DNA from: Selaginella tamariscina
Taxonomy: Eukaryota > Streptophyta > Lycopodiopsida > Selaginellales > Selaginellaceae
DNA: 64,000 bases
Assembly: GCA_003024785.1 (NCBI GenBank)
Contig: PUQB01000830.1
Coordinates: 1 to 64,000 of the forward strand
Reading direction: 5' to 3'
The notes under the pieces were generated by a model, which searched no databases, had not been told where the DNA came from, and saw only the letters and a list, made by a program, of their open reading frames with translations. A program made the position numbers and the translations under genes. This document shows positions 1 to 64,000 of this stretch, in pieces; positions within the stretch are counted from its first letter, which is position 1; each line of letters opens with the position of its first letter.

Positions 1-92
1 TGTTATATTTAATTACTTAAATTGTCAAGTTTTGTAATATATATTTACCTTAGTCTCACACACCTTTGTGGCATTGTGCAAAAGTGGTAGGT

Positions 93-721
93 TGTATTGT
101 TTACTTGGTGCCACAAAGGCGGTTGCCAGGTGCCAACCCTATCACAAAGGCGAGATCCTACCAATGATAAGGATAGTTTAACCTAAAGGTGGGACGTACC
201 CCTGTCGTGTGGAAGTTTGGGCGGCACAATAGAGGGTTGCGCCTTGACGACACAAACTTAGCTTGTACCGGTAGGAGGTTAATGAGCTCTCTTTTGAACC
301 AAGGAAGCCTCATTACATATACTCTACTTTATTAATGTGATGGAACCCACCCACCCCTGTTTTCCTAAGTGAGTAAGTGGGTTGGCACGAAAATGCTAGC
401 CCTTAATGAAAATGAGTTTTCCTAACCTAATCCTAAACCTAACCCTGTTAGGTCAACCCTAGGGGTGTCCCTAACCCTTTTTGACAAGCTATACTTTGCA
501 GAAAACCCTAACCTGGAACGTCAAAATGAGGGAGAGTTTCTAAATGGAAGTGTAGCTTCGCCTAAGTTTCTTGCAAATACCTAACGACGACCCGGACCAT
601 CACTAGATACCCAAGTGCACTATGCGGGCCTGTTTCTTTTCTATAGGGTTTCACATAATCCAGTAGGTAACAACAGTCAAACCCCAAAGTAAAGGGTCGA
701 GTCATAGTAAAAACTATGACA
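93..721 (-). repeat. 3' LTR (left copy) of the gypsy element
   Basis: Starts TG and ends CA and aligns with 6033-6944 in the same orientation: shared blocks include the 'ggtgccacaaaggcgg' segment near the start and the 'aaagggtcgagtcat' segment near the end. Compared with the right copy it lacks about 280-290 bp after 'gtgccaaccct'. It carries several CCTAACCC-like stretches resembling, but not matching, plant telomere repeats. Confidence 0.88.
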
Positions 722-735
722 CACTCCCCGCCTTT
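722..735 (-). other. Polypurine tract
   Basis: Read on the minus strand this is AAAGGCGGGGAGTG, immediately upstream of the TGTCATAG start of the 3' LTR. This is the position of the plus-strand DNA primer in LTR retrotransposons. Confidence 0.75.
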
Positions 736-1095
736 GAAAATGTCAACGTCCTCGTTGACGTCTAACTCCAAGACTAGACTAGGTTAGGAAAAATTAACTG
801 AAAACTAACGCTAATCACTCTATGCGGAGTCAGCAAAAAGTTCACAAGTTTTATTACCCCCCTTGCATTATGCGAAGCCAAATACTTCAGAACCGTCGTT
901 CACTGAGTGAGAACTCAGCTGCCGGAGGTACCACCTGCGACAAGAAGTCATTTGGAGACCTTTTGCACGTCTGCAAAGTCTGTCACCCGACACAGACAAC
1001 AAGTTAGTTAATTTTTTAGTTAACTAGAATTTATATCGGAGGCCTCTAGTTAATGTTGTCTGTCGGCCCCTAGGTTAAAAGAAATAACTTTATTC

Positions 1096-2600
1096 TTAAT
1101 TAGTTTGAGACCTTGCCTCAAACTCATTCACAACTCCATTGTGTAGATTCTCCAATGGTTCCCATGTCGATTCGCACGCCGGATAGCCTTTCCATTTGAG
1201 ATACTCAAACTTACGTTTTGCGGTCCATAAACCTTCCTTTTGCCAATATGGATTCGACTTCGTACTCCGTACCTTCATGAAAGCTCAGGGCGGACGTAAG
1301 TTTTCATATCTTTGCGGATGTTTCTCATCTTGTGGAATGGCTCGAGCAAATTGACATGAAACACATTGTGTATTGTTCCCAACTCTGGAGGAAGATCTAA
1401 CTCATAAGCCACTTTCCCTACTTGCTTCACCACCTTGTATGGACCTATGTAGTGCGATAGAAACTTCCTCGAAAGAGTCGTTGGAACCTTCAGGTTTTTG
1501 GTACTCAACAATACCATATCCCCAACCTGATACTCTACATCCCGCCGATGCTTATCGTACTTACTGACGATACCTTTCCTGTGCTGCAGCCATCGCTTGA
1601 CGAGCAGCTTCCCATGTTCGATACAATTGTCCCGTGAACTCTGCTACAGATGGAACTCGATTGCTATCGTCTTTCGGTAACACCATACTCTGAGGAATAC
1701 CACCCTTATTCCCAGTTAACACTTCCATCGGGCTACATCCGATTGCAGTGTGTGTCGAGTTATTGTAACATATCTCAGCCATATCTAAGTGTTCAGCCCA
1801 ATCAAGTTGATCACCTTGAACATAGCATCTGAGATAGTCCTCGACTTGTCGGTTCACCCTCTCCGTTTGACCATCAGTTTGTGGATGGTAGGCTGTACTG
1901 AACTTCAGCATCGTACCAAACTGCTTAAACAACGTTCCCCAAAACTTGCCCTAAATCGAGGATCCCGATCTGAGATCATCGTTTCCGGTAGCCGCGCACT
2001 CTTAGACTTCGTGGAAGAACAACTTTGCTGCTTGAATTGCATTCACTGTCTCTACAGTTGGAATGAAATGAGCAACCTTTGAAAACGATCGACTACCACC
2101 ATAAGCGCATTAAAACCACAAGATTTTGGCAATCCCATGATAAAGTCCAAAGTAACACTTTGAAATGGCCGCTCTGGAATCGGTATAACATTGCAACTTC
2201 CCAGCTCGTTTTTGCGATCGACTTCTTCACTTGTTGACATGTCTTGACATATTGGCAACATCATCTATCATACCCGGCCAATAGAATCCCTGTTTCAACA
2301 AAGCCAACGTCTTATGCCTTCCACCATGTCCTGCCAAAGGAACGTGTGATGCTCTCTTAACAACCTCTCCCTCCATGTCCCTTCTGGAACATAGAGTCTC
2401 TTTATAATTAAAGAACTCCATCTCGTACTGCAAAATGCGCCTGTTTGAGTGCATCCATTCGACTTTCTATTCCTGCTGGAATATTACCATCTCTTCGTAA
2501 TTGATGAACTTGTTTCCTCTTTGCCACCAGGCTCAAAGCCTCCTTAGCAAACTTGTCCTGAGGATACGCCGTCACAAATTCATCCACCAAAGTTGACAGG
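1096..2600 (-). pseudogene. Retrotransposon integrase and chromodomain region
   Basis: Minus-strand pieces in different frames give, in order, an H-H type zinc-binding N-terminus (GRHKTLALLKQGFYWPG), an integrase core (TLDFIMGLPK and later HPQTDGQTERVNR), a C-terminal region with FHVNLLEP, and a chromodomain near 1110-1260 (KWKGYPACESTWEPLENL). The chromodomain places the element among chromoviruses, whose integrases are thought to target chromatin marks. At least four reading-frame breaks divide the region, so an intact enzyme is not encoded as read. Confidence 0.9.
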
Positions 2601-2645
2601 GTGCTGACATAATACGAAGATGACCCTTTCTACTGAGTGCATCAG

Positions 2646-3911
2646 CTACCACATTGTCCTTTCCCGCTTTATGTTGATTTCAGGCTGAAATCGTGCCAAC
2701 TTCTGCTGCCATCTAGCATACTTTGGTGATAGCTTCGGCTGCGTTTCAAAATACCTTAGAGTTACACTATCTGTCCAAACCACAGTGCCATGACTTGGAA
2801 GATAATGACGCCAATACTCCAAGGAAGCAACAATAGCATACATCTCCTTTTCGTGAGTAGGCCATCGAGTTTGCGCGGCATCTAACTTCTTCGAGAAAAG
2901 GACACTGGATGTCCTTTCTGTTGCAATACACCACCAATTGCAAAGTCGGAAGCGTCACATTCTACTTCAAAGGGATCTTCAAAGATGGGCAACTGCAAAA
3001 CTGGCTCAGAAGAGAGTTTGACGAATGCACGTTGGCACTCTGGAGTCCAATGCCATGGAATGTTCTTCGTAAGATCTGTCAATGGGGCCGCTATTTCCGA
3101 GTAACCCTTTATGAATCTTCGGTAATACCCTGTCAGACCAAGAAATGATCTAACTTCATGCACATCTTTTAAAGTCATCCACTCGTAATAGCTTGAATTT
3201 TCTTTGGGTCCATGGCAACCCCCCCTGAGATCAAGTGTCCCAAGAAATCTATCTTGGTTTGACCAAATGCGCACTTGCTTTCTTTAGCATACAATGGTTC
3301 TCTCTCAACCTCTGAAACACTTTTTCTAAGTGTTCCACATGTTCTCAATTGTCGAACTGAAAACCAGAATGTCATCAATATACACCACCACGAACTCGTC
3401 TAGATAGTCTCTAAACACATCATCCATCATTGTGCAAAAAGTTGCTGGAGCATTGCACAACCCGAATGGTAAGACTAGAAAAAATGATCCATAACGCGTT
3501 CGAAAAGCGGTCTTCTCAATGTCATTCTCTGCTACCCGAATCTGATGGTACCGATCTCAAGTCTATTCTTGAAAAATACTTTGCTTTTGATAGCCTATCA
3601 AATAAGTCGTCCACTCGTGGAAGAGGATACTTATTTTTGATAGTTATCGCGTTCAGCTCGATAGTCCACACACATTCGCATCGTACCATCCTTTTTCATT
3701 ACAAACAAGATCGGTGCACCATACGGCGATCGACTAGGTCGAATGTGTCCTCGACCAACAATTCTGTCAGCTGTCTCTTCAATTCAATAACTCTTGAGGA
3801 TTCAACCGATATGGGGCTCTTGCCGGTGGAGACGAACCTGGCAAAATCTCTATCTGTGGTCCACAACTCGACGTGGAGGTAACTCGGGCGGCAAGTCTTC
3901 TGGCAACACAT
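2646..3911 (-). pseudogene. Retrotransposon reverse transcriptase and RNase H region
   Basis: The reverse transcriptase active-site motif YIDDILVFS is encoded at about 3355-3381 on the minus strand, preceded by an [14 protein letters not shown] block around 3440-3470 and followed by [20 protein letters not shown]. The RNase H tether and core follow: LGLTGYYRRFIKGYSEIA, then VECDASDFAIGGVLQQ, then VWTDSVTLRYF. The pieces lie in three frames. The order and motifs are those of Ty3/gypsy polymerases. Confidence 0.92.
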
Positions 3912-4078
3912 CCTTAAACATGTTCAAGACTTCCAAAATAGGTTCAGGAACAGATTCTTGACCATCTCCTATTTTGACTTCACCAGTATCCAAAACCATT
4001 GCAAGAAACACACGTTCCCGATGTCTAACTTACGCAACTGAGTTAAGGTAAGGAACATAGGATTCCAATCCTTATCAG

Positions 4079-4603
4079 TTAGCGTTTCCATTTTGAGCGT
4101 GTTTTTAATGTCTCTTTATCTGCTGCAAGCGTGATTCGATTATCTCCGGAACCCCTCATTTCGATTACATGTTTATGGAACCATTCCATACCCAAAACAA
4201 AGTCAAACCCCGTCATATTCAAGACAACTAAGTCTAGCTTAGCCTTCCAATCTTTGATTTGGACAGGAACTGCCATATTAGTATTTTGAGAACCTTTGCC
4301 AAAATTGATCTTTATTTCACACATCTTTATTACATCCAAATTCAATCGACGAGCTAGACTAGTCGATATGAAGTTGTATGTTGCTCCAGTATCGATCATC
4401 ATTCGGACTCGGTCCCCTCGTATCCTTCCTGTCAAATATAGCAAAGGGTCAGTTTTGTCTTGAATAGCGAATAAGGCAGGTTGTGTCTGGCACAACATTA
4501 CCTCTTCTGACTCATCTTCCGGATCTTCAAGCGTTTCTGGTTCAGCAACTTCCTCTTCTACCATCGCCTTGAAATGTCCTGATTGTTGTGAGGGTGCCGA
4601 CAC
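4079..4603 (-). pseudogene. Retrotransposon aspartic protease region
   Basis: A 174-residue open frame holds GDRVRMMIDTGATYNFIS, with the D-T-G-A active-site loop of retropepsin-like proteases, and a second conserved block FDFVLGMEWF. It follows the gag zinc knuckle directly and precedes reverse transcriptase, the normal pol order. A frame break separates it from gag. Confidence 0.9.
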
Positions 4604-5711
4604 TCTTTAGCAAAATGACCAGGCTTGTTACAATTATAACATTTCGACCCCGCCTGCGGAACGCGGGGAGCAGACTTTGGAGCCGATCCTTTGGCTGCTG
4701 AGGAGGTGGTAACGCCAATGGTTTCCGAAATCCTGGGTCTTGATGTGTCCGAAAACTTGGAACTGCCGACAAAGGGACTTGCACTTCGAATTGATGGCGA
4801 TTGATCTGGTCGCCTATCAAACCTTCTGAACCCAGACTTTGGAGGAAACCTCCTTGGTTTAGGTTTTGCTTCCTCCCCTTTGTACAAGTCTTCTAACGAC
4901 ATGCCATAAGCAACCTTTTGAGCTGCCTCTTGACATTCCCGATAGCTTGTTGGCTTGTACCTTAAGATTTCTTCGCGTTTCTCATTCAAGCTAGCCATGA
5001 AGCAACTTCGAGCTTCATCATCGCTCATATTTGGCACCAATCGCCGTACACTTTCGAATCGATAAACGTGGTCCATTGGACTTCCCCGAACTCCCTGTTG
5101 ACAAAGTGCCAGGTCAGCACGCAATCGCAAACCGAGATCATCCGGCATATACTGCTTTTTGATCTCCTTTTTCATGTGCTTCCAGCTGTTTCGGTATCCA
5201 CGTTCACCTTCAACAATTCGCCACCAAGTCTTAGCTTCTTCTTTAAGAAACTGCTTGGCACATGCAACCTTTTCTGTCTTTCTCACGGAAGCAGCCTCGA
5301 AATAGCTTTCCATATCATACAACCAGTCATCCAAAACCTTGTAATCCTTTGAACCCATGAAATTCGAAGGCTTTACCGGTTTGAATTTACTGGGACCTCC
5401 ACCACTACTTCCGTCGAAGAATCTGATTCAGAGGAACCTGACTCTGAGTCATGCTTCTTTTCTTTTTCGTGTGTCTGGTTCGGAACATCTGGCACTGTAG
5501 TATTCGTCAATCCGAACGGCAACATTATCGATTCGTCGTTCAATCCCAAACATCCCCTCGAAGTTCGTTTAGGGCATCCATCATTATTTCTCGCCAACCA
5601 GGTCGTTGTCTAACTAGGGGGTCGACCTGGATCAGCCTCATCCATCTCCTCATTTTGAGCCTCTGCGACAGCCCTCTCTGCCTCAGGCTCTGGTTGCTTT
5701 CTTTTGCTCAT
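4558..5711 (-). pseudogene. Retrotransposon gag with CCHC zinc knuckle
   Basis: A probable start at 5711 (MSKRKQPEPEAE) opens an acidic N-terminus. A capsid-type gag segment follows (LDDWLYDMESYFEAA ... EEAKTWWR ... FESVRRLVPNM), then a proline/serine-rich basic linker, then a zinc knuckle CYNCNKPGHFAKEC near 4600-4650. Three frames are needed to read it through (breaks near 5600 and 5365), so it is likely inactive unless the breaks are sequencing errors. Confidence 0.9.
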
Positions 5712-6015
5712 CGTATTGAACCCTAGTTTCAACACTCGGAGAATATGCTTGGAATATTCCCAATGTGAAGTTGGAAACACCCTGCACAGGTTGTACACCC
5801 ACACACATCAGCTTAAACCATAAGACTTTCGGACATACCTAGAATCTCACGCCGACTCACTGAGCAAGTGTTCTCCGAAGTTTGACAACTCACAGGATCA
5901 AACTCTCTGCGCAGAATACAGACATGTTAACCAAAGCGATAGAGTATCAAGAATTTAGAGTTATCTAAACATTGAAAACACTACGACTTAAGGCAGTCCT
6001 ACTGACCGCAGAGAA

Positions 6016-6030
6016 CTTGCTCCGATACCA
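6016..6030 (-). other. Primer-binding site for initiator tRNA-Met
   Basis: On the minus strand the sequence TGGTATCGGAGCAAG begins two bases after the end (CTGACA) of the 5' LTR. It matches the TGGTATCAGAGC primer-binding site used by many plant gypsy elements, with one substitution. Confidence 0.85.
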
Positions 6031-6032
6031 AT

Positions 6033-6944
6033 TGTCAGAGTTTTTACCTGGTGCCACAAAGGCGGCTTGCCAGGTGCCAACCCTGGAATCCCTCTCTGGA
6101 AACCCCACGGAATCTGGTAAAGTAACCCGTATTAGGAACCCAACCCTTAGGAACTTAAACCCTAACTGACCAAGTCCACGAACGAGACTCACCTTGTGAA
6201 TCAGGATACGGACTAGCCGAGCTATAGGTGTTGTTCCTAGCTTGGCGTGGTTGAGGCGGCCGGAGCAAGGCCTCAACCACTAGTTCTGCGGAACGTGAAC
6301 TCGGGCAACCTTTGAGCTTGCGAGCAGGTTTTCGGACCAAGGAATCTGACTAACTCCTTGGAAGTGACCCCTTGTCACAAAGGCAAGATTTAACCCAGGG
6401 TGGGTTGTACCCCTGTCGTGTGGAAGTTTGGGCGGCACAACAAGGGTTGCACCTTGACGACACAAGCTTAGCTTGCACCGGTAGGAGGTTAACGAGCTCT
6501 CTTTTGAACCCAGGAAGCCTCACTACATATACTCTACCTTATTTATGTGGACCCCCCCCCCCTTTTACCTAAGTGAGTAAGTGGGCTGGCACTGCCTTAG
6601 AGAAAATGGTTGTCCTAACCTAACCTAACCCCCTAGGGGGGGGTTTAGGGCGTGGGGTTAGGGCAACCCTAGGGTTAGGTCAACCCTAGGGGTGTCCCTA
6701 ACCCTTTTTAACAAGTTATACTTTGCAAAAATCCCAACTTGGAATGTCAAAATGGAGGAGAGTTTTCTTAATGGAAATGCTAGCTTCGCCTAGAGTTTCT
6801 TGCAAATACTTAATGACACCTGGCCATACCATCACTAGATACCCAAGTGCATTATTCAGGCATGTTTTTCTACATATAGGGTTCGTCACATAATTCAGTA
6901 GGTAACAATAGTCAAACCCCAAAGTAAAGGGTCGAGTCATGACA
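6033..6944 (-). repeat. 5' LTR (right copy) of the gypsy element
   Basis: A 912-bp repeat with TG...CA ends, homologous to 93-721. It holds an internal block (about 6076-6372) absent from the left LTR, and CCTAACC-type runs near 6615-6710. The element is read right to left, so this is the promoter-bearing copy. Confidence 0.88.
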
Positions 6945-7199
6945 CTTACCATATTAATGCTTACATAATGATGTAAAGATAGTAACCTAAGATTTCATAA
7001 ACCTTTTCCTTGCCTTTCTTATGCTTCAATATTGAAGGAATTTGCAGTTACTGGTTTAGGGTTTACTCTTTGTCTTCAATAATGTGTATTGTTAATCAAT
7101 AGGAGCTTGAACTTCTAAATTTACCAATTTCCTCAAATCTACCGGTACATCTAAAGTAATTGTACAATCGGAGGAAGAAGTTGTTGATTGATTTAGATG

Positions 7200-8550
7200 T
7201 TCCAGATTATTGTGGCACCTTATCTGGTTTTTAGTGCACAATCACTTCTTATGTTGCATGGTATTATTAATAAATGTCTTTTTTAAACTCGTTAACTAGT
7301 GCCTTACTTTATAATTTCAGGCAATGGATTTATTCTTCTAGAGAGGGTGCCTCAAGCCTTATGGAGACACTATAAATAAACCACAACTTGAGTGTTGGCT
7401 AAGATGATGGTATTTTAAAATTAAGTAGTGAGGATAATTTTATATATTAGGTATTTTATAAGTTGAGGTTCACTAACGAACCTCAACCCAAAACAATATT
7501 AAATTATTTTATTAATTTTTTAATTTGTAAATACTATAAAATTTTACTCTTAAAAATGTCGCTTATGCACCCTAACTAATTTTTTCGAAAAGTAAATATT
7601 GGAGCTAGTTAGCTTTGGAAATTGGATTTGGTTGTGGTCTTTTTTAATTATATATTGCTTGTGTTATTAAGATGTTATCGCGTTTGAACAATCTGCAAAG
7701 ATGGGATCGTTGAACAATTGAGGGAGAGAATGTTCAAATGAATTTCACTAAGTTTATGTGTGATGGTTGCAACAGTGCATGAGGTGAAGTATCACACTAA
7801 AGGTGAATGTCTTGAAAAAACAATACATTCTAAAAATTGTTGTGAATTTGATGGAGTTGCAACTGAGAATAATATTTGAAGACTAGAATTTAATCTGTGA
7901 ACAATGCCAAGACATAGATGGTCATTTATAAAAATTGTCGACTTGACTAACAATATTGATGAATGTCATGTAAATGGAGGTGTTTCACTAATAGAAGCGA
8001 GAAGAGAAATGAGCCAATGTCACTAACAAAGTTAAGCACCATAACTATGAAGTAGAAAGTGCAATGAAACTAAAGAGCTATTCAAAGACCTAGTCCTACA
8101 ATTAATGCAAGGTGTGTTAATAAAGTTGTAGGTTGTGATACATGTGACGCTTATGTAAGACTGGCCCAATCAATTTGCACACTATCAATTCTAAGTTTTG
8201 ATGGGGAATGCTCACAAAAAACATTACTACACTGTAAACATTGAATAAATACCAATGCACTTACAAAGACTTCGTAAAAAGAGCTTATGGATGCAAGAAT
8301 TTTGATTTTGTGTATTTAATAAGTTTATCACATATAATAAAGATAAGGACGCTCTATCAGTAAGCAACTTTAATAGATTTAGAGGTTGTAATTAATTTAC
8401 TTTAATTTTTATTACTGTAAATTCATTCCAATACATAATAAATCAAGGTTGCCCACAAATTTTAGTCCTGGACGCACATCGATAACACATAAATTGACCA
8501 GCCGTAGTGTTCTAGAACATATGCTATCCATTATTGGCTCATCAACCCTT
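7200..8550. repeat. Degenerate AT-rich repeat, 5' part of duplicated unit A
   Basis: No intact gene is visible. From about 7740 the sequence matches 54300-55330 closely, for example the segment around 'tggtcatttataaaaattgtcgac' at 7919 and 54536 and the block 'gtagaaagtgcaa' at 8052 and 54671. Short stretches look like worn coding sequence with many stops, possibly an old DNA transposon, but no family can be named. Confidence 0.7.
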
Positions 8551-8793
8551 ACATTATGTTATCATTATATGACCATCACACGCGCACGCTCAAAAATTCA
8601 AAGACGTGTCTCTCATTGACACCATATATGTGTGTTATAAGTATATTACTGAAAGCATCACTCTCACACACACAAGCGCCTAAGAAACAAATATCTAGAG
8701 AAAAATCTTTGGACTGTTATGAAAATTATTGGTCCGCCTGCCTTGTTTGAAAACGTGTAGATTTTTCCGCCCCGGCGGCGCATTCTATTTGCA

Positions 8794-11215
8794 ATGGATT
8801 TCTTCAAGGTGGTAGCCTTCCTTGTTCTGTTTGTTGTACAGGTTGTTTGTAAGAGATATGATATTCCTCACAACTGGAATGGAACTTAGAAGAGACCGGT
8901 GTAGTTTACCTTTCAGGGAATCCCAGCTCATTCGGTTACACAGTGGTAAGCAATGGAAGCATGGATATACTCAGCGACAATGGCAATTTCACTCTGGCGT
9001 TTTGGGGGAAGAAGCATTGTCAACATAAGTGAGAACTTCACTGAGAGCAACTTTAACCCAATCTCTCTTGCCGTGATCATGCTGAAAAAAGGTGAATCTC
9101 AAATTGCTGCAGTTCCTGTTTGGCAATCCGACTATGACATAATTATAAAGGTTCTTCCATGGTCTGATATCGTGTTTAATGGTCTAGAGTTGAATGACAC
9201 CGGCAACCTTGTTCTCTATAGAAACAGCACTGTGGCGTGGCAAAGTTTCGAACATCCCACTGATATCTTGCTTCCCGGGCAACTGTTGAAGTCCGGCATG
9301 AACTTAACATCACACACTTATATATCTTATATATCTGAGGTTGTGCCTGGAGGTCTCGTATTGTATATGGCTGTGATCTGGAGTATCAGCAAAGTTATGG
9401 TGTGTGGAGCTTGGAAAGCCGTGGAGAATCGTCAGTAAGATCTGTTTTGAAGACAGCGTGTCATGGTTACGAAGCTGTACTCCATTACACAGGGAACCAG
9501 ATCTACTTGGCTTACGAAACGGTTGCAAAAAACGTGAGTTTTACCACTGTATGTTCAATACCTAAGTTTGGTACTTGCAACATCAACTTCAACATCAGTA
9601 TTACCGTATCTTCGTCTGGACAACCATGGTGATCTTGTCCTGTACAGGTATGACTCAAACTCGAGTGATTGGGTTGCAGACGTTAGATTCTCCGAATAGT
9701 TGGGGTGGTTCCTCTTGCAAGCTTCCATCAAGCATGTGGTCCTTATGGCATTTGTGACCCAACTAACCAGAATATTTGTGAATACTACGAATATTGTAAC
9801 CCCGAACTTTGTATGGGGTTGGATATCCTTCGATGAAGTTCGTGGAGCCGGTTCTGCCGAGAACCAGTGCTGAAAACTGCTCTCATTGGAACTCATCAGC
9901 AAGGATGTTTTATGACAATTCAACTGGGGAGTGCTTTGCATTTTCTCGGTTGTATGGGAGCTTGCGTCAGATAACGATACCAGAAGCATCACTGCATTCC
10001 TTTGCCATGAGCACAGAATTAACCTACTATATCAATCTTTTTTCTTTTTGGCAGCCATTTTTCGCAGCCAGAGGGTCACTAGCAATGCTAGCGTTATCTT
10101 TAGTTTGGATAATCGCCAAAACTAAACAGGGATGGGTCAAGTATTATGTAGTTAACTACTTTAGCAAGGCCGTTAGAGAAGTCGAGAGCTTGCTATCCAC
10201 AATGCAGGGACTGCCCCGGAGGTACACTTACATGGAGCTGCATAGTGCAACAAAAGGATTTACTATGAAACTTGGTGCCGGCGGGTTTGGTAGGTGTACG
10301 AGGGGATGACGAGCGATGGAAGACATGTTGCGGTGAAGAAACTTGGCGAGAATGCGACGGACAGTGCCAAGCAGTTGTGACGGAGCTCGTCGGCGTCGGA
10401 GGTATAAGCCACCTGAATATTGTGAAGCTGTATGGCTTCTGCATAGAGGGTGCAAATAAGAAGCTGCTTGTTTACGAGTTTATGCCGAACGGTTCTCTTG
10501 ATAGATGGATATTCAGAGAAGGCGCGTGCCTTAATTGGCAACAAAGAGTCGACATCGCGCTCGGCACCGCCAGGGGACTGTCGTACCTTCACCAGGAGTG
10601 CAGCGAACCAATCCTTCATCTAGATGTCAAAGCCTCAGAACATACTCCTGGATGAAAAGTTCGTTGCAAAGGTTGCTGATTTTGGAATGGCTAAGCTCCT
10701 CACCAACCGAGACGTGACTCAGGTGAGACACGTGTGAGGGGGACACTGGTTACCTTGCTCCAGAGTGTTGAGAGGCGTAGCGACCAAAAATGTGACGTGT
10801 ACAGCTACGGTATGGTACTGCTGGAACTTGTAGCGGTCGCAAGAATATAGACTGGGGAAGTGAGTGAATCGGAGACGGAGGATGTGTGGTTTTTCCTTCC
10901 TGGGTGGTTAACCAGGTTAAAAACAACGGGGATGTTTCAAGGTCGTGGTGAGAGGATTCGAGCTTCTGCCATGGAACAAGGCGAAGAGGTGAAGAACATG
11001 GTGTACACAGCACTATGGTGCATACAGGATACTGCGTCTCACGGCCGAGTATGCACGAGATTGTGGAGACGCTGGAGGACATAGAAAGTGTTGGGGAGCC
11101 TCCCATGTCCTTTCACTTTGATGTGCAGACTGATGATATCATGAAGAGTGTTGCGTTGGTGCTGTTCAGTCAGATCAGATTGTCACTGTTTCTACTGATC
11201 ATTCCAGCTTGTTAA
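8794..11215 (+). pseudogene. G-type lectin S-receptor-like kinase (SD2 type), copy A, frameshifted
   Basis: Single-exon receptor-kinase layout. A signal peptide starts at 8794 (MDFFKVVAFLVLFVVQVVC). A bulb-type lectin domain follows (DTGNLVLYRNSTVAWQSFEH, PTDILLPGQ), then an EGF-like Cys-rich segment (SSCKLPS), a short membrane segment near 10075-10120, and a kinase domain: glycine-rich loop [68 protein letters not shown]. The C-terminus ends SIIPAC-like before TAA at 11213. The reading frame changes at least eight times, including right after the signal peptide. The upstream flank and 3' flank are shared with copy B at 56591-59024, which has different indels. The family senses extracellular ligands at the plasma membrane. 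Confidence 0.88.
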
Positions 11216-11670
11216 GATGAAGCTTACGGTTTATAATATTATTACTTAATGTTTTATGCTAATGTGTGTGTGTTGTGGAACTGTATATATATAAGATAAC
11301 CAACATGCATATAATAACGTGTGCTTGCTTCTATATACATAGTACACCAAAGTTTTTAACATTAGTACATTATATTATATTATATGAATGAATATAAGTT
11401 CCTTAGGTCATACAGGGATACGAGCATGTCATCTGTTTACTTTAATTATTACTTACTCACACACTCACTTCCCTTCTCTCTCTCCCACACACACACACAA
11501 ACACAAACACACGTCATACATACAGGCAGATTAAACGTGGTTAACCTTAATGTATATAAGAGTTAAGGTTTTAGCTATGGTTAACCTTAATGTATATAAG
11601 GGTTAAGGTTTTTGAGCTATGGTTTTTATATTATATATATAAAAATTAAGTCACAAATTATTAAAACTTG
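11216..11670. other. 3' flank of receptor kinase, no gene
   Basis: AT-rich sequence with a CT/CA microsatellite near 11456-11516 and a repeated 'ggttaaccttaatgtatataag' block at 11538 and 11579. It aligns with 59025-59290 downstream of copy B. Confidence 0.6.
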
Positions 11671-11679
11671 GGATGTTTA

Positions 11680-12060
11680 CGATGGAGTTAGATACTTGGG
11701 CAGAGTTTGACCATTAAGAAAAGCTTGAAAGAGTTGCAATCCTTCTTCGAGTCTCGAAGAAGGCACCATAGTACTGTCGTAAATGTCAATCCTTTATACA
11801 CTTGACCATCCTCCCACCTGTAAATGTATAATATTATCTCTCCCACACACACCACAATACAGACATTGTGAGATATACATATGATAAAGAGTTTATTATC
11901 TTTCATGTATATATATCTATACTATATATATATAACAGGACAGCATTGAAAAACTACAAAGATAGAAGGGTTTCCGTGCACAAGAGATATCTGAAGCATC
12001 ACATGAAATGCATCTTGCACATCTTTTAAATTAAATAAACTTCAGTGTTGTCTTCGCCGT
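11680..12060 (-). pseudogene. SCPL fragment: penultimate-type exon and last exon
   Basis: On the minus strand 11690-11820 encodes the last exon of an S10 serine carboxypeptidase-like protein (VYKGLTF ... then LFLMVK-type end in a shifted frame). 11985-12055 encodes a worn EVYLNLKDVQDAFH segment, equivalent to the YLNR..VQ.ALH motif of the family. The intact plus-strand homologue lies at 15016-16991. The last exon is also kept in unit B at about 59290-59415. Confidence 0.7.
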
Positions 12061-12309
12061 TCATGTGGACGATTAAACAGTTTAATTTACAGTTTAAAAA
12101 TAATTTTAAAATAACTATATTATAATTTAATTATAAAAATACACTCACATTTCTCTTGGTTGTTACACAATCGTCGGTATCATCTTCAAGGATATAATTG
12201 CCGACAAAGTTATTGTGCATGAATTATCATTTATTTTACTAATAACAAGCTAAAACTACAGTATTAAGTCTCTCTCTCTTGCACATCTTTATGATACTAG
12301 TTCTATGTT

Positions 12310-12385
12310 AATGATAACAGGGTGCGGATTTATGACTACAGTCGAACTATACTAAAATATCAACTCCCGACTCGGTAAATATTTT
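12310..12385 (+). pseudogene. Fragment of DSE1-type WD40 gene, last exon
   Basis: Reads NDNRVRIYDYSR then TILKY-like, matching the last WD repeat seen in the minus-strand copies at 18470 and 62925 (DNRVQIYDYNRRIPLAILKYH). The neighbouring 'actcggtaaatattttaaa' recurs at 37224 after a further copy. It is isolated from other DSE1 exons. Confidence 0.6.
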
Positions 12386-12389
12386 AAAA

Positions 12390-13690
12390 ATTATTATGAT
12401 TTTTTAACAAATAATGTAATAATTATAATATAATTGCATTACAAGTTACTCGTGTTTGCTTTTCAAATTATTAGTCTCGTCCTCTCAAGATTTCATATAT
12501 TTCATTATCAGACACACACTCTATCTCTTTCTCTCTCCTCAACATACAACGTAAAGGATCGAATTAAGCTATCTTAGTTAAGAATATTTTGGTTTTATAT
12601 TTGTAATAATACATGTGCACTTTTTAAAGTTGCATAATTCTATTGAAATGCATAAAAATATAGTTTAAATTTCAAGTTTAATAAAATAAACCAATCAACT
12701 TTTAAGCTTATTATTTTAAGAAGTAACAATTGAATTTTTGAATTAATTAAATATAAATAAATTCAGGTATTTATAATTAACTTTCTGTATAGTAGTGAGC
12801 GTTATAAAATAAAGTACGAAACAGATTGAAATCAAATTGCAAAAAGCAGAACATAGAAAAAGTTATTGAATATAAAAAAACAAAGCTTTAAAATGGATTA
12901 AATCTTCTCTATATCATATCAAAAATCTTTTTGAGCTTCTTTCACACCCTAGAATATAATAGGCTACTACGTCAGCACTCTTATGCACGTGGGAAAAATG
13001 GACTGACACGTGGCAGCCTCTCCTTTCACGGCATTTATTATTCTACTCGGATACCTTTTCTGGGCATTTGCGTATAACATGCTAGTCTTACAGCGCATGG
13101 TGGTTTGAAGCCTGACGTTGCAAACAACATTCTTAATGATGTATGATCTTTTTCAAATTCACTCATGCCAAGAGAGAGCTAATCCATACCGTACATGCAC
13201 AACTTACCACTCACATCTTAATTAATTTTTTAACCATGAATACACAATTATAAATGTACATAAAAAATGATTTTTTTAATTAATTTTATGTGTAAATATT
13301 ATGTACATTCTCAATTAGTATAAAGGTATTTTAAAAAGTCGGCGAAGAAGTAGAACCTATATTATTATCTGGTTATCGTCTTATTTATAATATTTAATTT
13401 GCTTTCTCAAGTGAAGTGACGTTTTTTTATATATAATGTGGGTTTAGGGTTTAGATAATAAATCGTTTAGCTAAATATAAGCTACCTGACCCAGATACTT
13501 TATAAAATTAATATGTTTAATATACTTAGTATGCATTCACAAATATGTACATAATTATATGGTTTATGTCCAATAAAACTCAATTGAGTACAAACATAAG
13601 AATTTGCATCCTTCGTACTCATATATATATGTCTGAACAAGAAGTGTATATATATATATATATATACCCCTATATATGATACATTTATTA
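12390..13690. other. AT-rich intergenic, no gene seen
   Basis: No supportable coding sequence. It contains short CT runs near 12510-12540 and a TTTAGGGTTTAG-like stretch near 13443. Confidence 0.5.
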
Positions 13691-13704
13691 AAAATGTATA
13701 TATG

Positions 13705-13953
13705 TATTGTCTCTCTCCCCCACACACACAAGGTCTCTCTCTTCCTCTCTCTCTCACATACAAGGTGTCTCTCTGGCACACACACACACAGGGTTCTCTC
13801 TTACTCTCTTTCATCATAACAAGGTCTCTCTCTCCTCTCTCACACACTCTAACACAAGATCTCTCTTTTCCTCTCTTTCAACATACAAACTCTCTATCTC
13901 ACACAAACAACACAAGCTCTCTCCCCTCTTCTCTTTCACACACACATACAAGG

Positions 13954-14001
<48 letters not shown>

Positions 14002-14245
14002 TCTAACACAAGATCTCTCCTTTTCCTCTCTTTCAACATACAACTCTCTATTTCACACAAACACACAAACTCTCTCCTCTTCTTTTCACACACACATACA
14101 AGCTCTCTCTTCTCTCACTCACACACACACAAATCTCTCTCTTCCTCCTTTCACACACACATAGAAGGTCTCTACTCTCTCCTCACACACACATCACAAG
14201 GTCTCTCTCTCTTTCACATGCATAGAAGGTCTCCATCTCCTCTTC
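13705..14245. repeat. Compound CT/CA microsatellite, about 540 bp
   Basis: Alternating (CT)n, (CA)n and 'acaaggtctctctc' units repeat roughly every 40-60 bp. The long open frames across it (Ser/Leu/His/Thr-rich on one strand, Arg/Glu/Cys-rich on the other) are by-products of the repeat. It lies inside what would be an intron of the minus-strand SCPL pieces. Similar blocks lie at 34288-34745 and 38070-38395 at the same relative place. Confidence 0.9.
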
Positions 14246-14274
14246 TCTTCTCTAATTTGTTAGAAACAATATAT

Positions 14275-14760
14275 TAACTGTATCTATGGAATCCCATGGT
14301 ACCAACGAACTTAAGTAGTTAATTTTAAAGATTTCAACCAGGCTCTTAAATCACTCGTAAGAATGACAGAATCCATATCTTCATTATAAAAATAAAACTA
14401 TATTACAAACTTTACGTGTGTGTGTGTTTGTGTGCATGGTGTGTATGCACCTTTAAATCCAGATTCTTAATTGTGAACTCAAGAATTTTTTGTAGCATAG
14501 AAAGGTACATGTCGTTTTCTCTATATCCAATGTTCTTGAACATAAAAGATCAATTTAAATATTATGTATACTTTATATACCATAGAGAGTTTTATTATTT
14601 TTCAATTTAATTTACAAACACACCCACACATACTTACAAGCAGCCTTGGAATATTGATGATGATTCAAATGAAGTGCATCTTGGACATTCTTTCGATTCA
14701 GATAAACTTTAATATTATCCTTACAAGGTATAAACAAAAAATGACGTTGGTGTACACAAT
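14275..14760 (-). pseudogene. SCPL fragment, two internal exons
   Basis: The minus strand at 14640-14730 encodes [17 protein letters not shown], the conserved YLNR..VQ.ALH motif of serine carboxypeptidase-like proteins. 14285-14375 encodes a worn [18 protein letters not shown] segment, equivalent to the SGD.D..VP exon at 16533. It lies head to head with the plus-strand SCPL gene starting at 15016. Confidence 0.7.
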
Positions 14761-15015
14761 TAAAACAGCTTAATGTATAGTTTAAAAAAAATATTTAACA
14801 TAAAAACTATATTTATTTAATAAATAAAAAAAAAATGCACTCACATTCCTCTTAGTTGTTACACAATCGTTGGTATTATCTTTAAGTATATCAAGAAGGA
14901 TTTATATCACCATGAATGCTCCATTGCATTCAAATAAATTACCATACAGACCACACTTAACCAAAGTAGTCATATGATCAGTGAGTGATTTTGTTATTAC
15001 AATTTAAGGAGGGAA

Positions 15016-16991
15016 ATGGAGTTAGTTTTGCTAATAAGTGTTCTGTTTCTTGTGAGTTCTGCAGCAGCGTGTAATGATGATCTAATCAACTTTCTTTCTA
15101 GTCAACCTCCAGTCAACTTCAGGCAGTATACTAGTCAAATTCCAGTCAACTTTAAGGATGGTCGTGCTCTTTTCTATTGGTTTTTCTGAGACTGACCATC
15201 CCAATCTACTTTGTTGTCCATTAAATGGATGTATGTCTGTGTGTTTGGGAGAGAGAAAAGGGAAAAGTGTGTGTGCGTGTGTGCGTGTGTGCGTATAAAG
15301 CTTTTTTTGTAGGTCCTGGATGTTCATCTGTTGGGTATCGATTTCTAAGTGAACTCGGTCCTTTCCATGTTAACAATCATTCTTATAAACGAGTTACATA
15401 TTTAACTATAAATATTTAGATATTTATTTATATATAAGAAAAAACTTTTTATGAACAACTGCCAACATGATATTCTGCATAGTCCAATAGTACTTTGAAC
15501 AACACTGATACTAAAACAACCAAACAAAGAAAATCTTAAATTCTTGACTCAGTGGTTTAAGAAGTTCTCTCAGCACAACACACAACGATTCTACATCGTT
15601 GATGAAAGCTACGCAGGTACCCCATATTTTTCTAAAACACACACACACACATATTATATTCTATATACACTATATGTTTTTGTATACCACAGGCACACAT
15701 ATATGCAGGGCATTACATCCCAACTTTGGCTATGGAGATTTTGTCTCATAGCAAACATCATCATCATATCAACCTTAAAGGGTTGCTGTAAGTCCTCTCT
15801 CTCTCTCTTCGCACACACACGCGCACACACACACACTCTTATGATTCGTTGATTTAGATTTGAAAAATGCATTTACCAATGTGGATTATGATGAGCTTTC
15901 CACTAATGACTTTTATTACACGCACTCGATGATATCAGATGAACTTATGCTACTTTGGTTAAGTGTGATCTATATGGTAATTCATCTAAATCAATGGAGC
16001 GAAGAGAATTTCACATTGGCGTTGATTTTATATATACTTAAAATGATACATGACTGTGTAACAACGAAGAGAAAGGTGAGTGCATTTTTTATTTATTAAA
16101 TATAATATAATTTTATGTTAAATTATTTTGTTATAACTACAGATTAAGCTGTACACCATCGTCTTTTTGTTGTTTATGATGTGTCTACACCTTGCAAAGG
16201 ACAACACTAAAGTTTATCCGAATCGAAAGAACGTCCAAGATGCACTTCATATGAATCATCACGTGTCCATATTAGCAAAGCAGCTGTCGTAGGTATGTGT
16301 TGTGTGTGTGTGTTTGTAAATTAATATGAAAGATAATAAACTCTCTATGGTATATAAAGTATACATAATATTTAGATTGATATATTTTAACGTTGGATAC
16401 GGAGATAACGACATGTAACTTTCTATGTTTGAGTTTGCAACTAAGGATATAGATTTACATGTGCATACACATGCGCGTGCACACACACGCACCTGTGTGT
16501 ATGTTCTGTAATAATATAATTGTTTTTTACAGTGGAGATATGGATTCTGTCGTTCCTACGGTGGTTCGAAAGCCTGGTTGAAATCCTTAAAATTAATTAC
16601 TCAAGCTTTTTGGTACCCATGGAATTCCACCAATAAGGAAACGTAGAGAGAGAGAAGTGTGTATGAGAGAGAGGAAGAGAGGGAGACCTTGTATATGTGT
16701 GAGAGAGAGACTTGTGTGAGTGTGTGAGATAGAGAGACCTTGTATGTGTGTGTGAAAGAGAGGAAGAGAGAGACCTTGTGCTGCATACGTGCGTGCATGT
16801 GTGTGTGAGAGAGAGAGACATTTACATTGTTAATATTTTATATTTGGATGGAGTCAAGTGTATAAAGGATTGACGTTTGTGACAGTACGAGGAGCCGGGC
16901 ATATGGTGCCTTCTTTGAGACTAAAGAAGGATTGCAACTCTTTCAAGCTTTTCTTAATGGTCAAATTCTGCCTAAGTATCTAACTCCATAG
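15016..16991 (+). CDS. Serine carboxypeptidase-like (S10) gene, nearly complete, minor frame breaks
   Basis: A multi-exon plus-strand gene. Exon 1 starts with a signal peptide ([19 protein letters not shown]), then [17 protein letters not shown] and [10 protein letters not shown]. Exon 2 (from 15313) encodes [20 protein letters not shown], the oxyanion-hole region. The nucleophile exon ends near 15616 with [10 protein letters not shown]. Later exons encode [19 protein letters not shown] (15713), [12 protein letters not shown] ... HSMISDEL (15860), [12 protein letters not shown] (about 16215), GDMDSVVPT (16533) and the last exon [10 protein letters not shown] (from about 16850, stop at 16989). 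Candidate catalytic Ser, Asp and His are all present. The usual GESY is DESY here. In-frame stops (after FYWFF, and in the last exon) make function doubtful. Family members are secreted or vacuolar peptidases or acyltransferases. Confidence 0.8.
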
Positions 16992-17079
16992 TAAACATCC
17001 AAGTTTTAATAATTTGTGAATAAACGTTATTTAATTCTCTTATATATATATAAAATATTTTGTTTTTATTTAGTTTTAC

Positions 17080-17340
17080 GATTATTCTTTGATGCAACAG
17101 TAAGCTAAAGATTAATACCAATATTCCCTTCTCGGCTGGAGAGAATTGTTTAAAATTAGTAATGATGTGTGTGTGTGCCTAAATAAAATGTTGTAGAAAA
17201 ATGTGCTAAAACGATTTTATTAGTTGCAATGAACATGTACAAAGAAATTATAAAAGAAATAAATACTTTTCATCTTTATCATACATACATTGTCGCGTAT
17301 GTAGGATACACGCGTGGGATTCTTGCATTCAGTGTGTGTG

Positions 17341-17380
<40 letters not shown>

Positions 17381-17960
17381 AGAAGAGAGGTGAGTGAGAG
17401 AGGGAGAGAGAGCAGAAAAGGAGAGTTGTTAATGATGTCACAACTTTAACACAGGGATTCTTGCATTTCAGTGCGTGCGTGGTGAAAGAGAGAGAGAGAG
17501 AGAGGAGAACACAAAACTAAATTGAAAAGAGAGTTGGGATTTGTGAATGATGCACACCACTTTATGTGCATGAGTGTGTGTGTGAGAGAGAGAGAGGAGA
17601 CATATATACATTCATTCATCGTATGTTTGTTCTCGTATATCCTTTCTGATGGATGTGTCTTGCTCAGACATACATGTACGATGAAAACTCTTATGCTTGT
17701 ACTCTGAGTGTTTATTGGACAAACGGTAGAGTTCATATAAATATGTACATATACGAAGTATATATACATGTTAATCATGAATTATATTATTTTTAATATA
17801 ATATCATTCTTATATAGATAATACGTATATTCTCAATATTTCTACATTATATAGCATAAGAAAATTCACATGAGAAAGCATATTAAATAATATAGGTTCA
17901 CTCTTCTTCAAATAAATAAATATACATGTATATATGTAATATTAAAATAGACAAGATTAC
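17080..17960. repeat. AT-rich and GA/GT microsatellite stretch, repeated at 20830-21650
   Basis: No gene. It contains (GT)n(GA)n at 17331-17385 and 17475-17505. The series 'ttgcaatgaacatgta ... attcttgcat ... gatgcacaccacttta' recurs at 20836-21035, and later segments ('gttcatataaatatgtac' at 17732, similar at 21237) also match, indicating a local duplication. Confidence 0.6.
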
Positions 17961-17964
17961 AATT

Positions 17965-18045
17965 GATAAAATTGGAACGATACAGGAAGTTAACATGTCC
18001 CTTGCGCAAGGACGACATGCACAAATCGAGAAATGGTCCAAATTT
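17965..18045 (+). pseudogene. U6 snRNA-like copy A, 5'-truncated
   Basis: About 80 bp match the body of U6 snRNA: GATAAAATTGGAACGATACA, then a diverged 'gaagttaacatgtccct', then GCGCAAGGACGAC, and ACAAATCGAGAAATGGTCC. The 5' stem-loop of U6 is missing, and several bases in the ACAGAGA region differ (ACAGGA). No upstream sequence element or correctly placed TATA box was seen. A second copy lies at 62284-62363 in unit B. Confidence 0.75.
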
Positions 18046-18459
18046 AGTATTTAATTCAGTGATATTCATAAAATTCAATTATGTTTTCTTGCCATGTTTT
18101 GTTTTTGCAATTTGATTTATCAAAATTCAATCTGTTTCATAATTTCTTATTTTATTTTTGTATTTTTCTAATGCTTACTAATATGTAATAGTGGTTTTTA
18201 TGTTTAATTCAAAAATTTATTTGACTTCTTTATCTTAACTGGGATTTAACTGTATTTCTATAGCAATATGAACATTCAAAAAATTAGAATATTCCAAATA
18301 TAAAAACACAAATTATTAAACTTCATGTATAGTAGTGGTTATACTGAATGATTGTTTAATTCGATCCCTTATTTACATGCTACTTACGAGAAGAGTCTGA
18401 TAAGCACCTAGTTAGCTCAAGCTGGATATAATGACCAGAGTGCAATATATGAATCTTGA

Positions 18460-18551
18460 GATATTTTGTATAGCAAGTGGTATCCTTCGATTGTAGTCAT
18501 AATCCGCACTCTGTTATGGTTCAAACATAAACTAGTACCATAAATGTGTAC

Positions 18552-18613
<62 letters not shown>

Positions 18614-19310
18614 TTACTATTGTAGTTTAGCTTGTTATTAAGTAAAATAAATGATAAAGACATGATATATACTCTTCTTATACTTACAGATATATTATAT
18701 ATGTTATACTAGTTTACCTGTTGTCTCATCCACTGTAGCAGCAATTTTGCCATCTGGACGTATGGAAACATCTCCAATACCAGGACGATCACGACATATT
18801 CTTTTACTGATGTAAATGTGTTCTGTAAAGACATTATTTATCATACATGTTATGTTATATGTACATCTCCCTCCCTCCCTCCCTCCTCTCTATATGTGTG
18901 TGTATCTATGTGTGTGTGTGATGTATATGTACAGGTAACAGAATAATCAATCTTAGTACTGCATTATGCACTCATCAATGGTGATCAATGTTTAACTACC
19001 TGGTGTTATCAATGTTGAAAAAGATGGTGTTGTCATCAGCAGCTCCTGAAATGCCACCTCGGCAAGATGCATCCAATGCAATACTAGCACTAACCAGACC
19101 AAACTCTTTAAACCATCAAAGAGAAGGAACTTTTGCAAATATATAAACACATACGACGATATGTTCTGTAATATATGAATGCACGATATGTAACTTACCA
19201 GGTTCAGTGTGGAAACGAGTAGAAATACGTGGTAACTTGGGGTTCCATAAATCCCATAATGCCATGGTTCCAGTTAAGTATGTGTGTCTGTGCATAGACA
19301 GACCACAAGC
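18460..19310 (-). pseudogene. DSE1-type WD40 protein, C-terminal half (copy A)
   Basis: Minus-strand exons: 19215-19305 encodes GTMALWDL(W)NPKLPRISTRFHTEP; 19020-19110 encodes a segment with TKLDASCRGGISGAADDNTIFFN-like sequence; 18738-18830 encodes NTFTSVKRICRDRPGIGDV and SIRPDGKIAA; 18460-18530 encodes the end (IYDYNRRIPLAI). This matches the second half of plant DSE1, a guanine nucleotide-binding protein beta-like WD40 protein linked to plasmodesmal size-exclusion limit. It begins in mid-exon at about 19310. The N-terminal half lies inverted at 23199-24816. Confidence 0.75.
18553..18612. repeat. (GT)n(GA)n microsatellite
   Basis: An uninterrupted GT run followed by a GA run inside an intron of the DSE1 C-half. 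The matching intron in unit B (63027-63090) carries the same compound repeat. Confidence 0.9.
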
Positions 19311-19329
19311 TTTATGCCAATATATGTGT

Positions 19330-20272
19330 GTGTAAGCTTATATTGTTTGATATACTCACTATGTTTATACATTGGATGCACTCACACAACATATCCACAG
19401 ATATGAGATGTAAGAAGGTATATAGATAAGCACATAGTAATCTGTACACATGGATGCAGATACAGATTTATATACGATCAGATACACCACAATTGATATA
19501 GAGCGTACTAACAACGATATATATATATATAATATATTCAGTACACAGAACTCACATATATGCCTAGATATATACAAAACAGATAATTCATGCAGATATT
19601 ATGCTCGCGGTCACATGTTACTCATAGATGGATATACACATGGACACGCCTAGATGCATGTATGTAATACACGGGATAGCAATATATTCATAAGATGAAA
19701 CTATTCACCACCTGGCACTCATACACGAAAAATTAAGGATAGAGTACACATAACAATTCTGTTATACTACTATATGTATATATGAAAATGTACTTTGAGC
19801 AGTTTTTGAAGAGCAGCTAATACTTTCATCCCATTTCTTTTGTAAGAGGTGTCCTGTGTGCCTCATAAGTCTCACAATGCTCGACGTAGAAGTGCAGATT
19901 TTCGAACGCCCCAGTTTTTACCGCTGTTGCCTTCTACTTGTGTGCTTAGAAGACAAGGTGCGCATATTATGTATCTATACACAGTGTGTGCCTACATGTG
20001 AGTTTCTGATTGTTTTATTACTATTTAATGTACACACACACACACACACACATATTGAATCACATTGATGTGCATACCAATAATTTATCTTTAACTTAAG
20101 CTGTGAGTTTTGCAGAACGAATTTGAACGTGCGTGAATTGACTGTGCAATTTGGCTGCGTGAGGATTATTCAAGCTGTACAAAGAGCATTAACGACGTAT
20201 ATCAGTTCGCGTACATAATACATATACACATTATTATATAATATGAAGATATCATACATACATACATAACAA

Positions 20273-20316
<44 letters not shown>

Positions 20317-23190
20317 GACAGGTGTATCCCACAGGCAGCTTTGTATATGTATCGTATGGTAGTAGTTCACGTATGTGCGTTCGTAGTTATTTGTCTATGA
20401 TAGTCAAGTTAATTGTCTCGTGCAGATATAAGATATTACTATGCATAGTTGACTCTTAGCTAGATGTAGTTACTTAAACCTAATATGTTTGTGAATAGAT
20501 TATAAGTATTATTATAACTAAGATAGTTAACCATAACTAAATATAGTTAATTATAATTAAACATAGATGACTACATAGCTTAGATAGCTAACTATAACTA
20601 TAGTTAGTTGACTATGTAATTAGTCATTACTTAAGTAGTAAACTATAATTTAAACCTAAATGATTATAATCAGACACAGTATCTATATACATATGATAGT
20701 TAACTATTGTACGTATATAAGTTTAACTAGTAAACCCTAAACCAAGGTTTTATGAGAAGATCGTTATATTTGGTGTGACTTTGGAACAAAAAGAGGGTGT
20801 ACCAAATCCAATGAATAATGAACGTTCTTACTTGTTGCAATGAACATGTATAAAGAAATATAAAAAATTAAACACTTTGATTTTTATCATACATACCATA
20901 TGAGTGTGGGATTCTTGCATTTCAGGTGTGGTGTGTGTGTGTGTGTGTGGTGAGAGAGAGAGAGAGAGAGAGAGGAAAGAAAGAGAGGAAGCATTGAAAA
21001 GAGAGTTGGAATTTGTAAGTGATGCACACCACTTTAGAGTGGGCGTGTGAGAGAGGGGAGAGAGACAAATACATATATATTTTTTAATACCTTTTTATAG
21101 ATAGATAGATAGATAGATAGACGTATAAACACACACACGAAAATATATATGGGGTGTGTATCTATATTATGAGTATGTAGAATGTAAACTTGTATGTTTG
21201 TACTTAATTGAGTTTTGATTGCACATAAACAATGTAGTTTATATAAATATGTACACATATGAAGTATATTATAGATGTTAATTTTATAAAGTATCTGGGA
21301 TTGATATATCTACATATACATCCGAGTTATATTATATTTAGCTAAACTGAATTATTTATATTTTAATATAATATCATTCTTATATAGACAATTTATATGT
21401 ATATTTTCAATATTCCACATTATATAGTATCAAAAACTCACATGAGTATGTTTATATTAAAAATAAACGATAATATAGGTTCACTCTTGTTCAAGTTCAA
21501 TGGCACCGAGACTTTATTAGAATATACATAATATTACTACATAAATTTATAATTAAAAATCATTTTTATGTACGTTTATTAATTATTTATTCATGGCTAA
21601 ATAAAATAAATATACATATATATTGATGTATATATAAATGTTTATTCGTATATATCATTTGTATCTTTTACATCAGAAATAACCTGGAAATTTAAAATAA
21701 CGAGGAAATGTATTAAATACCACCTGCAAAAATCCAGTGGGAATGCACACGATATATTATGAAATTAAATTTAAGTGATTAAATTTAAGATAATTATTTT
21801 CAATTTCTCATACATGGTTTATAAGAATTAAAAATTTGTCTTAATATGCATAATTGTATATTTTTAGATTAATTTTAAAAATTAACCTTGTTTAAAGAGA
21901 ACTAACAAGTTAAGTTCAGAATCCATTAAAATAAGATAGTTATAATTTATTAAATAAAATAGAGAGTTTATAAGATTTATTTATTTTTCTAAAATATCCT
22001 GAATAGGATATAAATATTTTTAATTTAATTTAGGTAAATCGTTACTGTGGAACTTTATGCTTAACTATTGAGTTTATCAACGATGAATTTAATATACTGC
22101 TGATATAATAATATATAACAACTGAAACAAAAACTCTTTTGAATATTTGTTAATTTAAATTTTACATTTTTATGTTTGAAATTCTAATTAATCTAATTTT
22201 AGGGAATGACTTTTGTTTTGCAATTTAATGATTATAAACTAACGGTTGTTTATGATTTTATAATGCTTATAGTTTAAACATATCATTAATGCATTTGTAC
22301 AAATAAAATGATTCTTATTTATCAATTAATTACTTTAAATATTTAATCTCATGTATATTTAATATCTAATTTTTATTATAATTAACTATTAATGTTACAT
22401 CTAATTATATATTTATACACGTACTCGGAGAGCTTATTACAAGTCTCATTGTGTGTGTATGCGTGCATGTGTGTGAAACACATGGACCACACGCACACAA
22501 TGTCATTAACTGTAGAATTTACCTTAACCCCTGACATGATTGTATTTGAAACAGATCATGCATCACTAAAATGTGTTCGCAACGTAAGGCTGCAATCCGT
22601 CTTGACGTCTGTTGTATGCAAATGCCCACAAAGGGCATCCGAGTACAAGAAAAATGCCCGTAAACGGAGAGGCTGCCACGTGTCATGCTTATTATCCCAC
22701 ATGCATGAGAGTAGCCGATGTCATATACTATATATTCTAGGTTACGAGAAATTCTAACTTTTCTACGCATCCAGGTTATGAGAAAAACCTAATATTATTG
22801 TTCACTGCAATTTTAATTTAAATATAAGGTACAAATATTATTAAATATGTTTAAAGAGTTCAGCTATTAAATAAGATATTTATAATTTATTAAATATTAA
22901 AAAATAAAGATTTACTTTATTTAATAAGGAATGATTAAAATTTTATGAATAGGATATAAATATTTTAATTTAGGTAAACCATTAACTTGGATCTATATTA
23001 TTTTCATTTACAAATAAAAGGATTCTTATTACTTAAAATATATAATATCATGTATTTTTTAGATTTTATTGTAAGATAATATTCTATATATTATATTAAA
23101 AATGGATGCTTCAGGGCTAAAAGTTATATATATCGGATTTTTAAATTTTAAATTTGGAACGTTTTAAGTTTAGGGTTTATAGATTAGGGT
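19330..23190. other. AT-rich, microsatellite-bearing, no supportable gene
   Basis: Contains (CA)n at 20032-20052 and 20283-20314, repeats of 'tagttaactata' type at 20440-20720, (GT)n(GA)n at 20935-20970 and a (GATA)n run at 21101-21120. 20830-21650 duplicates 17220-17950. 22580-22690 is less AT-rich and contains 'gctgccacgtgtcatgc', but gives no recognisable protein. If the inversion proposed in the findings is right, most of this stretch is inside the inverted segment. Confidence 0.5.
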
Positions 23191-23198
23191 TTAAAGAA

Positions 23199-24258
23199 AT
23201 GAAGAAGAAGGGACCGGCTCCTGATCCGATTGCAGTCTTCAGGGCGCACAGATCAGCCGTTAGATCGATTGCATTTCATCCCACGAATCTTCTATTCTGG
23301 TAAATTTTCTTGTGAATACATTAAATAATTTTAATAAAAATATTTTAGTATATTTTCTCATATAACCCACTATGTATGCAGAAGGTGAATTGAGAATTTG
23401 GGACACGTACAACTCTTTCGTCATCCCGGTAAAGCATGTGTATGTGTAATAGTATTATACACAAGTATTTCAGCTATTACGTATGTACGAGACCATATAA
23501 TTATATATAATTCATATATGCACGCACATGCAGATACACACACGCAAGCCAGATTGTGGAAACAAGCATTAAGTATGGAGATTTTGCACTTTGTATGTTT
23601 TTCTGTTCTTTATACTTGGACCATGTAATATGACACACACACACACACACGTACGTTATTCATATATTAACATATACATGTCGGTAAGCTACCACTAACT
23701 TTTAAGTGCCAAAATCTTATCTTAATAATTTTAATATCCTCTAATAATGGGGGTTGAATACAGAGTACACAGCTTAAAATCTGGAGTTTTAGGAATTGGT
23801 ACGAATGATTTTCTGGAAAATAAAATTCTCACGTAAGTAATACTTCAAATGCATTTTATTCTGATTATTTAGTCACGTTGTACAGGCAAGGACGTGATGG
23901 TACAATCAAATGCTGGCAGCTAGTAGAAGCAAGCCTCTCCAGGTAACTTTATATCCGCATGCGTTCGTGCGTGTGCGTGTGCGTGTGTGTTGGCCACTTA
24001 TATATAGTTTATGGAACAAGTGTGGAAGTGATATTGCGTCTCTATAACACGTGTACAGGTATACACTAATATTTACATGCAGGGAACCACTTGTGACAAT
24101 CACAACTAATTCGTACCATTTTTGTAAGCTTGCACCTCTTACATTATCCACTGCCCCAGCAATAACAGAGATTCCAAAAGATTGTGCAAATCAGCAGATA
24201 AATCACGAGCAAAGACCATATATTCTTGCAGGTTTATATTATATTATATAATATATAG

Positions 24259-24292
<34 letters not shown>

Positions 24293-24816
24293 AGACTACA
24301 CATATCCCTGTGTCTATATATTTCCTGATAAGGAAAAGGACGCGCCCGCGCGCACAGACACACACGAAGATAAAAATAGATGCATGTGTAGGTATACCGT
24401 ATGTATCTTGTCTAACTTTATATTTTGTTAGGCCAGACTCTTGTGGCTATTGCTGGTGAAGACCCGTCTTTGGTAAGCTCTCGTGCTCCCTCCCTCTCTC
24501 TCTCTACAAAGCTTTGTAGTTTGCAGGCTGAAGTTTGGGATATTGACTCAGCAAAGCGTGTGCACCAGTTCTCTCATCCTTCGGATGCCAAAAGCTCAGG
24601 CAAGTCAGCCTACTTACACTTCAATTATAACCCGCAATTCAATACATACGCATGTACAAGGTTTATGAATACACACAAGATTTGTGTGTGTGTGAAACCA
24701 ATTTGAAAGTGTATATTTAATATGCAGGAATGTGCATGGCTTTGCAACTCTTTGTGCCGCCTGGACATAATGAAACACTGAACGTACTTACTGGATATGA
24801 AGATGACGTTTTCGGT
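23199..24816 (+). pseudogene. DSE1-type WD40 protein, N-terminal half
   Basis: Starts at ATG 23199 with MKKKGPAPDPIAVFRAHRSA and VRSIAFHPTNLLF, typical of plant DSE1 (PPPDPVAVLRGHRASV in relatives). Further plus-strand exons: EGELRIWDTYNSFVI (about 23382), HSLKSGVLGIGTNDFLENKI (about 23766), QGRDGTIKCWQLVEA (about 23886), EPLVTITTNSYHFCKLAPLT (about 24084-24230), GQTLVAIAGEDPSL (24433), AEVWDIDSAKRVHQFSHPSD (24528), and MALQLFVPPGHNETLNVLTG then YEDG (24735-24810). GT-AG introns separate them. The frame is then lost in mid-exon. The missing second half lies inverted at 18460-19310. Confidence 0.82.
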
Positions 24817-25440
24817 TCACAGGCACGCTTCCTGAGGTGAGCAGGATCTTGAGCTACAAAAGTCCGTCCATAGAGGTGAAGACGACGACGCTCTGGCCAG
24901 GCAGCACTATCGGATTTCAAATGCCGCACTGCTGTTCAGCTTCTGCTAGTTCAGGTATAGGCTTATAAATACAACAGTCATTAGTTAGCATAGTGGCTAG
25001 TGGCTACTGTTGCTCATTATTCATATTTACATGCATGTATTTATACATCTGTATTTGGAAAAACTGTTACCGAGACGCAAGCGACTCTCTCTCCCTCCCT
25101 CTCCCTCATATTTACTGTTATAAGTAGTAATATTTGATTTATATACATCGCATTCATATATACTTCGTGTTGCAGGCAATAAACGAACTGTACACAAACC
25201 ATGGTGCAAGAATGTCCGTTCCACACACAATGCTCCTCCTGGACATGCTTCACCTGGTAGCAGCACACGCACATGGGATAAACAGCGATGTACAATTACG
25301 TACGAAGCTTGAACACATGAAGCTTGCAACACAGCTGTCCGATCCACCTCTTCTACGCCTGGAGAGTGAATCCTATCATGTGTGTGTGTGTGTGTGTGTT
25401 GTGTGTGAGTGAGAGAGAGAGAGAGAGAGAGAGACTGAAT
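24817..25440 (+). pseudogene. Fragment resembling BIG-type ARF guanine-nucleotide exchange factor
   Basis: The exon at about 25176-25380 encodes AINELYTNHGARMSVPHTML, LLDMLHLVAAHAHGINSDVQ and SDPPLLRLESESYH. This is very like the region of plant BIG ARF-GEFs that reads (S)AKHT..L..ALH.VA.HAH.IN.D..LR.KLQE...... QDPPLLRLENESY. The upstream stretch 24830-24955 is open in one frame (LPEVSRILSYKSPSIEVKTT) and may be a preceding exon. BIG proteins activate ARF GTPases at the trans-Golgi. No Sec7 domain is present. A GA/GT microsatellite follows at 25381-25433. Confidence 0.6.
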
Positions 25441-25444
25441 CAAA

Positions 25445-26370
25445 CCTGCAGTAAACACATGCTGAGAGCGAGAGAGAGGGAGAAGTAATACGAGGTTATT
25501 TTTAAGTATTTCTATTAAGTCAAACTTATTATTATATAAATATAAAATTAAATCAAATTATCAAATGGATATAGTAATGATTTAAATCAAATTAATGAAT
25601 GAAATAAAGGTCTCATGAATTAATAGATTAATTAAATTATTTATTTATTTTAAAAACATCATTTAAATCATTAGTGATAAAGCATTTAAAATTTCATTAC
25701 TTTAAATTAAATGAACGAATTGAAATTAATATCCTTATTATTTAAACACTTTTTTAAAAGTGGAATTTTATAAATAAGTAGAATTTGAAGGTTAAATTAA
25801 AAATCTGTAAATTAAATAAATATGTAATAATATTATTGTAATGTGATTATATTTTTATACTTTAACAATTATTTTACTATAACTAAACTATAATGTCGTT
25901 TCTATACTAGTGTGTGTGTGTGTATATATATATTATACATATATAGTAATATAATTATATATTCATTTATAAGGACCTTTAACCCTTAAGGATTGTTGTA
26001 ATATTCATTTAAAATATCTTCTAAAGATAAATGTAGAGATTTCTGAAGAACAAACGGAACAATGGCTTCTTTAATAATAAATGAGTGTGTTTTCGAATAG
26101 CTTTTTGTTTAAGGTAAATATTTTCTGTAATACATAGTAAATTTTTAAATATGAATAATATATTTGAATAAATTTTTTAAGGAGTAAAACAAGAATTTCC
26201 CATTTCCTTAAAACAAGCATGAATGTATGTATATAAATAAACATGTTGATATTTAGGAATGCTGTGTACACTCATACCAAGTGCACAAAACAATAACGTA
26301 CTCCTGCGTACTTCTTGACTGGTTGAAGAAGTTGAGATCTTCTCTTGAGTAATTGTAAATTCATTTTTGT
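25445..26370. other. AT-rich, no gene seen
   Basis: Strongly AT-rich sequence without recognisable coding content; a short GT run lies near 25913. Confidence 0.5.
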
Positions 26371-26384
26371 GGGTTTTTTTTCTA

Positions 26385-27705
26385 TGCAGTGGAATGAGCA
26401 ATTACTCAAGGAAAGGTACTTAATACATAACACACGTATATATGGCATATTAGGTTGATGATGCAGATTCACATGATCAGCTTTGTAAGTCGTGTGTATG
26501 TCTGTATAGACGTGTTGTATACGTAATATGTATATACACATAATTAGTATGTATGTCAAGTAAACACATGCTTAAGTAATGTTTTTCTTAATAGGTATAC
26601 ACAAGGACCCGTTGGAAGTATCATACCCATTGCTACAGCATTGGTAGTGAAGCCGATGTGATTGTTTCTTTACTAATGGATGTGCTTAATGTATTCGACC
26701 TACTCACAGTTGCCCAAGTCATGAAAGCGCCTACTTTAAAGCGAGAAAGATTGTGTGAAGAATTCAAGGCATTGTTAAAGAACCACAATGCTTTTGTTGT
26801 GCACAGCAAGTATTGTCATTTTAAAATGTACTTACAAAAATAAATTTTTTATGGAATAATACAACTTTATATCTTTATGTCATATATAAGATTTTCTTGA
26901 CATATTAAAGTATTTAACATGCAGCTCCTCATCGGGGAAGACTGTGAAGCAATGCGAAGGACTCGAATGCTTGTGGTTGTAGTCCTCAAGTGAAAAGAGA
27001 GACGAGTGTGACGTTTATTCTTCAGAAATCTTTACATCTATTTTCAGAGGAGAACGTAAATGTTATGCGAGTGTTACGTATTGCCTTCCCAATATACGGT
27101 ATAATTAATAACGAGGTACCAACTCTGGTAGTGGATGATATAGATGAGGGCTCCGAGTCTGACTATGAGAATGTATTAACACTGCTGGTGGCTCTGGAGA
27201 TGTTGCAGAATTTGTATTCGTGATAAGTACGGCCGACATTCCTGCCTCTTCTCTCAGAAGGTGAGTTACACACACCATACACACGCACATATGTTGAGAC
27301 TCGAGAGAGAGATAACTGCATAACTGATTGTTGTGTGGAATCGACAAGACTGCTAATTGATTTTATTCGCTTTTACGTGGACTATCCTCCACCGGAGGAT
27401 AATAATAAATTTAACAGTGCATTTGAACAGTCAAATTAAACTAACTAATTTATGATCATTTTTATAACATATCCAGGCATGTTGGTGGCAACATGGAATT
27501 GTTGCGTGAGTATATAGAGGCCGGTTTTAGCGAGGAGAATGTTAGAGACGCATATAAAGAGATCTGCTACTACGAAATCGTGCTATCCGGACTGTTAGAC
27601 TTGAATATTGAGTGGTTGAGACAGTTTGTTTATGAGATTCTTGCTAGTGGAGATAATGCTGTCGACGTGCTTTTGTTCCACAAAAAAATCAAGAACAAGT
27701 AAGTC
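26385..27705 (+). other. Unrecognised exon-like segments
   Basis: Several open, codon-like stretches are bordered by AG and GT: 26595-26812 (WKYHTHCYSIGSEADVIVSL, LMDVLNVFDLLTVAQVMKAP), 26930-27230 (acidic, including VVDDIDEGSESDYENVL) and 27480-27702 (MELLREYIEAGFSEENVRDA then YKEICYYEIVLSGLLDLNIE, ending KKIKNK before GTAAGT). I recognise no family. Position and strand would allow one gene with the BIG-like exon, but sequence similarity does not show that. Confidence 0.4.
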
Positions 27706-28004
27706 TGTGTGCGTGTGAACATTACATCACAGTATACACATTGGCATGTGTGGAACCCGGGAAAGCTTCCCATATTTCAGATATCTTGCCTATATATAAC
27801 TGTGAATAGTTCTTTTGTAAATATATAATATGTAAACACAGGGATATGTTTCAATTATATAATGCATATGTAGAGAACGACATTTACACATGTAATATAT
27901 ATAAAACACTCACAGGGACACACACACACACACACACGTGAAGCCTCCACATGTATTATGTGCGTATATATGTGTGTGCATCATAGATATTGTATAGTTA
28001 TATA

Positions 28005-29005
28005 TTCACTTTCAGAGACGAATATCTCCGGGTTAACTCAAGGCAGTTTTCAAAATGAACTTGGAGATGAAAGTGCCTGTAATTTCTTCAGGCATGCGAG
28101 AAGCACTTCAGGATCTGGTGGTCACAGGTGTCCTCTCTCTCACTCACACACACACACACACACACCACACAGTAGATTTTTAAAAATTTCATGATCATGT
28201 ACTTGTATGTCTGTGTTTATGTGTAATACATTGTGGTAAGTATTATTCATTATAGTGTTGTGTGCATGACTTCTTACGTACTTCTATATATATAATGTGT
28301 GTGCGTGTAGGTATAGGTGTGGGGCATATATGCATATGGATAAGTGTATGTATAGAATGCGTGGATGAGATTATATGCATATTATTCTGTATGGTTGTAT
28401 TGCATAAATTACGTCTTTATTTGTGGCATATCTGCACATATTTGTACTCTTTATCTAATATAAATCCGATGGCTGATAGATGTGGAAGTGAAAGGAAACG
28501 TTAAGCCTTCCGTAGATGGGAATAGCAGGACAGAGGTGGGCTGTGTGTGTGTGTGTGTTCAGGACGTAGTTTGACGATATGTTTGTGTATTTGGCGTGGG
28601 CAGAAGGAAGTGTGCATGACGTTCAGGGTGATTCACCAGATACAGGTTTGTAGACACGCGTATCTGTAATTTTTAATCATCTGCATTATTAATTATTAAT
28701 GTATGGTTTTCTACGAACCTACTGACTTTACGATGCAGAAGGGAAAAGAAACATTAAGTATGAGAAGAGCAATGAAGAATGCATGAATGGAACCGAGGTG
28801 GGCTTTATTGTGTGTGCGCGCGCGCGCGCGTGTGTGAACATATATGTAATAAAAACGCATTATTGCATGTGTATATAACAAACATATCTGTCAAACTACG
28901 CTTATATAAACTTTTGTAAAGTGGTTTTCTGTGTTAGTGAAAAGCCGGTTCAGCTAGAAGGAAGTGTCCTTGACGATCAGGGTGATTCACCAGACACAGG
29001 TATGC
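28005..29005 (+). other. Unrecognised small exons, with a duplicated pair
   Basis: Short plus-strand segments between CA/GT-rich introns: 28013-28129 (ETNISGLTQGSFQNELGDES), 28480-28536, 28605-28645 (EGSVHDVQGDSPDT), 28739-28797 (EGKRNIKYEKSNEECMNGTE) and 28958-29000 (EGSVLDDQGDSPDT). The third and fifth are near-identical, suggesting tandem duplication of an exon block of about 350 bp. Family unknown. Confidence 0.4.
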
Positions 29006-29226
29006 AGACACGCGTAGCACGCACACATAGACATACGCAGGCATGCACACATCCACAATACTTAATTATTTATTGCGGGTTTTCTCAGGTTGGACTGGTT
29101 CGTGAATGCGAGATATACTTCCACTCTCACCGTGCAATGTTTTGCTTAGTTTAGTTTTGCATAGCGAGAGTACTTAACTACCACTTAGGTAGTTGTATAT
29201 GTATGGCGACGTTTCTTTCTCCACAG

Positions 29227-29281
<55 letters not shown>

Positions 29282-29339
29282 AGAGAGAGAGACGCATTAC
29301 AATGGTTTATATATCAAATAACTAGACACGTTTTTTCAT

Positions 29340-30124
29340 TTTCTGATTGATGTTAGCCAGTAGAATCTTGGCACATTCTTTGGCAGCACCTGATGCAAAG
29401 CCATATCTTCCCCCTTTCAAATGCTGAAATATTGATATGAGATTGGGCCACTGGCTCAAGAAAACTTGATAGCAGTACTTCACATACTCTGGTTCAGGAC
29501 TGTGTTAAAGTATACGTCGCGATAGAAGAAATATGACTTGAATGCACGTTCACTCAGACCATCCTCTCCTGCTTCAAGCATTCTTTCAAGGAGCTCCTTT
29601 TGTTTCTCATAACCAAAAGTATCTTCTTCTCCAAATGACACCCGCCCAAAACCGGCTCTCCCGTATCTACTCATCATCTCCGACATAAACTCTTCCTTTG
29701 CATCTGTAGACATAGTGTGTGTGTGTGTGTGTGTGTGTAAAGTCTTACCTTGTAGAGAGCTTTTCAGAACCAAGGAGCTCTCCAATTTCTCAAGCTCCTC
29801 TTCACCAAAGAAATCGTATGTAGCACTAGCCTCCTGCACATCCACTTTGAAGTGAGAGCACACATCTCCACCAGAGCATCTCTAGGAACGCTTGTAAGGC
29901 TGTACTTGAAGTTGTCTAGTATGGCCTTGCCCCTCATCACAAATTTAACATCTGGAAAGCCATTGAGAAACTCAAGCTTTTCTGCTTTCTAGAGGAAACC
30001 GTCCGTCATGACTATGGTCTTTTCCCCAGTTTGATGTCTATATCTTGCACTTGCCTCTCTCAACAAGTCAAAAATGTCGTATTCTGCATCACTACTGGTA
30101 AGCATATATTTCTATAATATTTGT

Positions 30125-30173
<49 letters not shown>

Positions 30174-30790
30174 CTTACCTCGGAAAAGCCTTCCCAGATG
30201 AATATCCTTGTAAAAGCAACCTAAGGCCTCCGTCAAACCGTCTTTGAAGTTCTCGAGGTCTTTATTTCTGCACGAGACGCATATCATCCCAGAACCTGCT
30301 AGTCTCCTTATTACCTTTGCAAGGTCAGTGGGCCAAGCCCATAACTGTATTAAACAAAATCCTGAGATTTATATTATTACAAATACTTATACTCACTATG
30401 ATCCGTTGTTGATAAACCACGTCGTCCGGATGCTCTCTTATCTTCTGTAGAAACTCTCCTGCCTGCTTAACGAGGTGATTGTAAGTCCAAGGTCTCTTTT
30501 CTTGCAACAGTATGGTTTCTTGCGAGAGTTCTGGCTGAAAGTCTGTTGCGATAGCATCAAAGGCGCTAGACTTTAAGAGTGATTTGTGCACACTCATAAG
30601 CAGTTGTTAAACCAATTGCTACTGGAATAAGCTTTATCTGTCACCATGTAATATTATAACACGAGCACACACAAGCTTACTTACCACACACACACTTACT
30701 GCTAAAGAAGCCGCTACAACAGTCTTTCTGGATCTCAATTTGATCATAGGTTGAGAAGATCGAAGCCTCCATTCTGAACTCTGTAAACCT
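29340..30790 (-). CDS. Unrecognised multi-exon protein, possibly organelle-targeted
   Basis: The minus-strand exons give a consistent protein. A basic N-terminus (SSEWRLRSSQPMIKLRSRKT, near 30715-30780) could be a transit peptide. Then come SSAFDAIATDFQPELSQET and QEKRPWTYNHLVKQAGEFLQ (30400-30597), LAKVIRRLAGSGMICVSCRN (30240-30320), KTIVMTDGF-like (about 30010-30040), LEFLNGFPDVKFVMRGKAIL (about 29925-29985), FFGEEELEKLESSLVLKSSL (29760-29820), SEMMSRYGRAGFGRVSFGEE (about 29625-29690) and a C-terminus near 29340-29450 (GGRYGFASGAAKECAKILLA). Introns carry GT/GA microsatellites (29714-29738, 30122-30172). I cannot name the family. One or two frame breaks occur. Confidence 0.55.
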
Positions 30791-31055
30791 AATGACTTAA
30801 TATACACTGAAGAATATTCTTTTATCGAATAAGAATAATTATGGCGTAGGACATAGAAATATACGTAAATATTGATGATATTATTGATGAAAGATACATA
30901 ATTTGGCATGTATATGTTTCTTTAAATACATATTATTTCTTTGAGTTTTATATTATTAATTAATTAAGGTTATTTTATTATGGTTAATATAAAAGTGATT
31001 GTGTGCGAGCTAGAATATTCACTAAAATATTCATTAATATTCACTAGAATATTCA

Positions 31056-31954
31056 TGAGCCATCGTGAGCCGTGATCGTGTTTCGTGGTCGGGTTTTTGG
31101 AATCTGAGGCTCATGTTTGTGTTCCATGTTCGTGTTAATAACTATGTGGCGTGATAATCCACATCATGGAAGGCAGTGTCACATGAAGATGTGACACTGG
31201 GCTAGATGTCACATAATACAATGCCCAGGGAATGCCCTTTGGGGTTATGTCATGGGTTTGTTACCAAGGGTTGGATACTCTAGTAAACAAGGATGCTTGT
31301 GCTCGCACTAACGTGTTAAGCCTTGGACATCTGCTCAAGGGAGGTTAGATTTCATAATTAGGTGTGCTTAGGCACACTTGGTTAGGGGAGTGTTCTCCTT
31401 GGAATTTAGGGTTAAAACAACTTAAGCTTATTAGCATGAGCCCTTTTGTGAGGCACTCGCAAGGTCACGTACTTAAGATTATCCAAACCTAACCTTAAGG
31501 AGTTTGCTTAGCAGAATACTCGTGTTCGCTTACACACCACTTGTGTCCTCACTAAGTACTAGCCCTAGGTCTAGGGTATGACTTGGCCACTCAAAACTCT
31601 TAGGGTTAATTGTGATTTAGAGTACCCCTATCGCCCTAAAGGGTTCTACTCCCGGATAAGGTGATTCCAAGGGGTAAGTGGACAATGCCTTAACTCTATT
31701 ATGAGGGTATGTGTGAAACACATAGGGTTAGGACATGACCTTGTTTAGGTCTACTGGTAAAGTGTTATCCTTTAGGGTTTGGGGATGATTATTTTAGGGG
31801 ACTTAGGGTAGGACTCTAAATCTTCTCCTTAATTGGGCATCTGAGTCAGATTCTTGAGGTCATCTTGGAAGACTTAGTGTTTTTCACACATGATGATGAT
31901 GTCGAATAACCACTTGACAGCCACGTGTTAGCCTTTTGAGTTAAAACTCTAACA
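31056..31954 (+). mobile_element. Solo LTR with target-site duplication
   Basis: An 899-bp segment starts TGAGCC and ends CTAACA, flanked by the direct repeat ATTCA at 31051-31055 and 31955-31959. Its last bases (AAAACTCTAACA) match the end of the gypsy LTR above (AAACTCTGACA in element orientation), and its size is close to the 912-bp LTR. No internal retroelement sequence is next to it. A related but different LTR family member left by LTR-LTR recombination is the simplest reading. Confidence 0.7.
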
Positions 31955-31959
31955 ATTCA

Positions 31960-32690
31960 AGTTGTATCATGGTTATAATTATTATTGATGAAATCTTTGG
32001 TCAACAGGAGTAATGTTATGTTGGATTTAGTGCAACCCTTGTCGTGGATAAGATTTTCATTTTCAAGTTTATACTTAAATTATTTTATTCAGTTGTTTAA
32101 GGCGATGTTGTTTCAGAAGTCCCCTTAACTAAGCATGTGTACTCCCACTCATTTTCTTGAAGTAACCTATCCTTATTTTACAATATCATGTGTGTGAACA
32201 TGACACAAAACTGTATGAAATGGAACTATATGTGTGTAGTATGTCTATCTCTGATTTTAACAAGGTGGTCGTAAATGTGTATTTTTGTCATATCTATTGT
32301 AACAGAAACACACACAACCTCTTTATACACATACTTGTTACATATATACACGTCCCTTACAAAACTTTGCTATGTAGAAGCCATTCTATTTTTATATATA
32401 ACATGCACGCACGCACATTATATTGAAGTCTTTGTTTACATATTTGTGTGTTCATATTGAGTTTTAAAAATATTTAAACTAACAAAAAAAAATTTAAATA
32501 AAAGTCATTCCATTCCACCGATGTCATAGTTTTGCAGACATAAATAAAACAACACCTCCCTCCTTCCTTCCCTCCCTCCTTCCCTCCCCCCTCTTTCTCT
32601 CTATATATGCGAAGCTCTAGTGAGAGGTCAAGCTCAAGGTCATCCTTGTTGAACTTTTCCAACATATGTGTTGTAATGGATTAAGATATA
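31960..32690. other. AT-rich, no gene seen
   Basis: No recognisable coding sequence. A CCTT/CCCT-rich tract lies at 32555-32605. Confidence 0.5.
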
Positions 32691-32693
32691 ACA

Positions 32694-32890
32694 TTATGTA
32701 GGATGATAGGTGTATATTGCCAACACAGACAATTTGAGTTTGCACTACACATGTTTTACAAGATGCAAGAGAATGAAGTGGTGCCTACAAAGGTTACATA
32801 TGTAACAATCCTTAATGCGTGTGTGTACCTACTCGAGTTTTTAGAGCATGGAATGGAAATTCACCTTCAGATTCTGAAGAGGGGATGTGT
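32694..32890 (+). pseudogene. PPR protein fragment
   Basis: An open frame encodes MIGVYCQHRQFEFALHMFYK and MQENEVVPTKVTYVTILNAC, then LEHGMEIHLQILKRG. This is a clear pentatricopeptide pair of the L/S type (A-L-F-M ... P-VT-LNAC ... G-IH). A GT/GA microsatellite interrupts it after 32888. PPR proteins bind organelle RNA. Only about two repeats remain. Confidence 0.75.
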
Positions 32891-33074
32891 GTGTGTGAGA
32901 GAGAGAGAAAGAGTATGTAGTCAAAGAAATAATATTTATATATATACCTTGTGCTCTTAGAAATTATGACACAATCATTTAAACAACCTTGATGGAAGCC
33001 CATTTGCATGCAGAGGGCTAAAGAGAAAGAAATAAATGTTAAAGGCACACCAATATAAACACACAAATCCACAC

Positions 33075-33270
33075 ATACTACTCATTCTTAAGAGTTTGTC
33101 TCATCATCTCTGAACTCTATTCTGAAAATTCATCCTCCTTAAGAACCTCTTCTTCTTCTTTGGTAAGTCCTGCACCAATAGCAACACTAGTGCCATACAT
33201 AGCTGCAAACTCAAACTCTTCTAGTCTCTTTTTCATGTTAAGAAGATGTTGCCATTATGCTTTTAGTTTC
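33075..33270 (-). other. Possible exon fragment, unrecognised
   Basis: The minus strand reads MKKRLEEFEFAAMYGTSVAI then GAGLTKEEEEVLKEDEFSE before a stop. Codon use looks protein-like and no simple repeat explains it, but no family is recognised. Confidence 0.3.
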
Positions 33271-33399
33271 AGGTTGTTGATGTCAACCTCCAAGCAAATT
33301 CGTTCATTCTTCTTTACTCTGTCCACTAGGATGATGGTTGCTCTAAATGAACACTTCTTTATTGTATTGCCAACCAACTATTATGTTTGAATAAAGCTC

Positions 33400-34100
33400 C
33401 ACAAAACCAATTCTACTTAGCAGTTGTTATAGAAATTGGTTAGCTAAGCACACAAATTGCTAATCTTTGTAGCTCAGAAACTTCAAACCAAAAATCTCAC
33501 ACCTTTTAAGCACATATTATGTTGTTTAGCGAAGCTTCTTTACGTTGCAATTGCCCCATAACAATATTTCAATCATCTGTGAAATCAATTTCATACTCAA
33601 CGTATTGTCAGTGCTATCCACATAATTAAGCCAACCGTGCATAGCCTTAACATCAGAACTTTCATCATCCTGAGGATGTAACAAATGAGTAGTTGACTAA
33701 AGGCAATTGTGCATACAATACATGTATTAAAAATGTATCTTCCCCTCTATCACACACAAATGCGCACAGGCACGCTTAAAAGTTGTGACATCATTAACAA
33801 CTCTCTTTTCAATGTAATTTTGTGCTCTTCCTCTCTCTCACACACACACTGATCCCACACTAAAGTGGTGGTTATCCTACATACGAACACAATGGTTTGT
33901 ATGATAAAAATCAAAGTATTTATTATTTAGACACATACACACACATTACAAGCTTCTAAATATTAATTCTCTCCAACTGAGTTTAGTTCTAAGGGAATAT
34001 TGGGATTATTAGCTTATTGTGGCATCAAAGAATAATGTAAAACTAAATAAAAACAATGATATTATATATATGAAAATGAAAATAACGTTTATTCACAAAT
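33400..34100. other. No gene; 3' flank shared with SCPL loci
   Basis: The stretch near 33965-34060 ('ctctccaactgagt', 'caaagaataatgtaaaac') is the reverse complement of sequence just downstream of the SCPL gene (about 17045-17140) and recurs at 37850-37915. Confidence 0.6.
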
Positions 34101-34287
34101 TGTTAAAACTTGGGATTTACGATGGAGTTAGATACTTAGGCAGAGTTTGACCATTAAGAAAAAGCTTGAAAGAGTTGCAATCCTTCTTTGGGTCTTGAAG
34201 AAGGCACCATATGCCCATACTGTCACAAATGTCAATCCTTTATACACTTGACTCCATCCTGCTACCTGTAAATATATAATATTAACA

Positions 34288-34309
34288 ATAATCTCTCTCT
34301 CTCTCTCTC

Positions 34310-34341
<32 letters not shown>

Positions 34342-34745
34342 AGGTTTCTCTCTTCCTCTTTTCACACACACATACAAGCTTCTCTCTCTCTCTTTCACAC
34401 ACACACACACAAGGTCTCCGCTCTCTTTCACGCACACACACACACACACAAAGTCTCTCTCTCCTCTCTTTCACACACACATACAAGGTTTGTCTATCAC
34501 ACACAACACACTCACACAAGGTCTCTCTCTTCCTCTCTTTCACACACACATACAAGGTTTGTCTCTCTCTCTCTCTCACACACACACTCTTCCTCTCTTT
34601 CACACACACATACAAGGTTTGTCTCTCTCTCTCTCTCTCACACACACTCTTCCTCTCTTTCACACACACGTGTCTCTCGCTCACTCACACAAGGTGTCTC
34701 TCATAGAAGGTTTCCCTCTCTCCCTCTCTCTCACACATGCACTTC
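34288..34745. repeat. Compound CT/CA microsatellite
   Basis: Repeats of (CT)n(CA)n with 'catacaaggtttgtct' units (for example 34490, 34551, 34611). Arg/Glu/Cys-rich or Ser/His/Thr-rich open frames over it are artefacts. Confidence 0.9.
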
Positions 34746-34756
34746 TCTCTCTATAT

Positions 34757-35830
34757 ATTCAACAAGGCGATATCTTGGTCTTGTACACATATCTCATCGA
34801 ACACGCCCCTCACGTTCTCTAGACACCCATTATGTGCATATGCTGCTAACATAACTGTGTGACACACGTTGTGTTCCGGCATCCTCCCGAACAGAAGTAT
34901 GATCTTGTCGAGATCCCTACCCTGAGCATACGCAGAGCATCGAGGTCCACGACACTATATTGTGCTCCTGCATGTCGTCGAATACTCTTTGCTCGTCGCA
35001 AACTCCGCACCGACGGCATATCCGAAACCATTGCAGAGCACGCGATGAGGTTGTGTTCCGGCATCGAGTCGAACACGTCCTTTGCCATCTCAAGCTCCCC
35101 GTTGTCTGCGTAGGCAACCATGATAATAGTCAGCACCACGAGGTTCCACTCCGGCATCCTATCGAGTGCCGCTCTTGCAAGTTCCAGATGCCCCGTCTGG
35201 GAGTACGCCGAAACAACAGTGGTCCACGACATGAGAATCCCAACGAAGACGCAGTTCATGTTATGCAACCGATTGAGGTCCGTGTACAACCCCAACATGG
35301 AGTTCCATGCAATCAAGCATCTCTCCGGCATCGTCTCGTAGATCTCTTCCGCCTCCATAGACAACCACACTCTGCATATGCCGAGAGCATGGCAGTCCAC
35401 GAGATTAAGTCTCTCTCCGGCATCCGATCGAAGAGAGTCTTCGCTTCAAAGAGGTAACCATTCTGTGAATATGCATCATCGCAGTGCATGAAACCAAGTC
35501 CCAGTCCGGCATCCTACTAAACAACTGCTTAGCCTCGTAAATTGCCCAGCTTGGGCATATGCAGTAAGCATCAGAGTCCAGGAGAATAAGTTCCTCTCTT
35601 GCATTAAGTAGCTTCCCTGTTGCTACATGCAGCCAGCATTGAGTTCCAGGAAACCAAGTCGGCTTCCGGCATCCGATCGAACACATCCTTGGCTTGCTCG
35701 ATATCCCCCATCTGGGCATATGCAGAAAGCAACGAAGTCCACGATACGAGGTTCCTGTGTGGCATGTCATCGAATACCTGACTCAATATCCCCATTCCGG
35801 GCATATGCAGTGAGCATCAATGTCCAAGGA
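34757..35830 (-). pseudogene. PPR repeat block, frameshifted
   Basis: About ten pentatricopeptide repeats, many 31 residues long, for example FDDMPHRNLVSWTSLLSAYA, QMGDIEQAKDVFDRMPEADL, VSWNSMLAACSN, FDSMPEHNLIACSAMV and RMPEHNVCHTVMLAAYAHNG. It ends ...DQDIALLNI before TAG near 34756. Frame changes occur at least four times, and no start codon with a targeting peptide is seen. Long runs of 31-residue S-type repeats are typical of early-diverging land plants. DYW or E domains are absent. Confidence 0.85.
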
Positions 35831-36504
35831 GGGAGAGGAGAGGGAGGGAAAGAGACTTACAGCGAACCCTTTAAAGTTGATATATGAGTTAGGACGATTG
35901 AGACAACCAAAGTTGGGATATAGTGCCTTGCATATATAGATATGTATATGTATATAAAAATTATATGATACCTGCATAAGTCATTTAAGATTTTCTTTGG
36001 AACCAACGCCCGCGAAAGATTTCAGGAATATTATGTTTTTTCTTATATATATAAAATAATAACTAAATATTTTTAAATATTTAAGTTCAACTATTTAAAT
36101 AATATCACCTTTTGTCCGCGAGTACTCGTTTATAATCCGGCCCGTCCCATTCTTGTTAACACGGAAAAGGACCGAGTTCACTTATAAGTCCATACCCAAA
36201 CAGATGAACACCAGGACCTGCAAAAAAAAGAGCATCATACACACATGCGCACACACACACACACATTTCTCCCTTCTCTCTCGCACACACACTTTTTCCT
36301 TCTTTCTCTCAAAGACACAGACATAGTTTAACCATAGAACAACGGGCAAGGGAATGGACAGCCAGCACGACCTTCCTCGTGGTTGACTGGAATTGACCAG
36401 CATACTGCATGAAGTTGACCAAAAACGCTGATTAGATCATCATTACGCGCTTATGCAGAACTCACAAGAAACAGAACTCTATTTTATTAGTCCCTAATTA
36501 AACC

Positions 36505-36665
36505 TTAAGTTGTAATAAATAATCCAAAATTAATTATAGATGGAGAAATATACCAGCATATTCTTTTACACACACAATCTTTTAGTTGCCGAACATTATC
36601 AGGTTTAAGGCTAAGTATCTGCTTTGTAACATCGAACCCATCATAGAAATTGCAGTTTCCACACT
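36505..36665 (-). other. Possible exon, unrecognised
   Basis: The minus strand encodes NCNFYDGFDVTKQILSLKPD then NVRQLKDCVCK in a stretch with balanced codon use, just next to the DSE1 fragment on the other strand. No family recognised; it may be chance. Confidence 0.25.
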
Positions 36666-37245
36666 GAACCTGGTAAGTTACATATATGTACATACATATA
36701 TTACAGAACATATCGTCTACATATGTGTATATATTTGCAAAAGTTCCTTCTCTTTTGATGGTTTAAAGAGTTTGGTCGGTTAGTGCGCGTTGGATGCATC
36801 TTGCCAAGGTGGCATCTCTGGAGTTGCTGACATCTTATTCAATATTAATAATACCCAGGTATCAACCATTGATGAGTGCATAATGCAGTACTATAAGATC
36901 GATTATTTCTGTTACCTGTGCATATACATATACATATACATACAAACACACACACACACACATAGAGAAGAGGGGGGGCGGAGGGAGGGAGATGTACATA
37001 TAACATAACATGTATATAAATAATATCTTTACAGAACACATTTACATCAGTAAAAGAAATATACAGGTGGATGGGACAACAGGTAAACTTAACTATATAC
37101 ATATATAAATGTATTTGTAAGTACAAGAAGAGTATATTCATGTCTTTATCATTATTTATTTTAAATAAAACTAAGTAATCTCTAAGGTCAAGGGATACCA
37201 CTTGCTATACTAAAATATCACTCCGACTCGGTAAATATTTTAAAT
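36660..37245 (+). pseudogene. DSE1-type WD40 fragment (middle to C-terminus)
   Basis: Plus-strand remnants equal to the minus-strand DSE1 copies: 36660-36670 (FHTEP-like exon end), 36755-36855 (FDGLK ... LDASCQGGISGVAD ... NINNTQ), 37034-37080 (NTFTSVKEIYR then a jump to GGWG-like sequence, with about 55 bp holding IGDVSIRPDGKI lost) and 37195-37235 (IPLAILKYHSD). The intron between them has a CA run at 36948-36962. Confidence 0.7.
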
Positions 37246-37259
37246 AGTATTCAAGCCTA

Positions 37260-37970
37260 TATTATTATGATTTTTAACAAATAATGTAATAGTTATAATA
37301 TAATTTCATTACAGGTTACTCGTGTTTGCTTTTCAAAGAAGCATATTGAAAATGAACTTCAATTTTAAGCTAGTTAAGTTGCTATTAATCAGATTATTGA
37401 TGGCTTAAGTGTGCCAGAGAACACAGACACAAGAGCAATAACATAAGAATGACAATGTCATTTAAAGTTTGCATCCTCCATACTCATAATATATATGTCT
37501 GAACAGGAATGTATATGTATATGATGTATGTATACCCCTACATACAACACATGTATTAAAATGTATATATGTATTTGTCTCTCTCCCCCTCTCTCTCTCT
37601 CACACACACACATGCACACGCACGCACGCACTGAAATACAAGAATCCCTGTGTTAAAATCATTAACAACTCTTTTTCTAACGTAGTTTTGTGCTCTCTCT
37701 CTTTCTCATCACTCACTCACACTCTCTCTCTATCTCTCTCTCACACACACACACTGATCCACACTAAAGTGGTGGGTATCCTACATACGAAGACAATGGT
37801 TTGTATGCAAAGTATTTGTTCATTTAGACACATACACACACATATAAGTTTTCTCTCCAATTGAGTCTAGTTCTAAGGGAATATTGTCAAAGAATAATCG
37901 TAAAACTAAATAAAAACAAAATATTTATATATATATACGAAAATTAAAATAACGTTTCTTCACAAATTGT
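37260..37970. other. No gene; microsatellites and SCPL 3' flank
   Basis: CT/CA runs at 37577-37630 and 37696-37755. The text around 37640-37910 matches the reverse complement of 17180-17560 and 33770-34060, that is, SCPL downstream sequence. Confidence 0.55.
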
Positions 37971-37974
37971 TAAA

Positions 37975-39430
37975 ACTTGGGGTGTTTACGATGGAGTTGG
38001 CTCCTTGTACTGTCACAACGTCAATCCTTTATACACTTGACTCCATCCTCCCACATGTAATATTAACAATGTAAATCTCTCTCTCTCGCTCACACACCAC
38101 ACACACGTGCACGCACGCACAAGGTCTCTCTCTTCCTTTCTTTTAATATACAACGTCTCTCTCTCTCTCCACACACACACAAGGTCTCTCTCTTCCTCTC
38201 TTTCACACACACACACATACACAAGGTTTCTCTCTCACACACACACAAGTTCTCTCTCTCTTCCCTCTCTCTCTTTCTCTCTCTCACACACACAAGCTCT
38301 CTCTCCCTCTCTCTTTCTCATACACAAGCTCTCTTTCTCTCTCTCACACACACACCTCTCTTTCTCTCTCTCACACACACACCTCTCTTCGTAAGACAGA
38401 ATATACTAACCGTATTGGTGGAATTCCACGGGTATCTAGGAACTTGAGTAGCTAATTTAAAAATTTTAACCAGGCTCTTGAACTACTCATAGGAACGACA
38501 AAATACATTATTATAAAACCTACACTTTATGTGTGTGTGTGTACGCGCGTGTGTATGCACTTGTAAATCCAGATCCTTGGTTGGGAACTCAAGAAATTTT
38601 TATACAAAGGTAGAATAAAAAGGTACATGTTGTTCTCTTTATATCCAATGTTCCTGAACATAAGAAATATCAATCTAAATATTATGTATACTTTATATAT
38701 CATAGAGAGTTTATATATTTCATATTAATTTACAAACACACACACACGCACATACATACGCCCACACATACTTACAAGCAGCCTTCCTCGCCAATACTGA
38801 TGATAATAGAAGTCATTAGCGGAAAGCCCATCATAATTACACATCCGTAAATGCATTTCCAATCTGAATCAACAATTCATAAGTGTGTGTGCGTGTGTGT
38901 GTGTGAGAGAGAGGGACTTACAGCGAACCCTTTGAAGTTGATATATGAGTTAGGAGTACGATGTTTGTTATGAGACAAAATCTCCATAGCCAAAGTTGGA
39001 ATGTAGTAGATCTGTATGTGTGCATGTGTTTAAAAGTGTGTGTTATATATGGTACCTGCAACAATGTACAAGTCATTGAGGGAACTTCTTAAACCACTGA
39101 GTTAAGAATTTAAGGATTTCTTTGGCTGTTTTACGATCATTGGTGTTCAAATAGTATTAGAATATGCAAAACCAACGCCCACGGGAGATTGCAGGAGTAT
39201 CACGTTGGCAGCTGTTCATGAATAGTTTTTCTTAATATAAATAAATATCTAGATATTTTAAAATATTTATAGTTAAATATGTAAATCTAAATTATTTTAA
39301 ATATTTAAATTTAAATATGTAAAGAATATGCACATTTTGTCCATGAGTACTCATTTATACGAAGGCCCGTCCCATTCTTATTAACACGGAAAGGACCAAC
39401 TTCAACTCATGACATGCAAAATAGAGCTAG
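37975..39430 (-). pseudogene. SCPL pseudogene
   Basis: Minus-strand exons in family order: 39340-39420 (ELGPFRVNKNGTG-like), 39090-39210 (worn nucleophile exon, FLKKF...), 38925-38998 ([17 protein letters not shown] then YINFKGFA), 38795-38880 (IGNAFTDV ... DGLSANDFYY), 38405-38500 (worn SGD exon) and 37985-38055 (short last exon, VYKGLTL). The YLNR exon is missing or reduced, and the His-bearing end is truncated. A CT/CA microsatellite lies in the last intron at 38070-38395. Confidence 0.72.
38070..38395. repeat. Compound CT/CA microsatellite
   Basis: (CT)n(CA)n with 'acaaggtctctctc' units. It has the same intron position and unit type as 13705-14245 and 34288-34745. Confidence 0.9.
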
Positions 39431-40295
39431 TCACACACATTACACCAAATATCATTTATGTAAGAGTGTTGTGGTTTGCTTGAAACATGTTGGGTGAAGC
39501 AATATTATTTTAAATTAATTAATGTTATTTTTAAAGAGTAATTATTTATATTAAATTGCAAAATCGTTCTTTAAATCAAAGTGTCGAACCAAAGTTCCAT
39601 AAGAAAGATGAAAACTATGATGATGGATATTATAACAAAGAGTATGTCCACCATCCTAAAATATATTCAAATATATAAGGAATATAGGATAGATATTCTA
39701 TTTAATAATAGTTCTACTCAAGATAATAATCAATTTAATGGATTGATTCATTTTCTTTAACTTTTTATTACATAAAGATATTGAACCATATCTTTTTAGA
39801 TTATGATTAAACATTGAATTAAAAATTATAAAAGATTAAGTATTTAATCCATTTTGGATTTGAAGTTCAAATATGTGTTTGTGAATACATACACAATAGT
39901 CTCTTTCTTAAATAACTCGACAATATCGATTATTAATGTTATGTATTTAAAATGTTCATAAAGAGGATTGGCTTCATATATCGAAGTTATTTGAAAACTG
40001 AATATATATGCACGTTGTAACTAAAGTGGGCATGATACGTGAAAATGGGAATATAAAATAAATTACTAATTAATACTTAAGTTTTAATTATTAATTAATC
40101 ATTTAATTAATATGTAATTAAGCCTTAAATATTAATTAATTAATTAATTAATCCTTCAATAACCTTACTTAGTAAGGAATATTCCTAAAATATCTTAGAA
40201 TATTCATATTATTCTAAAAATAGTTTACAATAATGAAGAAATACTATCAAACATAATTACAAATGAAATCATTTTCTTATCAACATGTTAATTTT
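39430..40295. other. AT-rich, no gene seen
   Basis: No coding signal. It separates the SCPL cluster from the FCP1/ParB-like locus and may contain one end of any element there; no terminal repeat was found by eye. Confidence 0.5.
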
Positions 40296-40296
40296 T

Positions 40297-41465
40297 TTAT
40301 AAATACTTTCTTCTATCATACAAAGAAATTTTCATTTTGTCTAAATCATCACTCTCCGGATTAATCAAATCATTTTGGTCAATATCTTGATGTTGTTGCC
40401 ACCACTTAACACTCTCACGAATGCAATTGGGAGTTGCCATCCTTGTTAATACATAAGATGTGATAAGAGAAGGTCTGCATAAAGGCTCATCTAAAAACTG
40501 ACGTTCCTTAAGAATAATATTATAAAGCGCCCGGTTGCTATCCTTCATTTTATAAAATTCAAATCACGAGAAAGAAAAGCTTCAGGAAATGTATGATACG
40601 GTGGATACTGCTCACAAAAATTTTCGAGATTCTTCTTTCTGAGGCACGTATCCAAGTAGTTCACTAGCTCATCCATGATATCGGTATCAGAATATGGATC
40701 GAAAGTGATTGGATGAATACAAGCAATGTTTTGGTTGAGCATAGCCTTCTGAGGAGAGTCGTCTACTACTAACATATGTGCTTCTTATCCTTAAGCGACT
40801 GATCTCCCCATGAGTCCCAATTATTCTTTCATTCTTGAAGAAGTATGGCTTGCTTTCCTTTCTTATATTGTGAAATTCGAGAGGTTTATAACACATTCGC
40901 TGGTCAAAAATCCAATCTTTACGAATCACCTCTTCTGCAACACTACAATGTTTCTTAAGAAATTCAACAGCGGTGTTAAGTTATGAATCTGCATGCATGA
41001 CCAAATCCCCACAAGCGCACCCATCTCCTTAAGCTTTTGAAAGAGACGATCCAACCCTGGACGAAAAATAATATCATATCGAAATTTACCATGACAAGGA
41101 ATGAAATCTCCTTGTTTGATTTTTTTTTCCTATCCTCGGGCCTTTGTCGATGAAGCAGAACACCATTGACATCCAACAACACAATATGGCCATGAGTAAC
41201 ATGAGATAGCGTTGCCTCTTGAATACTTTGCAAATCACTTGTTTGCTCCCTTTCACATTTATCCGTTGCCACTATCTCGTTGCCTATCCCTTCATCATTT
41301 AATTGTACATCATCCTTACAAGATTCAGATATTGCATGCGCTGAAGAAATTGATTTCGGAACTGAAGCCAATAAAAATGATGATGAAAAACTGAAGTGGC
41401 CCCCATGGTAACGATGTTTTGAGCTGCATTATTATCCATTTCCTGCATGAACTCTGTCATTCTGA
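40297..41465 (-). CDS. FCP1/NIF-type HAD phosphatase-like protein, frameshifted
   Basis: The minus-strand frames join into an FCP1-homology domain. The phosphatase motif appears as HIVLLDVNGVLLHRQ (about 41145-41190; the first Asp of the usual DxDx(T/V) is kept and the second is Asn, as in many plant relatives). Next come IIFRPGLDRLFQKLKEMGAL and VGIWSCMQIHN (about 40985-41075), KDWIFDQRMCYKPLEFHNIR, then HMLVVDDSPQKAMLNQNIAC with the VDD motif (40710-40775), and a long C-terminal tail ending YDRRKYL at 40297. At least four frame shifts are needed. The start is unclear: MTEFMQEMDNNAA at about 41462 directly abuts the upstream gene. Relatives dephosphorylate proteins such as the RNA polymerase II tail. 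Confidence 0.75.
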
Positions 41466-44400
41466 CATGTGGCACAAGAAATTGTCGCCAAACCCTTCTC
41501 TTACCTCATGCCAATGCTGAAAATCCATGTTCTCAATTTCATTACATCTGCAAAATGATAATTAGCTGACCTTAAAATTATCAAGGTATATTATTTACCT
41601 TGTTAATGTGTGACCCATGTTTGAACTAAAAGCTTCATTAATCCTTGAGAATTTATTTTCTGTACAAATATAAAGAAATATACAAAAATGCCTTATGTTA
41701 CACTCATTTACAACTATTCGTCACTCTAACAATTCATTAACAATTCTTCTTCGCTATTACCTTCTGAGTGAGGCGAAGAAGGTCTAAGCCGCTTGTGAGA
41801 TGGTTCAAGATCTTCTGCATCTTCTATTGATGTTTCCATGGGTAATGGAGTGTGCGAATGTTCTGTACTCCTCGAGATAACTTCCGGTCTAATATCTGAT
41901 TGAAGTTCGTCCTCAGACTCCGACATTGAACCAGATTCTCTTCAGAGCTATCGCACTTATCTGGAGGGAACTTTCTCAAATACTCCTTATGGATTCGTTG
42001 GGGTACTCAGTTGAGAACCTATCTATCCACTTGTTCAGGTCCTCAACCATGGTCTTATCCTTTTCAACGGCAAATACACATGTATGCCGAAGGTAACACT
42101 CCTTCAAGACGGACCCCCTAGTGCAGTAGTCAAAAACCCACGCATCACTGTGAGGACCCCTGATCAAGTTGACGATGCTCCGTGCCGCTTGACTTTGATG
42201 TTTGGATAACGTACATTGCCGAATACGTCACTCTCACCTATCGGTGTATCGGATGGAGGTTCAGGGCCGTTGGAGTGCAAACAGATGCCTGGCCAGTCAT
42301 TTGGAAGTTTGAAATTGTTTGGCGCATTCCTAACAACCAAGTGAACAACCGAATCAATGCACTTCGGATAGCATCATTCATATAAAATCCTGTCCAACGA
42401 TGTTATTCCTCTTGGCAAAGGAGAAGGCAAAGTATCGGTGACATGAGCAAGAATCAAGAAATAAATACCTGAAAACGTAGTATCAGTCAAGAGTGCAAGT
42501 ATGAATTCAATAATAAATACCTTCTTTGTACATGCTTGCACGGCTAAGTTTCTCCACCAAATCCTCTAGTGTCCTGTCTGTCGAAGGATTTTTTGACACC
42601 CGCCGATCCATCACGAACAATTGAAACGGTTTCCTACAAGCAGTGATGTACCCCATAAAGTCTCCGAATCCAACAACAAACATCTGTAGGGCTTGTCGTG
42701 ATTCGTAGCATCCTCCTTTATAAGGTTCAACTCGGTTCTCCGCTGCTGAAGGACTGCCATAAGAGAAGGCGTCATCGCAATGTTCTCCTTTTGGCGTTGG
42801 CGTGCAATAGATTCTTGCCCAGATCTTCCGATTGATTCACCCATTCGACAAGCATATCATCGTTGTCACATGCAAATATTTGCTGACCTCTTCGTATGTT
42901 GAAGCCGATCCAACCCAGTTTGTGGCAGTGTATTCCCAACCACTCCTTGAAGTGCCTGACCGTCTTCAACTCCATTGCCTTGAGATGAAAAGGAGAGGTG
43001 GGCTGCTGTTATTAATTGTAATTTGCCATCAATCACCAAATCAGCCAAGACTTCCATCTCCTCCATCGTTGTTCCATTTAAAGGCTTCAACCATGTGAGC
43101 TTGAAATCGTTGTCTACATCCTTTATAGATTGAACAGACTTAGCCTTCGGCGTCTTACTGGGTTTCTTTGCAGACTTCTCTGAGGGCTCCACTTCACTTG
43201 TCTGCTTCTTCTTCAGTGTTCCTTTTGCAAAGGATTCCATAATCCCCAACCATTTGGCAAAGATCCTATCTCGGGACAAGAAATCAACATCATCAAAAAG
43301 GATGTTTCCTTCCCGCCCACCTGGGCAAAATCAACTGCTACAATTTCTTCAACTCTCTGAAAAAAGACAGATTAATATACCGGCGAGATAAATCCCGCCC
43401 AAACAATTTGCTTACCCGGTATTCCGCAGATTGTGTATTCCCTGCGGTAGCTCTTTGTGGTCGCTGAAGAGATTCCCACACGGCTCGCGTGTGTTTGAAC
43501 TTCTCCCATATTTTGCTGTTGTAGTGGTTGGTGTCTGCAGCGTCCCATTCCGCCGATAACTTATGGTACTGCTCGATTGTGAGATTCGGCTTCGCTAAAA
43601 ACGCCGATCTTTTGTCAGCTTCTCACGGGTATGCTCGGAAAGTTTTGTTGCCATCGTTCCTTTGTTGTGTTCGAGAAGTCGTTGGGCTGCCGTTATTGTG
43701 TGCTGGCCACTAATGATGTAGTACTTAACTGATTTTCTATTCTCCGTCTGAACCTTCTTCATTTGTTCCGGTGTTGTGATCCACACTTTGTCAGCGCCTT
43801 TTCTTTCGTAGTATGCGCACAAAACAGCATTATGTGGAACGGTGTAAGAATTGTCGTCCTTCATCTTCTCCATGAGCTCAGCTACACGTTCCTGTTGAGT
43901 GGCCTGTAATTGAAGTTTGGGTTGACGCTGCAATACTTAACCCTACACTGGTAAATCTATCATCCAACATCATTTCCTTGTGCTTATTGCAGCATGGGAT
44001 GCCACAGGTGCAGCTGACAAAACGACTAATGATTTTCTTTCTACGATCCGAATCAACATGTGTGATCCCCGATTGATGCTGTTCTAATGTTCTCGGCACA
44101 CTCTTCCAGCTCCCGAAATTTCTAAGCAAATTGAACGTGATCTGTAAGAACCTGAGACCAAGCCACCCTCTCAATCTCCTTATGATGTCGCTGTGTTCTT
44201 CTTCAATGTGAAGAGGGACGATTGCTCCACTTGCTGATTTTCTGTATTGTGAAGCAATATCTCCTGACAATACACCTACTCGATGAGTCTGAAGATCTTC
44301 GAAGTAGACATCCAGATGGATCCCCTCCATAGATGGGCTTTCGTTGAGTTGAAGAAGAACTCCAAGGTCAACATCATTAGTGAACACGTGAACGTCATTA

Positions 44401-44850
44401 TCCACAAGTCGACAAAACCACCCGAAATTAATGTTGTAACTGGCGACCTCTGGATCCGAGAACGTGACATTGGATGGAACAAGGCATATGTGTCGAGCAT
44501 CGTCAATCTGGGTTCACAGCATGCTTTCGGATGCTTGACTAGCACACCCACTTTCCATTGTTTTGCTTGTCCATGCGATGTGACAGAGGTTAGTTTGACA
44601 GCAACCATGGTTGTTCCAATGCGCTTCCCGTTTAGTTTGAAATATGGCCAAGTTGATTCCAGAATCCCCCTGCCCATCTCTTCTCCTGCTCTCGTCTTTA
44701 ATGTCACCTCAATTCCACATCTGAATACAAAAATGATTAGTTCAAGTATCCGAGTATAACAGATTTTATTTTAATTCTTACCCAGAATTTGACGACGACT
44801 CCATACTAATGACTCGATCTCCTTGTTTAATAAATCGTCCTTCTGCAAAA
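41465..44850 (-). CDS. Multi-domain protein with ParB-like motif and possible methyltransferase-like segment
   Basis: Minus-strand exons. 44780-44845 encodes EGRFIKQGDRVISMESSS. 43965-44720 encodes GIEVTLKTRAGEEMGRGILE ... RRLRGWLGLRFLQITFNLLR ... SCTCGIPCCNKHKEMM. 43595-43960 encodes a ParB-superfamily-like block: CAYYERKGADKVWITTPEQM and YYIISGQHTITAAQRL, resembling the G-x-H-x-x-x-A-A box. 43440-43595 encodes LTIEQYHKLSAEWDAADTNH. 42540-43360 holds a Lys/Pro-rich linker and MELKTVRHFKEWLGIHCHKL. 41970-42170 encodes AWVFDYCTRGSVLKECYLRH and TCVFAVEKDKTMVEDLN, a layout like motif I and the acidic loop of SAM-dependent methyltransferases. An acidic tail (41726-41926) and the small exons 41600-41665 and 41465-41550 follow. 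Several frame breaks. No family is confidently recognised as a whole. Transcribed away from the palindrome arrays. Confidence 0.6.
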
Positions 44851-45135
44851 TAATACACTATGAATACAAATCATATAAAAACGCACACACACTTGTATAA
44901 ACCCGAATATACAAAAATAATACACAGAGAGAAGTAGACGAATTAACTGTCCAAAGCTCACCTTGCAAAGAAAGATAACATTTCGTTTTAGAACCACCAC
45001 AAATGTGAGCTCTGGACAGTTTTACATAGTTTCCTAGCTTTTACTCGAAATATTATGATAAGATGATAAAAGTAAATAAAATGAGATATGCAACTTATAT
45101 ATACTAATACACATATATATTCACATGGAAGGTGC

Positions 45136-46272
45136 GGCGGGATTAATCTCGCCACCCCTTCAATGCCTCCTGAAAGAGTGGGCGGGATTAATCTCGCCAC
45201 CTTTCTGGAGGCCTTGAACGGGAGTGCGGAATTAATCTTGCCACCCTTCTCGGTCTCAGAGAGAACTGGGCAGGATTTATTTGGCACACCCCTTCAGTGA
45301 CTCCAGAAAGGAGGGATTAATCTCGCCCACCATGTAAGGGATGGTTAAATGAATTTCGCCACCCTTCCCGTTCTCTCCATTGGTATGTTGTAAACCTTCT
45401 ACGTCTCAGACAGAAACGTTTGGGATTGGTCCGACTCACCAATGAGAGAAAAAAGGAAGGGTGGCGGGATTCATTCCTCCAACAGGCATTGAAGGCTCGG
45501 CGGGATTAATCCCGCCGCCCAGGGCCTTCACTCGGTCCCTGCGGCGGGATTAATCCCGCCGGACGCCAATTCCTGCTCAAATCGGGCGATTAATCCGCCG
45601 CCTAGGCCTTTAGGCAGGCCTTTGGCGGGATTAATCCCGCCGATTCGCACAGGGCAGCGGGATTAATCCCGCCGCCCAGGCCTTCACTTGGGCCCTAGGC
45701 AGCGGATTAATCCGCCGCGTACGCATGCCCTGTGCGGAATCGGGCGGGATTAATCCGCCGCCTAGGCCCAAGTGAAGGCCGGGGCGGCGGATTAATCCCG
45801 CCGGATTCCGCGCAGCGGCGGGATTAATCCCCGCCTAGGCCCTTCATGCAGGCCAATGGTGGCAGGATAAATCCCGTCCGATTCCGTGCAGGGCATGCAT
45901 ACGCGGCGGGATTAATTCCGCCGCCAGGCCCTTCACTCGGGCCTTAGTCGGCGGGATTAATCCCGCCGCCTAGGCCCTTCATGCAGGCCAATGGCGGCGG
46001 GATAAATCCCACCCAATTCCGTGCAGGGCATGTGTACGCGGCGGGATTAATCCCGCCGGACGCCAATGCCCTATGCGAAATCCGATGGGATTATCCCGCC
46101 GCCTAGGCCCTTCAGGCAGGCCAATGGCGGCGGGATAAATCCTGCCCAATTCCGCGCAGGGCATGCGTACGCGGCGGGATTAATCCCGCCGCCGAGTGGC
46201 TAATTATATAGCAGCGGGATTAATCCTGCCGCTACACACGTCTCACCATATAGTGGCGGGATTAATCCCGCC
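45136..46272. repeat. Palindrome array L: GGCGGGATTAATCCCGCC every ~43-45 bp
   Basis: The perfect 18-bp palindrome occurs exactly at 45499, 45543, 45624, 45950, 46040, 46173 and 46255, with about fifteen one- to three-base variants between. Most start-to-start distances fall between 40 and 47 bp. The spacers here share GCCTAGGCCCTTCA-, CAGGCCAATGG- and CAGGGCATGCGTACGC-like words. Copies at the low-coordinate end (45136, 45181, 45312) end TCTCGCC instead of TCCCGCC. The array lies just upstream of the minus-strand gene ending at 44850 and is a GC-rich island in an AT-rich window. Confidence 0.97.
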
Positions 46273-46274
46273 GC

Positions 46275-46348
46275 TACACACACACACACACAGATATATA
46301 CAGATTATACAGATACTGGTACACATAATATATGTATGTATACATAGG

Positions 46349-46381
<33 letters not shown>

Positions 46382-46665
46382 ATGTATATCGTGTGTATGT
46401 GTGTGTGAAACAAATAAAATCATACAGATAAACAAACACACACACACACATATATATACAGGAGTGTGCGTGTGTGTGCGAGAGATACAATTAACAAATC
46501 AATAAAATTATACAGACACACACACACACATATATAGATAAATAAATAGAATATATATATATCTGTGTGTGTGTATATGTATATATATATCTGTGTGTGT
46601 ATATGTATACGAGTGTGCGTGTGTGTGCGAGAGATAGAGATCTATAAGAAGAGAGAGAGAGAAGG

Positions 46666-46728
<63 letters not shown>

Positions 46729-46887
46729 GTGTGTGTATATGTATACGAGTGTGCGTGTGTGTGCGAGAGATAGAGATCTATAGAGAAGAGAGAGAGAGAA
46801 GGATATATATATATATCTGTGTGTGATATGTATACGAGTGTGCGTGTGTGTGCAAGAGATAGAGATCTATAGAGAAGAGAGAGAGAG

Positions 46888-46918
<31 letters not shown>

Positions 46919-47095
46919 CTGTGTGTATATGTATACGAGTGTGCGTGTGTGTGCGAGAGATAGAGATCTAAATTATATTATTAAGATACACACACATATA
47001 AATATATATGTGAATAAAAATAAATAAATATCACAAATAAACGCAGAGGAGTGTGCGTGAGAGAGAGAGAGAGAGATCTCACCTGTGTGAGAGAG
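46275..47095. repeat. Microsatellite field with a ~90-130 bp tandem unit
   Basis: Contains (AT)n at 46667-46727 and 46894-46918, CA runs and four copies of a compound unit 'tatacgagtgtgcgtgtgtg' + 'cgagagatagagatctata' (46607, 46741, 46830, 46932). No coding sequence. Confidence 0.85.
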
Positions 47096-47099
47096 AGAG

Positions 47100-47425
47100 A
47101 TTTCGCTGCCGCCGCCGCCGCCTTACAAACCCTAGGAATATACCAAAACCCTAAAAGGAATAGTAATCGAATATTCCTTTTAAGAATATACTTAAACCCT
47201 AAAAAGAATAAACTATAGATTCGCCCTAAACGAATATTCTTTCATTATATTATCAGCGTGTGCGTGCGTGGGTGTATCACATACACCCCAAGAATAAATA
47301 TCATGCAAGGGTTTAACACGTGTGTGTCCATGAGAGTGTTAAAGTTTCACATGCAGCGATACATATATACACACATAGTATTATACACATAGACATACAT
47401 ACATATTAGTATATATTAATATTAG
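47100..47425. other. Central inter-array segment, GCC repeat and possible promoter region
   Basis: A (GCC)n run at 47107-47124, next to 'ttacaaaccctagg', lies roughly midway between the two divergent genes. The motif AAACCCTA occurs here several times and is common in plant 5' regions as a telo-box. No gene. Confidence 0.35.
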
Positions 47426-47429
47426 AGAG

Positions 47430-47935
47430 ACAGAGTACAGGATCATGTATGGTGTGTATGTATGAGAGAAGAGTGACAATACATATTATGGATCATGCAT
47501 GGTGTGTATGTTTGAGAAAAGAGAGACAGTACATATTTACATGGATCATGCATGGTGTGTATGTATGAGAGAAGAGTGAGAGTGTTAACAAATTAAATTC
47601 ATACACATTGGATATATTAGTACACACATATACATACACACGTGTATACACACAGACATACATACATATTACATGTGTAAATTCAATGTAGGGTTTAGGG
47701 TTTAGGGTTTAGGATGGATCATGCATGGTGTTTATGTATGAGAGGAGTGAGTGTTATACACAGATATACATTATACATATTACATAATATTGTAACATCA
47801 GTACATATTATGGATCATGCATGGTGTGTATGTATGAGAGAAGAGACAGGCTACATATTATGGATCATGATCATGCATGGTGTGTATGTATGAGAGAAGG
47901 GATTATGCATGGTGACACTGTGTATGTATGAGAGA
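47430..47935. repeat. Dispersed tandem repeat 'ggatcatgcatggtgtgtatgt'
   Basis: The unit 'catgcatggtgtgtatgt' + 'atgagagaagag' occurs at about 47447 (as catgtatgg), 47491, 47547, 47718, 47815, 47872 and 47894, with variable spacers holding 'acatattatggat'. GCATGC/CATGCATG (RY-like) cores are kept. Confidence 0.8.
47691..47713 (+). repeat. Interstitial telomere-like repeat
   Basis: Three consecutive TTTAGGG units, the plant telomere repeat, stand within the inter-array segment. Confidence 0.9.
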
Positions 47936-47939
47936 AGAG

Positions 47940-48990
47940 ATAGAGTGTTAACAAATGAAAATCGTACACATTGCATATATTATATTAGTACACATATATA
48001 CATACACACGTGTATACACACAGACATACATATATATTACATGTGTAAATTCAATGTGTTACATACACACACACTGAGTACATATAGATCATACATGCGT
48101 TGAACATGATGTTTTTCAATAAAGAAGCAACATATAATTTCTCAAGTTTGGTTTAGGGCAATGTGCATGTGTGTGCATATGTGTCTCTGTAAGTGCTTCT
48201 AATGCGTGTGCACATGTATATATAAATTTATGATTGTGTTTATATATAATATGTGCAAAACAAACATCGAATAATTAAGAAAATAATATTAATATACACA
48301 CTATGAACATATTTTAAATTATACATAATAATATATGATTTTATCTAATATATAGCCATATATAGTTTTAATAATATATATTAATTTAATATTGATAATA
48401 AGGTTTAACACTAGAATATTCTTGAAATAATAACAAATTAATTGAGAAAATCCCATTAATATAATACGAATAATTACTGAGATAATTAATAATAAGACTA
48501 ATTTAATTATGATAATTAGGTTTAATATTGGAATATTTTGAATATTAAGAAAATAAAAGAATATCCCATTAATAGTAGGAAATGTAAATTAATTACTCGA
48601 GTAATTAAGAAAATAATAATAATAAACAGACTATGAATATATTTTAAATGATACATAATAATATATCAATTTATTTATTGTATTATGTATATATATATAT
48701 AATATAAACTTAATAATATATACTTGAATATTAAGAATGTAGAATAATTACAAAAATTTCGTAATATTAAACAGCTTGAAGCACTTGAATGACATTAAAT
48801 GCAATTTTAAAACACTCATTGGAATTGGAGAGTATATATGTCAGACTGTCGGTTATTTGTTTCAACTCATCTTAAATTTTCTTTTCTGTTATTTCAAAAA
48901 TTTGAATTTCTGACATAAGTATTATCAGTCTGACATGTAAATTTGAAAATACATTTAATTTCCCACTCAAATTCAGATCTGGTTCTTTCT
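47940..48990. other. AT-rich, no gene seen
   Basis: AT-rich sequence with many near-repeats such as 'aattaagaaaataataataataaaca' (48269, 48606). No coding signal. Confidence 0.5.
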
Positions 48991-49045
48991 CCGGCAAGGG
49001 TTTCTTCATTTTCACTCTTCAGATTTTCTTTTTTCTTCTTAGTGA

Positions 49046-49120
49046 TCAGCTCAGGAGCGACATTAAATTGGGTGCGCTATTGTTTATAGGAAAGCACGGC
49101 GCCTTCAGTGCTGTTTACAA
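49046..49120 (+). other. Possible leader exon of the DUF7869-type gene
   Basis: The segment ends in ...TTTACAA before GTAAGT (49121), and an acceptor TGTGCAG lies at 50180 just before the first ATG of the downstream gene, so the right palindrome array would sit in intron 1. Read in one frame it gives SDIKLGALLFIGKHGAFSAV then Y, resembling a protein kinase glycine-rich loop. This could be coincidence. Confidence 0.35.
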
Positions 49121-49290
49121 GTAAGTATTATAAACAAATTTAGATATATTTATAAAGATTCACTCTCTTACATTCTCTCTTAAATTTTAGAATTTAGGGA
49201 TTTAGGAATGCATTAGGATTACAATATATTCTGTTAGGGATTTATCCCGTTTAAATATACTTTTAACTTAGTATTCTCGGTTAGCCGGGC

Positions 49291-50035
49291 GGCGGGATTA
49301 ATCCGGCCATTTTTTTTCGCCTCTTTGAAGAGGTGGCGGGATTAATCCCGCCACCATCTCTTTCATAGCTATGGCAGAATTAGTTCGGGCAATGCTTCTC
49401 CGCCTCTTAAAAAGAGCGGCGAGATTAATCCCGCCGATAACTCTCTCAACTGATAATGATTTACTTGAATTTATTAGAAAGAGTTGTCGGCGGGATTAAT
49501 CTCGCCAACCATTTTAGGAGGCAGAGAAGGGGTGGCGGGATTAATCTCGCCACTACTTCCCTGTTTTAAATATTTGTGGGCAGAATTCATCCCGAATCTC
49601 TTTGAAATCATAGTTTCGGAGAGAGTTGTGGGCGGGATTAATCCCGCCGCTTATTCCCCGTCGTCAGAGTTGTGGGCGGGATTAATCCCGCCGCCTATTC
49701 TCCGTTCAGTGTTGTGGGCGGGATTAATCCCGCCCCCTCTTCCTCGTCGGAGGAATTTGCGGCGGATTAATCCCGCCGACTCTCACAGACGAGGAAGATC
49801 CGGCGGCGGGATTAATCCCGCCGGTACTTCCTAGTCGGAGGGAGCCCGCGGCGGGATTAATCCCGCCGCTACTTCCTCGTCGGAGGGAGCCCGGCGGGAT
49901 TAATCCCGCCGCTCTTCTCGTCGAGGGAGTCGCGGCGGGATTAATCCCGCCGACTCTCTCGAGGGAGTCGGCGGCGGGATTAATCCCGCCGACTCACTCT
50001 GAAGGGGTAGAGTCTGCGGCGGGATTAATCCCGCC
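49291..50035. repeat. Palindrome array R: GGCGGGATTAATCCCGCC every ~43-45 bp
   Basis: Exact copies start at 49335, 49631, 49675, 49717, 49805, 49850, 49893, 49934, 49973 and 50018, with variants at 49291, about 49417, 49486, 49534 and 49761. The steps from 49631 onward are 44, 42, 44, 44, 45, 43, 41, 39 and 45 bp. Spacers (TTCCTCGTCGGAGGGAGCCC-type) are unrelated to those of array L, while the 18-bp core is identical. The low-coordinate end again has TCTCGCC variants. The array ends about 145 bp before the acceptor of the DUF7869-type gene. Confidence 0.97.
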
Positions 50036-50186
50036 CATCAGTTATATTAATAAAGCATGAGATATTATTTTATATATAATTATGTATTATTGCACATGCA
50101 TATTATTAAGCAACTGCAGTTATGATTTCTTAAATATTGCATAAACAGATATCATAAATAACACAATTATTTATGTGCAGGACAAT

Positions 50187-53100
50187 ATGTATAATACTGG
50201 AGATAAAGTATGTCTTCTTCGGAACAACGAGATAGTTGGCACTGGAACTGTGGAAGTTCGAGATGATAATGCATCATGTCACAATATTGCCCAAGGATCT
50301 TGTGTGTACGTATGGGTGAACACCATTTTCAAGCATGTTGAGGTTCCTGGAATGGAATTTGAGGAGGGTTCTCCTGTATTGTGGAATTTGGATGAAGTCA
50401 AGGCTGACACAGAATATACAGAGTCACAAACAAACAGTAGCACGAGTTTTCCAGATGATGGCTTGCCTGCTGTGATGGATGAGGTGATTCTCTTTCTTCA
50501 TGAGATTGAGGTTGGGAGAGGCATCATCACAGCTATAAATCCAATGGAAGCAGTGTCAGAAGAGAAACTAGGGTCCGACTTCGTGGGTGTAGTTGTGACA
50601 GAGGTTTCACCTAATGGCACTTTGCATCCTGGATCCCTCGTGAGGTGGCGAACATCTGAATTAAGACGGCAAGATGGTTCAACATATTCTGGGTTGGATT
50701 TCAATAATAACAACCCGGAAGAACAACTCATATTTGAAGAGGTTCCTTGCATTGGTCCTATTAAAGAAAAAGGCGATTCATGGGTTGCAGATCTTCCCCT
50801 ACATGTTTCAGCAAGAGGATGAAGATGGATCCTACATCTTCCGAAAGTGTTACGAGCATTTCCACGATTGACTGCTGCAAGAAGAAGTGTTGTCAGATGG
50901 CAGACCGGAATGAAATTACCCAATGTAGACATGTCTTTCGTACGCTCACCCAAAAGCAAAGGCATGAGTTTGTATATGCTGCACTAACTGGGTGTATTGA
51001 TGGAATGGCTTCGGACACAGGTTATCAGAGTACATCCATGGTATTTAATAAGGTGGCCATCTGCTTCAAAGCTTGGTACAGTATATATGGGATCCCAAAG
51101 ACCACGTTCTACCGTCGGAGGGATGAGTGGTTAGATGGAGCGCGAACCTCAGTACATGGGAACACTGGCTTGGTCAAAACCCGCTCTCACATTATGGCAG
51201 CCATAGAGATACTCAAGGCTTTTGTGGAAGCAAATGCAGACAGGATGCCTCACAAATGCCGAACCACAAATGCAGGGGTCAGGGAAAATCTCAAGGTTTT
51301 GCCTTCGATCTACACTCAATTGAAGCTGTGTGAACATGTGAACAAGTGCCTCAGCTTGATGGGGCTGCAAGCAATCTGCACTGGTACCTTCAACAACATA
51401 TGGAATACTCATTTTAAGGATGTGGAGATTGCAAAACACTCTAGCTTTTCCAAGTGTGACACTTGTACATCATTGAAGGCTGCAGAGGCTTGTGCAAAAA
51501 CCTTGGTGGAGATCACTGCCATTCAAAAGAAGATGGAGGCCCACATGATTGCGCAACAAACTTGCCGGTCTCAGTACTATGCACACCGCATGCTTTCTGT
51601 GTCACCCATCAGAGTACCTGTGCTTGATCCATGACAAGATGGATCATTCAAAGACCAGCATTCCAAAGCTCGTTGCAACACCAAAGTGCCTTGGAAATGT
51701 CATGAAACTTCCGATTTCATTGACAGGTGTGCTAACACATGGACACGGTTGTGAATCATATGGACACTTTTCACTTCCACATTGGTCTAGCGACTCCAAT
51801 TTCACTATTGGGTCGTTGGCCATGTGTTTCAGAAACCTTGAAGCCCACTCACAGACAAGTCCTATCGGTGATCTCAAAGTGAAGAAACAACACCTTCAAC
51901 CTTTACATAATGCTCTCATGAACACGTCTGCACTTGAGGCTACTTGGGAATATGAGAGGCATTGTCAGCAACCTGCACAAAAAACAGATGGCCCTGTTGA
52001 GAGTTCAGGTTCAGTGGAGGGATCTAGCTCAAATAGTGTACATGTGTCCTCAACATCAAATAAGCTTCCTCGTCATTTGCTTTTACAGATGGATAATTGT
52101 GCAGGCGAGAACAAAAATAGGTAAATCATTTTACTTAAGGGTTTCTCAAGCTCATACTTACTTTTATTTTCTAGATATGTGCTAGCATACTTGTCAATGC
52201 TTGTTGCCAAAGGTGTGTTTGAAACAATCACGCTCAGTTTTCTTATGGTTGGTCACACTCATGAAGATATTGATGCGTTCTTCAGCAAGGTCTCCAACTC
52301 TACAAAAAGGACAAGTGCACTTACCTTACCGCATATGATGAATCTTTTTGAAAATTGCATCTCCAAAAAAAGTTGTGCTTTGCTTGTGACTGAGGTGCCA
52401 GACTTCAAAAAATTTCTCAAGGAGTATATAAAAGAGGGGAGTGATTCTTTAGTTGGTCACCTTGTGCCGCTACAATTCTTTTTCTCCATACGAGATGGTA
52501 TACCTATTATGCAGTACAAGTTACGGCCATCAGAGCAGGAGTGGTTACCGAAAGAGGGGTTAATGCTCTTCAAAAGTGGAGAGAATGGAAAGCCACTTCT
52601 CCCAGAAGGACAACCAGACCCTATTCCATTGAGTGCCCAGCTCAAGGAACAAGAGGTTATTATTGATGGCATCAAAAAATATGTGGCATGGGTTCAAAAA
52701 TCGATGCCAAAGAATTCTGATAAGGCAACTGGTTACTCAGAACTATATAAGCATGTGGTTGACTATTGGGAGACTGTTGTTCGAGAGTTGGAAGGGCCTA
52801 CTGTCACAAGTACAGAATTGCAACACCCTTTTTGGCCTAAAACAAGGTGGCGAGAGGAGATTGAAATGACATCACTGAGCACAGACGACATAGAAGCCAG
52901 TAGTGATGTGGAAGTGCAAACCCCACACTTTGTTGGACAAAGGAACCAAAAACCTAAAGCATACTTTGATTGCTGCCAGGATCTTCAAAAACTAATGATG
53001 GTTCTCATTACTCCAGATGCGTCATATAATCAGCCTATTTGGATGGGTCAAATTATCGACACACCTGAAGTAATCACAAAAAATAGTATTGTTAAGGTTG

Positions 53101-53420
53101 CATGGTTCAAACCACAAAAAAGGCGACACGAGAAGGAGAGCGAAAGATATAATGGATGCCTAGAGAAAACATGGTCTCCCAATCAAAAAGACCCAGCATG
53201 TTTTATAAATGTTAAATCCATTCGATATGGGTGGATGTCAAGAAGCGTTGATAAAGTCACGATTAACAAAACTGCAAGGGAATGTATGTTTCTGAGCTTA
53301 AAGCAATTACAAAATTATAAATATCATATATTTAATATTCATAATATTATAAACTCTTTAATAATAGTACCAAATTGTTTACTTAACTATATAAATTTAA
53401 AAAATGATATGGAAGATTGA
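50187..53420 (+). CDS. DUF7869-type protein, possible RNase H-like transposase relative
   Basis: The first ATG after the acceptor at 50180 gives MYNTGDKVCLLRNNEIVGTG, then a second similar segment DEVILFLHEIEVGRGIITAI. A frame break near 50810 leads to a Cys cluster (DCCKKKCCQM), RVFRTL-type helix (CRHVFRTLTQKQRHEFVYAA), FYRRRDEW, SFSKCDTCTSLKAAEAC, then LIHDKMDHSKTSIPKL, LLQMDNCAGENKNR, and after a 54-bp intron (52121-52174) YVLAYL ... SFLMVGHTHEDIDAFFSKVS. The D.MD, MDNC.GENKN and VGHTHEDID blocks are hallmarks of proteins labelled DUF7869. A second break lies near 51595. GTATGT at 53284 may be a donor, so the last residues are uncertain. Function is unproven. Transcribed away from the arrays. 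Confidence 0.8.
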
Positions 53421-53424
53421 CTAT

Positions 53425-54250
53425 ATTATTATAGGATTTAATATATATTATTACTACTACAAATTTTTTAATTAATAATGTTATATTTAAATATTAATAT
53501 TTTAATAACAACATCAATATTTATATAATGTACCTCTTATGCTCTTCCTTAATTGTTATATAGGCAATATATTATATAATTTAATACCTTCTACTTTTAT
53601 AATGTTATTAATTTTTGTTTAATGAATGCTATAATTTATTAAAGGGTAGAATACAAATAGAATATATCTAAAGAATATTCGTTTTCAAATATATATTTAA
53701 AGAATATTCCTTTAATATTAGAAAATGCTAATTAAATAGCTAAAATTGCTAATTATTAGGAAATGGGACTATAGCCATGCCCATTTAGTTACAACTTGCA
53801 TATATTAAGGATAATGATTTTACCAACTGCTAAATTTATTTAGACTATGTCCACTACATGAAGAATTAGGTTATCAGAATATATTTATAATCCCAAGTAA
53901 GTATTTTGATATTTATTAAGCATATTTTTAGTATTTTTAATAGTTTAAGGTGTAACATAATCATTGTTTCAAAAGTGCAAAATCAAAGAATTATTAACAA
54001 TGTAGTCGACATCAAGAGCACAAGGTTTACAATGGTAATTGAACATCCACATAAAAGTCATGAGAAAATGTGTTTTCTATTAAAATTAAAATACACAAAA
54101 GTGTATATTCGACGATAATTTTAATTTAAGCATTAAATAATTTGTAAGAACCTAATTAAAAAGGAATCTGAAGCACAATATAATGAAATTCGTATGTGGT
54201 GGAGGGAGAAAGAACATGTAAACATTATAAATTTATTACAACTCGAATGT
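53425..54250. other. AT-rich, no gene seen
   Basis: No coding signal beyond short chance frames. Any right end of an element containing the DUF7869-type gene should lie here, before unit B starts near 54300; no terminal repeat was recognised by eye. Confidence 0.45.
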
Positions 54251-54299
54251 TAACTAAAATGATAATATGGTTGCATTTTAAAAAGGAAGGTACATTGAA

Positions 54300-55330
54300 A
54301 CAAGATCGATCATTAATCAATTGAAGAAAAGGATGTCTAAATAAATTCAATCATGTTTATGTGTTTTGCTACATCAAACATGAGGTTATTATTGGTACAT
54401 CAATGAAGTATTACATTGAAGGCCTATCTTGGAGATGTTAGAATAATATTTTAAAAAACATTAGAGTTTTGAGTTGCAACTGAGAATAATACTTGTAAAT
54501 CAAAAATTTAATTTGCGAACAACACTAGACATAAATGGTCATTTATAAAAATTGTCGACTTAATTAATAATGTTGGTGAATGTTATGCAAATGAAGGTGT
54601 TTCACCAATAAGAAGAGAGAAAAAAAATGGGTCAATGCCACTAATAGAATTGGACACCATAGTTATAAAGTAGAAAGTGCAACGAAAATAAATGGGCTAT
54701 TAAGATATATAGTCAATATTAATGTAAGATGTGTTGATAAAGATATGAATCGTGATGCATGTGAAGCTTATGTAAAACTAATCGTTCATTATTAGTTCCA
54801 AGTTTTTAAGGGAAATGCAATAAAAAATAAATTTGAATTTACTTTTGTGGTTCAAATGTTGAACATGCTTTTAAGGTTGTTAATATTGTTAATTTAAATA
54901 TATGTTCACAACGTAATGGTAAGTAAGTCAAATAGTGAAGGTAAAAAGAATGGTGATTAATATTAAGATATTACAAAGATCAATATCTTAAACGTACAAG
55001 GTGCAATCTACCACCTTTAAGAATTATTTTATACCGTAAATATTGGATAAATATCAATCCACTTACAAACTTCATAAAAAGAGATAAGTGCTATATATAG
55101 TATCTTTATTTTGTATATTTAATAAGTTTATCACATGGTGAAAATAAGAACCTCACATACAACTTGTTTTGGGATTTATAATATATTGTATTATAACAAT
55201 AACTCCTAAATAATGCAACTTGTTGTAATTATTATTATAATGAAGACAATGACATACACATGTAGCTTTGACATATAAGAGGTTAATAAAATGTTTAATA
55301 TTAAATTAATTAACTTAATTTTTATTATTG
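54300..55330. repeat. Degenerate AT-rich repeat, 5' part of duplicated unit B
   Basis: Matches 7740-8430 through several blocks in the same order and orientation (for example 'atttataaaaattgtcgac' at 54540). Extra AT-rich insertions make it longer. No intact gene. Confidence 0.75.
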
Positions 55331-55339
55331 TAAATTATA

Positions 55340-55755
55340 AGCATTTATAATATATGGTGTTACTTTAAGCTTTGGTTGTGTCATATCTACAACATTTATA
55401 ATATATTGTGTTAGTTTAAGCTTTTGGTTTAATTATGTCCACAGCATTTATATATATGGTACTACTTTAAGTTTTTAATTATAATCATGTCCAAAGCATT
55501 TATAATATATGGTGCTATTTTAAGTTTTTAATTGTAGTCATGTCCACAACATTTTAATATATGGTATTACTTTAAATTTTGGTTATAGTCAAGTCCAACA
55601 TTTATGATGTATAATGTTACTTTAAATTTTAGTTATAGTTATGTCCACAACATTTAAAATATAAGTGTTACTTTAAATCTTTAGTTATAGTCATGTCTAC
55701 AACATTTATAATATATAGTGTTACTTTAAGTTTTTAGTTGTATCATGTCTATAAA
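55340..55755. repeat. Minisatellite, about eight units of ~55 bp
   Basis: The unit is roughly 'acaacatttataatatatgg' + 'tgttactttaagtttttagt' + 'tatagtcatgtcc', repeated with small changes. At the matching point in unit A (about 8430-8440) no such array exists. Confidence 0.85.
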
Positions 55756-56159
55756 TCATGTTTAAAAGTTTTTTATTAAATCATTAGAATACATAAATGA
55801 AGGTTGACCACAAATTTTACTCATAGACTTAAATTGATAACATAGAAAGTGGCCAGCCCCATAATGTGACTATATGTATGTAATTTTCATTATTTAGCTC
55901 CTTAACCCTTACATTATATTATATTTTGATATCATATATATGATATATATCACCACCACACACATGTAAAGACCACACAATTTGTAATTTGAAGATGTGT
56001 CTCTCATTGACCCAATATGTTGTTATAAGTATATTGTTGAAAGCATCACTCTCACACATAAAGTGCCTAAAAAATAAATATCTAGACGAAAATCTTTGGA
56101 TTGTTATGAAATTATTGGTTTGTTTGGCCTTGTTTGAAAATATGTGGATTTAAGTAGGG

Positions 56160-56575
56160 TGGTTCTGAAAGCTACCAGTGAACGCATTCACACAAACTTG
56201 TAAACATTTAAGAACGCATTGCCTAGAGTTAAGGTTTTTATTAAAAAATTAAAAATTAAAACAAACCCTGAAATTTTTGGTTGCACACATGTTATGCACA
56301 ACTTTGATTTATTAATCAAAAATTTTAGTGTAATATTTATATAAACCAAAACATAAAATTTGAAACAGAACTTTCTTCTATTAAATTAAAATTCAGAAAC
56401 TAATTAAAAATATATGCCTTAAGTTGAAGTTTGATCACTGAAATATTTTAAATATTATTTTTTAACTTAAAATTAATATGAAACTTGAAAACGTGTCCAC
56501 GGGATTTAGAAAACGTTTCGAAAACACATTCTCAGAGCGAGAACGCGTTCGCTGAGAATCGTTCGCAGCAACAGT
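56160..56575. other. Insertion upstream of receptor kinase copy B
   Basis: About 400 bp lie between a shared upstream flank ('ccttgtttgaaaa' at 56128, also 8742) and the shared start region ('gcaatggatttct'). In copy A this gap is only about 40 bp. The extra sequence is AT-rich with 'acgcattc'/'acgcgttcgc' words. No terminal repeats seen. Confidence 0.6.
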
Positions 56576-56590
56576 GGCATTTGGTTTGCA

Positions 56591-59024
56591 ATGGATTTCT
56601 TTAAGGTGGTAGCCTTCCTTGTTTGTTTGTGTACAGGTTATGAATTCCTCACAACTGGAAATGCAAATGGAACTTAGAAGAGACCGGTGTAGTCTACCTT
56701 TCGCGGAATTCCAGCTCATTCGTTACACAGTGGTAAGCAATGGAAGCATGGATATACTCAGCGACAATGGCAATTTCGCTCTGGCGTTTTGGGGGAAAAG
56801 AAGCATTGTCCAACATAAGTGAGAACTTCACTGAGAGCATCTTTAACCCAATATCTCTTGGCCGTGATCATGCTGAAAACAGGTGAATCTCAAACTGCTG
56901 CAGTTCCTGTTGGAAATCCAATTTCGATAACTATGATTGGAACTCCAATTATGAGCGCTGCTTCCATGGTCTGAGATCGTGTTTAATAGTCTAGAGTTGA
57001 ATGACACAGGCAACCTTGTTCTCTATAGAAACAGCACTGTGGCGTGGCAAAGTTCAAACATCCCACTGATGTCTTGCTTCCCGGGCAACTGTTGAAGTCC
57101 GAATGAAATTAACATCATACGGTTCATACCTTTATATATCTGAGGTTGTGCCTGGAGGTCTCGCATTGTATATGGATGGTGATCTGGAGTATCAGCAAAG
57201 TTATGGTGTGTGGAGCTGGAAACCCGTGGAGAATCGTCAGTAAGATCTGTTTTGAAGACAGCGTGTCCTGGTTACGAAGCGTACTCCATTCACAGGGAAC
57301 CAGATCTACTTGGCTTACGAAACAGTTGCAAAGAACGTGAGTTTTACCACTGTATGTTCAATACCTAAGTGGTACTTGCAACATCAACTTCAACATCAGT
57401 ATTACCGTATCTTCGTCTCGACAACCAGGGCGATCTGTCCTGTACAGGTATGACTCAAACTCGAGTGATTGGGTTACAGATGTTCGATTCTCCGATAGTT
57501 GGGGTGGTTCCTCTTGCAAGCTTCCATCAGCATGTGGTCCTTATGGCATTTGTGACCCAACTAACAAGAATATTGTGAATACGACTATTATTATTGTAAA
57601 CCCCGAACTTTGTATGGGGTTGGATATCCTTCGATGAAGTTCGTGAAGCCAGTTCTGAACGCAACCAGTGCTGAAAACTGCTCTCTTTGGAACTCAGCAG
57701 CGAATGTTTATGACAATTCAACTGGGGAGTGCTTTGCATTTTCTTGGTTGACTGGGACTTGCGTCGAGATACCAGAAGCATCACTGCATTCCTTTGCCAG
57801 TACAGAGATAATACAGTACGGGTACTCTGGTAATTGAGGGAATCTTTTATTATTGGCAGCCATTTTGGCAGCCAGAGGGTCACTAGCAATGCGTTAGCTT
57901 AGTTTGTAATCGCCAAAACTAAACACAAACTACGGGGATGGGTGAGCATAGTCAAGTATTATGTAGTTAACTACTTTAGCAAAGGCCGTTCGAGAAGTCG
58001 AGAGCTTGCTATCCACAAGCAGGGACTGCCCCGGAGGTACACTTACATGGAGCTGCATAGTGCACAAAAGGATTTTACTATGAAACTTGGTGCCGGCGGG
58101 TTGGAGGTGTACGAGGGATGACGAGCGATGGAAGACATGTTGCGGTGAAGAAACTTGGCGAGAATGCGACGGACAGTGCCAAGCAGTTTGTGACGGAGCT
58201 CGTCGGCGTCGGAGGTATAAGCCACCTGAATGCTGTGAAGTTGTATGGCTTCTGCATAGAGGTGCAAATAAGAGCTTCTTGTCTACGAGTTTATGCCGAA
58301 CGGTTCTCTGGACAGATGGATATTCAGAGAGGGTGCGTGCCTGAGTTGGCAACAAAGAGTCGACATCGCGCTCGGTACCGCCAGGGACTGTCGTACCTTC
58401 ACCAGGAGTGCAGCGAACCAATCCTTCATTTAGATGTCAAGCCTCAGAACATACTCCTGGATGAAAAGTTCGTTGCAAAGGTTGCAGATTTCGGAATGGC
58501 TAAGCTCCTAACCAACCGAGACTGACTCAGGTGAGACACGTGTGAGGGGAACAATGGGTACCTGCTCCAGAGTGGATGATGAGAGGCGTAGCGACCAAGA
58601 AATGTGACGTGTACAGCTACGGTATGGTACTACTGGAACTTGTAGGCGGTCGCAGATATAGACTGGGAGAGTGAGTGAATCGGAGACGGAGACTGTGGTA
58701 TTTTCCTTCCTGAGTGTTAACCAGGTTAAAAACAACGGGGATGTGTTCAAAGTCGTGGATGAGAGGATTCGAGTTTCTGCCATGGAACAAGGCGAAGAGG
58801 TGAAGAACATGGTGTACATAGCACTATGGTGCATACAGGATACTGCGTCTCACCGGCCAAGTATGAACGAGATTGTGGAAGCTGGAAGGACATAAAAGTG
58901 TTGGGAGCCTCCCATGTCCTTTCACTTCGATGTGCAGACGGATGATATCGTGAAGAGTGTTGCACTTGGTGCTGTTCAGTCAGAGCAGATTGTCACTGTT
59001 TCTTCGATCATTCCAGCTTGTTAA
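56591..59024 (+). pseudogene. G-type lectin S-receptor-like kinase, copy B, frameshifted
   Basis: A duplicate of the copy at 8794-11215: MDFFKVVAFLVCLCTG start, VSNGSMDILSDNGNFALAFW, DTGNLVLYRNSTVAWQS, SSCKLPSACGPYGICDPT (EGF-like), NCSLWNSAANVYDNSTGECF, then the kinase domain: [56 protein letters not shown] and [14 protein letters not shown] in one frame, and KCDVYSYGMVLLELV after it. The end VSSIIPAC precedes TAA at 59022. Indels differ from copy A, so a combined comparison suggests an intact ancestor. The kinase Lys, catalytic Asp (HLDVKPQN) and DFG are all present. Confidence 0.88.
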
Positions 59025-59289
59025 GATGAAGCTTACTGTTTGTAATATTATTATTAATGTTATACTAATGTGTGTGTGTAGAACTGTATATATATAAGAT
59101 AACCAACATACATGCTTTTCTCACATAGTGCTTTTAATGATTTACATTACATTATATATATGAAATATAAGTTCCTTAGGTCATACAGGGATACGAGCAT
59201 CATCTGTTTACTTTAATTATTATACTCTCTCACACGCACAAACACAAAACACAACAGGCTAAGGTGTTTAACCTTTAAGGTTTTTGAGC

Positions 59290-59415
59290 TGTGGCAGAGT
59301 TTGACCATTCAGAAAAGTTTGAAAGAGTTGCAATCCTCTTTGAGTCTCCAAGAAGACACCATAGTACTGTCATAAACGTCAATCCTTATATACTGGACCA
59401 TCCTCCCACCTGTAA
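59290..59415 (-). pseudogene. SCPL last-exon fragment in unit B
   Basis: Minus strand: VYKGLTFMTV-like through LQLFQTFLNGQ, matching 11690-11820 in unit A. The adjacent YLNR-type exon kept at 11985 in unit A is deleted here (59525-59570). The catalytic GAGH codon region is worn. Confidence 0.65.
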
Positions 59416-59869
59416 ATATATTATCTCTCTTTCACGTACAGACATTATAATATATATACATATAGAGTTTATTATCTTTCATATATATATATATATATAA
59501 CTCATATATATATATAATAAGGACCGCATTGGAAAACTACAAAGATAGACTTGTGTCATGTGGATGATTAAATAATTTAATCTGTAATTTTAAGAAAATA
59601 ATTTAACATAAATCTAACTATAAAAATACATTTCACCTTTCTCTTCATTGTTACACAGTCATGAGTATCATCTCTTCAAGGATATCGTAGCCGAGAGTAA
59701 ACACGTCTCCGAATAATTACGTGGGTGAGAACCTAAATCAAGAGGAGTTTAGGTTTGAGCTATGGAGTACATGTGTGTGGTCTTTTCCGCTTGAAATAGC
59801 GTTTCATTATGTGAAGCTTGATTGTTCAACCCGACAAAGTTATTGTACATGAGAAGAGGAATTAGAGCC

Positions 59870-62200
59870 TCAACAGATTTTTGGAATTAGAAGAGGAAAC
59901 AATTACTTGGTGGTAAGAGTTTTGAATGGGAAAAAGCAAATAAATACTATTTAAACGACTTGAAGGTCGATATAAAATTATTAATAAAAACCATTAGGGA
60001 TCATGTTATATTTGGAAGAATTAACCCACATCAAAAGTAAAGAAAGAACTGAAACAGCCATTATTAAAATCATATTTAATAAAACTTTTGTCATAGTTAT
60101 TTTAGATTTTATAAATATATTACACACGTGTGATTAAGAGACAAGAACCATAATAATAACAAATACCATTTTAATTATTAATTTTAAATTTATTTTAAGT
60201 ATAAAGACAGACATGTTTTGCATATTTCATATATGTTGTGTCATTGCTCCTTTGTTCATGTGAAATCTTAGTATATTCTATTTCATAGTACATTATATTG
60301 CTGATAATTTATAATGTTATAGTTTATTATTAATTTTACAAAATATTGATTGTAAACTTAAAATTTTATTTATTTAACTTATTATTGCATGTCATGATAT
60401 ATAATTATTAATTTATGAATTCATTTTTTTACTTAAATGCTATGTATTAAAATAATTTATATGTTATCCAAGAAAGAATAATATATCGATTAGTTTCAAG
60501 GACTTCAAAGGTTAACTTATGAGTTGATTTTATAATTAAATTTATAATAAATTTAATTAGTATATTTATCAAAAGAATAATAAAATATAAACATATATAT
60601 GTTAGACTTCAAATACAAAACTTCTTCACTTTTACACATGTGGTTAGCAAATAATCATCGTTAGAACAAATATAATCAATTTAAAATGTATACATGAACA
60701 TCAAAATATATATGTACCACATATACAGCTTTTTAGAATTAAATAAATAATAAAATAGTGAGTTTGAAAATTCAAATTAAAAAAATCTAAGAAAATAAAA
60801 ATTAAAATATTACTGATGCTTTATTATAAAATAAACAAGTCACAAAAGTAATATGTAAGTTTTAGTAATAATAAAAATTACTTAATAAAATTTCTCTCCC
60901 AATGTGTGAGAATATCATAAAATAAGCAATGAATTATGGTTTATTCAAATATAATGTGACAATACTACAAAATAAATTATGAATTATATTCTATTCAACT
61001 ATACATCCACATGATTTAAAGGTTAACATGTTGATTAAAACATAAATTTGTAGAGTCAATTTTAATGATTGTAAGTTATAATAAATAATTAAATATTTAT
61101 CCTAAAAAATAATAAAAATACATTTAAAAGATACATGCATATATGAATGCATTATTTAAATGTAATAATATGAAGAAATTGTTAATTATTAAGTATATTT
61201 TAATAATCATTTAAGAAAATGTTAATTCTTTTATAAAACAAGTAAATGACTTATTTACTCTCCTTATGTATAAAGTCTATTATAAATTTTTATTTTCTTT
61301 GTATTTATTAATAATAAATACATAAACATCACATTAAAAAAAGGTGAAGACATATGACTATTGTGTTTAGGAGTCGTAAGTTAAATATTTTTTCTTTTAA
61401 AATTTTAATTAATTTGAATGTAAGTTTGAAACTTAATATTAAAGTTGTATATGCCAAAATATTTTCAAGAATATTATTAGGAATCTTAAATAACTTAAGT
61501 AATATTGATATTTATATAGAATTATAATATTTTGTAATACATAAACATATAAACATTATGAAAGAATCAAAGTTCACTTCAATTCATATTTCATAATTTT
61601 CAATTGGGTATTTGAAATTTTAAACAAAATATTTAAGAATTAAATTATTTGATTATGTAAGCTTAATTATTATAAATTGATGAAAGCATTATATATGAAG
61701 AAGAAGAATATAAGCTCAAACATAACTTTAAAACAAAAAAGAAATAATACTTTCATTATAGGATTTGAATAAGAAAAGAAAACATAATATGAAATGCATA
61801 AGTTAAACTTGATAAGTATGTATGCATATACATTTTATTTTTGTCACTAATATTCATACATATTTAAATGTCCACATTAAATTGTTATTGTAAGATTGTT
61901 ATCTTGAGTGTGTTTAATTATTAATTTTGAATGTGAATATAAAATTATTAATACAAGAAATGGTTTGCTATCCTTTAAGAATATTAAAGAAATTAAATCA
62001 GAAAAGTTAAGAAACATCACATTCAAATCAGAAAAAAATTAAGAAGAGAAACTGAAATAAAAATTTGTAATTGAAATGATAAAAGAGTTAAAGAATAAAA
62101 TCAATAATTGTCACTATAAAAATATTTATACAATTATATATTTAATAAATCATTTATATAGATATACGTATACTTCCAATATTACATTAATGTATAATAG
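59870..62200. other. Very AT-rich, no gene seen
   Basis: No recognisable coding or RNA gene. It replaces the 12.25-17.8 kb part of unit A (SCPL genes), so that part was either lost here or gained there. Confidence 0.55.
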
Positions 62201-62283
62201 CATATTAAATAAATAGGTTTACTCTTCTTCAAATAAAGAAATATACATGTATATAATAAATAAAACGAGGCAAGATTACAATT

Positions 62284-62363
62284 GATAAAATGGAAGGATA
62301 CAAAGAAGATTAACATGTCCCTTCGCAAGAATGACATGCACAAATTGAAAATGGTTTAAATTT
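62284..62363 (+). pseudogene. U6 snRNA-like copy B, 5'-truncated
   Basis: Contains GATAAAATGGAAGGATACA, AAGAAGATTAACATG, TCCCTTCGCAAGAATGACAT and GCACAAATTGAAAATGGT. It keeps the AGAAGATTA segment better than copy A but has lost bases elsewhere. The same flanks as copy A show it was duplicated with the unit. The 5' stem-loop is missing. Confidence 0.7.
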
Positions 62364-62919
62364 AATATTCTAATCAGTGATATTCATGAAAATTCAATTA
62401 TTTTTTCTTGCTTGCCCATGTTTTGTTTTTTGCAATTTGATTTATCAAAATTCAATATGTTTCATAATTTCTTATTTTATTTTTGTTTTCTAATGCTTAC
62501 CGGATTTATCTTTAACTCAAAAATTCTATTTGACTTCTTTATATTAAGTTGGGATTTAACTGTATTTCTATATAATATGAAAATTCAAATAAATTATGCA
62601 CACAGAATATTATTTCAAATATAAAAGCACAAATATTATTAAACTTCATACAAGCGAAGGTTTATACTGAAGCCAACGATTGTTTAATTCGATCCTTATG
62701 TACATGCTGAAGACTTACATGAGAAAGAGAATCTGATAAGATACCTAGTTTAAAGGTGACCAGAGCGCAATAAATGAATTTTGAGACGACCAGACTAGCA
62801 ATTTGCTATCCTTTGAAAAGCAAACACCAGTCACCTGTAATGGATTACATTATAATTATTTAAAATTATTAAATTATATTTGTCAGAAAATCATAATAAT
62901 ATAGGCTTGAATACTATAT

Positions 62920-63049
62920 AAAGTATTGAGTGATATTTTAGTATAGCAAGTGGTATCCTTCGATTGTAGTCATAAATCTGCACCCTGTTATCATTCAACA
63001 TAAAAATAGTATCATAAATGTGTACGTGTGTGTGTGTGTGTGTGTGTGG

Positions 63050-63092
<43 letters not shown>

Positions 63093-64000
63093 TATTGTAG
63101 TTTTAACTTGTTATTAAGTAAAGTCAATGATAAAGACATGTATATATACTCTCCCTATACTTACAGATATATCTATATATGTATATATTTAAGTTTACCT
63201 CATCCACCTAACAGCAATTTTGCCATCTGGACGTATGGAAACATCTCCAATACCAGGACGCTCACGACATATTCTTTTTACTGATGTAAATGTGTTCTGT
63301 AAAGACATTATTTATAATACATTATGTTATATGTACATCTTCCTCCCTCCTCCTCTCTCTGTCTCTATGTGTGTGTGTATCTGTGTGTGCATATGTATAT
63401 GTACAGATAACAGAAATAATCATTATAGTACTGCATTATGCACTCATCAATGGTTGAACTACCTGGGTATTATCAATGTTGAAAAAGATGGTCTTGTCAT
63501 CAGCAGCTCCAGAGATGCCACCTCGGCAAGATGTATCCAACGTAATACTAAGCACTAACCAGACCAAAACCCTTTAAGCCATCAAAAGAGAAGGAACTTT
63601 TGCAAATATATAAACACATCCGTAGACGATATGTTCTGTAATATATGTATGTACGCATATGTAACTTACCAGGTTCGGTGTGGAAACGAGTAGAAATGCG
63701 TGGTAACTTGGGGTTCCGTAAATCCCATAATGCATGGTTCCATCTTCATATCCAGTAAGTACGTTCAGTGTTTCATTATGTCCAGGCGGCACAAAGAGTT
63801 GCAAAGCCATGCATTTTCTTTCAAATTGGTTTCACCACACATAACACTTGATATGCGTATGTATTGAATTGCGGGTTATAATTGAAGTGTAAGTAGGCTG
63901 ACTTGCCTGAGCTTTTGGCATCCGAAGGACGAGAAAACTGTTGCACACGCTTTGCTGAGTCAATATCCCAAACTTCAGCCTGCAAATTACAAAGCTTTGT
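62920..64000 (-). pseudogene. DSE1-type WD40 protein, C-terminal part (copy B), runs off the window
   Basis: Minus-strand exons: 63920-63985 (AEVWDIDSAKRVQQFSRPSD-like), 63680-63815 (MALQLFVPPGHNETLNVLTG, YEDGTM, LPRISTRFHTEP across small frame breaks), 63470-63590 (FDGLKGFGLVSA ... DTSCRGGISGAADDKTIFFN), 63215-63300 (NTFTSVKRICRERPGIGDV, SIRPDGKIA) and 62925-63005 (NDNRVQIYDYNRRIPLAILK). Unlike unit A, the YEDG-TM exon is continuous here, which gives the ancestral structure. N-terminal exons should lie beyond 64000. Confidence 0.82.
63020..63092. repeat. (GT)n(GA)n microsatellite
   Basis: The counterpart of 18553-18612 in the same DSE1 intron. Confidence 0.9.

Follow-up and report, generated by a model that had tools for sequence, protein, structure and literature searches.

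Dyad arrays flanked by divergent DUF7869 and ParB-like genes in a probable DNA transposon of Selaginella tamariscina

Introduction

What are two arrays of short palindromes doing between two plant genes that are transcribed away from each other? The locus that raises this question lies in a 64,000-nucleotide stretch of Selaginella tamariscina DNA (contig PUQB01000830.1, positions 1 to 64,000), analysed as a whole and called the window below. A preliminary description, made from the letters alone, had proposed the region as a candidate undescribed mobile or site-specific DNA system, with arrays that might be regulatory or partition-like.

Results

The dyad GGCGGGATTAATCCCGCC occurs in two arrays, flanked by a DUF7869 gene on the plus strand and by a ParB-like gene that diverges from it. 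Allowing up to 3 mismatches, it gave 36 matches in 64 kb against 0.00 expected (100 shuffles), so the palindrome arrays reported between the divergent genes are real. A gapped scan, in which sites were accepted at a score of at least 10, placed 24 sites in array A (45,136–46,272) and 17 in array B (49,237–50,035); mononucleotide shuffles of the array sequence (n=3) gave 0 sites at score 11. The two arrays are separated by an AT- and microsatellite-rich spacer (46,273–49,236; GC 0.29 over 46,273–49,290), and each is indeed near the start of one gene, array A at 332 bp from the minus-strand start and array B at 152 bp from the plus-strand start. An extra dyad (43,382–43,399, plus strand) was found between apparent splice sites of the minus-strand gene.

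The spacing between sites has a median of 44 bp and falls within 38–48 bp in 18 of the 23 gaps of array A and 12 of the 16 of array B; helical phasing of the window arrays is weak (R=0.48, best period 13.6 bp). Pairwise identity of the dyad cores is 0.88 in A (from 21 of its 24 sites) and 0.96 in B (from 15 of its 17), values biased upward by the picking of cores through their match to the consensus. Linkers were compared if they measured 15–32 nt (13 of 20 in A, 11 of 14 in B) and reach 0.59 and 0.60, barely higher than the 0.53 and 0.52 of shuffled sequence. This disfavours an ordinary minisatellite, since a freely drifting tandem repeat would hardly retain the palindrome alone. Pairs of dyads were found neither in prokaryote contigs nor in viral contigs, and a search of the viral contigs with a single dyad matched 1 contig (L001).

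The plus-strand gene (50,187–53,420) matches PF25273 (DUF7869) with E=1.1e-26 and 94 bits, the curated cut-off being 26, in agreement with the type first assigned to it. By our reading it starts at the ATG at 50,187, and it is broken, the joined model needing two frame changes and one intron (52,121–52,174). This model aligns along its full length with database relatives (12 aligned), at 46–47% identity for two partial ones, 35–36% for six and 27–29% for four, in a protein search whose scoring was confined to the 7983 candidates with the most words in common. Three acidic motifs on the plus strand, IHDKMDH (51,627–51,647), MDNCAG (52,089–52,106) and VGHTHEDIDA (52,248–52,277), were placed by alignment and with the help of the structure that AlphaFold predicts for a DUF7869 relative. 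This model appears to contain an RNase-H-like core, with the first motif on beta 1, and its acidic residues sit on the expected elements (strand 503–511, strand 648–654 and helix 693–708). D509, D654 and D696 are invariant in all 30 rows of the DUF7869 alignment (P0031 and P0032 left out). Among the matches listed, each of the 21 structural neighbours that span the core is a DDE transposase or an integrase, with modest Z throughout, and DUF7869 proteins carry Tudor/PWWP-like N-terminal and BAH-like C-terminal folds (middling Z) beside the DDE-like core. The DUF7869 protein is probably a DDE transposase, presumably with catalytic activity. The profile Transposase_23 matched the N-terminus of the plus-strand gene below threshold (E=0.054, 13.8 bits, cut-off 21), no MULE profile appeared among the Pfam matches of the 14 sequences scanned, and a PDB sequence search with the C-terminal DUF7869 ORF gave no match. 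The family ranges from moss to mussel among named database matches, no relatives were detected in the viral contigs, and our literature search returned no paper naming DUF7869 or DUF8039.

On the minus strand, the divergent accessory gene (41,730–44,804) starts, by our reading, at the ATG at 44,804 and is also broken, many frame changes being needed. Breaks in the window genes could reflect decay or assembly error, which are indistinguishable from this sequence. The gene encodes a ParB-like core (YYIISGQHTITAAQRLLE, 43,670–43,723, minus strand), aligned with YFVIGGSHSAEARRQLV in the fern proteins described below, and then a region probably related to N6/N4 DNA methyltransferases. A Pfam scan of window pieces gave no ParB match, no methyltransferase match and no ParA; the ParB-like and methyltransferase assignments are based on the fern relatives. 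Protein searches with the joined minus-strand gene returned no match at E 0.001 and none at E 10. A third gene, a frameshifted remnant of an NIF/FCP1-type phosphatase (about 40,548–41,205, minus strand), matches PF03031 with E=8.6e-14 on a read-through of several frames, as the earlier identification would have it. No phosphatase was noticed in the ORF lists of the fern elements, and this remnant is probably a passenger.

Comparison of the left and right flanks revealed inverted ends that the preliminary description had missed, slightly outside its span of 40,297–53,420. The left terminal inverted repeat (TIR) ATATATGCACGTTGTAACTAAAGTGGGCATG (40,004–40,034, plus strand) matches the inverted right one (53,776–53,805, minus strand; sequence checked) imperfectly, with 29 of 31 alignment columns identical (E=7.5e-6), and the TIR core TGGGCATG has 2 copies in the 64 kb, sited at the two ends only. 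Because the three genes and the two arrays all lie inside these ends, the stretch between them is probably one element of ~13.8 kb, a large, partly broken plant DNA transposon. The proposal of a mobile element with symmetric sites is thereby strengthened, the TIRs enclosing the module and the plus-strand protein resembling a DDE transposase. The window TIR lacks CACTA. The best of 17 registers gave TATAT, within AT-rich sequence, as the candidate target-site duplication of the window element, and TAACAA (L005), TTAA (L004) and none (L008) for three of the relatives introduced below; these candidates are short and lie in AT-rich sequence. An empty-site check against a tandem copy inside the window was uninformative, clear homology restarting only ~500 bp beyond the right TIR. 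The window is rich in repeats.

We scanned prokaryote genome contigs with the DUF7869 alignment and recovered ten loci (L002–L011), evidently eukaryotic DNA inside prokaryote bins. Two (L002 and L011) came from separate bins and the rest (L003–L010) from one Trichormus bin; Trichormus is the cyanobiont of the fern Azolla, and L003–L010 are probably DNA of this fern. The deposition statement consulted in PMC5901025 does not include the run. In five loci (L004, L005, L007, L008 and L009) a second gene, with a long open frame (278–594 codons), is transcribed away from DUF7869, and its product combines a ParB-like core (VIGGSHSAEARRQL) with a C-terminal DNA methyltransferase. PF01555 matched single exons (E=8.6e-8 in L004, 4.1e-8 in L005) and the joined L005 exons (9.6e-16), which also matched a CcrM profile (E=5e-9), and the fern relatives retain the motifs IADIPYG and LDLFSGTG. 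The ParB-like assignment was made from the motif by eye, with no ParB profile matching and DUF6551 only at E=0.076; PHROGs and NCBIfam searches gave no ParB profile, a structure model of the ParB protein (pLDDT 37) was unusable for structure search, and no relatives of this protein were found in viral contigs.

The contigs of L007 and L009 stop within the methyltransferase, and those of L002, L003, L006 and L010 include less than 1 kb ahead of DUF7869, too little to show a divergent gene. In L011 more than 3 kb is available upstream of DUF7869, and neither a ParB gene nor dyads are present. The preliminary description had made its case depend on the two genes occurring together elsewhere; the same divergent pair is present in five further loci, with dyads in the gap in four. 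Both fern genes are under purifying selection. For DUF7869, compared among six loci with L003 and L008 omitted, dN/dS is 0.07–0.13 wherever dS is finite (13 of 15 pairs); for the ParB gene dS is finite in one pair of 10, and dN/dS there is 0.08. Values of dS lie above 1 or at saturation for 13 of the 15 DUF7869 pairs and for every ParB pair (10 of 10). Fern TIRs measure 37 nt in L004, 33 nt in L005 and 34 nt in L008 (within-element E of 0.005, 0.23 and 3e-9, respectively), and the same end sequence is also present in L006, L007, L009 and L010. L004 and L005 show the complete layout of TIR, ParB-methyltransferase, dyads, DUF7869 and TIR. The six fern ends read AACACTA (L004 right), AACACC, AACACG (three) and AACATG.

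Palindromes related to the dyads adjoin DUF7869 in eight of the ten loci, the exceptions being L008 and L011. In six loci the fern dyad is GTCGATGC-N3-GCATCGAC or a near variant, which differs from the window dyad; L003 and L002 have dyads of other sequence. With up to 3 mismatches, the fern dyad has 40 copies in total across these six loci, whereas five mononucleotide shuffles of all ten loci yielded 2 raw matches, and the half-site GTCGATGC is kept across the six loci despite mostly saturated synonymous sites. The fern spacings (n=34) cluster at about 31, 41–43, 50–54, 62–63 and 72 bp, or 3 to 7 helical turns, with R=0.83 at 10.5 bp, in a set of gaps that tandem duplication makes non-independent. 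L002 has dyads upstream of DUF7869 and weaker related copies downstream (70% identity, inverted matches). L008 is a deletion derivative, in which the ParB N-terminus and the dyads are both lost and both TIRs kept.

Several comparisons connect the window gene to the fern gene. With an HMM of the fern ParB-methyltransferase, the window ORF at 43,598–43,936 ranked 1st of 1572 ORFs (E=0.38). In a profile comparison this ORF scored 26.4; the best of 60 shuffles reached 24.0, and the runner-up among the 52 window ORFs of at least 110 aa reached 20.3. The whole joined minus-strand gene scored 29.8 against a maximum of 20.5 in 20 shuffles. In a frameshift-tolerant alignment the minus-gene slice came 1st of 40 slices (349 versus 313), with 60 column-shuffled profiles at 282 or below; we count this result as weak, since the reversed profile scored 304 and the gap costs were permissive. 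Further, the window gene and the fern gene share position, strand and order. We hold with moderate confidence that the window gene is homologous to the fern ParB-methyltransferase. In the window copy the N6/N4 DNA methyltransferase motifs of the ferns are unrecognisable, and the pieces scanned have no profile match. The DxPY counterpart is LFVMDRRVS by eye and VRNAPNNF in the frameshift-tolerant alignment, the catalytic letters being lost in both, and that of FxGxG is FDYCTRGS by eye, also without them, and unaligned in the frameshift-tolerant alignment; the motif reading is uncertain because the two placements disagree and the second motif is unaligned.

Discussion

We consider it likely that the locus is a decayed cut-and-paste DDE transposon of ~13.8 kb, with TIRs of ~31 nt, a DUF7869 transposase and a ParB-like accessory protein that binds the dyads. 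The DUF7869 protein would be the transposase of the element, and the divergent gene would supply a DNA-binding accessory protein built around a ParB-like core, which in the fern relatives forms a fusion with an N6-adenine/N4-cytosine DNA methyltransferase. One element protein, most likely the ParB-like one, would bind the dyads that lie between both promoters. Several molecules bound on one helix face could regulate both divergent promoters, and binding may mark or protect the element, as VANC and TNPA do for VANDAL and En/Spm.

A more far-reaching version of this model is possible, and we offer it tentatively. Land plants may harbour DUF7869 transposons with parS-like self-marking, in which the ParB-like/DNA-methyltransferase protein would load on helically phased dyads between the promoters and spread, or methylate bases (6mA or 4mC) that the host seldom uses as a silencing mark, keeping the element distinguishable from host DNA and expressed. 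Dyads and binder would co-evolve in each lineage, and in the window lineage the methyltransferase would have decayed to leave a pure binder.

The dyads might instead be bound by the transposase so that the ends can synapse, as with TNPA or Ac, with the ParB-like protein acting elsewhere, a reading that we regard as doubtful. It would suit the Tudor/PWWP-like and BAH-like folds of DUF7869 proteins (middling Z), as well as the L002 dyads upstream of DUF7869 with their weaker downstream copies; however, the window and fern arrays lie between two promoters, far from the TIRs, and L008 keeps its TIRs without dyads or ParB N-terminus, as fits a deletion derivative for which the ends are enough in trans. 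It is unlikely, in our view, that the dyads are host-factor sites used by the element as a promoter. The arrays do lie directly upstream of both genes, and GGCGGGA resembles an E2F site, but the dyad sequence is not the same in the window, in the fern loci and in L002, its place beside DUF7869 being constant, and an element-encoded binder therefore fits better than a conserved host factor. We likewise give little credence to a working methyltransferase that methylates the dyads in the window lineage: IADIPYG and LDLFSGTG persist in the fern relatives, but the window counterparts of DxPY and FxGxG, on an uncertain reading, lack the catalytic letters. Finally, two unrelated transposons or gene remnants lying side by side, with ordinary minisatellites as arrays, would accord with decayed genes in a repeat-rich window and are very improbable given TIRs common to the whole module, the recurrence of the divergent pair and of dyads in its gap, and dyad cores conserved between drifting linkers.

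An accessory DNA-binding protein acting on dyads has parallels in several systems. Bacterial ParB-parS also combines a ParB-like core with palindromic sites, with parS recognised through a distinct HTH domain; unlike that system, the locus has no ParA that we noticed and no replicon. Partition function was set aside on these grounds, and the parS-like idea stands as an analogy for DNA binding. In En/Spm (CACTA) elements, TNPA is an element protein that binds repeated, subterminal sites; the arrays here are not subterminal and the window TIR is without CACTA; the Transposase_23 match and the one fern end in six reading AACACTA are weak hints of kinship. Sola-1 elements produce a 4-bp target-site duplication, and VANDALs are MULEs whose VANC protein is not ParB-like.

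The closest parallel is Sola1-1_Ec32 of Ectocarpus, a large DNA transposon that, according to the available text of PMC12477816, carries on the strand opposite its transposase an accessory gene with a ParB-like domain and an N4C/N6A DNA methyltransferase. The same source cites similar accessory genes in green and red algae, and its authors suggest that the accessory protein binds and modifies its own transposon. Unlike there, the partner here is DUF7869, in plant and probable fern contigs, and the portion of PMC12477816 consulted has no mention of dyad arrays or a target site. In Arabidopsis VANDAL elements, an element protein (VANC) recognises tandem arrays of a short motif in non-coding parts, lying in upstream regions and introns as here and likewise differing between families, but the motif YAGTATTAY is no dyad of this kind (PMC5735166, in part). 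Fungal DNA transposons carrying TET/JBP, as presented in the accessible part of PMC12730594, also bear an enzyme acting on DNA modification, which is a dioxygenase rather than a methyltransferase and accompanies other transposase superfamilies.

The accessory gene is therefore of a known kind, ParB and DNA-methyltransferase genes having been published for algal transposons (PMC12477816, as far as its text was available), and to that extent the system is not undescribed. Our literature searches found no description of a dyad array as the partner of ParB-methyltransferase transposons, nor of DUF7869 as the transposase of plant ParB-methyltransferase elements; within the literature searched, the pairing with DUF7869 in plants is new, and so is a concrete candidate for the target site. 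The dyads offer a concrete, conserved candidate target for ParB-methyltransferase accessory proteins, whose target site goes unnamed in the available text of PMC12477816, and their half-site and spacing could be taken directly into assays of binding or methylation. A function as DDE transposase is suggested for DUF7869, an unnamed family, and the ParB-methyltransferase/DUF7869 module extends to contigs that are probably from a fern.

A deletion derivative and the surroundings of the element

At L008 (177-6220), one of the ten contig loci matched by the DUF7869 alignment, the TIRs and most of both genes have been retained, but the dyads and the N-terminus of the ParB-like protein are gone; this copy is a deletion derivative. 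The contigs carrying these loci (L002-L011) look eukaryotic, yet they sit in prokaryote MAGs, recorded as Synechococcales, Trichormus and Shimia.

In the Selaginella window, an old LTR retrotransposon (LTR-LTR identity ~81%) occupies 177-6940 and is probably gypsy-type, as judged by eye on its ORFs. A tandem duplicate (8780-11468 and 56577-59239, 88%) places one copy on each side of the element, and by eye we labelled it a putative receptor-kinase-like (RLK) gene region. Also outside the element lies an inverted repeat pair (36655-37348 and 62799-63687, ~79–87% identity), to which 17877-19272 is related. Enclosed by the element's TIRs is a NIF/FCP1-type phosphatase remnant (40548-41205), possibly a captured host gene.
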